The position numbers and the translations under genes were made by a program. The notes beneath the pieces were generated by a model, which worked only from the letters and a program-made list of their open reading frames with translations, had not been told where the DNA came from and did no database searches. A DNA stretch of 64,000 nucleotides, from the NCBI RefSeq assembly GCF_019711565.1, contig NZ_JAIGNN010000001.1:1-64000 (forward strand), in the 5' to 3' direction. The stretch comes from Qipengyuania proteolytica (GTDB lineage Bacteria; Pseudomonadota; Alphaproteobacteria; Sphingomonadales; Sphingomonadaceae). Shown piece after piece: positions 1 through 64,000 of this stretch (its first letter is position 1; each line of letters opens with the position of its first letter).

Positions 1-45
1 GGGACCGTCCACCGCATCAAGGTGAAGATGGCCAATGCGGCATAA
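1..45 (+). CDS. 3' end of an unrecognised gene (partial)
   Basis: Frame 1 is open from the first base to a TAA at 43-45 and gives the tail GTVHRIKVKMANAA. The hairpin at 64-82 and the integrase follow, so this may be the host gene next to the insertion point or the last gene of the flanking chromosome. Fourteen residues are too few to name a family. The frame could also be chance. Confidence 0.35.
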   Translation, partial: GTVHRIKVKMANAA

Positions 46-248
46 ACAAGAGCGTCAGGGTTCGGTGCCTCTTCTGGGCACCATTTGTTCTTCTCACGTT
101 CTCCCAAATAATCTATAAAACCCGCAGAAATCCTGGGGATTTGGCCCTTGGATCGTTCCGGATCGTCCCGCCTGTTCTTGGGGGTTCCAGACACTTTTGT
201 GGGCCTTTTGAGGCCGTTTCGCAAAGGCCCAGATGAAAAGGCCCCCAC
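46..248. other. Left junction region upstream of the integrase (candidate attL)
   Basis: No gene is visible here. Besides the 64-82 hairpin there is AAATCC-N3-GGATTT (128-142) and GGCCTTTTGAGGCC (about 213-226). P4-type integrases usually lie next to their attachment site, so attL is expected in this stretch. The duplicate (attR) would be outside the window, so the core repeat cannot be defined. Confidence 0.3.
64..82 (+). terminator. Hairpin after the flanking gene (terminator or attachment-site arm)
   Basis: GGTGCC and GGCACC form a perfect 6-bp inverted repeat around a 7-base loop, followed by the T-rich ATTTGTTCTT. This could be a weak intrinsic terminator for the gene ending at 45. Its place between the flanking gene and the integrase also makes it a candidate arm of the left attachment site. 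Confidence 0.35.
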
Positions 249-1472
249 ATGCCGCTAACAGATACTCGCCTCCGCGCACTCAAGCCCAAGGATAAGCCGT
301 ACAAGGTAACCGATGAGCGCGGCCTATATGTTGAGGTCACGCCGACCGGCGGCAAACTTTGGCGATTCCGATACCGGATCGGCGGCGCGCAAAAGAAGCT
401 CTGCATCGGCAGCTATCCAGACATCAGTCTCAAGCAAGCGCGAGACGAAGCCTACGAGGCACGACGAGCTGTTGCTTCAGGGGGCGACCCGGCCTTTGAG
501 AAGCGGAAGCGGAAAATCCGCGCCGAGTTCCTTTCTGCACAGACGTTCGAGGCAGTCGCACGTGAGTATATTGAACAGATGATGGTCCAGAATGGCCGTG
601 CCGATGGCACGATCGTCAAGGCCAATTATTTCCTCGACAAGCTTGCGCCTGCCATCGGGAACCGACCCATCAACGAGATCGAGCCGTTCGAAGTCCTGGC
701 TCCCCTCAAACGGCTGGAAGCCACCGGTAAGCACGAGACTGCGAAGAAATGCCGCTCGTTCGCAGGCCGCGTGTTTCGCTACGGTGTTGCTACCACCCGC
801 TGCAAATCCGATCCGACCAGTATGCTGAAGGGCGCTCTCGTAACGCCGAGAGCCACGCATTATGCAGCAATCCTCGAGCCCACCGAGCTAGGCGGGCTGC
901 TGCGCGCAATCGACGACTTCACTGGCTACATGGTGACGAAGTTAGCATTGCAGATAGCGCCGCATGTGTTCGTACGCCCCGGCGAACTCCGGCACGCCGA
1001 ATGGCATGAGATCGACCTCGTCGATGGGGTCTGGAAGATCCCTGCCGGTAAAATGAAAGCGCGCCGAGCGCATGCCGTCCCGCTTTCCAAGCAGGTTAGA
1101 GGCTATCTCACTGATCTGGCCGAGATGCTCGGCCGCGAAGGATATGTTTTCCCATCTGCGCGCAGCTCCAAGCGTCCCATGAGTGAAAACACGCTCAATG
1201 CCGCATTCCGTCGCATGGGATACTCGAAAGAAGAAGTCACCGCGCACGGACTCCGTGCGACAGCATCGACATTCCTGAACGAGTCGGGACTTTGGAATCC
1301 GGATGCAATCGAGCGTGCCCTGGCACATGGCGACAGCAATGTTGTGCGTGGCATCTACCATCGCGGCAAGCATTGGGACGAGCGCGTGCGCATGGCTCAA
1401 TGGTGGAGCGACTACCTCGATGAGCTGCGGACAGGAGGAAAGGTCATCATGGGGAAGTTTGCGAAGGGTTGA
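249..1472 (+). CDS. int: P4-type tyrosine integrase
   Basis: This 407-aa site-specific recombinase presumably integrates and excises the element. The N-terminal ~90 residues form the arm-binding DUF4102-like domain typical of P4/CP4 integrases (LTDTRLRALKPKDKPYKV, then a GSYPDISLKQARDEA stretch). A central SAM-like core-binding region follows, then the catalytic domain. Recognisable catalytic residues are Arg in VRPGELRHAEW (~243), HGLRAT (His ~333, Arg ~336), the ALAHG histidine (~359) and the nucleophile Tyr in RGIYHRG (~369). Length is normal and the gene looks intact. It is the first gene inside the left junction and points into the element. Confidence 0.95.
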   Translation: MPLTDTRLRALKPKDKPYKVTDERGLYVEVTPTGGKLWRFRYRIGGAQKKLCIGSYPDISLKQARDEAYEARRAVASGGDPAFEKRKRKIRAEFLSAQTFEAVAREYIEQMMVQNGRADGTIVKANYFLDKLAPAIGNRPINEIEPFEVLAPLKRLEATGKHETAKKCRSFAGRVFRYGVATTRCKSDPTSMLKGALVTPRATHYAAILEPTELGGLLRAIDDFTGYMVTKLALQIAPHVFVRPGELRHAEWHEIDLVDGVWKIPAGKMKARRAHAVPLSKQVRGYLTDLAEMLGREGYVFPSARSSKRPMSENTLNAAFRRMGYSKEEVTAHGLRATASTFLNESGLWNPDAIERALAHGDSNVVRGIYHRGKHWDERVRMAQWWSDYLDELRTGGKVIMGKFAKG

Positions 1473-1608
1473 TCGGGAGATCGAATTTCTTCTCAGCCAA
1501 TGCAGGATTGAAGGCTCAGGTTCAGCCCTATCAGGGACACTGACGCCAGCACGGCGAACTCAATTCTGATGCCCCAGATCCGAAGCCAATTCCGCATCGT
1601 GCCGAGCC

Positions 1609-1803
1609 TCAGTTCGTAGAGCTTTGGCAGCTAAGTTGATCGAAGCGCTCAGCAACAGTCTTCCACGTTGCTATGCCTGCCTCGTCCTCTTCGTTGGATA
1701 GCCGCTGGATTTGCTGCGCGATATAAGCGGTTCCCTCTTCGCCATGGTTCTTTTCGACCCAGAGTGCGACGGCCCACAATTCCTGATCGCGGTTCAGCAC
1801 CAT
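1609..1803 (-). CDS. Small conserved hypothetical protein (DUF6961-like)
   Basis: A 64-aa protein (starts MVLNRDQELW, contains ALWVEKNHGEEG and then AQQIQRL) that resembles the short DUF6961 proteins common in sphingomonads; that match is from memory. Function is unknown. Its start overlaps the end of the nuclease gene at 1794-2345 by ten bases, so the two are probably translated from one minus-strand transcript. It has no signal peptide or membrane segment. Confidence 0.65.
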   Translation of the reverse strand: MVLNRDQELWAVALWVEKNHGEEGTAYIAQQIQRLSNEEDEAGIATWKTVAERFDQLSCQSSTN

Positions 1804-2345
1804 GGCTCACGTCTCCCGGTCCAGGTCCGCGCCAGCCCTTCGCTGACCAGCTGATCGCCAAGCGAGCGGCCGCCGCGCGTTACAACCCGCAATTTGCGAC
1901 CGTACTGATCCTCATCTCTGCTCCCGATAGTCCTCAGTTCAAAGGGCCCGTCATTGAGCAATTCGACAAGGCGGTACGTCGCACGCATGCCGAGCTGGTA
2001 TTCATAGTCGCAACGAGGCTCGCTAATCTCGGGAGTGTCGATGTCGGCAATGCGGATCTTCACGCCATCAAGCCAGAAAGTATCTCCATCCACGACGCAT
2101 GTGCGCCGGATGGATCCGCAGATGTCGAATTGCGGGGAGCTCGCTTGCTGGAATAAAGCCTGAGGCTGCTGATCGTCGTTAGCAAGGCTGGCATCATGGA
2201 CTGGCCAGTTGAGTGCCAGCACCCCTCCAGCAAATACGATCGCGAATGCTCCCAAACCCAATGCGATCTCCTTTCTCAGCTTCCGGCGTTTTTGTGCTTT
2301 CAACGCCTTGCGAAAGTCGAACGGCTCACCGGGGGTCTCATTCAC
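1794..2345 (-). CDS. Membrane-anchored thermonuclease (SNase-like) protein
   Basis: This 183-aa protein has a cytoplasmic basic N-terminus (~1-25), one transmembrane helix (~26-47) and an exported staphylococcal-nuclease-like domain. VVDGDTFWLDG (84-94) matches the start of the SNase fold. R98, D103, T104, E106 and R150 fit the family's catalytic and calcium-binding residues (IRIADIDTPE and DQYGRK). Such nucleases are frequent passengers of alphaproteobacterial conjugative elements, but their role in transfer is not established. It lies between the lytic transglycosylase and the 64-aa gene, all on the minus strand, suggesting one operon. Confidence 0.88.
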   Translation of the reverse strand: MNETPGEPFDFRKALKAQKRRKLRKEIALGLGAFAIVFAGGVLALNWPVHDASLANDDQQPQALFQQASSPQFDICGSIRRTCVVDGDTFWLDGVKIRIADIDTPEISEPRCDYEYQLGMRATYRLVELLNDGPFELRTIGSRDEDQYGRKLRVVTRGGRSLGDQLVSEGLARTWTGRREPWC

Positions 2346-2409
2346 TAGCGTTGTCCGTCTTCATTCCGGCACATGATTTCAGACAATAGCTGGAAATCAG
2401 GCAGTTTCG

Positions 2410-2994
2410 TCAATTGTACGTACCAATTGCTTGCCAACGTCCCAACACGGACCGGACATATTGCGGTGTTTCACCGTTGCTGGGAATGCCGCGTGATCGG
2501 GAGACGGCACCTGGGCCCGCATTGTAAGCAGCCAAGGCCAGGTGGACCGCGTCGAACCGGTCCAACATATCGCGAAGGTACCTGGCGCCACCGTCGATCG
2601 ATGCAAGAGGGTCATGACGGTTCCGGACGCCCAGTTCTCGCGCCGTGGCCGGCATAAGCTGCGCCAGCCCGGCAGCACCGGCTGGACTCACAGCCATCGG
2701 ATTGAAGCGGGACTCAGCCCAGATAAGAGCCCGAAGCAGGTTGGTCGGAAGCCCGTAACGGCGCTCAGCCTTGGCTATCGCCGCCATATACAGTCCTTCC
2801 CGGTAGGATACATTTGCTGGCTCGGCCTGGTAGATTGCAGGCAGATATTCCCTTGCCGGCTGCTGGTCCGTCTTCGGCGGAACGATCGCGTGCTCGAACA
2901 AGGTGAAATCCTGGGCGCGCACTTGCTGAGAGGAGGTCGCGATCATCCCCAGGCAGGCAACCGCTAACGCGGTCAGACGATTGAGAGAGGTCAT
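2410..2994 (-). CDS. Lytic transglycosylase (VirB1-like, SLT domain)
   Basis: A periplasmic muramidase that probably opens peptidoglycan for the conjugation channel. I chose the ATG at 2994 because it gives a signal peptide (MTSLNRLTALAVACLG to about QVRAQ) and a 194-aa protein. The open frame extends upstream to 3252, but that part overlaps the divergent primase gene and does not look like protein. The SLT fold is clear: RALIWAESRFNPMAVSPAG with catalytic Glu94, then GLAQLMPATARELG and a LALAAYNAGPGAV stretch. It is separated from the F-type operon (right end of the window), as in many ICEs. Confidence 0.92.
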   Translation of the reverse strand: MTSLNRLTALAVACLGMIATSSQQVRAQDFTLFEHAIVPPKTDQQPAREYLPAIYQAEPANVSYREGLYMAAIAKAERRYGLPTNLLRALIWAESRFNPMAVSPAGAAGLAQLMPATARELGVRNRHDPLASIDGGARYLRDMLDRFDAVHLALAAYNAGPGAVSRSRGIPSNGETPQYVRSVLGRWQAIGTYN

Positions 2995-3132
2995 CTCGAT
3001 TAGTGCTCCATTGATTCGAATCGCAATGGAACATAAATAGAACATACTCCTGTAGGAAACCTGTGAATGCCTGCCTTCGGGAGAGAAGAGGAACGCTGAT
3101 GAGGGGGCCACTTTGCATGCCGAGGAGCTCGC

Positions 3133-4041
3133 ATGTCCTTGTCTGTCCAAACTCATCCCAACCAGTCGCTTGCCGAGACCGCCCGTCGCATCTGCGAATT
3201 GCGAGGGGGCAAATGGTCCGGCACAAAGGGCATGGCCTGTTGCCCTGCGCATGATGACCGCACGCCGTCACTCGGTGTGTCGCTCGGCCGACAGGCCATC
3301 CTCTTTCACTGTTTCGCGGGATGCGATCAGCAGAGCGTGCTGGCTGCTCTGGCGCGTGAAGGTTTCGAGGCACCGGCGCTTTTTTCAGGTTCTGCGACCA
3401 CCAACGAACCCGGATCGACCAGCACCCGCAAACCCTCGGCGGCAGCGCTGAGGATCTGGCGCGATGCACAGCCACTGCGTGCCAGTCCGGCAAAGGCTTA
3501 TCTGGAGAGCCGCGGCATCCTCGCCGCATCTCCGGCTCTTCGCTTCCATCCACGAACGCCGCTTGGTCCGAAGGGACGCACCCGCTTTTTGCCGGCCATG
3601 ATTGCGGCGGTCAGCCTCGACGAGGGGCCGATCGCCGTCCATCGCACGTTCCTTTCGGGCAATGCCAAGGCCGAATTCGACAAACCGAAGCGCGCGCTCG
3701 GCGCGCTCGGTGAAGCTGCTGTTCGCCTGCTAGCTCCGGCCTCCGGCAAGCTCGGACTTGCCGAGGGCATCGAAAGCGCGATGTCGGCCTATGCTCTTAC
3801 CGGCATCCCCGTCTGGGCAACCCTGGGCAATGAGCGCTTTGGCCTCGTCAGCGTGCCTGAGAGCGTGACCGAGCTTCACCTCTTCGTCGATCACGATGCT
3901 GGCGGCGAGCTGGCCGCGTCGCGTGGCCTGGCCGCTTATGCCCGCGAAGGGAGGGCGATCCACGTTCGCAAACCATCCTCACGCGACACCGACTGGAACG
4001 ATGAACTTACAGCATGGCTGCGCCGCAAAGCGGCGCGGTAG
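3133..4041 (+). CDS. Toprim-domain primase-like protein with CHC2-type zinc finger
   Basis: A 302-aa protein. The N-terminal zinc-finger region reads ACCPAHDDRTPSLGVS and then LFHCFAGCD (Cys/His ligands at ~35-65), as in DnaG/plasmid primases. A Toprim domain follows, with EGIESAMSAYAL (~213-224) and FVDHDAGG (~254-261) carrying the acidic metal-binding residues. It presumably primes or processes single-stranded element DNA after transfer. GAGGAG lies just upstream of the ATG at 3133. Its 3' end comes about 75 bases before the start of the large methyltransferase/helicase, so the two are likely co-transcribed. Confidence 0.85.
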   Translation: MSLSVQTHPNQSLAETARRICELRGGKWSGTKGMACCPAHDDRTPSLGVSLGRQAILFHCFAGCDQQSVLAALAREGFEAPALFSGSATTNEPGSTSTRKPSAAALRIWRDAQPLRASPAKAYLESRGILAASPALRFHPRTPLGPKGRTRFLPAMIAAVSLDEGPIAVHRTFLSGNAKAEFDKPKRALGALGEAAVRLLAPASGKLGLAEGIESAMSAYALTGIPVWATLGNERFGLVSVPESVTELHLFVDHDAGGELAASRGLAAYAREGRAIHVRKPSSRDTDWNDELTAWLRRKAAR

Positions 4042-4115
4042 AGGAGAGAGGGCTTCTCGAATTCCTGATCCGGCAGAGGGCGTGTCCCGATGCCCCATCA
4101 GGAGGACGAATTGCC

Positions 4116-7100
4116 ATGTTTCAATCAGACCTGTTTCCCGCCGGCGAGCAGTTGCCGTCCATGCCCTTGGCCTATGCCATTGGCACCCGAGTTGCCGCGC
4201 TTCTTGCTTCGGGTCGTCATCTTACCCGTACCGACATTTCCGGGCTGTTCGCCGAAGAGACCGGTGTTCTGGACTGGGGAGGTGCCTGGACGATCGACGA
4301 CTACAACAGCGCGGTCGAAATCGGCGCACTACTCTGGCTTCGAGAGTCCCCACGGATCGATCTGGCGACGAATGTACACGAAGCCGAAGCGCGGTTCGAC
4401 TGGCTCGAAGCAGCCTTGCCGCCGCGGCACGTTCGCAGCGAAGCACAGGTCGAGCTCCAGCAGTTCTCGACTCCGCCAATGCTGGCCTGGCTGATGGCGA
4501 AGGCCGCAGCTGTCTGCGCGCAAGACACGCTCCTGGAACCGTCCGCAGGCAATGGTGCCCTTGCTCTCTGGGGTTGCCTCCAGAATGCTTCGCTGCTCCT
4601 CAACGAGATCGATTCGGCAAGACGAGACGGTCTGGCCCACGTCTTCCCCACGGCCACCATCACTTCGCATGACGGGGAACTGATCGCCGACTTGCTTCGC
4701 GGCCCTGTTCCGTCTGCCGTGCTGATGAACCCGCCGTTCGCTCACAGCCTGGAACGCGGCAAGGACGGTGAGACCGCTATGCGTCACCTACGTGGTGCAA
4801 TCCGGGCCGCTGCTAATCGGGCGAGGATCGTCGCCATTATGCCTGAAGGCTTCGACGCCTTCACCTTCGCCAAGGAACAGGACGAAGCATCGCTGCTCCT
4901 CGATGTTCGCCTGCAGCAGATGTTTCGCCGGACAGGGACGGGGATCGCTGTTCGCCTGGTTGTGTTCGACAAGACGCCGACTGCGTCCTCGCCTGCGATC
5001 ACCGGAGATACTGCCGACCTCATCTCGCTCCACGAGCTTATCACTGCGCTTCCGCCCCGCGTACAGACCTCCGCCAACATCCATCGCCTGCCGCTCGGCA
5101 AGCCAGTGCGCCTCGTTGGCAAGACTTCTGCCCAAAGCGCGCCGGTGCGGCCGGTGGCGCCGTTCGCCGCGACACCAGCAGCCACGGCGAATGCGATCGA
5201 CCTTGCCTATTCGGTCCTCGCCGACGCCGCGCCTGTGCCCGAACAGGCAGGCATCTACCTGCCTTACCGGCCCAGCCGCATCGCCTTCGAAGATGCTCCG
5301 GTCCATCCCACCCCGCTCGTGGAATCGGTCGCCATGGGTTCGGTCGCGGCACCGCAGCCCGATGTTTGCCCGCGCCTTCCCGCATGTTGGCAGGCCGATG
5401 GCCTGCTGTCCGAAGCGCAATGCGAGACACTGGTCTACGCTGCCCAGGCATTTGCGCGCGATCTTCCGGGTCAGTTCAAGGTGAGCCAGGAAGACACCTC
5501 GCTAGAACTCTCCGAGGACGGACACTCCTACCGCCAAGGCTTCTTCCTCGGCGACGGAACCGGAGCGGGCAAAGGACGGCAGATCGCCGCGGTCATCATG
5601 GATCGCTGGCTCGCAAGCGAGCGCAAACATGTCTGGATCACCAAGAACGAGGCGCTGCTCGAAGATGCACGCCGCGACTGGGAAGCGCTTGGCGGGCTGC
5701 CGCTCGATCTCCAGCCGCTCTCGCGCTGGAAACTCGGCCACCCCGTGACGATGTCCGAAGGCATTCTCTTCGTCACCTATCCGACGCTGCGCTCGGGACG
5801 CGCCGAGGATACGCGGCTCGAACAAATCCTTGCCTGGGCGGGCGAGGATTTCGACGGCGTGATCGCTTTCGACGAAGCCCATGCGATGGCTAATGCGCTC
5901 GGGGGCTCTTCAATCCGCGGCAAGGTCAAGGGCTCCGAACAAGGGATGGCGGGCCTCAGGCTGCAGAATCATCTCCCGCGCGCTCGCGTGCTCTACGCGT
6001 CTGCCACTGGCGCTTCGGATATCGCCAACCTCGGTTACACCTCCCGGCTCGGCCTGTGGGGACCCGAGACCGCTTTCCCGACCCACGAAGCCTTCATGAC
6101 CGAGATCCGCGCGGGCGGCGTCGCGGCGATGGAGCTCGTCGCCCGCGACCTTAAGGCCCAGGGACTCTACCTTGCCCGTGCGCTGTCCTTCGCCGGGGTG
6201 GAGTACGAGATCCTCGAACATAGCCTGACCGACGCACAGGTTCGGATCTACGATGCCTATGCCGATGCCTGGGCGATCATTCACCGCAACCTCGAAGCTG
6301 CGCTGGAAGCAACCCGCGTGGTCGACGAGGACAGCGGTGACACGCTCAACCGCAATGCCAAGGCTGCGGCGCTATCGATCTTCGAAGGCACCAAGCAGCG
6401 CTTCTTTGCCCAGCTCCTGCTTTCGATGAAATTGCCGAGCCTGATCCCCGCGATGGAAGTAGCGCTTGGCGAAGAGCATTCGGTTGTCGTGCAGCTGGTT
6501 TCGACCGCCGAGGCCATGCTCGACCGGCGCCTTGCCGACCTTACCGTGGAAGAACGCGAAGCTCTCGATATCGATCTGTCCCCGCGTGAATACGTCATCG
6601 ACTATCTTGCGAAGAGCTTCCCGGTACGATTGATGCAGGTCTTCGCCGACGACGACGGCAATCTTCGCTCCGAGGCGATGAGCGACGGAGAGGGCAATCC
6701 CGTTTTCTGCCCGCGCGCCATGGCTGCGCGCGATGCGCTGATCGAACAGCTCTGCGCACTGCCGCCCATCGCCACTGCGCTCGATGCGATTATCGAGCAC
6801 TTTGGAACCGACGCCGTCGCCGAAGTCACGGGCCGGACCCGGAGGCTGGTCCAGGGCCGCGATGGTGAGCAGCGCCTCGAACGGCGTAGCCCCAGCGCCA
6901 ATGTTGCCGAAGCCCAAAGCTTCATGGAAGGAACCAAGCGCATCCTGGTGTTCTCGGACGCGGGCGGCACGGGGCGTTCCTACCATGCCGACCTTGGCTG
7001 CCGGAACCAGCAGCGCCGGGTTCACTTCCTGCTCGAGCCGGGATGGCGCGCCGACAACGCGATCCAGGGTCTCGGTCGTACGAACCGCACCAACCAGGCC

Positions 7101-8363
7101 TCGGCTCCGCTGTTCCGGCCGACAACCACCGATGTGAAGGGCGAGCGCCGGTTCATATCCACCATTGCGCGAAGGCTCGATGCCCTTGGCGCGCTGACCC
7201 GCGGCCAGCGCCAGACCGGCGGGCAGAACCTGTTCGACCCCGCCGACAATCTCGAAAGCGACTATGCGCGCGACGCGCTCAGCCGCTGGTTCCAGCTGCT
7301 CTATGACGGCAAGCTCGAAGCGACCACATTCGGCAACTTCGTCGAGCGCACCGGCCTCCGGCTCGAAAACCCCGATGGCGGGCTGACCGACAATCTCCCC
7401 ACGATCCAGCGCTGGCTGAACCGCATCCTCGCGCTGCCGATCGCGCTCCAGAACGCCATATTCGACGAATATCTCGGCCTCGTCGAAGCGCGGATCGAAG
7501 CCGCGCGCGAGGCCGGAACGCTCGACCAGGGACTGGAAACCGTCAGGGTCGATCGCTTCACGGTCCTCTCCGATCAACTCCTGCGCACCGATCCCGTGAC
7601 CGGAGCAGAAACACGTCTCGTCTCGCTCGAAGTGACAAGGCATCTTCGGCCTCTGCGCTTCCAGCGCCTCGTTCGGATGCACGAGATGGGCAGCCCGCAC
7701 GCAATCCCGATGCGCAATACGCGCTCGGGCAAGGTCGCGCTGTCGGTTCCAGCCCGGCGTCTTATTGCTGACGACGGGGAAGTCATCGAACGTCGGCGCC
7801 TGCTGCGACCGCTCAAGTCCGCGAATTGGACGCTTGAGGCACTCGGTGAAAGCCACTGGGAAGAAATTGGCGTCACTGCGTTCACCAGCGCCTGGCGGAC
7901 CGAGGAAGAAGAGGCGGCCAAATCACCGGTCACCGAGCGCGTCCATCTCGCCACCGGACTGCTGCTTCCGGTCTGGAAGCGCCTCCCCGGCGATCATGTT
8001 CGGGTTACCCGGCTCGTTGCCGAGGACGGCCAGTCGATTATCGGCCGCGAAGTGCTCGATATCGATCTCGCTGCGATCGCTGAGACCTTTGGCCTCTCCG
8101 GAGTTACCGGTCCGGCGCCGGACCAGATCGGTGAGCTCGTCATCGCCAGCGGCAAGCCGCTGGGCCTCGCAAGCCACGATGCCTTGACCGTCAAGCGATC
8201 GCTGGTCGGCGGCGAACAGCGCCTTGAACTGACCGGGTTCTCGCCCGATCGGCTCGACTGGTACAAGGGCAGAGGCTGCTTCACCGAGATCATCCGCTAC
8301 CGCACGCGCCTGTTCGTCCCGGTGTCGAATGCCTCGTCGGTTCTCCCCGCGCTTGCCGCCTGA
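4116..8363 (+). CDS. Fused N6-adenine methyltransferase / strawberry-notch-type helicase
   Basis: A 1415-aa bifunctional protein. The N-terminal third has a class I SAM-dependent methyltransferase: LLEPSAGNGALALWG (~140) is the SAM-binding motif and NPPF (~205) the N6-adenine catalytic motif. From ~440 it is an SF2 helicase of the strawberry-notch family: GDGTGAGKGRQIAA (Walker A, ~479), DEAH (~586) and QGLGRTNRTNQASAPLF (~983) in the C-terminal helicase lobe. I use the ATG at 4116, preceded by AGGAGG at 4100-4105, rather than the frame's earlier ATG at 4014 inside the primase gene. Members are common on ICEs, plasmids and phages; modification or remodelling of incoming element DNA is an inference. 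Confidence 0.88.
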   Translation: MFQSDLFPAGEQLPSMPLAYAIGTRVAALLASGRHLTRTDISGLFAEETGVLDWGGAWTIDDYNSAVEIGALLWLRESPRIDLATNVHEAEARFDWLEAALPPRHVRSEAQVELQQFSTPPMLAWLMAKAAAVCAQDTLLEPSAGNGALALWGCLQNASLLLNEIDSARRDGLAHVFPTATITSHDGELIADLLRGPVPSAVLMNPPFAHSLERGKDGETAMRHLRGAIRAAANRARIVAIMPEGFDAFTFAKEQDEASLLLDVRLQQMFRRTGTGIAVRLVVFDKTPTASSPAITGDTADLISLHELITALPPRVQTSANIHRLPLGKPVRLVGKTSAQSAPVRPVAPFAATPAATANAIDLAYSVLADAAPVPEQAGIYLPYRPSRIAFEDAPVHPTPLVESVAMGSVAAPQPDVCPRLPACWQADGLLSEAQCETLVYAAQAFARDLPGQFKVSQEDTSLELSEDGHSYRQGFFLGDGTGAGKGRQIAAVIMDRWLASERKHVWITKNEALLEDARRDWEALGGLPLDLQPLSRWKLGHPVTMSEGILFVTYPTLRSGRAEDTRLEQILAWAGEDFDGVIAFDEAHAMANALGGSSIRGKVKGSEQGMAGLRLQNHLPRARVLYASATGASDIANLGYTSRLGLWGPETAFPTHEAFMTEIRAGGVAAMELVARDLKAQGLYLARALSFAGVEYEILEHSLTDAQVRIYDAYADAWAIIHRNLEAALEATRVVDEDSGDTLNRNAKAAALSIFEGTKQRFFAQLLLSMKLPSLIPAMEVALGEEHSVVVQLVSTAEAMLDRRLADLTVEEREALDIDLSPREYVIDYLAKSFPVRLMQVFADDDGNLRSEAMSDGEGNPVFCPRAMAARDALIEQLCALPPIATALDAIIEHFGTDAVAEVTGRTRRLVQGRDGEQRLERRSPSANVAEAQSFMEGTKRILVFSDAGGTGRSYHADLGCRNQQRRVHFLLEPGWRADNAIQGLGRTNRTNQASAPLFRPTTTDVKGERRFISTIARRLDALGALTRGQRQTGGQNLFDPADNLESDYARDALSRWFQLLYDGKLEATTFGNFVERTGLRLENPDGGLTDNLPTIQRWLNRILALPIALQNAIFDEYLGLVEARIEAAREAGTLDQGLETVRVDRFTVLSDQLLRTDPVTGAETRLVSLEVTRHLRPLRFQRLVRMHEMGSPHAIPMRNTRSGKVALSVPARRLIADDGEVIERRRLLRPLKSANWTLEALGESHWEEIGVTAFTSAWRTEEEEAAKSPVTERVHLATGLLLPVWKRLPGDHVRVTRLVAEDGQSIIGREVLDIDLAAIAETFGLSGVTGPAPDQIGELVIASGKPLGLASHDALTVKRSLVGGEQRLELTGFSPDRLDWYKGRGCFTEIIRYRTRLFVPVSNASSVLPALAA

Positions 8364-8467
8364 TCCCTCGGGCAGACCCCAATCTCAGAATGAGAGTGGA
8401 GGGAGCCCTTTGGGCTTGTGGGCCTCGTGATCCTCACCTGCGCCTTCATTCCATCAGGAGAACACCC
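8364..8467 (+). promoter_or_regulatory. Structured leader of the ParB-like gene
   Basis: A 104-base gap with small hairpins: AGCCC-TTT-GGGCT (about 8404-8416) and GTGA-TCC-TCAC (8427-8437). GAGG (8399-8402) can pair with CCTC (8423-8426). The ATCAGGAG ribosome-binding segment, shared with the ardC, DUF2493 and 19293 leaders, ends just before the start codon. Confidence 0.4.
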
Positions 8468-10459
8468 ATGATCCAGTCGATTCCCTTGAAGAAGCTCGTC
8501 CCGAGCCCGCGCAACGTTCGCAAGTCGAGCGACGTACTGGCCGACCTTCAACTGCGGGCAGACATCGCCGCGCGCGGCCTGCTGCAGAACCTCGTCGTGC
8601 GCAAAGGAAAGCGCGGCAAGTTCGAGGTCGAGGCCGGCGGTCGCCGGCTCGCTGCACTGCAGGCGCTGGCCGAAGATGGCGCCTTGCCCGAGAACCACGA
8701 GGCCACGTGCCTCGTCATCGAAGGCGAAGAAAGCGAAGTGCGCGAAGCCAGCCTTGCCGAGAATTTCCAGCGTCTCGCAATGAACCCGGCCGACGAGGCG
8801 CAGGCCTTTGCTTCCATCATCGAGGCGGGGGCTACCCCCGAAGACGTGGCGCGCCGCTTCGGCCTCACCGTCCGCTTCGTCGAAGGACGCCTGCGTTTGG
8901 CAAGTCTCGCACCCTGCGTCTTCCAAGCACTCGCCGAAGCCTCGATCACGCTCGACATGGCCAAGGCCTACGGCGCGATTTCCGACGTGGAGCGCCAGGC
9001 GCATGTCTATGCCGAGCTGCAGGACGCCTGGTACCAGGTCACGCCCGACACGATCCGCCGCATGGTGCTCGATGCCACGGTGCGTGGTTCCGATCCGCGT
9101 GCCGTGCTTGTCGGACGCGATGCCTACCTCGTCGCAGGCGGCCGGATCGAGCGCGAACTGTTCGACGATGATGCCAGCGAGAGCTGGATCGATGTCGCGC
9201 TGCTCGAGGACCTCGCACACAAGGCCATGGCAGAAGCCGCAGAAAAGGTCGCGATTGAATTCGGCCTGGCATGGGTGCGCCCAACACTTGGCAACTACGT
9301 CAGCCATGACCTTGTCGAAGGCCTGGGTCGCTTGCCTTGCGAGCCTGCACCGATGACCGAAATGGAAGCGCAGGAGCTGGGGGAACTCGAAGCCGATTAC
9401 GACCGTGTCGCCGCCATTCTTGAAGACGAGGACAGCGACGAAGATGAAGTGGCCAAGGCCGAAGAGGAACTCGTGGCGATCAATCGTGCCATGCGAGACC
9501 TCACCGATCGTCCGCCGGTGCTGGCCGATGGACTCAAAGCCGAAGCCGGTGCCTTCCTAGTCCTCTCGCGCAATGGCGAGCCTTCGCTTGTTCCGCAGTT
9601 CTACACCGAGACCGAAGTCATCGCTGACGAAGGTGTGGTCGAAGCAATCGAGGACAGCGGAACCGCGAAGCCCAAGGGCAGCTCTCTCTCCCAGCGCTTG
9701 CTCGACGAGCTCGCAATGCAACGCCGCGACATCCTGGCAATCCATCTCGCCAATGACCCGGCACTGGCGCTCGACTTCATGGTCTTCACGCTCGCCGATG
9801 CCGATGGGCATGACTGGCGCGCCAAGAAAGCGTCGACTCTCGCCGGCTCGGTCGCGTCCGGCCCGGTCACCGGGTTCGAGGCCAAGGATGCCCCGGCAAG
9901 TGCTGCTATGGCCGAGTTCGCAGGATCGCTCGATGAAAGCTGGCGTGCTGGCGAAGACGACGTCGAGCGGTTTGCGAGGTTCCGGGCTTTGTCTGACGAG
10001 GCGCGCTCGGCTTGGCTTGGCCACGTGGTCTCTCGCACGCTTGTCGCGAGCCTTGCCTGCGAAGGCGAGCGCTCGGTGCCGCTGCACGAGGCGCTCGGCT
10101 CACTGCTCGACATCGAGACCGCGCATTGGTGGCGTCCCACGGCGGCCAACTACTTCGATCGTGTGGCCAAAGCCCGCACGCTCGAGGCGCTCGATGCTGC
10201 GGGTGGTCCGGAACTGGTCAGTCGCTATGCGGCCTCGAAGAAGGCCGAACTGGCGAGCGCTGCCGAGCGCATCTTCTCGGGCAACTTCATTGGCGAGGCC
10301 GATATCAAGGAGCGGGCACAGGCCTGGGTGCCTTCGATCATGCGGTTCACTGATGCTGACGTTCCAGCCGATGTCGAGGAAGCTGCGTCGGTTGATGACC
10401 TCGCCGACGAAACGGTCAGCGGCCAGGTGGCCGATGAGATTGCCGAGCAGGCTGCCTGA
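8468..10459 (+). CDS. parB: ParB/RepB/Spo0J-family protein, long form
   Basis: A 663-aa protein with an N-terminal ParB CTPase domain: VPSPRNVRKSS, EVEAGGRRLAALQAL (~55-70) and ENFQRLAMNPADEAQAF (~98-114), then a helix-turn-helix segment (TPEDVARRFGL, ~124). The long C-terminal half (~300-663) is acidic and has no domain I recognise. ParB-like genes of this length sit in the leading region of many conjugative elements, without a ParA partner, as here. The start at 8468 follows ATCAGGAG; the upstream part of the frame lies in the leader. A strong terminator follows the gene. Confidence 0.85.
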   Translation: MIQSIPLKKLVPSPRNVRKSSDVLADLQLRADIAARGLLQNLVVRKGKRGKFEVEAGGRRLAALQALAEDGALPENHEATCLVIEGEESEVREASLAENFQRLAMNPADEAQAFASIIEAGATPEDVARRFGLTVRFVEGRLRLASLAPCVFQALAEASITLDMAKAYGAISDVERQAHVYAELQDAWYQVTPDTIRRMVLDATVRGSDPRAVLVGRDAYLVAGGRIERELFDDDASESWIDVALLEDLAHKAMAEAAEKVAIEFGLAWVRPTLGNYVSHDLVEGLGRLPCEPAPMTEMEAQELGELEADYDRVAAILEDEDSDEDEVAKAEEELVAINRAMRDLTDRPPVLADGLKAEAGAFLVLSRNGEPSLVPQFYTETEVIADEGVVEAIEDSGTAKPKGSSLSQRLLDELAMQRRDILAIHLANDPALALDFMVFTLADADGHDWRAKKASTLAGSVASGPVTGFEAKDAPASAAMAEFAGSLDESWRAGEDDVERFARFRALSDEARSAWLGHVVSRTLVASLACEGERSVPLHEALGSLLDIETAHWWRPTAANYFDRVAKARTLEALDAAGGPELVSRYAASKKAELASAAERIFSGNFIGEADIKERAQAWVPSIMRFTDADVPADVEEAASVDDLADETVSGQVADEIAEQAA

Positions 10460-10489
10460 CCCCTCCTGACAGGTCCAGGTCACTCGGCG

Positions 10490-10525
10490 GGCGGTCCGTC
10501 CCACTTGGGACGGGCCGCCTTTTTT
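10490..10525 (+). terminator. Rho-independent terminator after the ParB-like gene
   Basis: GGCGGTCCGTCC and GGACGGGCCGCC pair with one mismatch around a short loop and are followed by TTTTTT. This ends the leading-region transcript just before the inserted Hachiman-like module. Confidence 0.9.
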
Positions 10526-10799
10526 ATATCAAATTTGGGGCCAGCAACGGACGGTCCGCTCTTTGCTCGTCAGTCAGCCGAACCGGACCGCCTTAAAGCT
10601 CATTGTTGCCATCTGCTTTTCGATAGCGTCACGGAGCCGCCGCCGTATGCGGACGGAGATAACAGCAGGGACTTTGAGGCCTTGAAAGAATTTGGCGTGT
10701 CATTCATAGATTTCGATCATGTCGATTTCGGGCGTCGAGCCTCCAACCATGTCGCAAAGCTCGTTGGGGACCTGTCTGAGAAGATAGGGGCGGGCATTC
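10526..10799 (+). other. Gap upstream of the Hachiman-like genes, with a possible gene remnant
   Basis: No confident gene. One forward frame is open from the terminator (10505) to 10879 with no internal ATG. Its stretch around 10670-10795 (DFEALKEFGVSFIDFDHV, then ASNHVAKLVGDLSEKIG) looks protein-like, then the frame loses that character where the HamA-like frame begins at 10800. It could be the N-terminal part of a HamA-like protein separated by a frameshift, a small upstream gene using GTG, or chance. The promoter of the defence operon should also lie here. Confidence 0.35.
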
Positions 10800-11597
10800 A
10801 TGGCTGTTGCGGCAGGCGAAACCACTTATACTCACGGCAAAGTCCCTTGCACAGCTCAGGGGCTAATCTGGTCCGCTGACGAACTCGATAGTGCACTGGC
10901 AGATCGCGTCTCGGACATTGTGTTCGATGAGGACGGAAAAGCCGACATTGAAGCGATCTTAAGCGGGCTCGCCGAGACGGAATTCGCTCAGGATGGCCTG
11001 CGGGACATACTCGCAGAGCCCGACGAAATTGAAGATTGGCGTGTCGGCGAAGCCATTGCCGAGGCGTATCTGACCGATCATCGCGATTGCGAATTCCCTT
11101 GGCCGGATTCTCGTGATGAGCGCAAGAGTGGCTCCAGTCTTCCTGGAGCTGACTTGGTAGGTTTTCGGACCGATGATGATGGTGATGTTCTTGCTTTCGG
11201 CGAAGTCAAGACATCTACCGAAGACAAGCATCCGCCTGGCGCGATGTACGGTCGCACTGGTTTGAAGCAGCAGCTCGAAGACCTTCGTGATCGTGACGAC
11301 ATTCGCGATGACCTTCTCAGGTATCTTTGCCACCGTGCCAACGCCGCGCCTTGGCGTCCGCGCTTTGAGGCCGCGAGCCGTCGATACTTACAGAACAAGT
11401 CGGATGTGCAGCTCTATGGCGTCCTCATCCGAGATGTGGATGCCCACGTTGATGATGTGCGGGTCCGCGTTGTGAAGCTAGGAAAGGATTGTCCAGAGGG
11501 GACGCGCATCGAGTTGATCGCGCTTTATCTGCCGAAAGGGCGTATCGAAGGTCTAGGGACGGCCTTGATTGCGCAGCGGAAGGTAGGCGAGGCATGA
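10800..11597 (+). CDS. hamA: HamA-like nuclease (DUF1837-type) of a Hachiman-like system
   Basis: A 265-aa protein. The middle carries a PD-(D/E)XK nuclease pattern: GADLVGF with Asp118, then GEVKTS with Glu135 and Lys137. In Hachiman, HamA is the DNA-degrading effector held in check by the HamB helicase until it meets damaged or phage DNA. The stop codon overlaps the ATG of the helicase (ATGA at 11594-11597), so the two are translationally coupled, as expected for the pair. The related AbpAB system has the same nuclease-helicase logic and is the main alternative. The start is uncertain: a protein-like stretch in another frame precedes 10800. Confidence 0.72.
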   Translation: MAVAAGETTYTHGKVPCTAQGLIWSADELDSALADRVSDIVFDEDGKADIEAILSGLAETEFAQDGLRDILAEPDEIEDWRVGEAIAEAYLTDHRDCEFPWPDSRDERKSGSSLPGADLVGFRTDDDGDVLAFGEVKTSTEDKHPPGAMYGRTGLKQQLEDLRDRDDIRDDLLRYLCHRANAAPWRPRFEAASRRYLQNKSDVQLYGVLIRDVDAHVDDVRVRVVKLGKDCPEGTRIELIALYLPKGRIEGLGTALIAQRKVGEA

Positions 11598-14500
11598 GTC
11601 TATCTGCCGAAGCCTTTGCATCCTTGGGAAACCACTGGGCCGTTAGTGCCATTGGCGAAGAAGCACTGGAGCGTGCTGATCGGCTCGTTAACGAGCGGCT
11701 TGCCTATCGCGCAGTGGGGACACAAATCACCTTCTCCTTCGCGGTTGAGAAGGATGACGAACCGTTCCTTGAGCGGATCGCTCTCGCATACGAAATGGCT
11801 GCTATTGAAGGGCTGGACGAACTTAGCCGTCCGGCGGGCGAAAACCGTGTTTTGCGCGACCAAGCCATATCAGCCTCTTACAAGGCGTTCGAAATCCGCC
11901 GTTTGATGCCCGTGCCAAAGGAGGCGAATGACCGCCTTTTTTTCGTGCTTCAACTTTCTGCGCTCGCCTACTGCGGTGACCGCTGGTCCGATTTACGTCG
12001 CTGGTACAAGGACAACGACGCGGCACTGTCCGCTCCGAGCGTGGCCGACGTTCAATGGGATCGCCGTTTGCTCTATCGATTGTTCCATTGCTGGGTCCGC
12101 TTGTTCCGCAAGAATGGCTGGGATGATCTTGACCGAATTCGTGAGATTATTGCTGGGCTCCGCGACGATCAGAAACGGTTCGAAGCGGGACGTTTGAAGA
12201 ACGGTTCCGAGGCAGAAGACCGTTCGATCGCACTGCGTCTCGCTGCGCTTTACCATTGGGCCAAGGGCACCGAAATTGTCGCCCATTATATGCTCCAAGG
12301 GGAACCCGTGAATCCGTTTGCGGGGCTCGACAAACATTTTGATGCGGCCATCAAGGCTGCCGTCGCTTCGAGTGACGCGCAGCATGAGATCGTGCTGCGC
12401 TGGTTACACGCGACCGCCCGTATCATGGTGACAAATTCGCTTTGGTGGGCGACCCGCACGGTCAACTCCAAGACCTCGAAGTTCGTTCATTCGCTGACCC
12501 ATCGAGGGCATCAGGCAATGTTCGAGCTCTTGCCACCTCAACGCGCTGCCTTGCTCGAGAAGGGGCTACTCGATCAGGCGAAGACTGCAATCGTGGTTGA
12601 TATGCCGACATCGGGCGGCAAGACGCTGCTTGCCCAGTTCAGAATGTTGCAAGCACTCAACCAGTTCAATGCGGACGATGGTTGGGTCGCCTATGTGGCC
12701 CCCACGCGCGCGCTTTCTGCCCAGATCACGCGGCGCTTGCGTAAGGACTTCGAGCCTATCGGTTTGCGGGTCGAACAGCTTACCGCAGCGATTGAAGTCG
12801 ATGCCTTTGAAGAGGAGCTTCTCTCCGATACCCAGCAACCGTTCCACGTTCTCGTTGCCACTCCCGAGAAGCTCTCCCTCCTGATAAGAAACAAGAAGGT
12901 CTTGCGACCGCTTGCGCTTGTCGTGATGGACGAAGCGCACAACATCGAGTCAGAGGGACGCGGTCTTCGCATCGAGCTCTTGCTGGCGACTGTCAAACGA
13001 GATTGTCCGACAGCCAATTTCCTGATGCTCATGCCCTTCGTTGACGGGGCGGACACTATAGCCCGATGGCTCGCACAAGATATCAACGCAGGTCAGGCAA
13101 TCAGTTTCGGGACGACAGCCTGGAAGCCCAATGAGAGGATCATCGGCCTTTATCGTGCCGTCGAAGACAATAGCGAAAGGGCTGGCTGGCACCTCGAATT
13201 CGAGACCTTGACGGCCACGCCCAAAGCGATGCCGTTGCATGGTGAGCATCGTGTCGGCAGTGTGAAGCCGATCAATGTTCCCAAGAGCAAGGTTCTAAGC
13301 AAGGGCGAGCAAAAGGGCTTGGCACTCCAAACCGCTGCGATGGGCACCATCATGTCAGCGCGGGGCACCAGTGTCACCGTCGCCAATAACATCCCGACGG
13401 TGTGGACGATGGCCCGAGAGGCGGCGGAGAGTCTGGCGGCTTTCCAAGCGGTTCCCGATGATATCCGCCTCGTTCAAGACTTCCTGCGCAGTGAGATCAG
13501 TCCCGACTTCCAGCTCGTAAGCTTGCTGGAGCGCGGTGTTGGTGTTCACCATGCAGGACTGTCTGATGATGTCCGCGCCTTAATGGAATGGCTCGCCGAA
13601 AACGGCAGCCTGAGAATGCTCTGCGCCACCACAACGATCGCCCAGGGCATCAATTTTCCTGTCTCTTCTGTTTTCCTACAGACCCATAAGTACCCGTACG
13701 GGCATGAGATGGCCCCGAGGGAATTCTGGAACCTTGCAGGGCGCGCGGGACGGATCGGCCATGATAGCGTCGGCGTCGTCGGTCTTGCCGAGGGCTCGGA
13801 ACCTGACGCCCTCAAATCTTTTGTGAGCCGCAATACCGGAGCTCTTGTCTCACGTTTGGTGACGCTGATTGATGACTTGGCGGCTCAAGGGCAGCTCAAT
13901 GAACTCTCCGATGTGTTGTGGCAGGATCAATGGGAAGATTTTCGCTGCTACGTCGCCCATCTTTGGGCTGAAAAGAAGAATCTCGACGACGTTCTGGCCG
14001 ACACCGAACAGCTATTGCGGCAGACTTATGGCTACACCACGATGCGCAATGACCCGGCGCAACGTGAAAAGGCAGATGCCCTTCTTGATGCCACCAAGAC
14101 ATATGCGAGAAAGCTTGCCGACAATCCCGGATATGCAGAACTTGCGGACTCGACAGGCTTCTCACCCGAAGGTGTCGCCCGTGCGATGTCAGGAATGGCG
14201 GGCCTAGAAGATCGGCTCACTCCGTCAGACTGGACGCCTGATAGTCTATTCGGTGACGGCGGAAAGATTGCAGATCTGTTCGGCGTTATGCTCAAGGTTC
14301 CGCAACTGAGGGAGCCACTCGACGAAATCGGCGGCGACGGCTTCGACCAGACGAGATTGTCAGACATCACGCGCGACTGGGTGAATGGGAAAGGCATCGA
14401 CGCCATTGCCAAGGAATACTTTACGCGTGCCCGTGATGATGAATCGGGAACCGCTGCAATCACGGACGCTTGCAAAGCGATCTACCGCGCGATCGTGAAT

Positions 14501-14860
14501 AACGGGACTTGGGGTGTTTCTGCCCTCAGCCGTGTTTCGGGCATGGATTTCGACGCACTTTCCGATGCCGAGCGCCGCCGTATCAATGCTCTCCCTGCCA
14601 TGATCTATCACGGTGTTCGCACCGAAGAGGCCGTCTTGATGCGCATGAATGCCGCACCGAGAAGCGCGGCAGAAGCGCTTGGCGACCTCTACAAAAATGT
14701 GACTGCCGGGGACGAGAGCAGTTTCTCAGTTGGCAAGGCAAGAGGCTTTCTCAAACAGCTCGGATCAAAGGACTGGGCTAGAGCGAGACCCGAAAGCGCA
14801 CCGCTAAGCGGCGATGGCTACAAGCGCGTATGGGAGGTGTTGTCAGGGGAGGCTGAGTAA
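11594..14860 (+). CDS. hamB: HamB-like Ski2-type SF2 helicase of a Hachiman-like system
   Basis: A 1088-aa helicase (ATG at 11594 overlapping the nuclease stop). The first ~320 residues are helical and unrecognised. VVDMPTSGGKTLLAQ (Walker A, ~335-349), YVAPTRALSAQ and VVMDEAHNIES (DEAH, ~446) form the first lobe. HHAGLSDDVR, TTTIAQGINFP and WNLAGRAGRIG form the second, which is the Ski2/Hel308 style reported for HamB. The C-terminal ~330 residues are not assigned. Together with the upstream nuclease it fits Hachiman, where the helicase senses DNA and licenses the nuclease. By eye it is less GC-rich than its neighbours, which fits recent acquisition. Confidence 0.78.
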   Translation: MSLSAEAFASLGNHWAVSAIGEEALERADRLVNERLAYRAVGTQITFSFAVEKDDEPFLERIALAYEMAAIEGLDELSRPAGENRVLRDQAISASYKAFEIRRLMPVPKEANDRLFFVLQLSALAYCGDRWSDLRRWYKDNDAALSAPSVADVQWDRRLLYRLFHCWVRLFRKNGWDDLDRIREIIAGLRDDQKRFEAGRLKNGSEAEDRSIALRLAALYHWAKGTEIVAHYMLQGEPVNPFAGLDKHFDAAIKAAVASSDAQHEIVLRWLHATARIMVTNSLWWATRTVNSKTSKFVHSLTHRGHQAMFELLPPQRAALLEKGLLDQAKTAIVVDMPTSGGKTLLAQFRMLQALNQFNADDGWVAYVAPTRALSAQITRRLRKDFEPIGLRVEQLTAAIEVDAFEEELLSDTQQPFHVLVATPEKLSLLIRNKKVLRPLALVVMDEAHNIESEGRGLRIELLLATVKRDCPTANFLMLMPFVDGADTIARWLAQDINAGQAISFGTTAWKPNERIIGLYRAVEDNSERAGWHLEFETLTATPKAMPLHGEHRVGSVKPINVPKSKVLSKGEQKGLALQTAAMGTIMSARGTSVTVANNIPTVWTMAREAAESLAAFQAVPDDIRLVQDFLRSEISPDFQLVSLLERGVGVHHAGLSDDVRALMEWLAENGSLRMLCATTTIAQGINFPVSSVFLQTHKYPYGHEMAPREFWNLAGRAGRIGHDSVGVVGLAEGSEPDALKSFVSRNTGALVSRLVTLIDDLAAQGQLNELSDVLWQDQWEDFRCYVAHLWAEKKNLDDVLADTEQLLRQTYGYTTMRNDPAQREKADALLDATKTYARKLADNPGYAELADSTGFSPEGVARAMSGMAGLEDRLTPSDWTPDSLFGDGGKIADLFGVMLKVPQLREPLDEIGGDGFDQTRLSDITRDWVNGKGIDAIAKEYFTRARDDESGTAAITDACKAIYRAIVNNGTWGVSALSRVSGMDFDALSDAERRRINALPAMIYHGVRTEEAVLMRMNAAPRSAAEALGDLYKNVTAGDESSFSVGKARGFLKQLGSKDWARARPESAPLSGDGYKRVWEVLSGEAE

Positions 14861-15020
14861 GACGGTCAGCATCGCGGATGAGATTAGCGTACCTATTCGA
14901 CCGAATTATTCATCTATCTCTTCAACGTCTGCTTCAAGCAATTGAGACCATCCCTGCGTATGTCTTGGATTAGGGCGCATAACGGCCATCATTGAAGGAG
15001 AGAGGAGGGAGCTTTGCTTT
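14861..15020. other. Intergenic stretch between HamB and the ardC leader
   Basis: About 160 AT-richer bases with no gene and no clear terminator. This is probably the right boundary of the inserted defence pair. Confidence 0.4.
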
Positions 15021-15060
15021 TCCTGAGCCGGGGCATTTCCGTTCGTCCCGGCGATCAGGA
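15021..15060 (+). promoter_or_regulatory. Hairpin that covers the ardC ribosome-binding site
   Basis: TCCTGAGCCGGG (15021-15032) pairs with CCCGGC (15047-15052) and TCAGGA (15055-15060), a 12-bp stem with a two-base GA bulge. The right arm contains most of the Shine-Dalgarno sequence (AGGAG, 15057-15061) of the gene starting at 15069. It should lower translation unless opened. Alternatively, in single-stranded form it could act as a promoter hairpin. Confidence 0.6.
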
Positions 15061-15068
15061 GAACTCCC

Positions 15069-15998
15069 ATGACCAAGTCCCGCCGCACTGCTTCGATATC
15101 GCCGGCTCAGCGTATCACCGCCGCCATCATCGGAAAGCTCGAGCAAGGCACCAAGCCCTGGATCAAGCCGTGGCGCGGTGTGCCGGTTTCGCGGCCGTTG
15201 CGCTCCTGCGGAACGCCCTATCGCGGCATGAACACTTTCTGGTTGTGGATGGTGGCCGATGGCTGCGGCTACGCTTCGCCTTACTGGATGACCTATCGCC
15301 AGTGTCAGGCGCTCGGCGGACAGGTCCGCAAGGGTGAGAAATCGACCATCGCGATTTTCTACAAGAGCTACACCAAGGAGGTCGAGAACGCCGAAGGCGA
15401 AGCTGACATCAAAAGCCGGCGCGTGCTTAAGGCCTACGCCGTGTTCAACGCCGACCAGTGCGATGGCCTCCCTGCATTCTACCATCCCAAGCCGCTGGTT
15501 GCCGCGCTTGAGCCCGAAGGACGTGAAGAGCGGCTCGATGCTTTCTTCGCCCACATCGGCGCAGAGCTGCGCCACCATGGCGCGCAGGCCTACTATGAGC
15601 CGCTGCGCGACCGGGTCACCATGCCGCCAGCCGAACTCTTCGACGCCTACGACCACTACTACGCGACGCTCGCACACGAGCTGTCGCACTGGACGGGGCA
15701 TTCCTCGCGGCTCGACCGCGATCTCAAGAACCGCTTCGGTAGCGACGCCTATGCTGCCGAAGAATTGATCGCCGAGCTTTCCTCGGCCATTCTCGGGGCC
15801 GAACTGGGCCTTCCCGTTACCCACCTTGACCATCACGCGAGCTACATCGCGTCCTGGCTCAAGATCCTCAAATCGGACGAGCGCGCGATCCTCACAGCTG
15901 CGGCCAAGGCCGAGGAAGCGGCCGGCCTGCTGCTTGGACTGGGCGGATACCAATCAAGCGAAGGCGAGACCGATGTCGATCTCGCTGATGCAGCCTGA
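15069..15998 (+). CDS. ardC: ArdC-like antirestriction protein (ssDNA-binding plus zincin)
   Basis: A 309-aa protein with the two ArdC parts. The N-terminal ssDNA-binding region (~10-130) includes KLEQGTKPWIKPWRG, PYRGMNTFWLWMVA and GGQVRKGEKSTIAIF. The C-terminal metallopeptidase-like domain has HELSHWTGH (HExxH, starting ~202) and downstream EELIAELSSAILGAELG supplying the third zinc ligand. ArdC shields incoming single-stranded DNA from host restriction during conjugation. It sits in the presumed leading region with ssb, as on many plasmids, and needs its RBS freed from the 15021-15060 hairpin. Confidence 0.92.
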   Translation: MTKSRRTASISPAQRITAAIIGKLEQGTKPWIKPWRGVPVSRPLRSCGTPYRGMNTFWLWMVADGCGYASPYWMTYRQCQALGGQVRKGEKSTIAIFYKSYTKEVENAEGEADIKSRRVLKAYAVFNADQCDGLPAFYHPKPLVAALEPEGREERLDAFFAHIGAELRHHGAQAYYEPLRDRVTMPPAELFDAYDHYYATLAHELSHWTGHSSRLDRDLKNRFGSDAYAAEELIAELSSAILGAELGLPVTHLDHHASYIASWLKILKSDERAILTAAAKAEEAAGLLLGLGGYQSSEGETDVDLADAA

Positions 15999-16009
15999 GG
16001 AGCAGTGAG

Positions 16010-16450
16010 ATGGGACGTTCCGTCAGCTATCCAACTGGCTCCGTGGTTGCCTTTCGCCTGCTTGATGACGGCGAAGACGAAGATGTCGACTGGGCATACG
16101 AGTGCCTAGTCGACGAGATCATCGATACCGCGAAAGCGGCCTTTCCTTCCTTTGAACGCTTCGAAGGATGGCGCGGCCGCGAAGATCGTATCCTCTTACG
16201 CAACGCCTTCGCCGATTGCGGTATTTCGACCTATTGCGGCCTTGCCGCGATCTGGCTCGTCGAGCGCGACGATGCCCGGTACTGGGAGGCCGATTTCTAC
16301 ACCCCACGAACTGCAAGAGCACGGCACTGGCTTGGACAGGTGTCAGGAAAGTTCATCGACCTGTATGGTGAGCTGCGCCTGGTCGGGCGGTTCTCGAATG
16401 GTGAAGCGATCTTCGAGCGCTCCCGATCCACCTGCGACACCGGGTCCTGA
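16010..16450 (+). CDS. Hypothetical leading-region protein
   Basis: A 146-aa soluble protein starting 12 bases after the ardC stop, with GAGGAG upstream, so probably co-transcribed. Readable segments are EDVDWAYECLVDEIIDTA, FERFEGWRGREDRILLRNA and ISTYCGLAAIWLVERD. No motif I can tie to a function. Its place next to ardC suggests an establishment or antirestriction accessory role; that is inference. Confidence 0.7.
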   Translation: MGRSVSYPTGSVVAFRLLDDGEDEDVDWAYECLVDEIIDTAKAAFPSFERFEGWRGREDRILLRNAFADCGISTYCGLAAIWLVERDDARYWEADFYTPRTARARHWLGQVSGKFIDLYGELRLVGRFSNGEAIFERSRSTCDTGS

Positions 16451-16669
16451 TCCTGCCTCGTCCCTGACCGCCGGGAGAGGCCCTTGGGCCGGTCGGGGCA
16501 CGCCGCAACCTGCGGCCCGTCGGCCCGTGTTGCCCGCGCCAGCCTAGGGCCGCAGGTTTCCCGCTACGCGGTGCGTCACGCCCCTTGTCCCGGCCCTGAT
16601 CGGGCTCCGGCGGACAAGGCCGAGGCAATGGTGCCTCCTCTCCTTGTCCGCACGATCAGGAGACACCCC
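16451..16669 (+). promoter_or_regulatory. Highly structured leader with alternative stems (candidate regulatory RNA)
   Basis: No reading frame, but unusually dense perfect inverted repeats. AACCTGCGGCCC (16507-16518) pairs with GGGCCGCAGGTT (16547-16558), 12 bp. CCTTGTCC (16583-16590) can pair with GGACAAGG (16612-16619). That same segment, as CGGACAAGG (16611-16619), can instead pair with CCTTGTCCG (16642-16650), enclosing GAGGCA-ATGG-TGCCTC. The last two stems exclude each other, as in attenuators and switches. ATCAGGAG and the start codon at 16670 follow immediately. Confidence 0.6.
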
Positions 16670-17605
16670 ATGTACGACAGCTTCATCGATCAATTGAGCG
16701 GCCTTGACCTTTCAGGCCTCAGCATCAGGCCAGCTCCCTTCAACGAAACCGATTTTCCCTGCGAGGACGCGATCGAGCAGACGCTTGGCGCCGTATGGTC
16801 CGACCTCTTCGCGATGTTTTCCGACACGGCACTGGAAGCTGATGCCGAGGACATTGCCTGGGGCGTGGTCAATCTCTTTCACCGTGCCGCCAGCCGGAAG
16901 TCCGCTCACCTCGACCGGGCCAGCGACGAGATCCGGGTCCTCCTCGCATCAGCCGATGGCTCCGAAGTGCACTCGAGCAATCTGGAAGAGCAGGTCGAAC
17001 GTGCACAGGCCGCCGAAGCCAGCATGTTGGCCTTCGAGCAGATGCGCGAGGCTGCGGCAGCGCTCTACCGCGACGAGACCGGTTCCTCGTGGAAGCCCGT
17101 TTCCGGCTCGCGCACGAGCCATTCGCGAAACCTCACATCGGCCGTGATCGATGCCCGCGATTTCCTTCGCGCACGCGCTGAGAACCGCCGTCACGCCCTT
17201 ATCCCGGAGGGAACTCCAATCGTCTTCGCCGGTGGTCGACAAAGCTTTGAGAGCGCCCAGGATGCGCGTGTCTACGCCGACAATATCTGGGCGACGCTCG
17301 ACAAGGTTCGCGATGTGGTTCCCGATCTCTTCCTGGTCCATGGCGGCGACGGCAAGGGAGCCGATCGCCTGGCAGCGAGTTGGGCTGAACGCCGCGAAGT
17401 GCAGCAACTGACCTACTCGCTTGATCGTCGGCTTGGTGCTCGCGCCGGGTTCAAGCGCAACGAGCAAATGCTTTCGCTCAATCCGCGCTATGTCGTCGCC
17501 TTTCCGGGCAATGGCGTGACCGAACGGCTCGTGATCGATGCCAAGGCACGCCGGATCACCGTGGTCGATCGCCGCGGCCTCTTGGGCACCTCTCCCGGGT
17601 CCTGA
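16670..17605 (+). CDS. DUF2493 (SLOG-superfamily) protein
   Basis: A 311-aa protein. The N-terminal ~180 residues are helical and of unknown role. The C-terminal domain (~182-305) is DUF2493/YspA-like: IVFAGGRQSFES, LFLVHGGDGKGADRLAASWA, FKRNEQML and VVAFPGNGVTERLVIDA, the Rossmann-like fold of the SLOG superfamily that binds nucleotide-like ligands. The ATG at 16670 follows ATCAGGAG; the frame upstream of it is the structured leader. DUF2493 genes recur on sphingomonad plasmids and ICEs. The ligand and purpose are unknown; nucleotide sensing during establishment is a guess. Confidence 0.82.
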   Translation: MYDSFIDQLSGLDLSGLSIRPAPFNETDFPCEDAIEQTLGAVWSDLFAMFSDTALEADAEDIAWGVVNLFHRAASRKSAHLDRASDEIRVLLASADGSEVHSSNLEEQVERAQAAEASMLAFEQMREAAAALYRDETGSSWKPVSGSRTSHSRNLTSAVIDARDFLRARAENRRHALIPEGTPIVFAGGRQSFESAQDARVYADNIWATLDKVRDVVPDLFLVHGGDGKGADRLAASWAERREVQQLTYSLDRRLGARAGFKRNEQMLSLNPRYVVAFPGNGVTERLVIDAKARRITVVDRRGLLGTSPGS

Positions 17606-17675
17606 GGGGGCCTTTACAAATTGCAACTGCATTGCCCGGATGTGCATTCGGCGCAGACCCGACTATGGACCGGTC

Positions 17676-17945
17676 ATGCAACTTGACGATCTGCTGCAGC
17701 GGTACTTTGCCACCACCGACCTCTCCGGGGTTGCCCCCGACACGTTGTCAGCTGGCATCGAGCATTGCCGGGTCGATCTCGGCCTCGAGGAGGACCGGGG
17801 CAAGCGCTTTGCACTGTGGTCGTTCCTGCACATGTTCGGGTCCGCCCCCGATCTCGATGTGGCGTTCGAAAACGAGGAAGACCGGGAAGCAGCCCGCAAC
17901 TTCATGGATCTACTGGCGGCATCGCAAGGCGATGGAGCAGGCTGA
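17676..17945 (+). CDS. Small hypothetical protein
   Basis: An 89-aa acidic, helical protein starting MQLDDLLQRYFATTDLSG, with LGLEEDRGKRFALWSFLHM in the middle. The ATG at 17676 is chosen because upstream codons read poorly; the RBS is weak. It follows the DUF2493 gene by 70 bases in the same direction. No function recognised. Confidence 0.55.
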   Translation: MQLDDLLQRYFATTDLSGVAPDTLSAGIEHCRVDLGLEEDRGKRFALWSFLHMFGSAPDLDVAFENEEDREAARNFMDLLAASQGDGAG

Positions 17946-18213
17946 TTGCAGTAGGGTCTTGGCACCTTCAGACCCGCACCCGATACTCATCCGGCTTTCT
18001 TCGCGAACAGTCCTGAACCAGGTCAGCTGAGGACAGCAACCCGTTCCTTTCCGGCCGTGTGGTCGCGCTTCGCGCGCCTGCCCGCACCACTCGTCATGAA
18101 CAGGTTTCCCTTGGAGCTTCGCTCCTGCGGTGCAGTCCTCCCATGCCCTGCTTCTTCTGGATGTTCGCAAGCCGGAGATGGTCTCCGGTTTGAGGAACCG
18201 AAGGACTTACACC
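17946..18213 (+). promoter_or_regulatory. Structured leader of ssb
   Basis: A 268-base gap without a credible gene but with hairpins: a GTGGT/ACCAC stem enclosing GCGC-TTC-GCGC near 18060-18095, GGAG-CTTCG-CTCC near 18113-18125, CCGGAGA-TGG-TCTCCGG (18172-18188) and CGGTT-TGAGG-AACCG just before the GAAGGAC ribosome-binding site. It probably holds the ssb promoter and a folded 5' leader. Confidence 0.5.
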
Positions 18214-18612
18214 ATGACCAATATCGCAATCCTCACCGGCCGCATCGCTCGCGATCCGGATACCCGCGAGACCAAGGGCGGCACCAATATCACCGGGATC
18301 ACCGTCGTCACCGATCGCCCCGCACGCGACAAGGACGGCAAGACCTACAAGGACGAGAACGGCTACACCGCCAAGGAAAGCGAGTTCCACCGGGTGACCT
18401 GCTTCAACGGCCTCGCCAAGACCGTCGGGCAGTATTGCTCCAAGGGCCAGCTGGTATCGGTCCAGGGCCGCATCCACTACACCCAGTGGGAGGACAAGGA
18501 CGGGGTCACGCGCTACGGCACCGAAATCCTCGCCGACAAGGTCGACTTCCTCTCTCGCGGTAGTGGTTCCGGCGACGACAACGACAACACCGACGCTCCC
18601 GATATCGACTGA
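18214..18612 (+). CDS. ssb: Single-stranded DNA-binding protein
   Basis: A 132-aa SSB with the OB fold filling nearly the whole protein: MTNIAILTGRIARDPDTRET, ESEFHRVTCFNGLAKTVGQY, KGQLVSVQGRIHYTQWED and YGTEILADKVDFLSRG. The tail is acidic (GDDNDNTDAPDID) but lacks the usual DDDIPF-type tip used to recruit host repair proteins, which is common for element-encoded SSBs. It likely coats transferred single strands during establishment. Upstream in-frame codons exist, but the ATG at 18214 has GAAGGA at the right distance and gives the standard N-terminus. Confidence 0.95.
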   Translation: MTNIAILTGRIARDPDTRETKGGTNITGITVVTDRPARDKDGKTYKDENGYTAKESEFHRVTCFNGLAKTVGQYCSKGQLVSVQGRIHYTQWEDKDGVTRYGTEILADKVDFLSRGSGSGDDNDNTDAPDID

Positions 18613-18637
18613 CATCGATGCCGGTCGTCCCCCTTTC

Positions 18638-18674
18638 GAAGAGGCTCTGCCGCAAGCGGCAGGGCCTCTTCTTC
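18638..18674. terminator. Bidirectional terminator between ssb and the convergent gene
   Basis: GAAGAGGCTCTGCCGC and GCGGCAGGGCCTCTTC pair almost perfectly around AA, flanked by T-rich sequence on the right and A/T on the left. It serves ssb (plus) and the gene at 18680-18946 (minus). Confidence 0.85.
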
Positions 18675-18679
18675 TGTGG

Positions 18680-18946
18680 TTACTGGGTTCCCGGCGCAGC
18701 ATTCGAAGCACGGGTTGCAGCGCGCCCGATCAGCTTCTCGATCGCGGCATCCTCGCTGAGTTTCCCGAGTTCTTCGGCAACCTTCCTCAGGCCCTTCTTC
18801 GAGAAGCTCTCGAGGCCGCTTCCCAGGATGATTTCTCCGAGTTCTCTGGCCGCTTGTACTTCGAGCTCGCGCTGTTTGGCGTCGAGCGCCTCGCGGTCTG
18901 CTTCGAGCTTTTGCAGGGCTGCAATCGCGCTCCTGTTTCGGGGCAT
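18680..18946 (-). CDS. Small coiled-coil protein (DUF6437-like)
   Basis: An 88-aa protein. The ATG at 18946 is preceded by AAAGGA; a longer frame to 19006 reads poorly. It starts MPRNRSAIAALQKLEADREA and continues as one long charged helix (AKQRELEVQAARELGEI), then GSGLESFSKKGLRKVAEELG. It resembles the DUF6437 proteins of sphingomonad elements; that match is from memory. It is the only minus-strand gene between the primase gene and the repressor. Role unknown; a helper of DNA processing near oriT is possible. Confidence 0.65.
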   Translation of the reverse strand: MPRNRSAIAALQKLEADREALDAKQRELEVQAARELGEIILGSGLESFSKKGLRKVAEELGKLSEDAAIEKLIGRAATRASNAAPGTQ

Positions 18947-19254
18947 GTGTCTTGTCCTTTCGTCCCCCTCGGATCTGCTCCCCGATTGCTTCCATGCCCG
19001 GGACATCGGGGTGTAGGAAAGGCAATTCGCACCCAGCAGGCGTTCGATATTGGGGCGGAGGTGGTGGGTCCTGGCTCACGGTTCTCCCAGCATGATGGCC
19101 TTGCGCCTCCCGCCTCAAGGACGGCGGGGCCCCACCATTTTGCCCGCCACCGGATTGCATCCGGCAGCGAACAAAATCGTTACCCCCACCGCCGCTATCG
19201 CGGTCGCCCAGCCGGGCGATCCCTGACCCGGGATGCACAAGACCATCGCGCGCA
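18947..19254. other. Divergent intergenic region
   Basis: About 308 bases between divergent small genes, with no credible frame. It contains GGTGGTGGGTCC facing GGGGCCCCACC (about 19062-19138), which can form a long-range stem, and short GC-rich repeats. Promoters for both neighbours are expected here. Confidence 0.4.
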
Positions 19255-19286
19255 CCTCCTGTCGTCTCACGACAGAAATCAGGAGG
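19255..19286 (+). promoter_or_regulatory. Hairpin that covers the ribosome-binding site of the 19293 gene
   Basis: CCTCCTG (19255-19261) is complementary to CAGGAGG (19280-19286), which is the full Shine-Dalgarno sequence. Nested and partly competing is CTGTCGT-CTC-ACGACAG (19259-19275). Either fold keeps the RBS next to or inside a stem. Confidence 0.6.
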
Positions 19287-19292
19287 ATTATC

Positions 19293-19514
19293 ATGGCCTA
19301 TTCAATGCATTGCGCCCTTCCGTCCCGGAGTTATTTCGAGGCTCTGGAAACAGCCGAGAAGAGAGCGCTGCACAGCTTCTTCGATCAGCACGTTATCGAG
19401 GATGACGAACTCGGGTATTTTGCCCTCGACGAGGGTGACTACAACATCTTGCCAGCGCATCTCGCAGCGCGGGTGGTCCACACGGTCCATGGCGGCATGC
19501 TCGACGAATTCTGA
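19293..19514 (+). CDS. Small hypothetical protein next to oriT region
   Basis: A 73-aa protein starting MAYSMHCALPSRSYFEALET, with ALHSFFDQHVIEDDELGYF and a short C-terminus. AGGAGG sits seven bases before the ATG. No motif recognised. It is the last leading-region gene before the long non-coding stretch and has its own terminator. Confidence 0.6.
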   Translation: MAYSMHCALPSRSYFEALETAEKRALHSFFDQHVIEDDELGYFALDEGDYNILPAHLAARVVHTVHGGMLDEF

Positions 19515-19525
19515 GACTACCGACA

Positions 19526-19559
19526 GGGCGGGAACCGGGAACGGTTCCTGCCCTTTTTT
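19526..19559 (+). terminator. Rho-independent terminator
   Basis: GGGCGGGAACC and GGTTCCTGCCC pair around GGGAAC and are followed by TTTTTT. It closes the 19293 gene and separates the leading region from the oriT-like stretch. Confidence 0.9.
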
Positions 19560-20158
19560 CTTGTTCACCGGCTAGTCTAACCAAGGACAAGAACCCTGTT
19601 CGGTCGGTTGCTCTGACGGCCGCCCACCGCAGTGCGGCGGCGCCCGATAAATGGAGCGGGGCTGTGGACGCACTCTGTCCCGCGCATCTTGCGATGCGCT
19701 CCTAAGGGTGCGACGTGATTTGTTCTTGGGCCCCGCGCGCACTTGCGAACCGGCACCGGGTCGGGCGGCGGGAAGCTTGGGCACGCGACATGTTCCGCTT
19801 GTCTTGCTTCCCACGCGCCCTTGGCCGCTGCCTCTTTCGCAGGTGCTGTCATTGGCTGGAGGCATCGAACTGCTTTCTATCTGCATGCGATCAGGCGCCA
19901 GGCCCGGTTGCTCGCGCTCCAACGTGGAGATCGGAAAAGGTCGTCCTTGATCAATCCCGCTTATTGCCTGGACCACGTCGCGCACCTGGGAACAAAGGAG
20001 CACACCCTACCCCGCGATTTCGGGATTTATCTCTCTGTTATTGCTGAAGAATGTGGTTTTGGGCGGAATCAACCCGTCTGCGAGTAGAGCGGCTTTGCGC
20101 TGATCCGCAAACAACTCACATCCATCTATCACTATGAAATATTGTCCGAATCTTTCGA

Positions 20159-20187
20159 TTGACTGCGAGTTGTTCACGATTTATTCT
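20159..20187 (+). promoter_or_regulatory. Likely sigma-70-type promoter of the relaxosome operon
   Basis: TTGACT (-35, 20159-20164), exactly 17 bases, then TATTCT (-10, 20182-20187). The predicted start, near 20194, coincides with the first base of the leader hairpins. Confidence 0.5.
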
Positions 20188-20193
20188 CATCGG

Positions 20194-20241
20194 CACCTTC
20201 CGCAAGGTGAGCCAGGTTCCGTCGGCCCGACAAGGAACCTG
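20194..20241 (+). promoter_or_regulatory. Tandem leader hairpins occluding the relaxosome RBS
   Basis: CACCTT-CCGC-AAGGTG (20194-20209) is followed by CAGGTTCC-GTCGG-C-CCGAC-AA-GGAACCTG (20213-20241), a 13-bp stem with a two-base bulge. The right arm contains the AAGGA ribosome-binding site of the gene at 20246. In double-stranded DNA the same repeat could be the operator of the ribbon-helix-helix protein it precedes. Confidence 0.6.
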
Positions 20242-20245
20242 TTTC

Positions 20246-20578
20246 ATGACCCGACAAGATCGGCTTCAGACATTCGTATCTCTCTCCGTTGGTAACTGGG
20301 TTCGCCAGTGTGCCGCGGACCATGGTGTCAGTGTCAGCGTCTTTATCCGTGACCTCATAGTCGCAGCCTGGCAGCGCAATAACGAGGCGAAGGACCGGCC
20401 CGCAGGGCTCGATCCCGCGCGCCAGGCGATCTTCATTTCGGTTGCGCTCGATGCGCTTCTGGCCAGCCATTCTGACGCGAGTTTGCGCGACCGTACTCAC
20501 GAGGCGTACCGGCGACGCCTCGAGCGTCTTGGCCTCCCCGTCAACGCGAGCATGGGAGGCCATTCCCATGAAGCATAA
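20246..20578 (+). CDS. Ribbon-helix-helix relaxosome accessory/regulator protein
   Basis: A 110-aa protein. The N-terminal part (RLQTFVSLSVGNWVRQCAA, then HGVSVSVFIRDLIVAAWQ) has the beta-strand/helix/helix pattern of ribbon-helix-helix DNA-binding proteins such as MobC, TraY or TrwA. Such proteins bind oriT, help the relaxase nick, and repress their own promoter. Its end overlaps the traD start by 11 bases. The start at 20246 is set by AAGGA upstream; an earlier in-frame ATG at 20159 would run through the hairpins. Confidence 0.72.
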   Translation: MTRQDRLQTFVSLSVGNWVRQCAADHGVSVSVFIRDLIVAAWQRNNEAKDRPAGLDPARQAIFISVALDALLASHSDASLRDRTHEAYRRRLERLGLPVNASMGGHSHEA

Positions 20579-22880
20579 TCTCCTGAACTTCACCCGCGGG
20601 AGCCAGCTGCTTGGCCACTTCGGTTTCATGTTTGCAGCCGGCCTGAAGGGTCCTTTGATTGTCACCGGTCTGGTTGCCGTCGGCACCTGCTACTGGGAAG
20701 TGAGGTCGGCTCTGAGCGATCACCAGATCTACCTGGTCTGGATGCACATCTACGCCAGTCTCTATGCCTTCATGGAGTTCGATCCGGCAAAGCTGGTCAA
20801 CCTCGAACTGCTAGACGGCGAAAGGGTCGGCCTCCCGTTTGGCATCGTTCGCGAGTTCCCGCCGATGCGCGAGGCGGTCGAGGCGTTTCGTACGGCAGTG
20901 AAGCAGGGATTGCTGGTCTCGGCGGTACTGCTGATCCCTGCCTTCGTGTTTTTCTGGTGGTTCGCCGAGCGCTTTGGCGGGCGGTCGAAGGAGCGCAAGC
21001 ACGAGCGCGGTGCAATGCTTGTTTCGCTCGACGAACTCGAAGAAGAAATCGAGCGTCATAACAAGGCATTCCGGGCCGAAGAACTGGGGCGCAAGTTCGG
21101 CTGGAAGTGGCGGCTTGCGAGCTCATCGGCGCTGGCCGAAGCGGGCCATTACCAACCCGCACATCTCGCCGGTGTAAGCTGGCCGTGGCGGCTCGAGCAG
21201 AGCCACGCCATGCTTATAGGCACAACCGGAACCGGCAAGACCGTGGCGCTCACCGAACTTGTTGCCGAAGCACGTGAACGCGGCCAGCGCGCGGTCATTT
21301 TCGACCTCACAGGGGCATTCATTGAAGCCTTTTACGATCCCGCGCGCGACATCATTCTCAATCCTGTCGATGTTCGGTGTCCGTTGTGGAGCGTGTTCAA
21401 CGACTGCACGACGGAAGCTGAGTTTCATGCCGCAGCTGAAGCGCTCGTGCCCCATGACGGGGGTGGTTCCGAACAGTTCTGGGTGCTCGCGGCGCGCATG
21501 CTGTTCGTCGAGATGTGTCTCCATCTTGCCCGCACCGGCACAGCGACCAACGAGGCCTTGGCACGGCAGCTGATGACCGCTGATCTGTCCGAAGTGCATA
21601 AGCTGATGCGCGGCACCATGGCCGATCCGCTGACCGCTCCGGAAGCGGCCCGCATGGCGGAATCGATCCGCGCAGTGTTCAATGCGAATGCGAAAGTGCT
21701 CAAGCTTTTGCCGTCATCCGGACCGCGTTTTTCGGTCCGCGACTGGGTCAAAGGAGACTGTCAGGCGGGCTCGATCCTGTTCCTCTCTGCCCGCTATGTC
21801 GACATGAGCATCTCCTCGCAGTTGCTGACGCTGTGGCTCGACACGGCGATGAATACGCTCATGACGCTCGAGCGTACACAGGACCTGCGGATGTGGTATC
21901 TGATCGACGAACTAGGCGCCCTTCACCGACTGCCGGCGCTTGAAAAGGGACTGCAAACGGCGCGCAACTTCGGCGGTGCGATCGTCACCGGGGTGCATGC
22001 GTTTGCCAAGCTCAAGGAAGTCTACGGTGAGAACATGGCCATGACATTGTCCTCGCTTGCGCGCACCAAGCTCATCCTGGCGACGGCCGATCGCGAAACG
22101 GCGACCTGGTGCTCCGATTTCATCGGTCACCGGCAGGTACGCGACATGGAAGAAGGCTACAGCTACGGGTACAACAATGCGCGCGATGCAGTCAGCCTGA
22201 CGCCCAGGCGGCAGATCGAGCCGTTGCTCCTGCCCGACCAGTTCATGAACCTTCCGCGGCTGTCGGCCTACATCAAGTTTCCCGACGGATTCCCCGCTGC
22301 GCCGGTCTCGCTCATTCCGTGCACGCGTGGCCGTATTGCCGAAGGTTTCATCGCCCGCGAGAAACCGCTCATAAAGCCTGGCCAGGGTCCGGCGGCGACG
22401 ACGCCCCAAAGAATTCCGGGTCCGAAAGCGAGGGACGAGCATCCCGCCTCGAACGACGACGGTGCCGGTAAACCTGTCGATACAAAGCAGCTCAAACTCG
22501 ATCTGGAGGGGCAGCGCCGTGTCGCCGATGAACCGCAAGATCGACAGGAGCCTGTGCCGCTTGAAAAGCTGAATGCAGGGCGCGCTGCTGGTGATCTTGG
22601 TGCCGAAACCCGCTCCGATGCTCATCGGGATGCGGGACTATCGCTACCTCTCGCCGCTGTGCAAACCGGCGAGGATGCACCAACGGTGGGCGCGGAACAG
22701 CATCCGTCCGAACCAGGGGCCGCCGGCGATGAGGCAGGTGAAAAGGGCGGTTCGGCGCCAAGAGGCCGTGCGGCGGATAACGGGCGTCAGCCTCTCACCC
22801 CGGTCGAAAAAGACCTGCGTGAAGGTGCGGTCGCAGATCCTCCGGAAAAGGATTTCGGCGAGTTCGAGCCCGACATGTGA
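20568..22880 (+). CDS. traD: Type IV coupling protein TraD
   Basis: A 770-aa inner-membrane ATPase that links the relaxosome to the T4SS. Two N-terminal transmembrane helices (around 25-42 and 115-134) flank a periplasmic loop. The AAA domain has GTTGTGKT (Walker A, ~218) and YLIDELGALHRL (Walker B, ~446), then GGAIVTGVHAFAKLKEVYG. The C-terminal ~180 residues are charged and probably disordered, ending in an acidic tip (EKDFGEFEPDM), like the TraD tails that touch the relaxosome. It overlaps the accessory gene upstream and is followed 59 bases later by the relaxase. Confidence 0.93.
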   Translation: MKHNLLNFTRGSQLLGHFGFMFAAGLKGPLIVTGLVAVGTCYWEVRSALSDHQIYLVWMHIYASLYAFMEFDPAKLVNLELLDGERVGLPFGIVREFPPMREAVEAFRTAVKQGLLVSAVLLIPAFVFFWWFAERFGGRSKERKHERGAMLVSLDELEEEIERHNKAFRAEELGRKFGWKWRLASSSALAEAGHYQPAHLAGVSWPWRLEQSHAMLIGTTGTGKTVALTELVAEARERGQRAVIFDLTGAFIEAFYDPARDIILNPVDVRCPLWSVFNDCTTEAEFHAAAEALVPHDGGGSEQFWVLAARMLFVEMCLHLARTGTATNEALARQLMTADLSEVHKLMRGTMADPLTAPEAARMAESIRAVFNANAKVLKLLPSSGPRFSVRDWVKGDCQAGSILFLSARYVDMSISSQLLTLWLDTAMNTLMTLERTQDLRMWYLIDELGALHRLPALEKGLQTARNFGGAIVTGVHAFAKLKEVYGENMAMTLSSLARTKLILATADRETATWCSDFIGHRQVRDMEEGYSYGYNNARDAVSLTPRRQIEPLLLPDQFMNLPRLSAYIKFPDGFPAAPVSLIPCTRGRIAEGFIAREKPLIKPGQGPAATTPQRIPGPKARDEHPASNDDGAGKPVDTKQLKLDLEGQRRVADEPQDRQEPVPLEKLNAGRAAGDLGAETRSDAHRDAGLSLPLAAVQTGEDAPTVGAEQHPSEPGAAGDEAGEKGGSAPRGRAADNGRQPLTPVEKDLREGAVADPPEKDFGEFEPDM

Positions 22881-22939
22881 AAGGCAAATGGGGAGGGATC
22901 ACTCGGCCGCGAGGGGAGCCGTGACGAGGACCAAACTGG

Positions 22940-25864
22940 ATGCTTTCCGTCGCCAATGTGCGCTCCCCTTCGGCTGCCGCGAGCTATTTCGCGGCAGACA
23001 ACTACTACACCGGCGCCGATGCCGATCGTTCCGGAACCTGGGTGGGGAAGGGAGCGGAACGACTTCGCCTTGAGGGGCGGGTCAGCGCTGAGCAGTTCGA
23101 TGCCTTGCTGCGGGGAGAACTTCCCGGTGGTATCCAGGTCGGCAACCCGGGCCAGGCCCACAGGCCGGGAACCGACCTCACATTCTCACTCCCGAAAAGC
23201 TGGTCGCTGCTCGCGCTGGTGGGCGGCGACCAGCGGGTTATCGATGCCTATCACGAGGCCGTCATCGAGACCTTGCGCTGGGCAGAAAAGAACGCGGCGC
23301 AGACCCGGATGGGCAGTCAGGCTGGCTACGGGAAGGTCGCGACAGATAACCTGACGATTGGTCTTTTCCAGCACGACACCAACCGCAACCAGGAGCCGAA
23401 CCTGCATTTCCACGCAGTTGTAGCGAATGTCACGCAAGGCAGCGACGGGAAGTGGCGCGCGCTTCGCAATGACAAGCTTTGGTCGTTGAATACCTTGCTC
23501 AACTCGATGACCATGGCGCGCTTTCGTCTGGCGGTCGAGAAAATGGGCTACGAAGCAGGGCCGGTTGGAAAGCATGGCAATTTCGAAGCAGCGGGCATTG
23601 CCCGCGAGCAGGTGATGGCGTTCTCAACGCGGCGCGAAGAAGTCCTCGACGCGGTACGCAAGCTGGGTGAGAACACTCCGAAAACTCGCGACATCGCCGT
23701 GCTCGATACAAGGAAGAGTAAGGCGCCCGTCAGGGACCGGGAAGGCCTTCTCGATGCATGGCGGCAGAAAGCCCAGGAAGTTGGAATTGAGTTTGCCGGA
23801 TTTATCGATGCGTCGCAGATGCGAGCTGCAACGAAGGACATTTCCAGCTCGAAAGAAGGGAGCCTTCTTCAGCGTGGAATTGCGAAGCTGAGAGAGTTCG
23901 CGCTCCGGATCAAGGGCGATCCGGCTGATCCACTGATCCCTGCCCATGTTCTCAACCAGGATGCACCGACCATCGCGGCCGCACAGGCCGTGGCCTCTGC
24001 GGTGCGTCATCTCTCGCAACGCGAGGCAGCCTTTCCCCGTGAGGGATTGCTGAAGGCGGCGCTCGATTTTGGGCTGCCGACAACGGTGGACCACGTCGAA
24101 ACCCGTGTGAACGCATTGGTCAGAAGCGGCGCACTCGAGCCCGGCAAAGGCGAACATAAAGGCTGGCTGACGAGCCGCGAGGCGCTAGACCTTGAAAGCA
24201 CCATTCTCGCTAGTGTCGACCAGGGACGAGGTGCAGTGTCGCCCATCCTGGATCGATCGGACGGCGCAGAACGGGTTCAGGCAGTTGCCGCGATCAACCA
24301 CGGAATTTCGCTCAACGAAGGGCAGGAGGATGCGGCGAGCCTTGTCCTTTCGTCGCGTGACAGGATCGTAGCGATCCAGGGCATAGCCGGGGCGGGCAAA
24401 AGCAGCGTGATGAAGCCGGTCGCCCAGCTGCTCCGCGAGGAAGGCAAGCAGGTGCTGGGGCTCGCCATGCAGAACACGCTCGTCCAGATGCTCGAGCGCG
24501 ACACCGGCATCCGTTCGATGACCATCGCCCGCTTTCTAGCGCAATGGGGCAGGCTTCTGCACGAGCCGGGAAATGCCACGTTGCTGAGTGAGGCTCGGAG
24601 CGGGCTCGGAGACCATGTCCTGGTGCTCGACGAGGCCTCGATGGTGTCGAACGAGGACAAGGCCAAGCTGGTACGGCTGGCGAACCTTGCCGAAGTCCAG
24701 CGCCTGGTTCTCGTCGGCGACAAGCGACAGCTGGGCGCCGTCGATGCCGGTAAGCCCTTCGACCTCGTCCAACAGGCCGGGATCGAGCGCGCCAACATGG
24801 ATGTGAATTTGCGCGGCCGCGATCCCGTCCTGCGGCGAGCCCAGGCCGCCGCGCAGGAGGGACGCATCGACGATGCGCTCCAGGCTCTTGCTCCCTCAAC
24901 CATCGAGGCTCGCGGGGACAGTGCGATTGTTGCTGCCGAAAAGTGGCTCTCGCTCAGCCTAGCGGATCGGGATCGGACGTCGATCTACGCGTCGAGTCGA
25001 GCCTTACGGTCTGCGGTCAACGAGGCTGTCCAGCGCGGACTCAAGGCCAATGGCGAGCTCGGCCCACGATCGGGCCGCCTGACCGTTCATTCGCGAGTGA
25101 ATGTGACACACGAGGAGCTGCGCTATCTTCGCACATATCAGCCGGGCATGGTCCTCAACTTTCGCTCGCGCGACAGCACGCAGAAGCTCTCCAAGGGCGA
25201 CTACACCGTCAAGACCATCGACCATGCGCGCAAGCAGCTCGTGCTTGAGGACAGGAAAGGGCGGCTTCGCAAGTTCAATCCCGCGCGCTTGCGGCCGGGC
25301 GCAGACGATAGCCGGCTGTCGCTCTTCGAACGCAAATCGCTTTCCCTCATCGAGGGTGACAAGGTCCGTTGGACCGACAATGACCACAAGCGCGGGCTGT
25401 TCAACGCCGACCAGGCGAGGATCGTGGCCATCGACGCAAAGGGCGTCTTGGTAGAGACATCAGCGGGCAAGGAGCTTCGCCTGAGCCGCGGCGACCCCAT
25501 GCTCAAACGCATGGACCTCGCCTATGCCCTCAATGCGCATATGGCGCAGGGACTGACCTCTGATCGCGGTATCGCGGTGATGGACAGCCGCGAACGCAAT
25601 CTCGCCAATCGGCAGACCTTCCTGGTCACGGTCACCCGGCTTCGGGACGGCCTTACGCTGATTGCAGATAATGCCGAGAAACTCGGCCGGGCCATCAAGT
25701 CCAACAGCGGCGAGAAAGCATCGGCCCTCGAAGTAACGCAAAGGCTCAAGGCGGCAGCTGCCAAGGGCCTTTCGCAAGACAAGGATGTTGGCAACGCTTC
25801 GCCTGCAAGTGACAAACCCGAACTCACCAAGGAAAGGGTAAAGCCTTTTGAAATCGGCATTTGA
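22940..25864 (+). CDS. traI: MobF-family relaxase/helicase (TraI/TrwC type)
   Basis: A 974-aa protein. The N-terminal TrwC relaxase domain starts MLSVANVRSPSAAASYFA, with catalytic tyrosine candidates Y16, Y22 and Y23 (SYFAADNYYTG), and has the three-histidine metal site in HDTNRNQEPNLHFHAVV (~144-160). The C-terminal part is a RecD-like SF1 helicase: GIAGAGKSSVMKPVA (~482), VLDEASMVSN (~563) and GDKRQLGAVDAG. It nicks oriT, stays on the 5' end and unwinds the transferred strand. It is shorter than F TraI (1756 aa), close to TrwC (966 aa). The presumed oriT is upstream of traD. Confidence 0.94.
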   Translation: MLSVANVRSPSAAASYFAADNYYTGADADRSGTWVGKGAERLRLEGRVSAEQFDALLRGELPGGIQVGNPGQAHRPGTDLTFSLPKSWSLLALVGGDQRVIDAYHEAVIETLRWAEKNAAQTRMGSQAGYGKVATDNLTIGLFQHDTNRNQEPNLHFHAVVANVTQGSDGKWRALRNDKLWSLNTLLNSMTMARFRLAVEKMGYEAGPVGKHGNFEAAGIAREQVMAFSTRREEVLDAVRKLGENTPKTRDIAVLDTRKSKAPVRDREGLLDAWRQKAQEVGIEFAGFIDASQMRAATKDISSSKEGSLLQRGIAKLREFALRIKGDPADPLIPAHVLNQDAPTIAAAQAVASAVRHLSQREAAFPREGLLKAALDFGLPTTVDHVETRVNALVRSGALEPGKGEHKGWLTSREALDLESTILASVDQGRGAVSPILDRSDGAERVQAVAAINHGISLNEGQEDAASLVLSSRDRIVAIQGIAGAGKSSVMKPVAQLLREEGKQVLGLAMQNTLVQMLERDTGIRSMTIARFLAQWGRLLHEPGNATLLSEARSGLGDHVLVLDEASMVSNEDKAKLVRLANLAEVQRLVLVGDKRQLGAVDAGKPFDLVQQAGIERANMDVNLRGRDPVLRRAQAAAQEGRIDDALQALAPSTIEARGDSAIVAAEKWLSLSLADRDRTSIYASSRALRSAVNEAVQRGLKANGELGPRSGRLTVHSRVNVTHEELRYLRTYQPGMVLNFRSRDSTQKLSKGDYTVKTIDHARKQLVLEDRKGRLRKFNPARLRPGADDSRLSLFERKSLSLIEGDKVRWTDNDHKRGLFNADQARIVAIDAKGVLVETSAGKELRLSRGDPMLKRMDLAYALNAHMAQGLTSDRGIAVMDSRERNLANRQTFLVTVTRLRDGLTLIADNAEKLGRAIKSNSGEKASALEVTQRLKAAAAKGLSQDKDVGNASPASDKPELTKERVKPFEIGI

Positions 25865-25936
25865 TCACCGACAGTCTGGACGATTTCAGCGTTACCAGGC
25901 ACGATGCCTCTTCAAGAGAAGTGCGGAGCGTTGGCG

Positions 25937-26845
25937 GTGAAGGGTGTATTCGAGATCAGCGGCAATTCGCGCTACGACGACCTCATTACCGAGCGGTATC
26001 ATTTCCCCTCGCAATATCTACCTCAGGCCCGCCAGCTTGAGAACGACTGGATCCTCTACCGCGAGACCCGCGTGTCTGGCGGCAGGATGGCTTACATCGC
26101 GACCGCTTTCGTTGAGCGGATCGATCCCGATGAGGCCGATCCAACCCATTACTATGCGCGCGTCAGGGACTATCTACCCTTCGATAATGCGGTGTCCTAC
26201 CGCGATAAGGACGGACGCTTCGCCGAACGCTTCCTTCGCGACATGGCCCGTCCTGGCGATGCCGGGAGGACGCTGCGCGGCAAATCGGTGCGCACGCTCG
26301 ATGGCGATGATTTCGTCGCCATCGTCAATCAGGGGTTGAGCGAGACGCTCGACCCGGACAACCGGATCAGGCTCGAGCTCGACGAGCGACATATCGACGA
26401 TGCGACCGCCGCTCTGCTGGCCGATGATTTTGGCGAACGCCGGATCGAGCAGATCCTGGTGAACAAGAAAATACGTGCCGCCAGTTTCCGCAATCAGGTG
26501 CTCGACGCTTATGACAGTACCTGCGCCGTCACGGGTTTGCGGATCATCAATGGTGGCGGGAAAGCTGAGGCGCAGGCGGCCCATATCTGGTCCGTCGCCG
26601 ATGGCGGACCCGACGTCGTACCCAACGGCGTGGCGCTCTCGGCTACGGCCCATTGGCTGTTCGACCGGCATCTCATCACGTTCGACGACAACCTTTGCCT
26701 GCTAGTTTCGCACAACAAGGTGCCGTCCGACCTGTTGAAGCTCTTCCCGCCTTCAGGACAGAAGATCAGGCTTCCGGTCGATCCGAGGGATAACCCCCGT
26801 CCGGATTTTGTGGCCAAGCATCGCGCCCGTTTTGCCGGGTTCTGA
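25937..26845 (+). CDS. HNH endonuclease-type protein
   Basis: About 302 aa from a GTG at 25937 (VKGVFEISGNSRYDDLITER), chosen because relatives begin this way; a longer frame starts at 25904. The N-terminal ~180 residues include YHFPSQYL and YYARVRDYLPF. The C-terminal HNH_2-type domain has CAVTGLRI, QAAHIWSVADGG and NGVALSATAHWLFDRHLI, with His ligands visible. Such YDD-YHFP/HNH proteins occur next to integrative elements and restriction genes; target and role are unknown. It converges with the repressor gene downstream. Confidence 0.78.
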   Translation: MKGVFEISGNSRYDDLITERYHFPSQYLPQARQLENDWILYRETRVSGGRMAYIATAFVERIDPDEADPTHYYARVRDYLPFDNAVSYRDKDGRFAERFLRDMARPGDAGRTLRGKSVRTLDGDDFVAIVNQGLSETLDPDNRIRLELDERHIDDATAALLADDFGERRIEQILVNKKIRAASFRNQVLDAYDSTCAVTGLRIINGGGKAEAQAAHIWSVADGGPDVVPNGVALSATAHWLFDRHLITFDDNLCLLVSHNKVPSDLLKLFPPSGQKIRLPVDPRDNPRPDFVAKHRARFAGF

Positions 26846-26855
26846 TCAGGTCGGA

Positions 26856-27491
26856 TTAGACCGCGCGTCCGAACCAAATGACACGGCCGACCACCTGGAT
26901 CTCGGACCGGTCGACATCGTCCCAGCTGGGATAGGCCGAATTGTCGCTGCTGATGGTGATCTTGCAGCCACCTGGCTTGAGCGTCACGCGCTTGACCACC
27001 AGCGCATCGTCGGCGCGCAGGACGTAGATGCCGTCACGTAGCCGCGAACCCTGGTCCGACGCATCGACGAGCACTTCGTCGCCATCGCTGAGTGTCGGCT
27101 CCATGGAGTCGCCCAGGACGTGGATGATTGAGAGACTGGCGCTCTTTGCCCGGGTCAGCCGGGCAAGCCAGCGCTCGTCGAAACCGAAGCGGGTATGGGC
27201 GGTCTCGCTTTCGGCAATCGCTCCAAAGCCCGCAGACGCATCGACATTGAGCACGGGTATTTCGATCAACCCGTCACGCATGGGTGCGGGCGGTCCGCCC
27301 AACACTTGCTCATCGACCCCGAAGAAGCTGGCAAGCGTGCGCCGGTCATCGTCATCAAGTTTGCGCGGCGAGCCGCGCTTGATGAACTGCTGAATGTAGG
27401 ACGAGTTTCGTCCGATCATCCGCGAGATTGAGGAATATCCGAGCCGTCGCTGCTGGATCAGGCGATCAAGCTCCTCTCTGACATGTTCCAT
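26856..27491 (-). CDS. S24-family transcriptional repressor (CI/LexA-like)
   Basis: A 211-aa protein: an N-terminal helix-turn-helix (LGYSSISRMIGRNSSYIQQF, ~17-36) and a C-terminal S24 self-cleavage domain with Ser129 in GDSMEPTL, Lys167 in VVKRVTL and a likely Ala87-Gly88 cleavage site in ASAGFG. Like SetR of SXT or lambda CI, it should keep transfer genes off until RecA-triggered autocleavage during DNA damage. It is transcribed away from the small gene at 27604, with operator-like repeats between them. Confidence 0.88.
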   Translation of the reverse strand: MEHVREELDRLIQQRRLGYSSISRMIGRNSSYIQQFIKRGSPRKLDDDDRRTLASFFGVDEQVLGGPPAPMRDGLIEIPVLNVDASAGFGAIAESETAHTRFGFDERWLARLTRAKSASLSIIHVLGDSMEPTLSDGDEVLVDASDQGSRLRDGIYVLRADDALVVKRVTLKPGGCKITISSDNSAYPSWDDVDRSEIQVVGRVIWFGRAV

Positions 27492-27549
27492 CGTGTCGTT
27501 CCTTCAGACGGTCTTAGGAGAGAAGGAAATCTCCTAGACTCGATGGAAC
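27485..27549. promoter_or_regulatory. Operator region of the divergent repressor/Cro-like pair
   Basis: GTTCCATCG (27485-27493, overlapping the repressor start codon) is a perfect inverted repeat of CGATGGAAC (27541-27549). Inside lies TAGGAGA-N8-TCTCCTA (27515-27536) within GTCT-TAGGAGA and TCTCCTA-GAC. This is the expected place for repressor binding. Confidence 0.6.
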
Positions 27550-27603
27550 CTTCCTACTAAGAACAAAACAGGAACACAAGTGCTGAGTGAGTCGAGGAAG
27601 GCC

Positions 27604-27786
27604 ATGAAATTGCTGGATCGCATTGAGCGTCATTTGAAAGAATCGCACATGTCGGCGACACGGTTCGGTCGTCGGGCGGTTGGCGATCCGCGCTTCGTGC
27701 TTGACCTACGAGCTGGTCGCAGGCCTCGCAGGCGAACTATCGAAAAGGTGGAGTTCTACCTGAAGACCAAAAATCGACTGCTCTAG
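27604..27786 (+). CDS. Small basic DNA-binding-like protein (Cro-like position)
   Basis: A 60-aa, strongly basic protein (MKLLDRIERHLKESHMSATR, then AVGDPRFVLDLRAGRRPRRR). AGGAAG precedes the ATG at 27604; the in-frame start at 27580 is less likely. A short helix-turn-helix (SATRFGRRAVGDPRFVLDL) is plausible. It is divergent from the S24 repressor, the position of Cro or excision regulators. Similar short proteins are common in sphingomonads and uncharacterised. Confidence 0.65.
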   Translation: MKLLDRIERHLKESHMSATRFGRRAVGDPRFVLDLRAGRRPRRRTIEKVEFYLKTKNRLL

Positions 27787-27814
27787 TCTTAGGAATTCAC
27801 GAAATTCTCATGGG
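27786..27814. promoter_or_regulatory. Second copy of the operator-like motif, upstream of Zorya
   Basis: It shares GTCTTAGGA and, at identical spacing, GAAAT with the operator core at 27511-27539, and itself holds GAATT-N5-AATTC. It sits just after the small basic gene and about 150 bases before zorA. Confidence 0.4.
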
Positions 27815-27963
27815 TTTGTCGCAACCTGCCTTGGCGCAAGCTCTGCGGTTCGATACCGTCTGGCTTATTGAGGGTTTCTCCGTCCGGTTGCATTTCGCAA
27901 GCCCGGCCTGCTTCCGCACCGGTTCGCAGGAGCCCGCTACTTTGACGGGCTTCTGGGGGCTGT
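27815..27963 (+). other. Leader region of the Zorya operon
   Basis: No gene is visible in these 149 bases. AGCCCGCTACTTTGACGGGCT forms a GCCCG/CGGGC hairpin just before the zorA start. The zorA promoter is expected here but no convincing -35/-10 pair is seen. Confidence 0.35.
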
Positions 27964-29889
27964 ATGGAAATTACCGAATGGCTTGGCCATGGGCTGATCT
28001 ACTTCTTCACGGAAATCCCGCTCATCGGCGATGCGATGGCGGCATTTCTGGCGATCGTGCTGATCGGAACAGCCTTCGCAATCGCGTACCGTTACAAGCG
28101 GCAATATCATGCCCCTCTTGCTGATGCGATCGACGCCCGCGTTCGCCTGCTCGACGAGATAACCGGCGGCAGCACTGCCGATGTCGATCAGGCGCGCCTC
28201 GAGTTCGCGCGCCGCTTCAATGATATCGACGCCCAGATGATGGAGGCGAATGACGCTGAGGCGCTTCCGCTGCGCAGAACCTGGGAGGAATATCGCGAAA
28301 CGATCGTCGATCCCTCGGCCGATGTTCTCCAGAACTCCGCTCGTCCCGAACACTTCTTCGTCAATCTTGGCGACCGTCATCGCGGGCTGAACTGGTTTGC
28401 GAATATTTTCATCGCTATCGGCCTGTTGATCACCTTCCTGGGGATCATCGCAGCTCTCTCGACGCTCGACTTCAGTGGCGACACTGCCGCGATGCAGGAC
28501 AAGCTGAACAGCCTGATGAAGGTTGCAGGTGCGAAGTTCTGGGCCTCTGTGGGTGGCATCGTGGCTTCCATCGTTCTGCGCTCCTACGACTACCGCTTCG
28601 GCAAGCGGATCAACGATGGACTGTCGATGCTGTGCGACAAGCTCGAGCATGGAATGGCCTATCTGCCGCCGCAACGGATCGCGAGCGATCAGCTGGCACA
28701 ACTCAAAGAGCAGACTCCGGCACTCCGCACCTTTTCCGAACAGCTCGCTGCCGCCCTCGACGGGGCCTTGGAAAAGCAGATGGCACCCATGATCACGCAC
28801 CTGGGGTCGATCCAGCAGGGCATCGACAAGATCAGCGGTGGCGGGGGTGAAGCCGTCCGCGACGCGATTGCTTCAAGTGCCGGCGCGGAGATGGCGGGGC
28901 TCGCAGATGCCATTGGCGCAATGACCGTCTCGATGGCCACGATGTCCGAACGTATCGAAAAACAGACCGGCGAAGCTGACCGCCAGATCGAGGAAGCTGT
29001 CAGGCGCTTTGGCCAGGCTTCGGAAGAGATGCGGTCGGCTTTTGGCGAGCTCAACCGCAATTTTGGCGTCGTAGCGGACCGCATGCGCGAAGAAAACGAG
29101 CAGGCAAGCGAGCTTGCCAGGCAGCGGATGGACGAATTGCTGAGCAATCTTGGCAATACGCTCGACGATATGAAATCCGGACTCGCCTCGGCGGCCAGTC
29201 AGATGGGTGAAGCCTCGGCACGCGCGGCGAATGACGCGGCCCGGATCGGCCAGGAGGCAATGGAAAAGTCATTTTCGGAGTTTGTTGAACGGTTCAATCA
29301 GACCGGCGGCCCGCTTGTTGGCAGCATGAAGGACGCGGGCAATGCCATTTCCACGTCGGCGGACCGCCTCTCGACCGCACAAAGTGCCATCGGAGATCAC
29401 GCGCGTGCGATCGAGCAGGTCGCTGCTCGCTCGAGCGATCTCGCAACGGCGTTCGGAACCGTTGCCAACGACGTCGAAGCGGCGACAGCACCTGTACGCC
29501 AGTCGGCAGTCTCGATAGCCGAAGCAGTCAAATCGGTGGAGACCATCGTGTCGCGCAATGCGGACTCCTCCGAAAGCGCTCGTGACGAAATGCGCCAGCT
29601 TGCGGCAACGCTAAGCGAGACCGCGAGTGCGGCCTCCTCCGCATGGTCGGAATATCGTGCTCGCTTCGAGGATGTGGATCGCGCTCTGGGTGACGCAATT
29701 GAGAAGATCTCGGATGCTGCCGGCAACCATGCGTCGAACCTCAACGAACGGGTCGGCCAGATCGACAAGGCTCTGGGCGATGGTGTGGCGCAGCTCGCCG
29801 GCGCACTCGAACCGCTCACGACCTTGCGGGATACCGTCGAGGAACTTGCCGGCATCCTCGCAAACCAGAACAGGGAAGCCGCTGAATAA
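27964..29889 (+). CDS. zorA: Zorya type I ZorA, MotA-like channel with long coiled-coil tail
   Basis: A 641-aa inner-membrane protein. Transmembrane helices are at about 20-43, 143-168 and 188-208 (AIGLLITFLGIIAALSTLDF; AGAKFWASVGGIVASIVLRS), the MotA/TolQ/ExbB-like core. Residues ~230-640 are an extended alpha-helical tail rich in Ala/Glu/Arg with heptad-like spacing, as in ZorA, where the tail reaches into the cytoplasm and signals phage sensing. Its stop overlaps the zorB start by one base, and zorC and zorD follow, which makes the assignment secure. Confidence 0.93.
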   Translation: MEITEWLGHGLIYFFTEIPLIGDAMAAFLAIVLIGTAFAIAYRYKRQYHAPLADAIDARVRLLDEITGGSTADVDQARLEFARRFNDIDAQMMEANDAEALPLRRTWEEYRETIVDPSADVLQNSARPEHFFVNLGDRHRGLNWFANIFIAIGLLITFLGIIAALSTLDFSGDTAAMQDKLNSLMKVAGAKFWASVGGIVASIVLRSYDYRFGKRINDGLSMLCDKLEHGMAYLPPQRIASDQLAQLKEQTPALRTFSEQLAAALDGALEKQMAPMITHLGSIQQGIDKISGGGGEAVRDAIASSAGAEMAGLADAIGAMTVSMATMSERIEKQTGEADRQIEEAVRRFGQASEEMRSAFGELNRNFGVVADRMREENEQASELARQRMDELLSNLGNTLDDMKSGLASAASQMGEASARAANDAARIGQEAMEKSFSEFVERFNQTGGPLVGSMKDAGNAISTSADRLSTAQSAIGDHARAIEQVAARSSDLATAFGTVANDVEAATAPVRQSAVSIAEAVKSVETIVSRNADSSESARDEMRQLAATLSETASAASSAWSEYRARFEDVDRALGDAIEKISDAAGNHASNLNERVGQIDKALGDGVAQLAGALEPLTTLRDTVEELAGILANQNREAAE

Positions 29890-30617
29890 TGGAAGGCGTG
29901 GTTCGCCGGAAGCCGCCTGAGGAGGGCGAAAGCTATTTCATGTCCATGACGGACATGATGGTCGGCCTACTTCTGATTTTCATCATCCTGTTGGCCTACT
30001 TTGCCCTCAATCTGCAGACCAAGACCGAGGAGCTGACCGGCGCGAACAGGACCCGCGCCGAGATCCTCAACGATCTGCAGCAGTCGTTGAAAGACCGGGG
30101 ACTCCAGGTAGAAATTGACACCAAAACCGGAGTTCTGAGGCTTCCCGACGATGTCCTGTTCGACAAAGGTCAGTGGGAGCTGACCGGGAGAGGGCAGGCT
30201 GCCATCGGCAAAGTCGCTGCCGCCATGGTCGAGGTCCTTCCCTGCTACACCACCTCCGACCTTTGCGAGGGGGAGCGGAGCAAGCATCTTATCGATGCAG
30301 TGTTCGTCGAGGGGCACACGGACTCCGATGTCATGTCGGGTGGTATGGATAATTATGGCCTCTCCGTCAGAAGGGCGGAGACGACGTTTAAGTCGCTCCA
30401 ACGTAGTCAGCCTGGGCTCAGCGGGTTTCTCAACAAACCTGCCAGCGAAGATGGCTCCGCACCAATCCTTAGTCTAAGTGGCTACGGTCCAGACCGTCCC
30501 GTCGATCGTGGAGACTCCGAAGAAGCCAAGAAGCGTAATCGACGGATCGACTTGCGCTTCCTGATGACGACGCCAAGCGCTGGCCTCGACCGCGACATTT
30601 TAAGGCAGGAGCAATGA
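29889..30617 (+). CDS. zorB: Zorya ZorB, MotB-like protein with OmpA domain
   Basis: A 242-aa partner of ZorA. One transmembrane helix follows SYFMSMTDMMVGLLLIF, with Asp22 in the position of the proton-conducting Asp of MotB. The periplasmic OmpA/MotB peptidoglycan-binding domain follows (LFDKGQWELTGRGQAAIG, VFVEGHTDSDVMSGG, NYGLSVRRAETTFKSL, KRNRRIDLRF). ZorA5B2-type motors sense envelope disturbance by an infecting phage. It overlaps both neighbours by one to four bases. Confidence 0.94.
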   Translation: MEGVVRRKPPEEGESYFMSMTDMMVGLLLIFIILLAYFALNLQTKTEELTGANRTRAEILNDLQQSLKDRGLQVEIDTKTGVLRLPDDVLFDKGQWELTGRGQAAIGKVAAAMVEVLPCYTTSDLCEGERSKHLIDAVFVEGHTDSDVMSGGMDNYGLSVRRAETTFKSLQRSQPGLSGFLNKPASEDGSAPILSLSGYGPDRPVDRGDSEEAKKRNRRIDLRFLMTTPSAGLDRDILRQEQ

Positions 30618-32020
30618 GTTCGCTGCGGTCTGCAATCGCGAAAATGGAGGCCTTGGCAACGGCTGGACTGGCTAAACCCCCGACGACACAGCCTGAGTTG
30701 CAGCGACAGTTGGCGAAGCTCGATGCATGTGTGGGCGAAGCAGAGCCCGTCATTGAGCTTAAGCCATTCCTGCGAGGAGCGGCCGATACCGGCGCAAACG
30801 GGTTACCGCGGTTTCAGCTCAACAGGGTCCTGCGCGGCGCATGGTGCGACCCGGAGTTCAATGAGCTGGGCGTGGCGGCGCTCGAACGGGCCGATGTCGA
30901 TCATCGGCGCAGTTCCGACCAGGCCGTGATCGATGGCTACCTTACCTATTTCCCGACAGGCCGCTCGATCATGCCAATGCTAGCAGAAGCTGCATCCCGC
31001 GCTGCCGTTCGGCATGACTGGGCATGGCGCGAGCGCGGCGCACGGTGGGATCTGTTCAAGCCGCAGATGGGACCAGCCAAAGTGGCGCGCGATTTTGTTA
31101 CGCGCGATGTAGACGGCATTTTCCATTTGATGCGCGAGACAGGTCTTGGCGCAAACCTTGCGGCGAGCGGGTTTGGTCAGGCAACTTTCGCCGAGACCTG
31201 CAAGGCAACCGCACAGCTTCAGCCTGCAGAAGCAGTCGGCCCGCAGCGCATTATCCTGCGTATGTTTGATACAGAAGTGCAGGCGGGACAGTTGGAACTG
31301 GTTGTCCGCGCCCTGCTAGAACCCTGGATCAGGACCAAACCCGAACCCGAGCATCGAAAGGCAATTTCCGAGTTTCTGCTCGATCAGGTGGGTGATCCGC
31401 GTCTCCAGCGTACCCGGTGGGACAGGATCGGACGATCGCTCGCCGAGTGGATCGGTGAAGAGCGTGCGCGCGAGGTCACTCAGGTGTTCAAGCGCTGGCT
31501 TACCGAAGTCGCCATGCGCGAGTTCTTCCGCGCCATCGCGAAGACCACGGATCGGCCTGATCAGTGGAAGCAACGCGAAGCGTTTTGGATTGCATACCTT
31601 GATGAAGGATTGGTCACCGACGCATGGCCCGCGCTGGGATCACGCGCGAAATACCAGATCGATTCTCTTATTCGCCAGAGTGGCGAACGACCAGAATACG
31701 GTCAAATTCGAGGAGGTCCCTCCCATTCTTCATCTATCATCATGCAGATAGGCGACCTGCGCATATCGGAATGGAGCGATAACGGATCCTGCCGCTTCTG
31801 GAGTGACACCGATCCCGGAGCTCCGAAACTCTACGCAAAGGTCTACGACGGCGGGAAGCTGCGGACCACCAGCGGACGGTCGGATTTCGAGTATGAGTCC
31901 CATGTCCCAGCGAGTCCTGGATGGGAAGGCAAGTTCGCCGGTATCATCCATCGCCGGACATCAATCGCGCATCCTCGTTTCGGGAGAGGCCGGGGCCGCA
32001 ACTGGAATGATCGATGGTAA
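30614..32020 (+). CDS. zorC: Zorya type I ZorC (EH-signature protein)
   Basis: A 468-aa cytosolic protein. The C-terminal ~130 residues match the EH_signature style: LRISEWSDNGSCRFW, KLYAKVYDGGKL and ESHVPASPGWEGKFAGIIH. The N-terminal ~330 residues are helical. In type I Zorya, ZorC binds DNA and works with ZorD. It starts in the ATGA overlap with zorB (30614) and overlaps zorD by seven bases. It is somewhat shorter than well-studied ZorC proteins. Confidence 0.88.
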   Translation: MSSLRSAIAKMEALATAGLAKPPTTQPELQRQLAKLDACVGEAEPVIELKPFLRGAADTGANGLPRFQLNRVLRGAWCDPEFNELGVAALERADVDHRRSSDQAVIDGYLTYFPTGRSIMPMLAEAASRAAVRHDWAWRERGARWDLFKPQMGPAKVARDFVTRDVDGIFHLMRETGLGANLAASGFGQATFAETCKATAQLQPAEAVGPQRIILRMFDTEVQAGQLELVVRALLEPWIRTKPEPEHRKAISEFLLDQVGDPRLQRTRWDRIGRSLAEWIGEERAREVTQVFKRWLTEVAMREFFRAIAKTTDRPDQWKQREAFWIAYLDEGLVTDAWPALGSRAKYQIDSLIRQSGERPEYGQIRGGPSHSSSIIMQIGDLRISEWSDNGSCRFWSDTDPGAPKLYAKVYDGGKLRTTSGRSDFEYESHVPASPGWEGKFAGIIHRRTSIAHPRFGRGRGRNWNDRW

Positions 32021-35000
32021 CGACCAAGTTCATTGCCACACAGAACGAGGACGGTGGTGAGACGATTGCGCTTCTGCGCGAGCAGCCAGGCGGGCTTTTC
32101 CGGCGAGCATCAAGCGAAATTGTGCCGGTCTCGGAGTGGCCAAGAGCAGCCCCTGAAGCTGGTCAGGCCGCTCTGGCGCTGGCTCGAGCTCTCGATAACG
32201 ATGGTCAGATCAGCGAGGAGGCGGAAGGCATAGTCCTTCCATCGCAGATCGTTGCCCGGCTCGATGAGGCCGACGCATTCGCCCTCGGTCTTCCTCCGGC
32301 TACATCCATAACCCTTCAGCTCAACTCGGGAGGTTCGCTCGCTGAAGGAACAATCAAAGTCGATACGAAATGGGTCCGCCGCGGTGGTCTGCCGGTTCGA
32401 GCCGACATCGCCGGTGCACGCCTGCGAGAGGGCGGGCGTGTCGGACGAATTCCCGAGCCGATCTATTCGGCCTTCCAGGCCGCACTTGCAGTCAATGCGG
32501 CTGATGATCCCGATCAGCGCCGTGCTGCCTTTGCCGAGCTTCGTTCGACGCTCGGAGATGACATCGGCACCGGCATTGAGGCGGATGGCTTTCTAGAGCG
32601 TGTCCGGATAGCCTATGCCGCCAATTTTTCACTCAACGCAAAGACCGACCATGGACGTTTCGACTTCGACCCCGTCCTCTTCTCGAGAAACGTAAGCGAG
32701 AGCGCTGAGGGTGACCTGGTCGACGAAGAAGAAGCGTCGCTGCTTACCCCGCGGGACAATCAGCATTTTCAGCGCAGGTTCCGGGGTCAGGACGGCGGGC
32801 GGCGAAGCTATCTGCTTTCCGACGGAACGCTCCTTTTTCTCGACCCGATGCTGGGTAAGGCCCTCGACATCGTGCGCGCAAAGCAGGTGGGCACCTCACA
32901 GGAAAAGCGCGAATTCCTGCGTTCGCCGCAACGTATCCTGCGTGAGGAGCTCAAGCTTGACGCGGCAGGCGATGACGAGGCAGCTGATCGTCTCTTCATC
33001 GAGACACAGCAGTTTTCCGAGCGGGTCAGCGGGATCGAGGTCTGGCAAAAGCCGGTTTTGCCCTGGATCAAACCCAAGCCGAACAGCTGGCTGCCCGAAG
33101 GGTTTGGATTGCGGATCGGGGATCCGCCCGACGCGCGTCATGTCGAGTTGGCTCCAGGTGAAGCTGAAACGATCGCAAGCGAAGTCGAGACAGCGATTGA
33201 TGCAGGCAAGGAAACGATCGCCTGGCGCGACGAAAGCATCCCCGCGACGCCTGCAACCCTGCAGGCCGCGCGAGCAATTGCAGACCTTGAACGTGAGATC
33301 GCTGATGAGGTCGAGGGACGCGCCTCGGACAGAACCGAACGCGAGAGCGTCGATATCTTCTTCCTTCAGGTTGGAGAGAATTTCGAGCAGCTGGACTATG
33401 CGCGGCTGCCTCGTCCCGACGCTGAAGTGCAGGATTTCGATGTTCCCGAGCTCCCCAAGGGACTGAGATCGGAACCCAAGCCTCACCAAGTGCAGGCGTT
33501 CGCCTGGTTTGCCGAGGCCTGGGAGCGCCGAATGCCGGGCGTCTTGCTCGCCGACGATATGGGGCTCGGAAAGACCTTCCAGGCGCTCATGTTCCTGCTC
33601 TGGCTGCGCAGCAAAACGCCTCACCAGAAACCCATTTTGATTGTCGCGCCCACAGGTCTTCTGCAGAATTGGCAAGCCGAGCTTTCGCAGCACATCGAAG
33701 CAGAGCTCATGGGGCCTGTTGTCGAGGCGTTCGGCGCCAACCTGCGCAATTTCCGTCTCGAGGCTGGGAGCGACATTCGAGGGGGAACATCGCGTCTCGA
33801 CGTATCCGAATGGAATGACGCCGGGATCGTCCTGACGACCTACGAAACAATGCGCGATTATCACATGAGCTTCGCGCGCATTCCGTTCGCTGCAATCGTC
33901 TATGATGAAATCCAGAAGCTCAAGAATCCTGCCAGCCAGATGACCCGCGCCGCAAAGGCGCTGAACGGCACAATCCAGATCGCTATGACGGGCACACCGG
34001 TCGAGAACCGGTTGCAGGACCTGTGGTCGATTGCCGATACGGTCTATCCAGGTTTTCTTGGCTCGAGCCGGGAATTCGAAAGCAGCTTCCCTGCGAACGA
34101 TCTCGAGCGCCTTGGCGATCTCCAGCACCGTCTGATCGAGCGCGACAGAGAACTTCCACCTTTCATGCTGCGACGGATGAAGGACGAAATCCTGACCGGG
34201 TTGCCGGAGAAGAAAGCCCGCAAATATCCGGTCGAGATGCCGGCCGAGCAAGCGCAGGCCTACGACCTCGTGCTGGCCAGAGCGCGAGCGCTACGGGAAA
34301 GCGGCGAACAGGGTGCGATGCTCAAAGTGCTGCATATGCTGCGCGGTACATCGCTCCACCCGTCACCGCCGCGCGGAATTTCGAACATCGACGAGTACAT
34401 CGGGCAATCTGCACGGCTGAAGAAGACCTTCGAAATCCTTGAGGAGGTCAAGCAGCGCGGCGAAAAGGCTCTGCTATTCTGCGAAGATCTCGAGATGCAG
34501 GCCTTCCTCGCGATGGCAATCCAGGAGCGCTTCGCGCTCGAGCGCCGCCCGATGTGCATCAGCGGGAAGGTTGCGGGCCATAAGCGCCAGGAGATGGTGA
34601 CTGCCTTTCAGAGTTCGCCGGCCTCATTCGACGTTCTCATCCTGTCGCCAAAGGCTGGCGGCGTGGGGCTCACGATCACCGCAGCAAACAATGTGATCCA
34701 TCTGTCCCGCTGGTGGAATCCGGCCGTTGAAGATCAGGCGACGGACCGCGCCTACCGGATCGGTCAGACCAGGCCAGTGACCATTCACATCCCGATGGCT
34801 GTCCATCCGGACGAAGCGATCGGACCTTCAAGCTTCGACCAGCGTCTCGACGCCCTCATGGAGCGTAAGCGTTCGCTGAGCCGTGGTCTGCTCATGCCGC
34901 CGGAGAGCGATCGCGATGTAGAGGACCTGCTTTCCGATGTGCTCGACGGGCGCTCTGCAGAGAACCTTGATCGAAGTAGTGCGTATGCCGCAGCCGGGCA

Positions 35001-35829
35001 GACGGACGTGGATATTCAGGACACCGATTACAGCGCGAGTATTCGACAGGCGGAACCGCCTTCCCCACCAGTCGCACAGCCGGAGATCGAAGAGCCGACG
35101 GGAGACGAGGAGAGCGCTCGCTCCCGCGGACCCGCGAGCGACAACACAACGAGTTCCGCAAACCTTGGTCCGGCTGCGGAGCACACGGCAGAACCAGGAT
35201 TAGAAGAAGCGGCGCGCTCGCAGTCTCACTCTGATCCTGGCGAGACAGCATCGAGCAATGCCGAACGCAAGAACCGGCGCCCCATTCTCTCCGTGCGAAC
35301 TCCCGTCGAGGCAGCTGAAGCGCGCGTTCCCTTCGTTCAGCGGGTCGTGTTTGAACAATATGGACAACGTGACTGGACGATTTTCGAGCAGTACGCGCGC
35401 GACGCACGAATTGAACGGCTCGAAATCCAGGACCCCTATTGTTGCGCTGACGAGCAGGCTCGCGGGCGCCTCATCAATTTCATCGGTCGCTTTGAACAGC
35501 TCGCTTCGGAAATCGCGGCCGTGCAAATTGTGACATTCGACGCCGATTCCGTGCAGACCCGTGACCCTGAAAGCACGCGTGACCAGCGCCAGGACCTTGA
35601 AGATCGGTGGAACCGTATGCTGGCCTCGGTTCCCCTCCACCTCGCACAGAAGTCACGGCGGTCGGGCGGCGACCTGCACGATCGTTTCGTGAGGGCTAAA
35701 CTGGAGAATGGCGATACCGTCATCTGGGATCTTGGACGGGGTATCGACGGCGTCATGAACGCGCGTTGGTCTTGCGTCGTGAATGCTTTTTACGAGGGCT
35801 CGATTTCTACCTCTCGGGCAATGCACTGA
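32014..35829 (+). CDS. zorD: Zorya type I ZorD, Snf2-type helicase with extra C-terminal PLD-like domain
   Basis: A 1271-aa effector. Residues ~1-470 are ZorD-specific. The Snf2/SF2 core has ADDMGLGKTFQALMFL (~511-526), DEIQ replacing DEAH (~631), TGTPVENRLQDLW and a second lobe with PKAGGVGLTITAANNVIHLS and DQATDRAYRIGQTRPV (~900). A long Pro/Glu/Ser-rich linker (~990-1085) leads to a C-terminal domain (~1090-1271). That domain carries DPYCC, LHDRFVRAKLENG and DLGRGIDGV, the pattern of the MITD1-type (MIT_C) phospholipase-D-like fold. This makes the protein clearly longer than typical ZorD. It probably degrades or remodels phage DNA when ZorAB signals. Confidence 0.9.
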   Translation: MVTTKFIATQNEDGGETIALLREQPGGLFRRASSEIVPVSEWPRAAPEAGQAALALARALDNDGQISEEAEGIVLPSQIVARLDEADAFALGLPPATSITLQLNSGGSLAEGTIKVDTKWVRRGGLPVRADIAGARLREGGRVGRIPEPIYSAFQAALAVNAADDPDQRRAAFAELRSTLGDDIGTGIEADGFLERVRIAYAANFSLNAKTDHGRFDFDPVLFSRNVSESAEGDLVDEEEASLLTPRDNQHFQRRFRGQDGGRRSYLLSDGTLLFLDPMLGKALDIVRAKQVGTSQEKREFLRSPQRILREELKLDAAGDDEAADRLFIETQQFSERVSGIEVWQKPVLPWIKPKPNSWLPEGFGLRIGDPPDARHVELAPGEAETIASEVETAIDAGKETIAWRDESIPATPATLQAARAIADLEREIADEVEGRASDRTERESVDIFFLQVGENFEQLDYARLPRPDAEVQDFDVPELPKGLRSEPKPHQVQAFAWFAEAWERRMPGVLLADDMGLGKTFQALMFLLWLRSKTPHQKPILIVAPTGLLQNWQAELSQHIEAELMGPVVEAFGANLRNFRLEAGSDIRGGTSRLDVSEWNDAGIVLTTYETMRDYHMSFARIPFAAIVYDEIQKLKNPASQMTRAAKALNGTIQIAMTGTPVENRLQDLWSIADTVYPGFLGSSREFESSFPANDLERLGDLQHRLIERDRELPPFMLRRMKDEILTGLPEKKARKYPVEMPAEQAQAYDLVLARARALRESGEQGAMLKVLHMLRGTSLHPSPPRGISNIDEYIGQSARLKKTFEILEEVKQRGEKALLFCEDLEMQAFLAMAIQERFALERRPMCISGKVAGHKRQEMVTAFQSSPASFDVLILSPKAGGVGLTITAANNVIHLSRWWNPAVEDQATDRAYRIGQTRPVTIHIPMAVHPDEAIGPSSFDQRLDALMERKRSLSRGLLMPPESDRDVEDLLSDVLDGRSAENLDRSSAYAAAGQTDVDIQDTDYSASIRQAEPPSPPVAQPEIEEPTGDEESARSRGPASDNTTSSANLGPAAEHTAEPGLEEAARSQSHSDPGETASSNAERKNRRPILSVRTPVEAAEARVPFVQRVVFEQYGQRDWTIFEQYARDARIERLEIQDPYCCADEQARGRLINFIGRFEQLASEIAAVQIVTFDADSVQTRDPESTRDQRQDLEDRWNRMLASVPLHLAQKSRRSGGDLHDRFVRAKLENGDTVIWDLGRGIDGVMNARWSCVVNAFYEGSISTSRAMH

Positions 35830-35927
35830 AAAACCTGACCTTCATCATTGATTATGAAGTAACGTTCAGAGATGTTGAGGTAAGTGAGGGTGTTGTCTGG
35901 CATCCGTGATTGCGAGAGGTGCCGGGG

Positions 35928-38900
35928 GTGAGTGCGGGGATGGAAGGACGCGATTTCAAATCTGAAATCGACGCGGCGCAAAACGACCCGGTTCGGCTGC
36001 GCAAGATTGCCGATGACATTCACGCTAGCGGCGGCTCGCGTATCTTGATGATCCGCGCGATCCAGCTGGCCAGGGCAGCAGATAGCGGACCGCATCCTTT
36101 GGGTAAGACTTGCGGGGATCTTGGTTTACCTCGCCCGACTGGCCTCCCGCTTTACCGCTACAAGCTCGCACCGGGAATTTTTCAGCGGATCGAAGCGAAG
36201 CTGGCTGCCAATCTTGCATCGGATTTGCTGCGGCCGTCGCTAGCTCCAGCTTTCGTCATGTGGGCGGCAGACTGGTTTCGGCGCTCCTACCAGGGCGGCA
36301 TGCAGCGCTGGGCCGATATCGAAGCGGTTTTGAAGCTCCAGCTCCCACAATCGGAATGGCGGGCACTTGCAGATCGCGGTTTCGATGCCTGGGGCGTTGA
36401 ACCTCTTATCACGGCGCACGGAAACCAGCGTCTCTCCAATCTCGCGCGGCATGGGGGTTTTCCTGCAGCGGCAATCGCAGGCGGTGCGAGCTGGCCGCGT
36501 CGCTTCCTGGAGCGTGCAGTCGGTGAGCTGCTCGGGGCAGACATTCAGGACATCGCTACCGCTGTTTCGATCTGCGAACGCAACGAATATTTACTTCCCT
36601 CAATCTGGCGCAGCCCGGAAATGCACGCAATCTGCGGGGAACTTGCCCTCAAGATCGTGGAGCTTCGTGCATTCATCGACAAGGAAGTGCCAGTTGACGG
36701 TCGCCCCTATTCCGCCCGGCTGGACCACGCTTACGAAGACTGGCGCGATGAACTGCCGATGACGCTCGACGGGGCTGCTGCGGGCCTCATCGATACGCTC
36801 CTTGAAGCCAGAAAGCTGACCGGAACAGGGAGCATCCGGGTCGGACGATTGATGCGTTCGCAGGACGGTGAATGGCGCGAAAGTCTGGATTTCCATCTCG
36901 AAGGTCGCTGGGACGACAAGGATCGTGTGCTGTCCGCAGGTGAATATGTCCGGGTGTTTCTTCAGCCTTCGGGTGCCTTGGCGGACCGTATCTCCGGTCG
37001 ACTGGCTTACCTGGAGGTTGAATCAGGTAATTGCTGGATCGCGCGCGCTATGCGCAGCGAAGCTGCGATCGATTTTCCCTTGGACCTCTCCGTCACCGCC
37101 GAATTCCATGCGCGCGGTGAAAGACTCGCCCAAAGCTTTGTCCTGCCGGGCGGCAAAGCGGTTGGGGACGGACTGCGGATATTCGAGCGGCGGACCGGAG
37201 ACACGGAGCTAGGCGCGTTTTCCCTTATCGGTCAGGGGTCGGGCGGTTATCGCGCCGAACCAGTCTTTGTCGATGTTCCGCAGGATTGGATGCTTCGCGG
37301 CAAGGACAGCCATACAGAGATCGAAGCCGAGGACTTTGCCTTTGCACCTGGTCGTTCGCTCTACCGCTGTGCTGGCCAGATCATCGCTGAGAAGCCCAAT
37401 GGTGACGCATTTCTGGTGCGGACGGGGCAGAGTGCAGATCGTAAGGATCGCCTGACCATAGTCGCCCAAGAGGCGACCGGTGTGCAGGCACCCGGCGGCG
37501 AACGGTTGATCAAACATCCGCTGCATGCAGAAGTCGAAGACGGGGTTTCCCGGCGCACTGCAACGCGCGGAGAGGTCGGCTGGCGGTTTGCAGGGGAAAG
37601 CACCTGGCGCGATGATCTTGTCAACGCGGGCCCTGGACACTGCGAGTTCGCCTGGCTCGATGGAACGACCAAGCATGTTCGGGACCGGACGAGTGCACTG
37701 GTTCTGCCGGTTGAATTCGCACTCAGCCAGCGGATCAATGCGGCCCATGCGGAAATCCTTTTGGAAGGTTGGACCGGAGAAGCGGTGCTCAGCGATGAAA
37801 CGTCGATTGCGGACCATCGCTGGCGGGTGCGGATCGATCCGCCCCGACGCGCGCTGCTCAGCTTGCGCCTCACCCCAAGGCATGGCTCCACTTTCGACCT
37901 CAATGTGCCTTTGCGATCGAAAGAATGGCTGACGACCTGGGATGGCGAACTTCTCAGGCGCGATACTGTCGTCGGCCTCGCCGATCTTCGTGACACCGTT
38001 GCCCGCGCACCGGGCCGTGCGATGCTGATGGGCGAAGTTGCCCATCACGCTGGAGCGTCGCTAGAGGCGAGTTGGAAGGTCGATGTCGAACTGGGCCTGT
38101 CGGCTCTGCGCAACGATATTGCCGCCTTGATGCGGCCGCTCGGCATCGATGCCCAGGTCCGGCTCGACTTTCACAACGGCAGCAATGACAACTGGTACGT
38201 CACGGAATTCGGCAATTCTCTTGAGTGGGAACCTTCGGGAGGGCTGCGTCCGAAAACGGCCATTGTCGGCGAGGATGTCCGCGTTGGCGGCCGCTTTCTT
38301 GGTGCTCCCGAGAAAGAGGTGGATTTCGGTCCGTTTGACGGATTGCTTGGCGGCCTCGGAGGGCAATTGATCCAACTGCCACGATTGCGCGGTCCATGGC
38401 TCGTCTATCTGCGCGAAGGTGCTCGCGTCCTCACGAGGCCAAAGTTTATCGACGGCGATCCGGTTCACGACGTTCCGCAACACCGGCTCGGCCGGGCAAT
38501 GGCACAGCCTCTTTTACAAGCGCGCGAGGACCTGGTGCGGCTGGCGGAGGAACTCGCTGCTGAGCCCACGTCTTCTGAAGCGACCCAGACCATTCGTGCA
38601 GTCATGGATTTGGCGCTGTCGCTCAATGGCTTGCCTCCGCAGACGTTCGAAATCTTCAGCAAGTTCGAGATTGCCGGTCCGCTTGCGCCGCTCCTTCTTT
38701 ATCGCTGCGAGGAGCAACACCTCTCGACGATCCTCGAGCTGTTTGATGGCCTATGCTCAAGCTGGTCTCTTTTGCCGATCAAGGCCTGGGACGCTGCCTT
38801 TCAGGCTCAAGGCAATTATCTGGTCAGCCGGCTCGATGACCCTCAGTGGGCGTTGGCAAACATCACGGAACGTCAGAACGAAATCGCGGCGCGTGCGCCG

Positions 38901-39239
38901 CAGCTTGCGCCACTGATTTGCCGGGACTTCTCGCCGTTGAGCTGGGAAGAGCTTCGCAACCACTTCACGAGCCATACAAGCGAGGGCATCAATATGGATG
39001 CCGGCGGCTTCAACCCTTTTCGGCCTGCTTACAGCGAGCTACTGCCAAGAGAGAACTTCGTCGAAGCGCTGATGCGGGTCTTCGATGCTCCTTTCGCCGC
39101 TGCTCTGTCCGCTACCGGACGTGCTTCTCTCGAGAAGGAGCAAGTCCTCACCATCAAGGACGTCGAACGACGTCACCCCGACTATTTTGCCAAAGCCTTT
39201 GGCTATGCCCTTTCGGAGCTCAAGAATGGCCGCCAGTGA
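35928..39239 (+). CDS. druH: Druantia type III DruH
   Basis: About 1103 aa from a GTG at 35928 with GAGAGG eight bases upstream; an ATG at 35940 is the alternative. No enzymatic motif is visible. The protein is a mix of helical regions at the ends and beta-rich domains in the middle (~290-800). Identification rests on size and gene order: a ~1100-aa protein without motifs overlapping the start of a ~2000-aa helicase with DUF1998 cysteines is the definition of Druantia type III. It begins 98 bases after zorD ends, so the two systems may share transcription. Confidence 0.82.
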   Translation: MSAGMEGRDFKSEIDAAQNDPVRLRKIADDIHASGGSRILMIRAIQLARAADSGPHPLGKTCGDLGLPRPTGLPLYRYKLAPGIFQRIEAKLAANLASDLLRPSLAPAFVMWAADWFRRSYQGGMQRWADIEAVLKLQLPQSEWRALADRGFDAWGVEPLITAHGNQRLSNLARHGGFPAAAIAGGASWPRRFLERAVGELLGADIQDIATAVSICERNEYLLPSIWRSPEMHAICGELALKIVELRAFIDKEVPVDGRPYSARLDHAYEDWRDELPMTLDGAAAGLIDTLLEARKLTGTGSIRVGRLMRSQDGEWRESLDFHLEGRWDDKDRVLSAGEYVRVFLQPSGALADRISGRLAYLEVESGNCWIARAMRSEAAIDFPLDLSVTAEFHARGERLAQSFVLPGGKAVGDGLRIFERRTGDTELGAFSLIGQGSGGYRAEPVFVDVPQDWMLRGKDSHTEIEAEDFAFAPGRSLYRCAGQIIAEKPNGDAFLVRTGQSADRKDRLTIVAQEATGVQAPGGERLIKHPLHAEVEDGVSRRTATRGEVGWRFAGESTWRDDLVNAGPGHCEFAWLDGTTKHVRDRTSALVLPVEFALSQRINAAHAEILLEGWTGEAVLSDETSIADHRWRVRIDPPRRALLSLRLTPRHGSTFDLNVPLRSKEWLTTWDGELLRRDTVVGLADLRDTVARAPGRAMLMGEVAHHAGASLEASWKVDVELGLSALRNDIAALMRPLGIDAQVRLDFHNGSNDNWYVTEFGNSLEWEPSGGLRPKTAIVGEDVRVGGRFLGAPEKEVDFGPFDGLLGGLGGQLIQLPRLRGPWLVYLREGARVLTRPKFIDGDPVHDVPQHRLGRAMAQPLLQAREDLVRLAEELAAEPTSSEATQTIRAVMDLALSLNGLPPQTFEIFSKFEIAGPLAPLLLYRCEEQHLSTILELFDGLCSSWSLLPIKAWDAAFQAQGNYLVSRLDDPQWALANITERQNEIAARAPQLAPLICRDFSPLSWEELRNHFTSHTSEGINMDAGGFNPFRPAYSELLPRENFVEALMRVFDAPFAAALSATGRASLEKEQVLTIKDVERRHPDYFAKAFGYALSELKNGRQ

Positions 39240-42200
39240 TCCCCTCCCTACATCCCGATTGTCGCCGATGGAGGTGCACCAGCGGCTGAGGACTGGCCTC
39301 GCCGAAGCGGTCGTCTCGCGCGCAGGCATCCGGCACGAAGGGCTCAACGCTTTTCTCCGGAGCACTCTTGCCGGTACGGATCCAGCAAACGGTAGCCTCC
39401 TTTCCGAACAGCTTTTTCAGGCTGCTCCCGGCTATGTATCCTCAGGAAAGAGCCCCAACCAACTTCAAGCGCTGCTGCATCAGCGCACAATCGACGCGAT
39501 CACCCAAACATCGGATACTGGTCTACGCTTCGATTACCCCGCCTACGCGCACCAGCTGGCGACGTGGGAACTGCTCAGCACGCAAGAGCCGCAATCGGTT
39601 CTGGTTTCGAGCGGCACGGGGTCGGGCAAGACCGAATGCTTCCTGGTTCCGATGCTCGATGATCTGGTCCGGGAGTCCGCAGAGCAAGGTCCTCTGACAG
39701 GGGTTCGGGCGCTCATGCTCTATCCGCTGAACGCTCTTATCGCGAGCCAGGAGAAGCGCCTTACAGCCTGGACCAAGCCGCTTCGCGGCGATGTCCGCTT
39801 TGCCCTCTACAACGGATTGATGGGAACGGCGCGGAAGTCCAATCGCGACAAGGCCGAGCATGAGATACCGCATCAGGTTCTTTACCGCGAAACCCTCCGG
39901 GCCAACCCACCGCCGATCCTCGTTACCAACCAGACGATGCTCGAATACATGACGATCCGGCGCGAGGATCGTCCGATCCTCGACGCATCAAAAGGCAAGC
40001 TGCGCTGGATCGTTATCGACGAAGCGCACAGTTACATCGGTTCGGCAGCGGCGGAGCTCTCGCTCCTGCTTCGCCGTGTGATGAATGCGTTCGATGTGAC
40101 GCCGGATCAGGTCCGCTTCGTTGCGACGTCGGCCACCATCGGCTCTGCGGACGACCAGAAGGCCCGCGAAGACCTTCAGAGATTCCTTGCCGACATTGCT
40201 GGCGTTCCGCTTGAGCGGGCGCATGTCGTTGTGGGAAAGCCTCAGCCGGTCGATCTCTCGAAAGTCCTGACAGCGTCCGATGATCCGGCAGCATCGTCGG
40301 TTGCCGAGAGGCTGGAAGGCGAGCCCCAGACACTGGCATCGCTTAAGACGCTCTCGCCGGACGCCGAAAGGATTCTGCTCGATCTTTCCGCCCATAATGC
40401 CAGCGAAGCGAAGCCTGTCCTGCCGATGCGAGCGCACAGCTTCACGCGGGCAATTGCCGGGCTCTGGACCTGCATCAATGTCGACTGCCCGGGCGAGATG
40501 CGACCCAAGGATTGGCCATTTGGCGCCGTGCTTTTCGACCATCGGGATCAATGTCCGCATTGCCAATCGATGGTGTTCGAAATTCAGAACTGCCTCGACT
40601 GTGGCGAGCCCTTCCTCCCGGCCGATGACATGGGCGACAGGATCGTACCGCGGCGAAGTGATCATGATGCAGATGAGTTTCGCGAAGATAGCTATCGTGA
40701 CCGCGATCATGATGATGACGATGATGAAGATGAGCATGAGGGGATCGGCCATCCGCGACTGATTGCCATAAACCCGAAATCCGAAGCGACCGCGACCGCT
40801 TTCGATGTATCCAGCGGCGAGTTTACTGGAGAGGCGGGGCATTTTCATCTGACCCAGCTGGACGAGGGACGTTGCCCGGCCTGTCTCGGAAACAAGCGGC
40901 GCGGGCGACCGGCGGTCTTTCCCTTTCGCTTTGGCACACCGTTCCTCACCCAGAATGCGGCACCGATCCTCCTTGAGGGTGTGTCGCCACATCAGGCGGA
41001 ACACGCCCTGCCGTTCGATGGCCGTCAGCTGATCAGCTTTTCGGACAGCAGGCAGGGAACAGCTCGCTTTGCTGCCAATATTGAAACCAACGGTGAGCGG
41101 GGCTTCGTTCGCGGCTTTATCTACCATGCCGTTCAGAAGGCTGCCCAGGGTAGCGACCTGACCGATGAGCGCAGGGAAGAGATGCTCAAAAAGAAGGCTG
41201 CTCTAGCAAACCTTGTGGCAGACATGCCTGCGTTCAAGGATGATATCGCCAAGATTGACGCGGAGCTCGCGGGTGGCGCGGCAACCGGAATACCCTGGAA
41301 GGACCTCGTGTCAGCGCTCGCGTCTGAGCCGGCGATTGGCATGATGGCCAAGGTTTGGGACCTCGATCGCAGCGAACGATTTCACGATAACCGGGAAGCG
41401 CTGGCCCGCTTCATGCTCTTGCGCGAGCTTGCCCGTCGTCCGCGCAATGCCAACGCGATGGAGACGCTTGGCCTGGCACGGCTACGATTCCCGGATATCG
41501 AGCGGATCAGCCCAGATAAACTACCCGATCTTGTTGGCCAGAAGGGCTACTTGATCGAAGATTGGCGCGATTTTCTGTATTTTATGGTCGACTATTTGCG
41601 GAGCTATTTCGCGCTCGACGTCGATGATGGGGACGCCCGCTGGATGCCAGGGAGGGCACGTCCTCGCAATGTAATAGGGCCCGATCAACCTCCTGGATCA
41701 AAGCGTGATATCAGCTGGCCCTCAGTCAATACCAAGGGCACGCAGCCCGCAGCAGTCTTGCTCCTCGCGACAGCGTTGAAGCTGGATGTCGGTGAGCCGC
41801 GTCATAGACACGAGATCAATCAGCTACTTCGAACTGCTTGGGAACAGCTTACGCCCGTGCTTGCAGGCGTCGGCGGTACATTCACCCTGCGGCTCGAGCA
41901 GAAGGCTGAGATCGAGGCGGTTGATCGAGCTTGGCAATGCCCCCTGACGCGCCGCGTTCTTCCGCGACTTGTATTTGGTCGGTCACCCAATCTTGTTGGG
42001 TCTGGAAGCAAGATCGACGGCAAAGCAGTCTTGCCGGTTGAGTTTTCTAAGGTCCCACGCACTCGACCGCTCTCTTTTGCCGATAAGAAGGAGATCAGAG
42101 GTTGGCTAGTTGAGGACAAGCTAGTCCAAGCCCTTCGACAGCTGCATCTTTGGACCGATCTTCACGATCAGGCGGCGCTCGCCACGCCTTATCTGCGGGC

Positions 42201-45183
42201 CGAGGAACACAGTGCCCAGCAGCCCCCGCACCGACTGCGGGAGTTCGAGGAGCAGTTCAAGGAAGGCGATATCAACCTGCTCGCCTGCTCGACCACCATG
42301 GAAATGGGTGTCGACATCGGTTCGATCGAAGCAGTGCTGATGACCAATGTTCCACCCTCGATCGCCAACTACAATCAGCGGGCCGGTCGTGCGGGGCGCC
42401 GCGGACAGGGCTTTTCGACAAGTCTCACGATTGCCCGCAATACACCTCTCGATCTTGAAACGTTTGCCGATCCTGCAGGCTATTTGCGCCGCAAACTCGC
42501 ATCGCCGCGCGTATCGCTTGATTCCGATCGGATCGCGCAACGTCACGCGAACGCCTATCTTCTTGCCCAATGGTTTCGCGAAGTTGAGGGGGAGTTTGCC
42601 CGGACCAAGACCGGGGATTTCTTCGGCTGTCGTGCTGACCTTCGTCCTTTCGAAGGTCTCGCTCCCGTGGACGCCTTTTGCGAATGGCTCGATCTACCAA
42701 CAACGGCATCCGCAACCGAAGAAGGTCTGCTGCGGCTGCTCAGGGGAACTGGTCTCGAATACGACACCGAAATCCGGGGGCATACGGCGGAGATGTTTGG
42801 GCAGGAAGCTGGGAATTTCCGTCGTACATGGCAGCGCCTAAAGGAAGACTCGGACGCGCTCGAAGGGCCGGCAAAGAAGGCGATCGAGTTTCAGGCACGG
42901 CGATTGTGCAAGGAGTTCCTCCTGAAGGAGCTCGCCAATCGCTCGCTTATCCCTGGGAGCGGTTTTCCGACATCAGTTGTCCCGTTTGATACCCTCTGTG
43001 CCGAGACGCAGAAGGCGCAGGAGCGCAATCGTTCGGAAGAGGAAGGCGCGCGTGATCGGCGCTATGAATGCCCGACGCGCAACGCCGATATCGCCATTCG
43101 GGAATATGCCCCGGGGGCAGAGGTCGTCGTAGACGGGCTGGTTTGGAAATCGGCCGGGGTCACCCTCAATTGGTTGAGCCCGATCGACAGTGGCCAGCGG
43201 GAGCCGCAGAACCTTCGTTGGGCCTGGTGGTGCGACCATTGTGGTGGGGCGGGCAGCGATCACCAGATGCCTGACCAGTGTGCCCATTGCGGCGAGCGCA
43301 GCATTACCATTGAGCAGTTTCTTGAACCGGCCGGGTTCCGCGTCGACTGGAACGCGCAGCCGCATGCCGACACCGATCAGGCTGTCTACATCGAACCCAA
43401 GTCTCCGAAGGTCAGTGTCGGTGATGCCCTTTGGCAACCCATGCTGCAGCCTGAAACCGGCCGGATCCGCGCTTCGCATGAAGGCTACATCTACCATCAT
43501 TCGCGTGGCCCCAAAGACCAGGGTTACGAGATTTGCCTGGAGTGTGGACGTGCCGGGGATGCCGGGACGGACGCTCTCAAAGACCATCGGCCGCTCTCGC
43601 CGAGGGATCGAAAGGCGATAGACCGCTGTCCGGGCAATGATGAAGGTTATGCGATCACGAGCGCACTTGCGCTGGGCCATGAAGTTCTAACCGATGTCGT
43701 AGAGCTGCAATTGCCTGGATTGGAAAGTGACGGCGCAGCCTGGGCGCTTGGCGCAGCGTTGCGCGAGAGTCTTGCGCGCTGGCTTGGCATTGAGCCGCGC
43801 GAGCTTGGAATTTCTGTGGCAGCTCGAGACGGCAAGCTCGGTCGCAGAGTGCCGTCGGTCTACATCTTCGATGAGGCATCTGGAGGTGCCGGATACGCTC
43901 CGAGACTTCTCGACGACATCTATCATGTATTCGAACGAGCGGCCCGCGTCCTCGATTGCCCCAAGGAATGCGAGATGGGGTGTTCGGCCTGCGTTCTGGC
44001 TGCCGATCTCTACAAGCAGCAGGGTCGTCTCGACCGGCGGTCTGCTCTCCTCGCGGTTCAGGCATTTCTCGAGACAAATGCCGAACTGCCGCAGGAAGAT
44101 CGTGCCGTCCCCGATGCCATGGCAATCAATGACGCGGCAAACACACTTCTTTTGAGAGCGCGAAGCGGAGACAGCATTTCCGTCTTGTTGCCGACCGTGT
44201 TCGATCTGGCAGAGCTGACTTCGACCAAAATGCGCACGTTCTTTTCTGCCGCCTCAGCGCGCGGCGTTCCGGTGACGCTCGTGCTTGATTCGAGTTCCTT
44301 TGATAAGCTCGAAGAGGTCGAACGGCGCTTTTTGCGCGATGCCTCGGTGCGTTTCGAATTCGCGTTGGCCCTGGGTAAAGGAGAAGACGCACCCTTCGGG
44401 AGTAAGCGCTTGGCCGAATTGATCTCGACTGATCGCGCCACAGGGTTCTTCTCCCGCGATGTGAATGCAGCGCAGCCGGGGGAGCGCTGGGGCTTGGGTG
44501 AGACGCATGCTGTCGTTGCCGGTACTCTCAGCGGCCCCACTGCCTACAGCCCGATCAACCCTGAAGATCTGGAGCGACAGGTTGCGGCTGGTGATCAGGT
44601 CGAGTTGATGCAAGGTTTCGGGCAATGCCCGGTTGGCCAGTTTGGCAAACGCTTTGGCTCAAAACTGAAGCAGCAGATGGAAGCGGCTGGTGTTTGGAGG
44701 CCCGGCAGTCTTGTGCGGATCACCTACACCGACCGCTATCTGAATGCGCCTCTACCCATGCTTCTTTTTCTGCGAACGTGCGAAGCTCTGTCCGCTGAGC
44801 TGAAGGCGGATAGCCCGGTCGAAGTCGATATCCTGGTCCAGCCACTAAAGAAGGATCGGCCACCCCATAGGATCTTCCATGACTGGGAATATGAAGATGA
44901 CCGTGCGGAAGTTGCCGAGCTTTTGGGTGAAAAATTTGGCCTCGATGTCGATCTGCAGGTCACGGAAAATTCCGACCATGGCCGCAAGCTCGAGCTTGAA
45001 TACGCCGATGGTCAGAAGGTGCTCGTGCTGCTCGACCAGGGTTTTGGATACTGGCGCATAGCCGGCAGCCCGCCGCGGCATGACTTTCGTTCGGCACCTG
45101 TGGCGCAGGCAAGTGAGCTCTTGCGCGCATCGACTGCGGTCGCCGGCGTTGGGGAAAGCTATTTTGCTGTTAAAAAGGTTTGA
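39226..45183 (+). CDS. druE: Druantia helicase DruE with DUF1998/MZB zinc-binding domain
   Basis: A 1985-aa protein starting at 39226 inside the druH 3' end (GGAG upstream). SF2 helicase motifs: SSGTGSGKTECFLVPML (~127-143), VIDEAHSYIGS (~263), STTMEMGVDIGSIEAVL (~1022) and QRAGRAGRRGQG (~1050). Zinc-ribbon cysteines appear as DQCPHCQSM/NCLDCGEPF, GRCPACLG, WWCDHCGG/DQCAHCGER and YEICLECGR. The MZB/DUF1998 cluster is CPKECEMGCSACVL (~1581-1594). A ~250-aa C-terminal region (~1640-1880) looks PLD-like or non-enzymatic and is unassigned. An acidic run near 505 (HDDDDDEDEHEG) is odd. Large DUF1998 helicases define Druantia; the pairing with DruH makes it type III. Confidence 0.88.
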   Translation: MAASDPLPTSRLSPMEVHQRLRTGLAEAVVSRAGIRHEGLNAFLRSTLAGTDPANGSLLSEQLFQAAPGYVSSGKSPNQLQALLHQRTIDAITQTSDTGLRFDYPAYAHQLATWELLSTQEPQSVLVSSGTGSGKTECFLVPMLDDLVRESAEQGPLTGVRALMLYPLNALIASQEKRLTAWTKPLRGDVRFALYNGLMGTARKSNRDKAEHEIPHQVLYRETLRANPPPILVTNQTMLEYMTIRREDRPILDASKGKLRWIVIDEAHSYIGSAAAELSLLLRRVMNAFDVTPDQVRFVATSATIGSADDQKAREDLQRFLADIAGVPLERAHVVVGKPQPVDLSKVLTASDDPAASSVAERLEGEPQTLASLKTLSPDAERILLDLSAHNASEAKPVLPMRAHSFTRAIAGLWTCINVDCPGEMRPKDWPFGAVLFDHRDQCPHCQSMVFEIQNCLDCGEPFLPADDMGDRIVPRRSDHDADEFREDSYRDRDHDDDDDEDEHEGIGHPRLIAINPKSEATATAFDVSSGEFTGEAGHFHLTQLDEGRCPACLGNKRRGRPAVFPFRFGTPFLTQNAAPILLEGVSPHQAEHALPFDGRQLISFSDSRQGTARFAANIETNGERGFVRGFIYHAVQKAAQGSDLTDERREEMLKKKAALANLVADMPAFKDDIAKIDAELAGGAATGIPWKDLVSALASEPAIGMMAKVWDLDRSERFHDNREALARFMLLRELARRPRNANAMETLGLARLRFPDIERISPDKLPDLVGQKGYLIEDWRDFLYFMVDYLRSYFALDVDDGDARWMPGRARPRNVIGPDQPPGSKRDISWPSVNTKGTQPAAVLLLATALKLDVGEPRHRHEINQLLRTAWEQLTPVLAGVGGTFTLRLEQKAEIEAVDRAWQCPLTRRVLPRLVFGRSPNLVGSGSKIDGKAVLPVEFSKVPRTRPLSFADKKEIRGWLVEDKLVQALRQLHLWTDLHDQAALATPYLRAEEHSAQQPPHRLREFEEQFKEGDINLLACSTTMEMGVDIGSIEAVLMTNVPPSIANYNQRAGRAGRRGQGFSTSLTIARNTPLDLETFADPAGYLRRKLASPRVSLDSDRIAQRHANAYLLAQWFREVEGEFARTKTGDFFGCRADLRPFEGLAPVDAFCEWLDLPTTASATEEGLLRLLRGTGLEYDTEIRGHTAEMFGQEAGNFRRTWQRLKEDSDALEGPAKKAIEFQARRLCKEFLLKELANRSLIPGSGFPTSVVPFDTLCAETQKAQERNRSEEEGARDRRYECPTRNADIAIREYAPGAEVVVDGLVWKSAGVTLNWLSPIDSGQREPQNLRWAWWCDHCGGAGSDHQMPDQCAHCGERSITIEQFLEPAGFRVDWNAQPHADTDQAVYIEPKSPKVSVGDALWQPMLQPETGRIRASHEGYIYHHSRGPKDQGYEICLECGRAGDAGTDALKDHRPLSPRDRKAIDRCPGNDEGYAITSALALGHEVLTDVVELQLPGLESDGAAWALGAALRESLARWLGIEPRELGISVAARDGKLGRRVPSVYIFDEASGGAGYAPRLLDDIYHVFERAARVLDCPKECEMGCSACVLAADLYKQQGRLDRRSALLAVQAFLETNAELPQEDRAVPDAMAINDAANTLLLRARSGDSISVLLPTVFDLAELTSTKMRTFFSAASARGVPVTLVLDSSSFDKLEEVERRFLRDASVRFEFALALGKGEDAPFGSKRLAELISTDRATGFFSRDVNAAQPGERWGLGETHAVVAGTLSGPTAYSPINPEDLERQVAAGDQVELMQGFGQCPVGQFGKRFGSKLKQQMEAAGVWRPGSLVRITYTDRYLNAPLPMLLFLRTCEALSAELKADSPVEVDILVQPLKKDRPPHRIFHDWEYEDDRAEVAELLGEKFGLDVDLQVTENSDHGRKLELEYADGQKVLVLLDQGFGYWRIAGSPPRHDFRSAPVAQASELLRASTAVAGVGESYFAVKKV

Positions 45184-45246
45184 TGCGCCGGCTCGCAGCC
45201 GTGCTGCGTTTGATATTCTTGGAGTGTGGAATTCGGATGATCGGAA

Positions 45247-46809
45247 ATGAGTAAGGGCGGCACCAAAAAAGCGAAGGCCAGTCCAAAGGGTGGCGATCTG
45301 GGTTTCGAGGCCGAGCTATTCAAAGCTGCGGACAAGATCCGCGCCAACATGGAGCCGTCCGACTACAAGCACGTTGTTCTGGGGCTCATCTTCCTGAAGC
45401 ATATCTCTGATGGCTTCATGGCGAAGCGCGCTGAGCTCGAAAAGGACTATCCTGAAGGCGTCGAGGACGAAGACGAATACCGCGCCGACAATGTCTTTTG
45501 GGTGCCCAAGCCGGCGCGCTGGAGCCACTTACAAGCCAACGCCAAGCAGCCGACAATAGGCAAGCTCATCGACGAAGCCATGGTCGAAATCGAGAAGGTC
45601 AACCCCTCGCTCAAAGGGGTCTTGCCTAAAGATTACGCGCGTCCCGCTCTCAATCCGGTAATGCTCGGAGAACTCATCGATCTCATCTCCGGGATTGGCT
45701 TCAAATCTGACGATGGTCAGAGCCGAGATATCCTGGGACGGGTTTACGAATACTTCCTTGGCGAATTTGCCGGCGCTGAGGGCAAGCGTGGCGGTGAGTT
45801 CTATACGCCGCGCTCGGTTGTGCGGACGATGGTCGAGATGCTGCAGCCGCACGATGGGCGGGTCTACGATCCCTGTTGTGGGTCAGGTGGCATGTTCGTG
45901 CAGTCCGAAAAGTTCGTCGAGAACCACGGCGGGCGCATCGGAGACATCGCCGTTTACGGTCAGGAATCAAACCATACGACCTGGCGGCTGTGTATGATGA
46001 ATTTGGCCGTACGCGGAATCGACGCCGACATTCGGTGGAACAGCGACGGCAGCTTCCACCGCGACGAACTACCCGATCTGCGCGCCGATTACATCCTCGC
46101 CAATCCGCCATTCAATGTGTCGGATTGGGGAGGCAACCGACTGAAGGAAGACGTTCGCTGGAAATTCGGCACACCGCCTGCTGGCAATGCGAATTATGCC
46201 TGGCTGCAGCACATCCTTCATCACCTTGCGCCGGCAGGCACGGCTGGCGTGGTGCTGGCCAACGGGTCCATGTCCTCTACGCAGAGTGGTGAGGGCGAAA
46301 TTCGACAGGCCATGATCGAAGGTGACGTTATCGACTGCATGATCGCTATGCCTGGCCAGCTATTCTACTCAACACAAATTCCAGTTTGTATTTGGTTCCT
46401 AGCCAAGGACAAGTCCAATGGGCTGGTCGGCGATACCAAGCTGCGTGACCGCCGCGGTGAAATTCTGTTCATCGACGCTCGCAAGCTCGGGCACATGATC
46501 GATCGCACAAGGCGCGAGTTCTCGGACGAAGATATTGCACGGATTACCGATACCTATCATGCCTGGCGTGAAGGCGAGGATTACGAGGACGTGCCAGGCT
46601 TCGCCTATTCCGCGAGCCACGAAGAGGTGGCGAAGCACGGCTATGTGTTGACCCCGGGGCGCTATGTCGGCGCGGAAGATGTCGAGGATGACGGCGTGCC
46701 GTTTCCCGAGCGCTTCGCGGCGTTGCAGGCGACGCTGGAGGAACAATTTGCGGAAAGCGAGCGCCTTGAAAATGTCATCCGCGCACGCCTTGGTCAGGTG
46801 AGCATTTGA
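45247..46809 (+). CDS. hsdM: Type I restriction-modification methyltransferase subunit HsdM
   Basis: A 520-aa N6-adenine methyltransferase. The N-terminal HsdM helical domain reads [18 protein letters not shown] (~40-57). The catalytic domain has [18 protein letters not shown] (~183-200), [18 protein letters not shown] (~206-223, SAM site) and [11 protein letters not shown] (~285-295). It modifies host DNA with HsdS and forms the restriction complex with HsdR. It is first of five genes with overlaps of one to four bases. The gap of 63 bases after druE leaves room for a promoter. Confidence 0.96.
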
Positions 46810-48125
46810 TGGCGCGAGCAAACACTCAGACGGGGGGGCGAGACGCTACAAATGCGATCATTCCGGGGGATCGTTGCATTTCAGTGGGGGATCCTGGACT
46901 ACCCGCTGCTCCCGGTTGGAGCTGGAAGCGCCTTTCAAGTTTAGCGCGACTGGAAAGCGGACACACGCCGAGCAGGCGCGTGTCCGAGTATTGGGGTGGC
47001 GACGTTCCTTGGCTAGGCATCAAAGATGCTACTGGAAACCATGGGCGCGAAATTTTCGAGACAAACGAATATACTAACGCTCTGGGCATCGCGAATTCCT
47101 CAGCACGTATCTGCCCCGCCGGCACCGTTTGCCTCTCTCGAACCGCGTCCGTCGGATACGTGATCAAAATGGGTCGCCCAATGGCGACTAGCCAGGACTT
47201 CGTAAATTGGGTCTGCAGCGACGAGTTGAATCCAGATTTTCTGAAATACGCCCTGCTTTCCGAAACTAGGGCGCTCCGGATGTTCGCGGTAGGGAGTGTG
47301 CATCCGACGATCTATTTTCCCGAAGTGAAAGCATTCCACATCTGTCTGCCAAGTCGCGATGTGCAGGATGCGATTGCAGACACGCTCGCGGCGCTCGACG
47401 ACAAGATCGAGGTGAATCGGCGGATTAACGAGACGCTGGAAGCGCAAGCGCGGGCGCTGTTCCGCGACTGGTTCGTCGATTTCGGCCCGGTGAAAGCTAA
47501 GATGGCCGGGGACGCCCCCTATCTCGCGCCAGACCTCTGGTCCCTCTTCCCCAACGGCCTAAAGGACGGAGTTCCGGAGGGATGGAAAACTGGTGTATTG
47601 AGCGACCTCCTCGTTCTGCAGCGTGGCTTCGATCTTCCGAAAACCAAGCGCACCGATGGTCCATACCCGGTGATTGCTGCCAGCGGACCAAGCGGGACTC
47701 ATAACGAGTCGAGGGTCGAAGGTCCCGGCGTTTGCACCGGACGCAGCGGCGTGCTTGGTGGTGTCTATTATGTTGAAGGCGACTTTTGGCCACTAAATAC
47801 GTCACTCTGGATAAAAGCATATCCGAATTCCACGCCTCTGCATGCGATGTTCACGCTTCAAGAAATTGACATTGCAGCGTTCAACGCTGGATCTGCGGTC
47901 CCCACCTTAAATCGCAATCATATTCATCAGGCCCCTGCAGCAATACCGCCAATGAATGTGGTCGAGGCATTCACCAGTTTGGCGTCGGTCTGCTACGCGA
48001 AGATATCGGCGAATGAACGTGAAGGCCGAACACTCGTCCGAGTCCGCGACCTGCTGCTCCCCAAGCTGATGTCTGGCGAAATCCGCGTCGGAGATGTGGC
48101 GAGTGAAGAGCTTTCCGCTGCATGA
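46809..48125 (+). CDS. hsdS: Type I restriction-modification specificity subunit HsdS
   Basis: A 438-aa protein with two target-recognition domains, each followed by a conserved helix: TRD1 (~20-175) then the DVQDAIADTLAALDDKIEVN helix, and TRD2 (~250-385) then LASVCYAKISANEREGRTL and LLLPKLMSGEIRV. Typical cues are VPWLGIKDA and GTVCLSRTASVGYV. I set the start at the ATG at 46809, overlapping the hsdM stop (TGATG). TRD1 is visibly less GC-rich than its surroundings, as usual for swapped recognition domains. The recognition sequence cannot be read from the protein. Confidence 0.95.
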   Translation: MARANTQTGGRDATNAIIPGDRCISVGDPGLPAAPGWSWKRLSSLARLESGHTPSRRVSEYWGGDVPWLGIKDATGNHGREIFETNEYTNALGIANSSARICPAGTVCLSRTASVGYVIKMGRPMATSQDFVNWVCSDELNPDFLKYALLSETRALRMFAVGSVHPTIYFPEVKAFHICLPSRDVQDAIADTLAALDDKIEVNRRINETLEAQARALFRDWFVDFGPVKAKMAGDAPYLAPDLWSLFPNGLKDGVPEGWKTGVLSDLLVLQRGFDLPKTKRTDGPYPVIAASGPSGTHNESRVEGPGVCTGRSGVLGGVYYVEGDFWPLNTSLWIKAYPNSTPLHAMFTLQEIDIAAFNAGSAVPTLNRNHIHQAPAAIPPMNVVEAFTSLASVCYAKISANEREGRTLVRVRDLLLPKLMSGEIRVGDVASEELSAA

Positions 48126-48514
48126 GCGACGATCTGGACTCGGCACTGTGGAAAGCAGCGTGGCGCTTCTCCGATGCCCGCATCCAGGATCTCGCGCGCA
48201 AAGTGATCCACGCTATGCAGCGTATGCCCGCCAGCGGCATTTTTGGAGGCGACTACCGGTTTAAGTCCGTCTGGGACGAGTATTGCCGAGAGGTGCAGGA
48301 AGGCCCGCATCCGATGCTGGAAGCGGCATTCGACCAAACCGTCGATCCCATGATAGCGCGGCACATCAACCAACTCGATCAGTCCGAACGCGAGCTGCTG
48401 GAAATTGCGCTTGCCGACGGCGCAGATGATCCGGGCGACATAGCAACGGCCGTCCGTAAATCCTTGCCAAGTATTGCGATTGATCGCGATTTAAGCAAGT
48501 TCGCAAAATATTGA
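48122..48514 (+). CDS. Small protein embedded in the type I R-M operon
   Basis: A 130-aa acidic, helical protein (MSDDLDSALWKAAWRFSDAR, ASGIFGGDYRFKSVWDEYC, HINQLDQSERELLEIALA). It overlaps the hsdS stop by four bases and the DUF262 gene by up to four, so it is a true operon member. No known family comes to mind. Possibly an inhibitor, specificity helper or partner of the DUF262 protein; this is a guess from position only. Confidence 0.7.
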   Translation: MSDDLDSALWKAAWRFSDARIQDLARKVIHAMQRMPASGIFGGDYRFKSVWDEYCREVQEGPHPMLEAAFDQTVDPMIARHINQLDQSERELLEIALADGADDPGDIATAVRKSLPSIAIDRDLSKFAKY

Positions 48515-50298
48515 CTACGCAGCAGGGGGTGGGCGTGAGTGAGTTAAAGACCTGTTTCAAGCGCGTCGATTACGACCTTTCCAGCCTGCTTCACTTCATC
48601 GACGTGGGCGATATTGGCTTACCCGATATCCAGCGACCGTTTGTTTGGAAGAACGCAAAGGTCCGCGATCTGTTCGATTCAATGTATCGCGGCTTTCCCG
48701 TTGGCTACCTGCTGTTTTGGGAGAATACCGCGACCAACGGCGCCAAGCAGATCGGTATGGACGACAAACAGCGCGAGGCACCAGCACGTCTTATTGTTGA
48801 TGGCCAGCAGCGCCTGACCTCTCTTTACGCTGTATTCCGCGGGCAGAAGGTATTGGACGAGAATTACGCCTTCCGTCAGATCGAGATCGCCTTCCGGCCG
48901 CGCGACGGAAAATTTGAGGTGGCCGACGCTGCCATTCGCCGCGATGCAGAGTGGATCCCCAATATCTCTGAGTTGTGGTCATCTGGGGCTTCGAGCCGGA
49001 AGCTGGTGAACAGCTTCATTGATAAGCTCGCCGAGAAATCCGAACTCAGCGACGAGGAAGAGGAGCATATCGCTCACAACCTCGATCGGCTGTTCGATCT
49101 GCAGAAGTATCCGTTCACGGCCCTGGAAATCGCTCAGTCGGTAGATGAAGAGCAGGTCGCGGACATCTTCGTCCGGATCAACAGCGAAGGTGTGAAGCTG
49201 AACCAAGCCGATTTCATTCTGACTTTGCTTTCAGTGTTCTGGGATAAAGGTCGTGCCGACCTTGAGGCATTCTGCCGGCAAGCTCGCGTGCCTGCAAAAG
49301 GTTCGGACACGTCACCGTTCAATCATTTTCTCGAGCCAGACCCCGACCAACTTTTGCGTGTTGCCGTGGCTCTCGCATTCAACCGCGGTCGCTTGAAGAG
49401 CGTCTATCAGGTCTTGCGCGGCAAGGATCCGGACACCGGCGAATACGATCCCCAGCGCAGGCAGGACCAGTTCGATGTGCTTGCCGAAGCACAGACCCAC
49501 GTCCTGAACCTCAACAACTGGCACCAGTATTTCAAAGCGCTAGTGGGGGCGGGTTTCCGCAGCGGAGAGCTTGTTTCGTCGGTCAACGCGCTCCTGTTTG
49601 GCTATGCCTTCTACCTCATCGGTAAGGTGCGTTTCGGACTGGCCGAACATCAACTCCAAAAGGCCATTGGCCGGTGGTTCTTCTTTGCATCCTTGACCGG
49701 GCGCTACACTAGCTCCCCGGAGACCGTCATGGACGGTGATCTTGCGCGCATTCGTGAGATTAGCACGGGTGACGCTTTTATGAGCTGGTTGGATGGAGAG
49801 ATTACGAGCGAACTGACTAACGATTATTGGCAGATTACTCTGCCTTCCGAGTTCGACAGTTCCTCGGCGCGCAACCCGCAACTGTTTGCGTTCTTCGCTG
49901 CCCAGAACCGGCTGGGTGCACCTGTGCTTTTCTCGCACAAGACCGTGGCAGACATGCTCGACCCGACCGTGAAAGCGACCAAGAAGGCGCTTGAACGCCA
50001 CCATCTTTTCCCGAAGGCGTGGTTGGAAAAGCAAGGGGTCGAGGACCAGCGATCGCGCAATCAAATGGCCAACTACGCCTTGGTGGAGTGGCCGGACAAT
50101 ATCGATATCAGCGATAAGGCGCCGTCGGATTACGTTCCGGAATTGCAGACACGGTTTAGCGATAATGATTGGCAGACGATGCACCGTCTGCATGCTTTGC
50201 CCGACGAATGGCAAGCCATGCCCTATGATGAGTTCCTTGGTGAGCGGCGCAAGCGCATGGCGCGGATCGTTCGCGAAGGTTTCGAGAAGCTCGGTTGA
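48511..50298 (+). CDS. DUF262/HNH (GmrSD-like) protein inside the type I R-M operon
   Basis: About 595 aa. The N-terminal DUF262 domain (ParB/Srx-like NTPase fold) shows [20 protein letters not shown] (~39-58), [10 protein letters not shown] and the diagnostic [15 protein letters not shown] (~95-109). The C-terminal part (~480-560) has [15 protein letters not shown] followed by [12 protein letters not shown], a His-Asn HNH/DUF1524-type nuclease pattern. GmrSD and similar proteins are nucleotide-dependent restriction enzymes against modified DNA. The frame opens at TTG 48511, overlapping the upstream stop; GTG 48535 with a G-rich RBS is equally possible. It overlaps hsdR by one base. Confidence 0.85.
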
Positions 50299-53200
50299 TG
50301 GGCAAGCTTGCCGAATCTCATGTCGAGGAAGCCGCGCTCGAATGGCTAGGCGAGATCGGCTGGCAAATTGCCTACGGAATCGAAGTAGCGCCTGACAGTG
50401 CCAAGCCGATCCGGCCGTCGTTTGGTGACACAATCCTGGTCGATCGGTTGCGCGAGGCAATTGATCGCCTCAATCCGGCTTTGCCGTCTGATGCAGGCGA
50501 CGAGGCTCTACGCCGTGTCCTGGCGAGCGAAACGCCGTCACTCGTTGAGGAGAACCGGCGTCTCCATCGTTTGCTCGTCGAAGGCGTGCCTGTCGAATTC
50601 CATGATGGCGAAGGCATCCGGGGCGATCGAGTCATGCTCCTTTCGTTCGAGGACTTAGCCGGAGATAACGACTGGCTCGCAGTCAATCAGTTTACCGTCA
50701 TCGAGGACGGTCATACTCGTCGACCCGACGTTGTGTTGTTCGTCAATGGCCTGCCTCTAGGCGTGATCGAATTGAAGAATCCCGGCGATGAGAACGCAAC
50801 TCTGCATGGGGCATTCAACCAACTTCAGACCTATAAGTCGCAAATCCCATCACTGTTTCGCACCAATGCGCTGCTCGTCACCTCTGACGGCATCAAGGCG
50901 CGCGTCGGATCTCTGACCGCAGACGAAGAAAGGTTCATGCCGTGGCGATCAACCGACGGCGAAACTCTCGCTCCAACCAGTGATCCGCAGCTCGAAACGG
51001 TCCTCAAAGGCGTTTTCTGCCGCCGCGCACTTTTGCAGCTGGTTCGTGATTTCACTGTCTTTGGAGAAACAGGCTCCGGGATTGTGAAAATCGTCGCAGG
51101 CTATCATCAGTATTTCGCGGCACAGAATGCGCTCGACGCTACACTTCGCGCTCTACCCTACGCCACGACGACCGGCGAACGGCACAAGCTGGTTGAGCAA
51201 TCCGACTATCGCTTGGACGATGCACCCCAAGCAAGGGACGGCGATAGGCGCATCGGTGTTATTTGGCATACGCAAGGCTCAGGCAAGAGCCTGCTTATGG
51301 CATTCTATGCCGGACTATTGGTCCGAGAGCCTGCACTTGAGAATCCGACTATCGTGGTCATCACCGACCGAAACGATCTCGACGATCAGCTCTTCTCGAC
51401 ATTCTCAATGTGTCGCGATCTCATTCGGCAAGCACCGATCCAGGCTGACAGCCGAGATGACTTGCGCGAGAAACTCGACCGAGCTTCGGGCGGCGTGATC
51501 TTCACGACCATTCAGAAGTTTGCGCCCGCCGAGGGTGACGAGCTTCCGGCAATCAGCGATCGGCAAAATGTGATCGTGATTGCCGATGAGGCGCATCGCT
51601 CTCAGTATGGCTTCAAGGCTCGCATTGACAAGAAATCAGGTGAGCGCAGTTACGGTCATGCAAAGTACCTTAGGGATGCTCTGCCAAACGCGTCCTTCAT
51701 CGGCTTTACCGGAACGCCGATTGAGCAGAACGACGTGAACACTCCCGCTGTGTTTGGCGGCTATGTCGACATATATGATATCAGCCAGGCGGTCGAGGAT
51801 GGTGCGACGGTCCCAATCTACTACGAGAGCCGGCTTGCTCGTATCGAACTGCCCGAAGACCTAATTCCTCAGCTCGACGAGGAAATCGAGGAGCTCACCG
51901 AGGACGAGGATACGGCCAGCCAAGAGAAGCTGAAGGCACGCTGGGCTGCCGTAGAGCGCTTGGTCGGTTCGAAAGAACGCCTCAAGATGATTGCAGCCGA
52001 TCTGGTCGAGCACCTTGAGAGGCGTCTTGAAGCTCTTGACGGTAAGGCGATGGCGGTCTGCATGAGCAGGCGCATCTGTGTCGCACTCTACGATGAAATT
52101 GTTGCGCTCCGACCCGAATGGCATTCCGACGATGACAAGGAAGGGGTGGTCAAGGTCGTTATGACCGGGAGCGCATCAGATCCCCAGGAATGGCAAGCTC
52201 ACATCGGCGGCAAAGCGAGGCGCGATGAGCTGGCCAAAAGAGCAAAGGCGCCCGACGATCCGCTCAAACTCGTGATCGTTCGAGATATGTGGCTGACCGG
52301 TTTTGATGCCCCGTCGATGCACACAATGTATATCGACAAGCCAATGCAGGGACATGGCCTCATGCAGGCTATTGCTAGGGTCAACCGGGTGTTCCGCGAC
52401 AAGGAAGCAGGGCTCGTTGTTGACTACATCGGCATCGCTCAGAATTTGAAAGCGGCGCTCGGTGTCTACTCGCCCTCGGATCGCGAACAGACCGGTATTG
52501 ACGAAAAACTCGCGGTTCGAGTGATGCTCGAGAAGTTCGATGTCGTGCAAGCGATGTTTGAAGGCTTTGACTGCAGTCCGGGCATCGCGGGCACACCAGC
52601 ACAACGCTTGAAGTGTCTGGCGCAGGCCATCGAGTGGATTCTTGCCCGTCAGCACGAAGACGCTCAACGTCAGACGAGCGACGATGCGAAAAAGGCTGCA
52701 CATCGCCGTTATCAGGACGCAGTTCTGAGCTTAAGCAAGGCTTTCGCTTTGGCTTCTGCAAGCGATGAAGCAAAATCCATTCGCGACCAGGTGGCATTTT
52801 ATCAGACAGTCAGAGCCGCGCTGGTCAAGAGCGCCACCAGTGGACTCTCCAAGCGCGAGCGAGAGTTCGCGGTCCAGCAGCTCATCGACCGTTCCGTGGT
52901 GTCCACAGACATTGTCGACATCCTGAAGGCTGCCGGCATGGAAACTCCGGACATCTCGATTCTGTCAGACGAGTTCCTGGCAGAAATGAAAGGCAGTGAG
53001 CGCCCAAACCTTGCCCTCGAAGCCTTGAAGAAGCTCCTCGCCGACAAAATCCGGTCCCGCTCGAAAACCCATGCGGTCGAAAGCCGCAAATATTCAGAGC
53101 GTTTGAATGATGCCATTGCCCGCTATCACACGAATGCAATCAGCACTGTGGAAGTGATCCAAGCTCTCATTGAGCTCGCGAAGGACATTCGTGAGAAAAT

Positions 53201-53504
53201 GGAGCAAGGCAACGCAGATGGCCTTAGCCAGGAAGAAATGGCCTTCTACGAGGCGTTGGCGGATAACGAAAGTGCCGTTGATGTCATGGGTAATGACAGC
53301 CTCAAAGTTATTGCCGCCGAATTGGTGCGGAGCCTTCGCTCGAATGCAACCGTGGACTGGGCGCGGCGAGAATCAGCTCGTGCTCGGATGCGCGTTCTCG
53401 TGAAGCGCATCCTGCGCAAGTATGGATTTCCCCCGGACTTGCAGGATGACGCTGTGAAAACCGTCATTGAACAGGCTGAGCTGCTTGCTGCGAGCTGGAG
53501 ATAG
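50298..53504 (+). CDS. hsdR: Type I restriction enzyme subunit HsdR
   Basis: A 1068-aa motor/nuclease subunit. The nuclease domain has [20 protein letters not shown] (~140-159; Asp and Glu-Leu-Lys of the PD-(D/E)XK site). The SF2 translocase has [20 protein letters not shown] (~320-339), [12 protein letters not shown] (~428-439), [10 protein letters not shown] and [20 protein letters not shown], then the helical C-terminal domain contacting HsdM. The ATG at 50298 overlaps the upstream stop. It is the last gene of the operon. No strong terminator is seen before the convergent genes. Confidence 0.97.
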
Positions 53505-53542
53505 ATTCGCCACCGTTGACGGAAACAATGAGGATGCCCGTG

Positions 53543-54157
53543 TCAGCGCACTTTCCTGATCGCTTCGACGAGCTCATCGAAGGTCGACCGCTGATTGGCT
53601 ATTCTATCGAATGCCCAGCCAACGGGCTGCAGAGCTTCGTCGAAATCCTCCTCAGCAAATGCTTCTGCTAGCTTGTCTCTCTCAATCGAAATGAGAGCTG
53701 CAAGTTCGCCCTTCTTTGGGTCGCATAAAAAACCGCCTTCTACGAGCTGGTCAATGACTTTGGCTTCCGTACGAAGCAGCGTTTTCCAGTCACGCTGACC
53801 AAGTGCGTTGGTTTTCAGGCGGAGACGAATTCCTGCTCCAGCAAAGCCGCAGAAGGCACCAATCCAGGTCTCCGCTTCCTCCCCATCGAGACAATCTGCC
53901 TCCTCGAATTCGACGTAAAGGTCGTAATTTTCCTCATCGTCATTCGCAGTTCGCCATTCGCTTGGCGCAAACCAGAATCCTTCGTTGAGGTCACGATTGA
54001 CCTCGCCATCCCAATCTAGGGCTCGCCTGCGATCATCTATTAGATCGGCGACGGCGTTGCCGAGCGACTGGCTCATCGACCCTCTTACGAAGCGGAGAGC
54101 TGCTTCCAACTCCTCAATGTGCCGAACGATCAATTTACCGACAGAAGTCTCGCTCAT
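53543..54157 (-). CDS. Uncharacterised acidic protein paired with a nuclease gene
   Basis: A 204-aa acidic protein with no recognised family. Segments: LIVRHIEELEAALRFVRGSM, YDLYVEFEEADCLDGEEAET, WIGAFCGFAGAGIRLRLKTN and DEALQPVGWAFDRIANQRST. It begins 12 bases after the stop of the PD-(D/E)XK gene at 54170-54880, so both are on one minus-strand transcript. A repressor, immunity partner or sensor of the nuclease is possible; nothing in the sequence decides. Confidence 0.75.
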   Translation of the reverse strand: MSETSVGKLIVRHIEELEAALRFVRGSMSQSLGNAVADLIDDRRRALDWDGEVNRDLNEGFWFAPSEWRTANDDEENYDLYVEFEEADCLDGEEAETWIGAFCGFAGAGIRLRLKTNALGQRDWKTLLRTEAKVIDQLVEGGFLCDPKKGELAALISIERDKLAEAFAEEDFDEALQPVGWAFDRIANQRSTFDELVEAIRKVR

Positions 54158-54169
54158 GATCTTCAGATC

Positions 54170-54880
54170 CTAAAAGGCGTGCACGTGATCGCCAAAACTG
54201 ACGATGAGATGCTCTGCGAATGAGCGGTGTCGCAGCCTACCTTCGACTGAGGCTCTCGCGGAGCGCGAAATCTCCCTCCAGGTTATGGAAGGTGTCTGTG
54301 AGTTCGGGCTTGCGAACGGGGCAAGGAGGAAAACGTGCGACTGTTTGCCTGTGATCGACGCCCGGCGATCCATGGATGCCGAATATCTCTCAAGCTGCTG
54401 GTGACCGAGCGTTGCGTCGATCTTCACCTCGATTCCGACCAGATGATTCTGGGACTCGATGACAAGGTCCACTCGATCAGAGATATCCCCGATCGGGCTG
54501 AATTCGGTTTCGATCCGGTAGCCCTCAGCGAGCTCCTCGCTCCATTCTTCGCTTGGCAATGCGGCATTCAGAACATTTGCCAAGAAGCGCCTTGAAGCGG
54601 CCCCGCCAAACTCAGGAAGCCATATTCCAGCGAGAGCAGCAGCATTTCTGACTTCGTCGCGCTTGAGTCCTGAAATCGACCATGGATTGACAAGTCCACC
54701 CTCGTCTCTCGCTTGAGAAAGGCCGGTTCGGAGTTCCCCAAATGCACTCTCAAGGTTTTTGAGGTGGTAAGTCTGCTTCGGAGCACGAGGCAGCCCGCCG
54801 CGCACCAAAGGGCGCAAAGCCAGAAAGGCTTCTTGCAGTCTTGCGACTTCCGGAAGCTTGATCTGACGATGCTGTTTCAT
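54170..54880 (-). CDS. PD-(D/E)XK nuclease-family protein
   Basis: A 236-aa protein. The core GDISDRVDLVIESQNHLVGI followed by EVKID (~131-155) is a clean PD-(D/E)XK signature: Asp in VDLVI, Glu and Lys in IEVKID, then ATLGHQQLERY, as in PDDEXK_4-type proteins. An earlier Glu (ETEF) could complete the site. The N-terminal ~100 residues are helical. Together with the 204-aa partner and its position between a type I R-M operon and HipBA it is a candidate two-gene antiphage module. Confidence 0.78.
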   Translation of the reverse strand: MKQHRQIKLPEVARLQEAFLALRPLVRGGLPRAPKQTYHLKNLESAFGELRTGLSQARDEGGLVNPWSISGLKRDEVRNAAALAGIWLPEFGGAASRRFLANVLNAALPSEEWSEELAEGYRIETEFSPIGDISDRVDLVIESQNHLVGIEVKIDATLGHQQLERYSASMDRRASITGKQSHVFLLAPFASPNSQTPSITWREISRSARASVEGRLRHRSFAEHLIVSFGDHVHAF

Positions 54881-54950
54881 CGTATTCTTCTGCCTGCACA
54901 GTTGGCCGAAGTCGATTTCGTTTCAACGATTTCCATGAAATTCAGTCCTG

Positions 54951-56252
54951 CTATCGAATGCTTGAACGAAAGCCGCGCATCGCCCTCTGCGCAATTTCAT
55001 TAGGCACACCCGCTACATCGCAGTGCTTCTCCCAGTTGCCGATGGCCCCTTTGATTTCTTCGATCATGGCTTTGATCTCGCCTGTTTTTAGGTCAGCGAA
55101 CTTTCCGAAAGTAAGTAGGTCCTCGAGTTCGAAGCCATCGGTTTTCCCGGCAAGTGACATTTGGTGTTCGTTGGTCCAGTCGCCGTCAGGATTGTAGGCG
55201 TAGACGACATCGAATGCGGGCGAGAGGCTCCAGCGACCCAAGCTATCCATCAGGAAGGCGATGTTCTTGGTGTGGTCGTCCTGGTTGCGAATGAAGACAT
55301 TGAGCAGCGCGCGGCGCACCTGCTCCTTGATCGCTTCGCGTCCGAGACCGAGCATGCGGATGGTCTCGATCGCCTGCTCGTAGCTATAGGCCCGAGCGAG
55401 GTTGAAATCGAAATGGCGCATCGCGCAAAGCGACTGCATGTGGAGCTTCTTGCCGTCAGGCGTGCGGTCGAAGCGCTGGGTCATGAAATGCGCCCGGCCA
55501 CCTTCTTCGTGCAGACGAGAGCGAGCCATGTCGATGCCAGCCTCTCGGGCTAGCAGATAGCAGGCGTACTCAAGCCGGCCGAAGCCCATCGGGTCGGCAA
55601 GTTCCTTGTCAGCATTGCCCGACACGCCGTCGAACTTGACCAGCCATTGCATGTAGCCGGGCCCTGCAGTCAGCTGCCCTGAATGGAATTCTCCGGTCGC
55701 CTCGTTCCAGGCGAGGACGGCCTTGGCCCGGGCACCTCCAGCAGAGGTCCCGACGCGCAGGATCTCCTGGAGTGCGCGGTGGTCATCCTCTCCCTTGAGC
55801 ACACCGGCCAGTTCTTCGCGCGCGGCAATGACCCTATTGGCGAGCTCGACAAGCGGCGCGATATCGACCGGCCGACCCTGTTCACGGCGCTCACCGGTAG
55901 CAGGCTCGAATTCGAGCGCGCCCATGCCTCGGCGACCGGTATAGCAAAGGCGCTCGACCGGATCGAAGCTGTCGGCTGTGCGGCCCTGCTCGGCAAGCCA
56001 ACGGTTGATCAGGGCGTTACCAAACTTGTCGGGTAGGCTGTCGGCCAGCATGCCCGGAAGCCCTTTGAAGGTCTCGTAATTCAGCGCGGGAAAGTCGTAG
56101 ACGCCACTTCGCAGGGGCATTGTGAGCGGGGCGACTTCGATACCGCTGCGGCTGAATTCCGGAGTGTATTCGAAAACCCCGACATCGCGATCCTCATCCC
56201 ACAGGACGGCGCCGATCTGACGGCCCCAGAGATTGACTACGGCACGCGTCAT
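54951..56252 (-). CDS. hipA: HipA-family toxin kinase
   Basis: A 433-aa Ser/Thr kinase-like toxin. An N-terminal subdomain (MTRAVVNLWGRQIGAVLWDE) and HipA core with LADSLPDKFGNALINRWL are followed by the glycine-rich loop GTSAGGARAKAVL (~168-180), catalytic IRNQDDHTKNIAFL (Asp325/Asp326 region with Asn330) and SPAFDVVYA (Asp348, metal). HipA kinases phosphorylate aminoacyl-tRNA synthetases such as GltX and cause dormancy. It overlaps the antitoxin gene by four bases. In this setting it probably stabilises the element or acts in defence. Confidence 0.93.
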   Translation of the reverse strand: MTRAVVNLWGRQIGAVLWDEDRDVGVFEYTPEFSRSGIEVAPLTMPLRSGVYDFPALNYETFKGLPGMLADSLPDKFGNALINRWLAEQGRTADSFDPVERLCYTGRRGMGALEFEPATGERREQGRPVDIAPLVELANRVIAAREELAGVLKGEDDHRALQEILRVGTSAGGARAKAVLAWNEATGEFHSGQLTAGPGYMQWLVKFDGVSGNADKELADPMGFGRLEYACYLLAREAGIDMARSRLHEEGGRAHFMTQRFDRTPDGKKLHMQSLCAMRHFDFNLARAYSYEQAIETIRMLGLGREAIKEQVRRALLNVFIRNQDDHTKNIAFLMDSLGRWSLSPAFDVVYAYNPDGDWTNEHQMSLAGKTDGFELEDLLTFGKFADLKTGEIKAMIEEIKGAIGNWEKHCDVAGVPNEIAQRAMRGFRSSIR

Positions 56253-56608
56253 GGCGCCTCGTCACCCCAGCTCCATTCCTCGCCAGCTTCACCTTCAGAA
56301 GACTTGCGCACCCTCTGCCGCGCCTTGCCGGTGGCAGACCGGGGATCGAGCGGGCTCAGCTTGGCGTCTGGCATGACATCCAGGAGGCGGTCTTCAATTT
56401 CAAGCGCACGCATTATCCTGGCGAGGCTATCGATGGTCCCGCCATTACCGGCTTCCAGGCGGGCGAGCGTTGAACGCGAGATACCTGCCATTTCCGCAAG
56501 CTCGGCCTGCTTGAGATTGCGTGATATGCGATATGCTTCGATCTGCTTCCCGAGGTCGGATAGCAGCACCGAGAGAGGGCGCAGATCTGGTGAATCATAA
56601 TGTGGCAT
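56249..56608 (-). CDS. hipB: HipB-like antitoxin (Xre-family)
   Basis: A 119-aa protein with an Xre helix-turn-helix (RNLKQAELAEMAGISRSTLA, ~34-53) and a C-terminal tail rich in charged residues (SATGKARQRVRKSSEGEAGE). It should neutralise HipA and repress the shared promoter. Order antitoxin-toxin with four-base overlap is classic. Repeats upstream are listed separately. Confidence 0.92.
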   Translation of the reverse strand: MPHYDSPDLRPLSVLLSDLGKQIEAYRISRNLKQAELAEMAGISRSTLARLEAGNGGTIDSLARIMRALEIEDRLLDVMPDAKLSPLDPRSATGKARQRVRKSSEGEAGEEWSWGDEAP

Positions 56609-56693
56609 TATCGAGACATTATCTCCGAAATGGAGCTTTGTGTAGCGATTTTGCGTCTTTACATGAAGGTGCTTAATGTGTCAATATCGAGAC
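56609..56693 (-). promoter_or_regulatory. hipBA promoter region with repeated operator-like motif
   Basis: TATCGAGAC occurs at 56609-56617, directly before the antitoxin gene, and again at 56685-56693. The AT-rich sequence between them is where the hipBA promoter should lie. HipB proteins bind repeated short operators, so these are likely sites. Confidence 0.5.
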
Positions 56694-56751
56694 GTAAATT
56701 GGCTTATCACCGATAATGCATCAAATTTGCTACTTTATGTAGGTCGGAGTG

Positions 56752-56961
56752 ATGAAAATGAAAGACGAGAAAGTTCACAACGACAAGAGTGACTGGGAAG
56801 GCTTGCGAGAGATCGACCGTGCCATCTCCGAAAATCGCCTCACGTCCTACTCATGGAAGAAGGCCTGGGCTGACCCGTGGGGCAGGATCAAGCTCATCGC
56901 AATCTTCGTGGCGCTGGCTGCTTTTGTTGCGTTCGTAATCGTCAACGATGTGATCCTTTAA
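56752..56961 (+). CDS. Small single-span membrane protein
   Basis: About 69 aa: a charged N-terminal half (DKSDWEGLREIDRAISENRL) and one C-terminal transmembrane helix (IKLIAIFVALAAFVAFVIV). Starts at 56752 or, with better spacing to GGAG, 56758. It converges on traG, overlapping its stop by four bases. No family recognised; it may be ICE backbone or the last cargo gene. Confidence 0.6.
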   Translation: MKMKDEKVHNDKSDWEGLREIDRAISENRLTSYSWKKAWADPWGRIKLIAIFVALAAFVAFVIVNDVIL

Positions 56962-59669
56962 GGGCGCTGCCACTCCTTTATTGCATCTGCCGCCTCCTCG
57001 CTCGCGCCTGTGGCGCCTTCTGTTTGGCCATCCAAGTAGCCTCTCACTGTTCCGATCCGCCCGCGACCTTGCCGACGAACCCGCTCGACTTCATCCGTGA
57101 TGCCAGACCGATCAGGAGCATCGGGCATTGAGGGACCACCCGCAGAACCTACAGCTCCCCTAGCTCGCACCTGCCCAGCACCTCCGATCCCGGGGCGGCT
57201 GACAGGAGCGAAGTCCGGCAGTGAAAGGTCGGCTTCGATGTCGTCCTGCAGCCGATCAGCATAGCTTTCAACAAACCGAGATTGAAGCTGCTGGCCGCGC
57301 GCGCTCATCTGGAACTCGATGTCGTCGAAGCGCACCGGTCCATAATAGTCGCGATTGGCTTCGATCTCGGCCATGCCCCATTCGCGATAAGCCTGGCTCA
57401 GGTTCAGCGTGCCTGCGGCGCTGTTGGCCTCGTACCAGCTGGCTTGGTTCTCGAGGCGGCTGGCCATCTCTTCGGCCCGACGCGACTCTCGCGTATAGCT
57501 CTCGGCTTCAGTCAGCGATCGGCTGAGACCCGACGAATTGGTCGATACTTGCGATACTGAGCTCGAGCTCGTCTCGCGCAAGAAACCTTCACGCGTGTTC
57601 GACCAGTTGCGACTGTCGGAAAGCTGGCGCAGCGTTCCCATGATCCTGCCGCGGTCTTCCGAGGCAATCCCGATATCGCTGTCCGTCCAGCTCTGATTTC
57701 GGCCTCCCCTGACGCCAAGTTGAGCAGTGCCAGGGCCTCTTTCTCCCTTGAGACCCAAAGATGCATCGCCGTTGAGAAACCATGAAACCGTGATGTCGTC
57801 AGACGCGCGCCGGGACAGGCCGAACTGCTGCTGCAGCGTCCTCGAGGCATTGTCGACTTCGCTGAATGCCGTGCCGATGCTGTCGTTCGTGCCGACGCCG
57901 CTGACCGTGTCGGAGCTTTGACCCTGGCTGTAGGCGTTGCGGATCTCGCTGAACCGGGTGAGCGCAGAGCTCGTCGATTGCTGGGCGAGGTTGGCATAGG
58001 TCTCGCTCTGCGTCCGGCTCTGGCTCGCCATCGTTCCGAGGCGTCCGGTGAAGTCCTGCCCCAGTGTCGGCGTGAACGGATAGCTTGAATTCGGGACTGC
58101 AGCGAACTCGCCATCGGGGAAGCTTGTGGTCTGTGTACCGCTGTCGCTGAAACCACGCGTCTGGGCCGCGCCATAGGCGATGTTGGGGGCAAGATTGCCT
58201 TGGGCAAACTGGCGGGAAAACACCGTCGAATTGTCGATGTTCGAATTGCCGAGCGAGACATTGCCGGTGCTCGCTTCGCGCGAGGCTTCCTCCGCCGCGT
58301 TCTGGCTCGGGTTCAAGTAGCTCGTCGCCTGCCCCGAAATCGCGAGCGCACCGCGCGCCACCCCGCCGGCAAGGAACGGGATCGAGGCGACGAGATAGCC
58401 CGCCAAGATGCCGATATCGCTGTTGACTTCGCTCATGCCGGCAAAGGTCGTGAGGCTGAGGCCTGTGCTGCCGCCAGCGGCGGCGACATCGCCCGCGCCT
58501 TTGAACATCAGGATCATGTGCAGGATGACGAAGAGCGGTCCCCACGCCGCAAGGTAGAAGAAGCCGGTGACGTAACCTCTCAATGCAATGGGTCCGGTCC
58601 GCGGCATCAGGAACAGTGGAAACAGGACAGGGAACAGCGCGTAGAACACTACCGTCAGCACGACATTGAGGATCGGGACCCATTTCATCGCGTTGTGCGC
58701 GATCGAGGAATAGGTCCGCTCGGTCTGAATATCTGCCCGGGTCTGCGCGAAGACGTCGATACTGCCCGTGCCGCTCGCCCCTGCAAAGCCGTGCATGGCC
58801 TGGTTCATGGCATTGATCGTCAGCACCTGGCGGAAGATGTCGCTCGCGCTGCGCGAGATGCCGGTGAGATACTGGTAAGCAATCGGGAGATCGGCCATGA
58901 GCTTGGCCTTGGCGAGCGCTTCGGTCTGGCGCGGATAGAGCTGGCGTCCAGCGACAAGCGTCATCTCGTCGATAAGGCCCGCCCATTGGCCCGAAAGCGC
59001 GGTGTAGGCCTCGCGGCAAGTGATGATCGAGGCCGTCACGCTGTCGTCGGCCTGCCGGGTCAGGAATTTCTGCGCGCGCGCCGCACTACCCGGTGCGATC
59101 GTAGCCCAGATGTCATCGCTCTCGGACAGCTCCTTCATCGAGTAGCGGCCGAGCAGCAGATCGTAGAACACGCACTGCCGGACATGCTCGTCGAAGTTCG
59201 CAGCAAACTCCGGATCGGAAATGCGCAACGACCGCGTCGATTCAAGCAGCCGTGCGCCATAGATCATGCCGTTTTTCGAGTAGTTGAGGTCGTCCGGCAG
59301 GCCGAATACGAGCTCGGCCGAGCGGGTTAGATAGTCCCCCGCCTGGCTGGTGAAACTTGCCATCAGGGCAAGCCCGAGCGGGACATTGGCCACCGTTGCC
59401 GGTGCAAGACTGGGATTGACCCGGTCGGTCACATGGACGTCAATGCGCGGCACCATCAGGCACATGTAGATGAGCGTCGCGCCGAGGAACCAGTTGAGCC
59501 AAGCGCGCCAGTCCTGGTTGAACGCGACCACGATGACCGCGAGCACCATGCCCATTACCAGCGCGACCTGGATCAGGCTCTTGTAGCCGCCCGCACCGGT
59601 CCAGGCGGCAACGGCGTTGAGGACATTGACGATATATTCGCCGCCGCCGACCGTGAAAATCTCGACCAT
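56958..59669 (-). CDS. traG: F-type conjugation protein TraG
   Basis: A 903-aa inner-membrane protein for mating-pair formation. The N-terminal half (~1-450) is TraG_N-like with several membrane helices (around 30-52, 58-76, 335-360, 368-400, 430-450). The periplasmic C-terminal half (~470-903) is Ser/Gln/Asn-rich and helical, as in F TraG, where it assists mating-pair stabilisation and entry exclusion. It is last of the minus-strand tra operon, 12 bases after traH, and its stop meets the small membrane-protein gene. Confidence 0.9.
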   Translation of the reverse strand: MVEIFTVGGGEYIVNVLNAVAAWTGAGGYKSLIQVALVMGMVLAVIVVAFNQDWRAWLNWFLGATLIYMCLMVPRIDVHVTDRVNPSLAPATVANVPLGLALMASFTSQAGDYLTRSAELVFGLPDDLNYSKNGMIYGARLLESTRSLRISDPEFAANFDEHVRQCVFYDLLLGRYSMKELSESDDIWATIAPGSAARAQKFLTRQADDSVTASIITCREAYTALSGQWAGLIDEMTLVAGRQLYPRQTEALAKAKLMADLPIAYQYLTGISRSASDIFRQVLTINAMNQAMHGFAGASGTGSIDVFAQTRADIQTERTYSSIAHNAMKWVPILNVVLTVVFYALFPVLFPLFLMPRTGPIALRGYVTGFFYLAAWGPLFVILHMILMFKGAGDVAAAGGSTGLSLTTFAGMSEVNSDIGILAGYLVASIPFLAGGVARGALAISGQATSYLNPSQNAAEEASREASTGNVSLGNSNIDNSTVFSRQFAQGNLAPNIAYGAAQTRGFSDSGTQTTSFPDGEFAAVPNSSYPFTPTLGQDFTGRLGTMASQSRTQSETYANLAQQSTSSALTRFSEIRNAYSQGQSSDTVSGVGTNDSIGTAFSEVDNASRTLQQQFGLSRRASDDITVSWFLNGDASLGLKGERGPGTAQLGVRGGRNQSWTDSDIGIASEDRGRIMGTLRQLSDSRNWSNTREGFLRETSSSSVSQVSTNSSGLSRSLTEAESYTRESRRAEEMASRLENQASWYEANSAAGTLNLSQAYREWGMAEIEANRDYYGPVRFDDIEFQMSARGQQLQSRFVESYADRLQDDIEADLSLPDFAPVSRPGIGGAGQVRARGAVGSAGGPSMPDAPDRSGITDEVERVRRQGRGRIGTVRGYLDGQTEGATGASEEAADAIKEWQRP

Positions 59670-59681
59670 GCTGCCTGACCC

Positions 59682-61118
59682 TTATGGAACGATGGAGCGG
59701 GACTGCATCCCGCGCGACCAGTCGAGCGCGGCGGCCATCGACGGCGACATCGAGGCAGCGAGCATATTCTCGATCATCGCCGTCTTCTCGATGATCTGCA
59801 TGATCGCAGAGACCCGGGCTTGCCCGGTCGCTTGCCGCTGGGCGAGGCTTGACCGGACCTCGGCGACCTGCGCGCGCCAGATCGCGAGTTTCGCTTCATC
59901 GGCCGCAATGAAGCTCGCCATCGAGCGTCCGGCCTCGGCGGTGATGCGTTCGAGGATGGCATAGAGAAGATCGATGCTGGCGATCTCGGCCAGTGTGTCG
60001 CGGTCGTCTGTTGCCATCCCGCGTCCATAGGCCGCCTGCACGGTGAGGATCTTGTAGAGCGGCACCGATGCCACCTGGAGCAGCTCCTTCTCCTCGTCGC
60101 CAATCGCGGTATCGCTGCGAATGGCCTCCACCATGCTGCCGATGAGCCGGCCAACGCGCGGCCGGATGGCCTTCGCGCTCGTGAGACTCATTTGCTGGAA
60201 AGTCGGGTTGAGGCACTGGTCGGGCTCGTCGCACTGGAACACCCGCACCGATTGGCCCTGTGTCCCGTCGAGCAGCGCGGTGACGAGCGTCGAGGAGGCG
60301 TCGCCCGCGAAAGGCACGAACTTGCCCGGCTCGTCGTCGCGGGGCGGCACGTAGATCACCGTGCCGATGAGCGTCATCGCATACTCGGCAAGATCGCGGT
60401 CGAAGGTGCCACCCGGGTTGAAGAAGGCGCTCTGCTTGAGGACATGCCAGGTGTAGTTGCGCGGCACACCGGGATTGATGTCGGCATAGTCGGCGCCGGC
60501 ACCCTCGTTGGTCGACGCACGCTGACCGCGCGTTCCGCAACCATGCTTGGCAGCGGCATAGTCGGTGAAGATGCCTTCGGAGTTGCCGATCGCTTCGCAG
60601 ATCGCCTTGTCGGCGAGATCGCCCTTGGGCCAGACGCCGCCGACCAGCCCCTGCGCCATCTCGCAGGAGTTGATCGAGAGGTTGTTCATGAGCTGCGCCT
60701 TCTGGCTGAACTCCTGCATGATCTTCGAGCACTCGGGGCAAACGGTATCGATCGCGAGGCTGAAGGCGAACCCCACCGCATTGTTCGCGACGGCCTTCAA
60801 GAGCGCGACCATCTCGCTTGCGTTGATGAAAGAGAAGGATCCGGCGAAGATATCGATACCGCCGCAACCAGCGCGGGCACGCGGAAGCTGGAGATTGGCG
60901 ATGTTGGTCGTCTTCTGCGGGAAGCGCGTCCAGACATTGCCGAGGCTGTAATAGCCCGCCGACTGTCCTTCGAACGCGCTCGGCCCGGTGACATTGGCCG
61001 CCGCGCCCATGTCGTCCATGAAGCGGTCCATGCTGTCGCCGACATTTGCGACGACAGGCGACGCGACCATGCTGGCGGCAGCTATGGTGAGCGCCGCATT
61101 GCGGATGCTAGTAATCAT
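59682..61118 (-). CDS. traH: F-type conjugation protein TraH
   Basis: A 478-aa periplasmic protein for pilus assembly. The ATG at 61118 gives a signal peptide (MITSIRNAALTIAAASMVAS to about VVANV). TraH hallmarks follow: MDRFMDDMGAAANVTGPSAF, GYYSLGNVWTRFP, RAGCGGIDIFAGSFSFINAS (~85-104) and VCPECSKIMQEFSQKAQ, plus a C-terminal coiled coil. The frame continues upstream to 61319 but overlaps traF there. It overlaps the traF end by 11 bases. Confidence 0.94.
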   Translation of the reverse strand: MITSIRNAALTIAAASMVASPVVANVGDSMDRFMDDMGAAANVTGPSAFEGQSAGYYSLGNVWTRFPQKTTNIANLQLPRARAGCGGIDIFAGSFSFINASEMVALLKAVANNAVGFAFSLAIDTVCPECSKIMQEFSQKAQLMNNLSINSCEMAQGLVGGVWPKGDLADKAICEAIGNSEGIFTDYAAAKHGCGTRGQRASTNEGAGADYADINPGVPRNYTWHVLKQSAFFNPGGTFDRDLAEYAMTLIGTVIYVPPRDDEPGKFVPFAGDASSTLVTALLDGTQGQSVRVFQCDEPDQCLNPTFQQMSLTSAKAIRPRVGRLIGSMVEAIRSDTAIGDEEKELLQVASVPLYKILTVQAAYGRGMATDDRDTLAEIASIDLLYAILERITAEAGRSMASFIAADEAKLAIWRAQVAEVRSSLAQRQATGQARVSAIMQIIEKTAMIENMLAASMSPSMAAALDWSRGMQSRSIVP

Positions 61119-61938
61119 GTCCGGCTTCCTTCGAGGTGAGGAGGTAAATGCGGTCCTGCAGCTCGTCGGCCGAGAGCACGCCGTATCCAATCGGGATCGG
61201 GCGCCTGGCCACGCTGTCCCACAGCACGAGCGCCGGGGTGATGCCGGGTTCGAGCCCCATGCGCGGCCGCTGACCGCTTTCGACCTTGTAGTCGGGGAAG
61301 TGACGGGACGGACCGCCATCGGTCGAGATCGCCCGGACCGTGATATGCCAGCGGTCCGCTACCGAGCGCACGATCGGGCTCATCACTTCGCAGGCGCCGC
61401 AGGTCTGGGCGAAGAAGTAGAACAGGCCATAGCGCTCGGAGAGCCTGGCCATCACCGCATCGCGGTCGGCAGCGCGCGCGTCCTGCCATTGCTTCTTGGC
61501 GAGCGCGCCGACGGGTCGCTCGAGCGTGTAGTCGAGCTCAGGATCCTGCCAGATCGCGCGCTGCCAGACATCGGAGAACAACGAAGCCCGGTCGAGCTGG
61601 ACACGCTGGAAGCGGATATAGGCGGTGACGTTTTCCGGCGTCGGATAGAGGATCGCGCGCGCCTTGAGTTCGCGCAGCTCTCCCGTGACCGCGTCGAGTT
61701 CTTGCGCGGCGGTAACCTGGACCGGTGGCTGCGCCATCTGCGGCTCGTCTGCGGGCACCGGCTTTACGCAATAGAACCAGTAGCCGAGCCTGCGCTGCTC
61801 GCAGTAGAGGCTGTCTGCCGAGGCAGCTGGCTCTGCCTGGCGCGCTTCCTGGGCAACTGCCCGAACGGGAAGCAGTGCAGCGAGACACATGGCCAATACT
61901 GGGAGGGCCAGCATCGGCAGTGATTGGCGGCGCGTCAT
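61108..61938 (-). CDS. traF: F-type conjugation protein TraF (thioredoxin-like)
   Basis: A 276-aa periplasmic protein starting at 61938 with a signal peptide (MTRRQSLPMLALPVLAMCLA to about AVAQ). The C-terminal thioredoxin-like domain has YFFAQTCGACEVMSP, a CxxC pair at C170/C173, and a cis-Pro-type GITPALVLWD. F-plasmid TraF lacks an active CxxC, so this one may be a real disulfide enzyme serving cysteine-rich TraN and TraH. Starts and stops overlap both neighbours. Confidence 0.93.
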   Translation of the reverse strand: MTRRQSLPMLALPVLAMCLAALLPVRAVAQEARQAEPAASADSLYCEQRRLGYWFYCVKPVPADEPQMAQPPVQVTAAQELDAVTGELRELKARAILYPTPENVTAYIRFQRVQLDRASLFSDVWQRAIWQDPELDYTLERPVGALAKKQWQDARAADRDAVMARLSERYGLFYFFAQTCGACEVMSPIVRSVADRWHITVRAISTDGGPSRHFPDYKVESGQRPRMGLEPGITPALVLWDSVARRPIPIGYGVLSADELQDRIYLLTSKEAGHDY

Positions 61939-63665
61939 TGGCCACTCCTTGCGTAATAGTCTTCGATTTTCTGCTGGATGAGGATGCTGGTTTCGAGCTC
62001 GTCGGGGAGCCGTGCAGCCTCGGTGAACTCGGCATAGACTTCGCTGAAATCCATCTGGCTGAGGTCGAGCCGGGCGAATTCGTCGAGAGTGAACCCCTCG
62101 CACTGCTCTTCCTTGGGCTTGTCCCAGGGCTTGGGCAGCTGGCGGCGGCCCTGTTCCTGAAGGACCCGCGAGAGCTTGCTCTCAAAGCAGCAGTAGACCT
62201 TCTTCTTCGTCAGGCAGACGCCAAGGAACTTGTCCGAACAATAGGTCCCCACATAAGCGCACAGCCCTTGCGCATCGCGTTCGTGGAGCAGCACCTCCTC
62301 GCGGCTGCAGCCAAGCGCGACCAGCAGGCTGATGCCGGGAATGAGCGGGAAGCCCTTGCCTTTACAGCAGTTGAGCACGCCGAAGACCTTCGAGGAGCAG
62401 GTGTTACGCGTGCCGCGGAACAGCGTCAGCGTCTCGGGATCAAACTGGCCGCGGACCTCGTCCATCGCATGGAGCGCGGTGACAGCATCCTTGAACTCGT
62501 CGTTCGCAGTGCGCTCGATCGTCTCGCAGCTGCCGTCGATGCAATAGACATCGCCGTCGCAGACATACTGGGTGGAGCTGTCGGTACCGGGAAGCGGGCA
62601 CTCGTAGATGCGCTCCCAAGTCTCGCAGGGGTCTTCGTCGGTAAGGCATTCCTCACGGACAAAGCGGCAGGTTCCCTGGCTTTCGATGTCGGAGCAGTCG
62701 GTCGCCGCTTCGCGCGCAATGCAGGTGTAGCTGCGTTGCCATTCCCAGCAGGGGCGTGTGACAGCAACGCCATCGACCACACGGGTCTGCGGATCGCTAT
62801 CGGTACAGATCTCTGCGTCCAGCGTGCAATCGCTATTGTCCGCAATACCTGTGCACTGGCTTTCGTTGGGTGCGGTCGTGACCGTGACCGCTGTCGTGAT
62901 CATGTAGGGTGTTTGCCCCGGCACCTGATCATCGCAGGTCAGTTCGGAGATGGGATCTCCCGGTTCGGAACACCAGGGCCGTCCGCCCGACGAACTCCAT
63001 TGCAGGCAAGTGTCGCGCCGTCCTGTCACGCGGCAGGAATAGCCGTCGAAGCCGGCGCATTCGGGCTCGCCCGAGCCGTTGAAATCGCCGAAGCGGTTGC
63101 AAAGGTAATGATACTGCGGTCGCTGGCTGACGGCGGCGACAAGCGGCACCGTGCATTGGCCCACCGACTGATCGATCCGTGTGCCCGTATTGCAGGTCGC
63201 GGTATAGGTGCCCGCCGACCCCGAACCAGGCGGCAGCGGAACGCACGATCCCTGGCTGCCCGAAATTGCCATGCCGCTGGTGTAGTCGAGCGGCGTCTCG
63301 TTGATCGCGAGGCTGCGGGCAATCACGTCCTCGATCTCGTTCGGCTCGAACCTTGCGCGATTGGCCATGCTGTCGCGGATGGTGCGCATCGGCGTGCTGG
63401 TCGTCGCCGCGCTGCGGGCGCGGGCCTCGATCTGGTCGGGATCGCGCGCAAGGTCCTGCAGGTCGCGCGTCGCCTGCGGATCGAAATTGGGAATGCGCGC
63501 CGCGTCGGGATTGGTCGTTGCTGCCTCGCGCGCCTCGCCCAGCAGATCGGTGGCAAAGTCCTTGCCGTCGGCCCTGGCTTCGTCGCGGGTCTGAGCGTGA
63601 ATGGAAGCCGCGCTTGTGAGTGCGACGAGTGCGGCAAGGAGAATGGCGAGGGTTCTGCCGGTCAT
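61935..63665 (-). CDS. traN: F-type conjugation protein TraN (cysteine-rich)
   Basis: A 576-aa outer-membrane mating-pair stabilisation protein. Signal peptide MTGRTLAILLAALVALTSAA to about IHAQ, then an N-terminal helical part and a long region with many cysteines (CNRFGDFNGSGEPECAGFDG, CSSKVFGVLNCCKGKG, YCSDKFLGVCLTKKKVYCCF) typical of TraN. AGGAGG precedes the ATG. It contacts recipient outer-membrane proteins; the receptor cannot be inferred. It overlaps traF by four bases and trbC by four. Confidence 0.92.
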   Translation of the reverse strand: MTGRTLAILLAALVALTSAASIHAQTRDEARADGKDFATDLLGEAREAATTNPDAARIPNFDPQATRDLQDLARDPDQIEARARSAATTSTPMRTIRDSMANRARFEPNEIEDVIARSLAINETPLDYTSGMAISGSQGSCVPLPPGSGSAGTYTATCNTGTRIDQSVGQCTVPLVAAVSQRPQYHYLCNRFGDFNGSGEPECAGFDGYSCRVTGRRDTCLQWSSSGGRPWCSEPGDPISELTCDDQVPGQTPYMITTAVTVTTAPNESQCTGIADNSDCTLDAEICTDSDPQTRVVDGVAVTRPCWEWQRSYTCIAREAATDCSDIESQGTCRFVREECLTDEDPCETWERIYECPLPGTDSSTQYVCDGDVYCIDGSCETIERTANDEFKDAVTALHAMDEVRGQFDPETLTLFRGTRNTCSSKVFGVLNCCKGKGFPLIPGISLLVALGCSREEVLLHERDAQGLCAYVGTYCSDKFLGVCLTKKKVYCCFESKLSRVLQEQGRRQLPKPWDKPKEEQCEGFTLDEFARLDLSQMDFSEVYAEFTEAARLPDELETSILIQQKIEDYYARSGQ

Positions 63666-64000
63666 GGTCGTTCCTCCCTGGAGAGCTGGCGCAGATGGAG
63701 GCGAGCAAGCTCGGCGCCCGGACCCTTGCCCGAGGCGAAGGTCTCGAGGACTTCGCCCACGCTGATGTTACCGGCGACGCGGTCGTGCGGCGGCACCTCG
63801 CTGGTGCAATCGAACCCGTCGCATGGGCTGAACTCGGTGCTGAGCATGACGAAGCTCGGCGCGGCCTCGATGTTGAATGCGCGAAACAGCCGCGGATCGA
63901 TGCCGAGCGAACCGGCCGCGTCGCGGCTGTTCCAGATGGCGGCGAGCCGCTTCTTGAACGCCTCGCTGTTTCCTTGCGGGAAACCGCGCAGCACGGTGAC
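63662..64000 (-). CDS. trbC: F-type pilus assembly protein TrbC (partial, cut by window end)
   Basis: The C-terminal ~112 residues are visible: LRGFPQGNSEAFKKRLAAIW, then DPRLFRAFNIEAAPSFVML, which is the TrbC/TraW-like thioredoxin-related pattern, and an HDRVAGNISVGEVLETFA segment. The frame is open to the last base. Position directly before traN agrees with the F order TraW-TraU-TrbC-TraN. The rest of the operon lies to the right. Confidence 0.87.
   Translation of the reverse strand, partial: VTVLRGFPQGNSEAFKKRLAAIWNSRDAAGSLGIDPRLFRAFNIEAAPSFVMLSTEFSPCDGFDCTSEVPPHDRVAGNISVGEVLETFASGKGPGAELARLHLRQLSREERP

Follow-up and report, generated by a model that had tools for sequence, protein, structure and literature searches.

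The window, a stretch of 64,000 nt, harbours a mobile element whose family occurs in sphingomonad-type bacteria. The features considered below, with hairpins over Shine-Dalgarno (SD) sequences and elements folding on the transferred strand (T-strand), are the following:

3133-4041: DnaG-like Zn-ribbon/Toprim protein, encoded within the same mobile element
8387-8470, plus: leader of the parB-like gene, weakly matching R1, the model of the ardC leader (E 0.0024)
14993-15071, plus: ardC leader, model R1
15018-15063, plus: SD-sequestering RNA hairpin of ardC (fold; SD pairing across relatives)
15069-15998, plus: ardC (Pfam ArdcN and MPTase-PolyVal)
16504-16576, minus: T-strand element of type B, 93 nt before DUF2493 (match to model R3 at E 2.3e-6)
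16595-16660, plus: long-range pairing over the DUF2493 SD, CCTGATCG (16595-16602) with CGATCAGG (16653-16660)
16670-17605, plus: DUF2493/YAcAr gene (Pfam PF10686)
18035-18135, minus: T-strand element of type B, 78 nt ahead of the ssb start (model R3)
18152-18205, plus: ssb leader hairpin extending to the SD
18214-18612, plus: ssb (Pfam PF00436)
19112-19231, minus: T-strand element of type A, 61 nt ahead of the start of gene 19293 (model R2)
19255-19286, plus: SD-sequestering RNA hairpin of gene 19293, with the alternative inner stem CTGTCGT/ACGACAG
19293-19514, plus: gene 19293, a leading gene (73 aa) without Pfam match
20000-20029, minus: oriT core with inverted-repeat hairpin CCCG..CGGG, the 9-nt GTAGGGTGT and the predicted nic between 20002 and 20001
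20159-20187, plus: sigma-70-like promoter before gene 20246 (TTGACT-17-TATTCT)
20213-20241, plus: SD-sequestering RNA hairpin of gene 20246 (fold; double changes; SD pairing)
20246-20578, plus: gene 20246 (110 aa), preceding traD, without Pfam match
22940-25864, plus: TrwC/MobF relaxase (Pfam PF08751)

Homologues of gene 19293 were present in 94 of the 397 family genomes, and the pNL1 gene syntenic to gene 20246 is annotated as ribbon-helix-helix protein. ArdC of R388 is described as being required in the recipient and not in the donor (PMC7213743).

The predicted nic on the minus strand (20001/20002) displays the MobF-type layout of a hairpin, 9 nt and GGTGT/GC (slash: nic), i.e. an inverted repeat 9 nt before the nic and a purine after it, as in the oligonucleotides of R388 and F (PMC4814116, PMC5422253). 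When the window was aligned with 13 relatives, no run of identical columns was longer than that in the oriT core (7). Its nic motif occurred a single time in the 64-kb window and in 61 of 84 loci and was unmatched in pNL1 and pCAR3; among 50 distinct sequences, 49 had a stem of at least 4 pairs immediately 5' of the 9 nt (counted without shuffled control). The 9-mer itself differs: GTAGGGTGT in the window and often GTACGGTGT in relatives, as against GTATTGTCT or GTGGGGTGT in R388 and F. The gene order corresponds to that of R388, which we take to be oriT-trwA-trwB-trwC. With the nic predicted on the minus strand, the T-strand would run leftwards and serve as template of ardC, DUF2493, ssb and 19293; this agrees with the sequence-only reading, which had assumed leftward transfer from 19.6-20.2 kb with a minus-strand template and had named nicking on the strand that makes these genes trailing as the result that would speak against it. 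Its placement of the folded leaders in the leading region holds for these four genes; gene 20246 lies beyond the predicted nic and is thus not a leading-region gene.

Stems including the SD were found where they had been proposed for ardC, 19293 and 20246. The ardC stem (15018-15063) was exceptionally stable as RNA (z -3.28; none of 200 shuffles equally stable), whereas the stem of 19293 (CCTCCTG 19255-19261 with CAGGAGG 19280-19286) was unremarkable as a single sequence (z -0.86) and that of 20246 (CAGGTTCC 20213-20220 with GGAACCTG 20234-20241) reached z -1.37. The claim of further strongly folded leaders was borne out for ssb (z -2.43) and failed for the parB-like gene, the leader of which was not strongly folded (z -0.29) and lacked a consensus structure among 14 sequences. 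The 76-nt fold of DUF2493 has a strong hairpin that leaves the SD out; GGAG, four bases of this SD, is paired there to CTCC at 16605-16608, while the partner conserved among relatives is 16595-16602. Covariation in relatives, suggested at the outset as a check, was evident as pairs preserved through double changes in the 20246 hairpin, the DUF2493 pairing and the inner stem of 19293, and did not exceed shuffles in the ardC leader. By eye, the frame of an upstream ORF in the ardC leader (15014 TTG) appears to shift among relatives. The supposedly shared sequence ATCAGGAG is common to the parB, ardC, DUF2493 and 19293 leaders of the window, and absent from those of ssb (GAAGGA) and 20246 (AAGGAA).

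With an SD counted as sequestered at an unpaired probability below 0.25, sequestration across relatives exceeded the mean of shuffled leaders for ardC (20/25 versus 7.5), ssb (16/24 versus 6.8), 19293 (42/46 versus 23.2) and 20246 (19/23 versus 10.1). There was no excess for DUF2493 (16/44 versus 18.8), where the 75-nt stretch touches only the edge of the pairing partner, for traD (17/40 versus 17.2) or for gene 16010 (2/37 versus 8.8). For traI (3/11 versus 1.9) and parB (5/10 versus 3.3, with single shuffles reaching 6) it was small.

Separate from these hairpins, two types of elements fold on the incoming (minus) strand. The type A copy of the window is more stable as minus-strand than as plus-strand DNA (z -5.69 versus -3.31) and, in a scan with 160-nt windows, constituted the strongest minus-strand fold among 135 (z -10.0; plus -4.6); the type B copy at ssb folds weakly by itself (minus z -1.71, plus -1.40). 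The minus strand was the more stable one in all aligned sequences of type A (27/27) and type B (32/32). After correction for composition it remained favoured in 37 of 41 type A regions with DNA and 41 of 41 with RNA parameters, in 23 and 25 of 31 ssb regions and in 36 and 34 of 41 DUF2493 regions, respectively; the type B consensus fold with DNA parameters did not favour the T-strand (-0.17 versus -0.40). Changes on both sides affected 17 of 31 pairs in type A (97 such cells versus 31.8 shuffled) and 4 of 13 in type B (16 versus 5.1), statistics that were computed without a tree on related sequences; 95.2% of the type A cells were paired compared to 41-59% in slid controls. Wobble pairs at positions with a Watson-Crick majority were not significant (type A 6 versus 2 positions, type B 3 versus 3); the large raw counts (57 versus 2 and 49 versus 3) are biased by the choice of helix.

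Models R2 and R3 yielded 122 matches, 114 of which were oriented opposite to the genes; seven of the other eight were weak complement matches. In 106 of 113 mapped copies the distance from the element's end to a start codon is 51-100 nt (7 are without mapped gene) and nearly fixed for each pairing of model and gene: 51-61 nt for R2 at 19293 (n=41), 68-78 nt for R3 at ssb (n=29), 77-100 nt for R3 at DUF2493 (n=20), 59-75 nt for R2 at DUF2493 (n=15) and 66 nt for R3 at 19293 (n=1). Stretches with matches carry 1-4 copies each, including those of pNL1 and pCAR3; genome G000 contained one R2 and two R3 matches at E 0.001, every one inside the mobile element considered here. The copy at 16504-16576 lay outside the sequence set used to build R3. 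No match was located ahead of ardC or parB in the window.

A simple scan for sigma-70 boxes (E. coli consensus, maximum score 12) revealed none in type B (4.65 versus 5.11 shuffled), none directed rightwards between element end and start codon (z 0.2, -0.5, 1.7) and slightly elevated scores in type A (best score 6.41 on average versus 5.77 shuffled; maximum 8, in 2 of 41); as start sites such boxes have little support. With boxes weak or absent, promoter activity of types A and B is a presumption. To the left of type A, rightward boxes are mildly enriched (z 3.3), which would accommodate an ordinary double-strand promoter at that site.

The sequence analysis itself establishes the nic layout, the near-fixed spacing, the folding on the T-strand, as seen in covariation and in the preference for one strand, and, as a prediction, the SD sequestration. 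The reading we favour, with a probability of roughly 0.6, is a control in two layers: types A and B would fold on the minus strand as it enters single-stranded and serve as single-strand promoters or as primer sites, where host RNA polymerase would start and, using the incoming strand as template, transcribe the gene that follows at 50-100 nt. As the second layer, the mRNAs of ardC, DUF2493, ssb, 19293 and 20246 would fold their own SD into a hairpin, a brake on translation that is probably aimed at read-through transcripts made in the integrated state. What we infer here is the entry of RNA polymerase, when it occurs and what the brake is for. The arrangement suggests that three of the first-entering genes (19293, ssb and DUF2493) are turned on before the DNA becomes double-stranded. 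The F-like layout originally envisaged is thereby retained as to strand and template, and its site moves to elements of their own, which lie 50-100 nt ahead of the 19293, ssb and DUF2493 starts.

The original proposal that the SD hairpins themselves are the single-strand promoters has become highly improbable. They do sit on template-strand genes, and two of them fold well as minus-strand DNA (20246 z -3.04, DUF2493 stretch z -3.19; other leaders -1.1 to -1.7); folded per strand across relatives, however, they prefer the plus strand or neither: the plus strand was favoured in 19 of 26 sequences for 20246 (the sole leader significant with DNA parameters), with RNA parameters in 30 of 40 for DUF2493 and 28 of 41 for 19293, and not significantly for ardC (17/27). 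In consequence, they look like RNA-level structures of the mRNA. Gene 20246, moreover, lies beyond the predicted nic and is preceded by a promoter-like site of its own, which is poorly matched in several distant relatives. That folded leaders merely reflect a general GC-rich background is hardly credible, given four genes exceeding their shuffles, the double changes and the T-strand elements, even though background sequestration is common (traD 17/40, other window genes 4/11).

F has in FinP an antisense RNA that acts on a leader, and minus-strand RNAs of this kind would leave the same strand signature as types A and B; leftward promoters right of the elements showed no clear excess (z 1.6, 1.1, -1.8), and the leftward promoter enriched left of type A (z 8.9) would produce a transcript excluding the element, which renders this explanation improbable. 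A role in second-strand synthesis, as single-strand origins or primase sites instead of promoters, is rather unlikely and deserves more weight: it predicts the same strand specificity, fits the weak or absent sigma-70 boxes and the DnaG-like protein of the element, and has a precedent in sso1 of ICEBs1, described as a folded, orientation-specific single-strand origin of an ICE (PMC4595007). Priming requires, however, neither the near-fixed distance to start codons (106 of 113 mapped copies), by which types A and B, known here from sequence, differ from sso1, nor 1-4 copies per stretch; since Frpo is described as promoter and primer site both, the two explanations are not exclusive.

Should the two-layer control apply, early expression from incoming single-stranded DNA would be older, or have evolved more often, than the Frpo family suggests, and would here be coupled to a translational gate. 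Tentatively, at somewhat less than even odds, the elements may represent an alphaproteobacterial class of single-strand promoters in ICEs and pNL1/pCAR3, unrelated in sequence to Frpo and lacking good sigma-70 boxes, with SD hairpins that would confine synthesis of the leading proteins to the recipient and to the incoming strand. Single-strand promoters have, as described, mainly been collected by similarity to five known Frpo/ssi and candidates from four islands (PMC11541004); strand-specific covariation allows them to be detected without recourse to similarity, and it predicts concrete copies in sphingomonad plasmids that have been well studied.

In comparison with known RNAs, Rfam families (e.g. 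STAXI) gave no match at gathering score in the window and 7 of 40 first-set loci, and nothing at the hairpin or element positions up to E 5 in window 1-28000; the radC RNA motif (RF01754) was rejected, with 0 of 147 genomes above cut-off. Leaders of IS10-type transposases are subject to fold-back inhibition and resemble the leaders studied here in that an RNA hairpin covers the ribosome site, by which transcripts reading through from outside would be silenced; in gene 20246, by contrast, a promoter-like site stands before the hairpin. Neither R2 nor R3 had a match at E 0.1 in F 48000-68000, i.e. no sequence similarity to Frpo in this model search. The F stretch upstream of ssb, where a Frpo is reported, leans to what we take to be the T-strand (z -9.5 versus -6.8); F windows 17160-17240 fold equally strongly on both strands, so that folding strength alone is not specific. 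Types A and B differ from Frpo/ssi in their weak or absent -35/-10 boxes, in host class and in being known from sequence alone. As described for Frpo/ssi of F and ColIb-P9 (PMC11541004, PMC8744291), they fold, given the predicted nic, on the transferred strand and occur in several copies upstream of leading genes including ssb, for which that strand is the template.

The window covers the left-hand portion of a conjugative element; the genome measures 3.1 Mb. Its features include the following (plus-strand genes first, in left-to-right order; genes without a name are designated by their start position):

plus strand: integrase
plus strand: Zn-ribbon/Toprim protein
plus strand: strawberry-notch-type helicase
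plus strand: ParB-like gene
plus strand: ardC
plus strand: DUF2493/YAcAr gene
plus strand: ssb
plus strand: 73-aa gene (19293)
plus strand: 110-aa gene (20246)
plus strand: TrwB/TraD-type coupling protein
plus strand: TrwC/MobF relaxase
16504-16576, minus strand: type B element before DUF2493
18035-18135, minus strand: type B element before ssb
19112-19231, minus strand: type A element before 19293

The best plasmid match to 18000-19300 came from Aurantiacibacter atlanticus (81.3% over 71%); the 19293 protein was encoded in 74 of 72,556 plasmid records (49 of these typed conjugative), with sphingomonads as main hosts. The stretch separating parB from ardC (10460-15000) contains variable cargo; since this gap measures approximately 170 nt at most in the relatives' loci L039, L047, L053 and L064, the stretch looks like an insertion hot spot. 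ORFs resembling a type I restriction-modification set were seen by eye at 45247-53504.

When the stretch between 19293 and 20246 was aligned with that of 13 relatives, no run of invariant columns was longer than GCACACC. Read on the minus strand, this site presents a hairpin, then the nine nucleotides GTAGGGTGT, then GC, a layout shared with the oriT of R388 (hairpin, then GTATTGTCT/ATAG) and of F (inverted repeat, GTGGGGTGT, then GG) as given in PMC4814116, PMC4176350 and PMC5422253. Based on this layout, the minus strand is the predicted transferred strand (T-strand), leaving leftwards, as the sequence-only reading had supposed. The window has a single copy of the nic motif, and 61 of the 84 loci having enough sequence contain it; in 49 of 50 distinct sequences the nine nucleotides were immediately preceded by a stem four or more pairs long (raw count, no shuffled control). 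pNL1 and pCAR3 contained no match to the motif, and their transfer orientation therefore rests on synteny. From the predicted nic, 19293, ssb, DUF2493, ardC and parB would be leading, and 20246 and the tra genes trailing; 20246, formerly regarded as a relaxosome gene of the leading region, would thus have to be removed from it.

The stems over the Shine-Dalgarno (SD) sites of ardC, 19293 and 20246 proposed in that reading were recovered in place by folding. In single-sequence folding against shuffles, ardC (z -3.28) and the DUF2493 stretch (z -3.23) were clearly unusual, the ssb leader somewhat (z -2.43), and the 19293 and 20246 leaders not. Among the relatives (40 stretches around ardC copies, 60 around 19293 copies), SD sequestration in ardC, ssb, 19293 and 20246 was above the level of shuffled leaders, with little excess for parB and traI and none for DUF2493, traD and gene 16010. 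Two-sided changes preserving pairing were present in the stems of 20246 (7 cells versus 2.4 shuffled) and DUF2493 (4 versus 1.1) and in the inner stem of 19293 (12 versus 4.0), and were absent from the 19293 stem over the SD among the same 11 sequences; the ardC stem was 93% paired (29-52% in slid controls) with covariation not above shuffles. By eye, the sequestering arms in a wider set of 19293 leaders were often wholly replaced yet complementary (e.g. CGCTCCTGTC/GACAGGAGCG in L179), with a poor fit in a few leaders such as L194, L218 and L221. Several 19293 leaders (19255-19286; L219), again by eye, can adopt either of two stems that exclude each other and lie over the SD or next to it, a possible two-state switch. 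The leaders of the parB-like gene (8380-8470) and of ardC (14993-15071) belong to one type, GAGAGGGGAGGGAGC... ATCAGGAG; the ardC leader model retrieved the leaders of both in many ICE copies.

A G.U pair on one strand corresponds to A.C on its complement, and RNA-level selection therefore leaves traces distinct from those of selection on the complementary ssDNA. Compared with composition-preserving shuffles under RNA and DNA parameters, the 20246 leader favoured the plus strand with both (19/26); the DUF2493 (30/40) and 19293 (28/41) leaders did so with RNA parameters and favoured neither strand with DNA parameters, and ardC favoured neither. G.U outnumbered A.C positions in the SD helices (19 versus 6, a count partly biased by helix picking). 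Of the roles formerly considered, single-strand promoters, translational switches or both, an mRNA-level brake on translation is the best reading for the SD hairpins.

The regions further upstream exhibited the opposite preference: in non-redundant sequences the minus strand was favoured before 19293 (37/41 with DNA, 41/41 with RNA parameters), ssb (23/31, 25/31) and DUF2493 (36/41, 34/41). Type A (alignment A7, 27 of 33 sequences) formed a closed multi-branched minus-strand fold with the outer stem TCARGGA/TCCTTGA, enclosing a long hairpin centred on GATTTT/AAAAT along with two hairpins of small size; two-sided changes occurred at 17 of 31 pairs, and shuffles reached none of five measures (0/500). 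The fold of type B (A8, 32 of 43) was simpler (two-sided changes at 4 of 13 pairs; 16 cells versus 5.1). Per sequence, the minus strand was stabler in 27/27 and 32/32 cases, respectively, with both parameter sets; the consensus folds favoured it with both sets for type A and with RNA parameters only for type B. Of 135 scanned segments, the one with type A was the most extreme for minus-strand folding. In the scan of F, the segment before ssb leaned to the T-strand, and segments at 17160-17240 gave equally strong folds on both strands. Upstream of ssb in L168, L198 and L203, the type B variable loop was seen by eye to contain one more hairpin, a few tens of nucleotides long.

Covariance models detected type A once and type B twice in the window, always on the minus strand, with no further match in the 64 kb at E 0.05; the whole genome yielded these alone at E 0.001. 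In the searched loci, 114 of 122 matches lay opposite to the leading genes, the remainder lying on the gene strand: seven were weaker matches to the complement of elements already listed, and one was solitary (E 0.034). Within the distance set, 106 of 113 matches had their end 51-100 nt upstream of the 19293, ssb or DUF2493 start, in a narrow range for each element-gene pair; the other seven had no mapped gene. Of 385 genomes sampled from the class, 7 had type A, and of 61 genomes 24 had type B, with the window's own counted in both. Both pNL1 and pCAR3 carried type A before DUF2493 and the 19293 homologue, and in pCAR3 ssb was also preceded by type B; neither type was detected in the F stretch by these models. 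Abutting type A, a conserved leftward sigma-70-like promoter (19089-19118, minus strand; TTGAGG-18-CATGCT) occupies the same place in relatives (TTGACG or TTGAGG, 17-18 nt, CATnCT type; z 8.9 over 50 sequences); it faces DUF6437 in the window, but no leftward gene is annotated at this place in pNL1 or pCAR3.

Given that both types fold specifically on the incoming strand, occur in several copies and keep a near-fixed distance to genes templated by that strand, they fit single-strand promoters of the Frpo/ssi kind, which is their most likely role. Counter to this reading, sigma-70 boxes were absent from type B and from the stretch between element and gene, and in only slight excess in type A; for this reason the elements are kept apart from the Frpo members, and they may act as primer sites or sso. 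Among the matches listed in open-licence PMC (titles, abstract starts), nothing concerned sphingomonad single-strand promoters or these motifs. The candidate promoter reading agrees with PMC11541004 and PMC8744291 on Frpo/ssi, the single-strand promoters of F and ColIb-P9.
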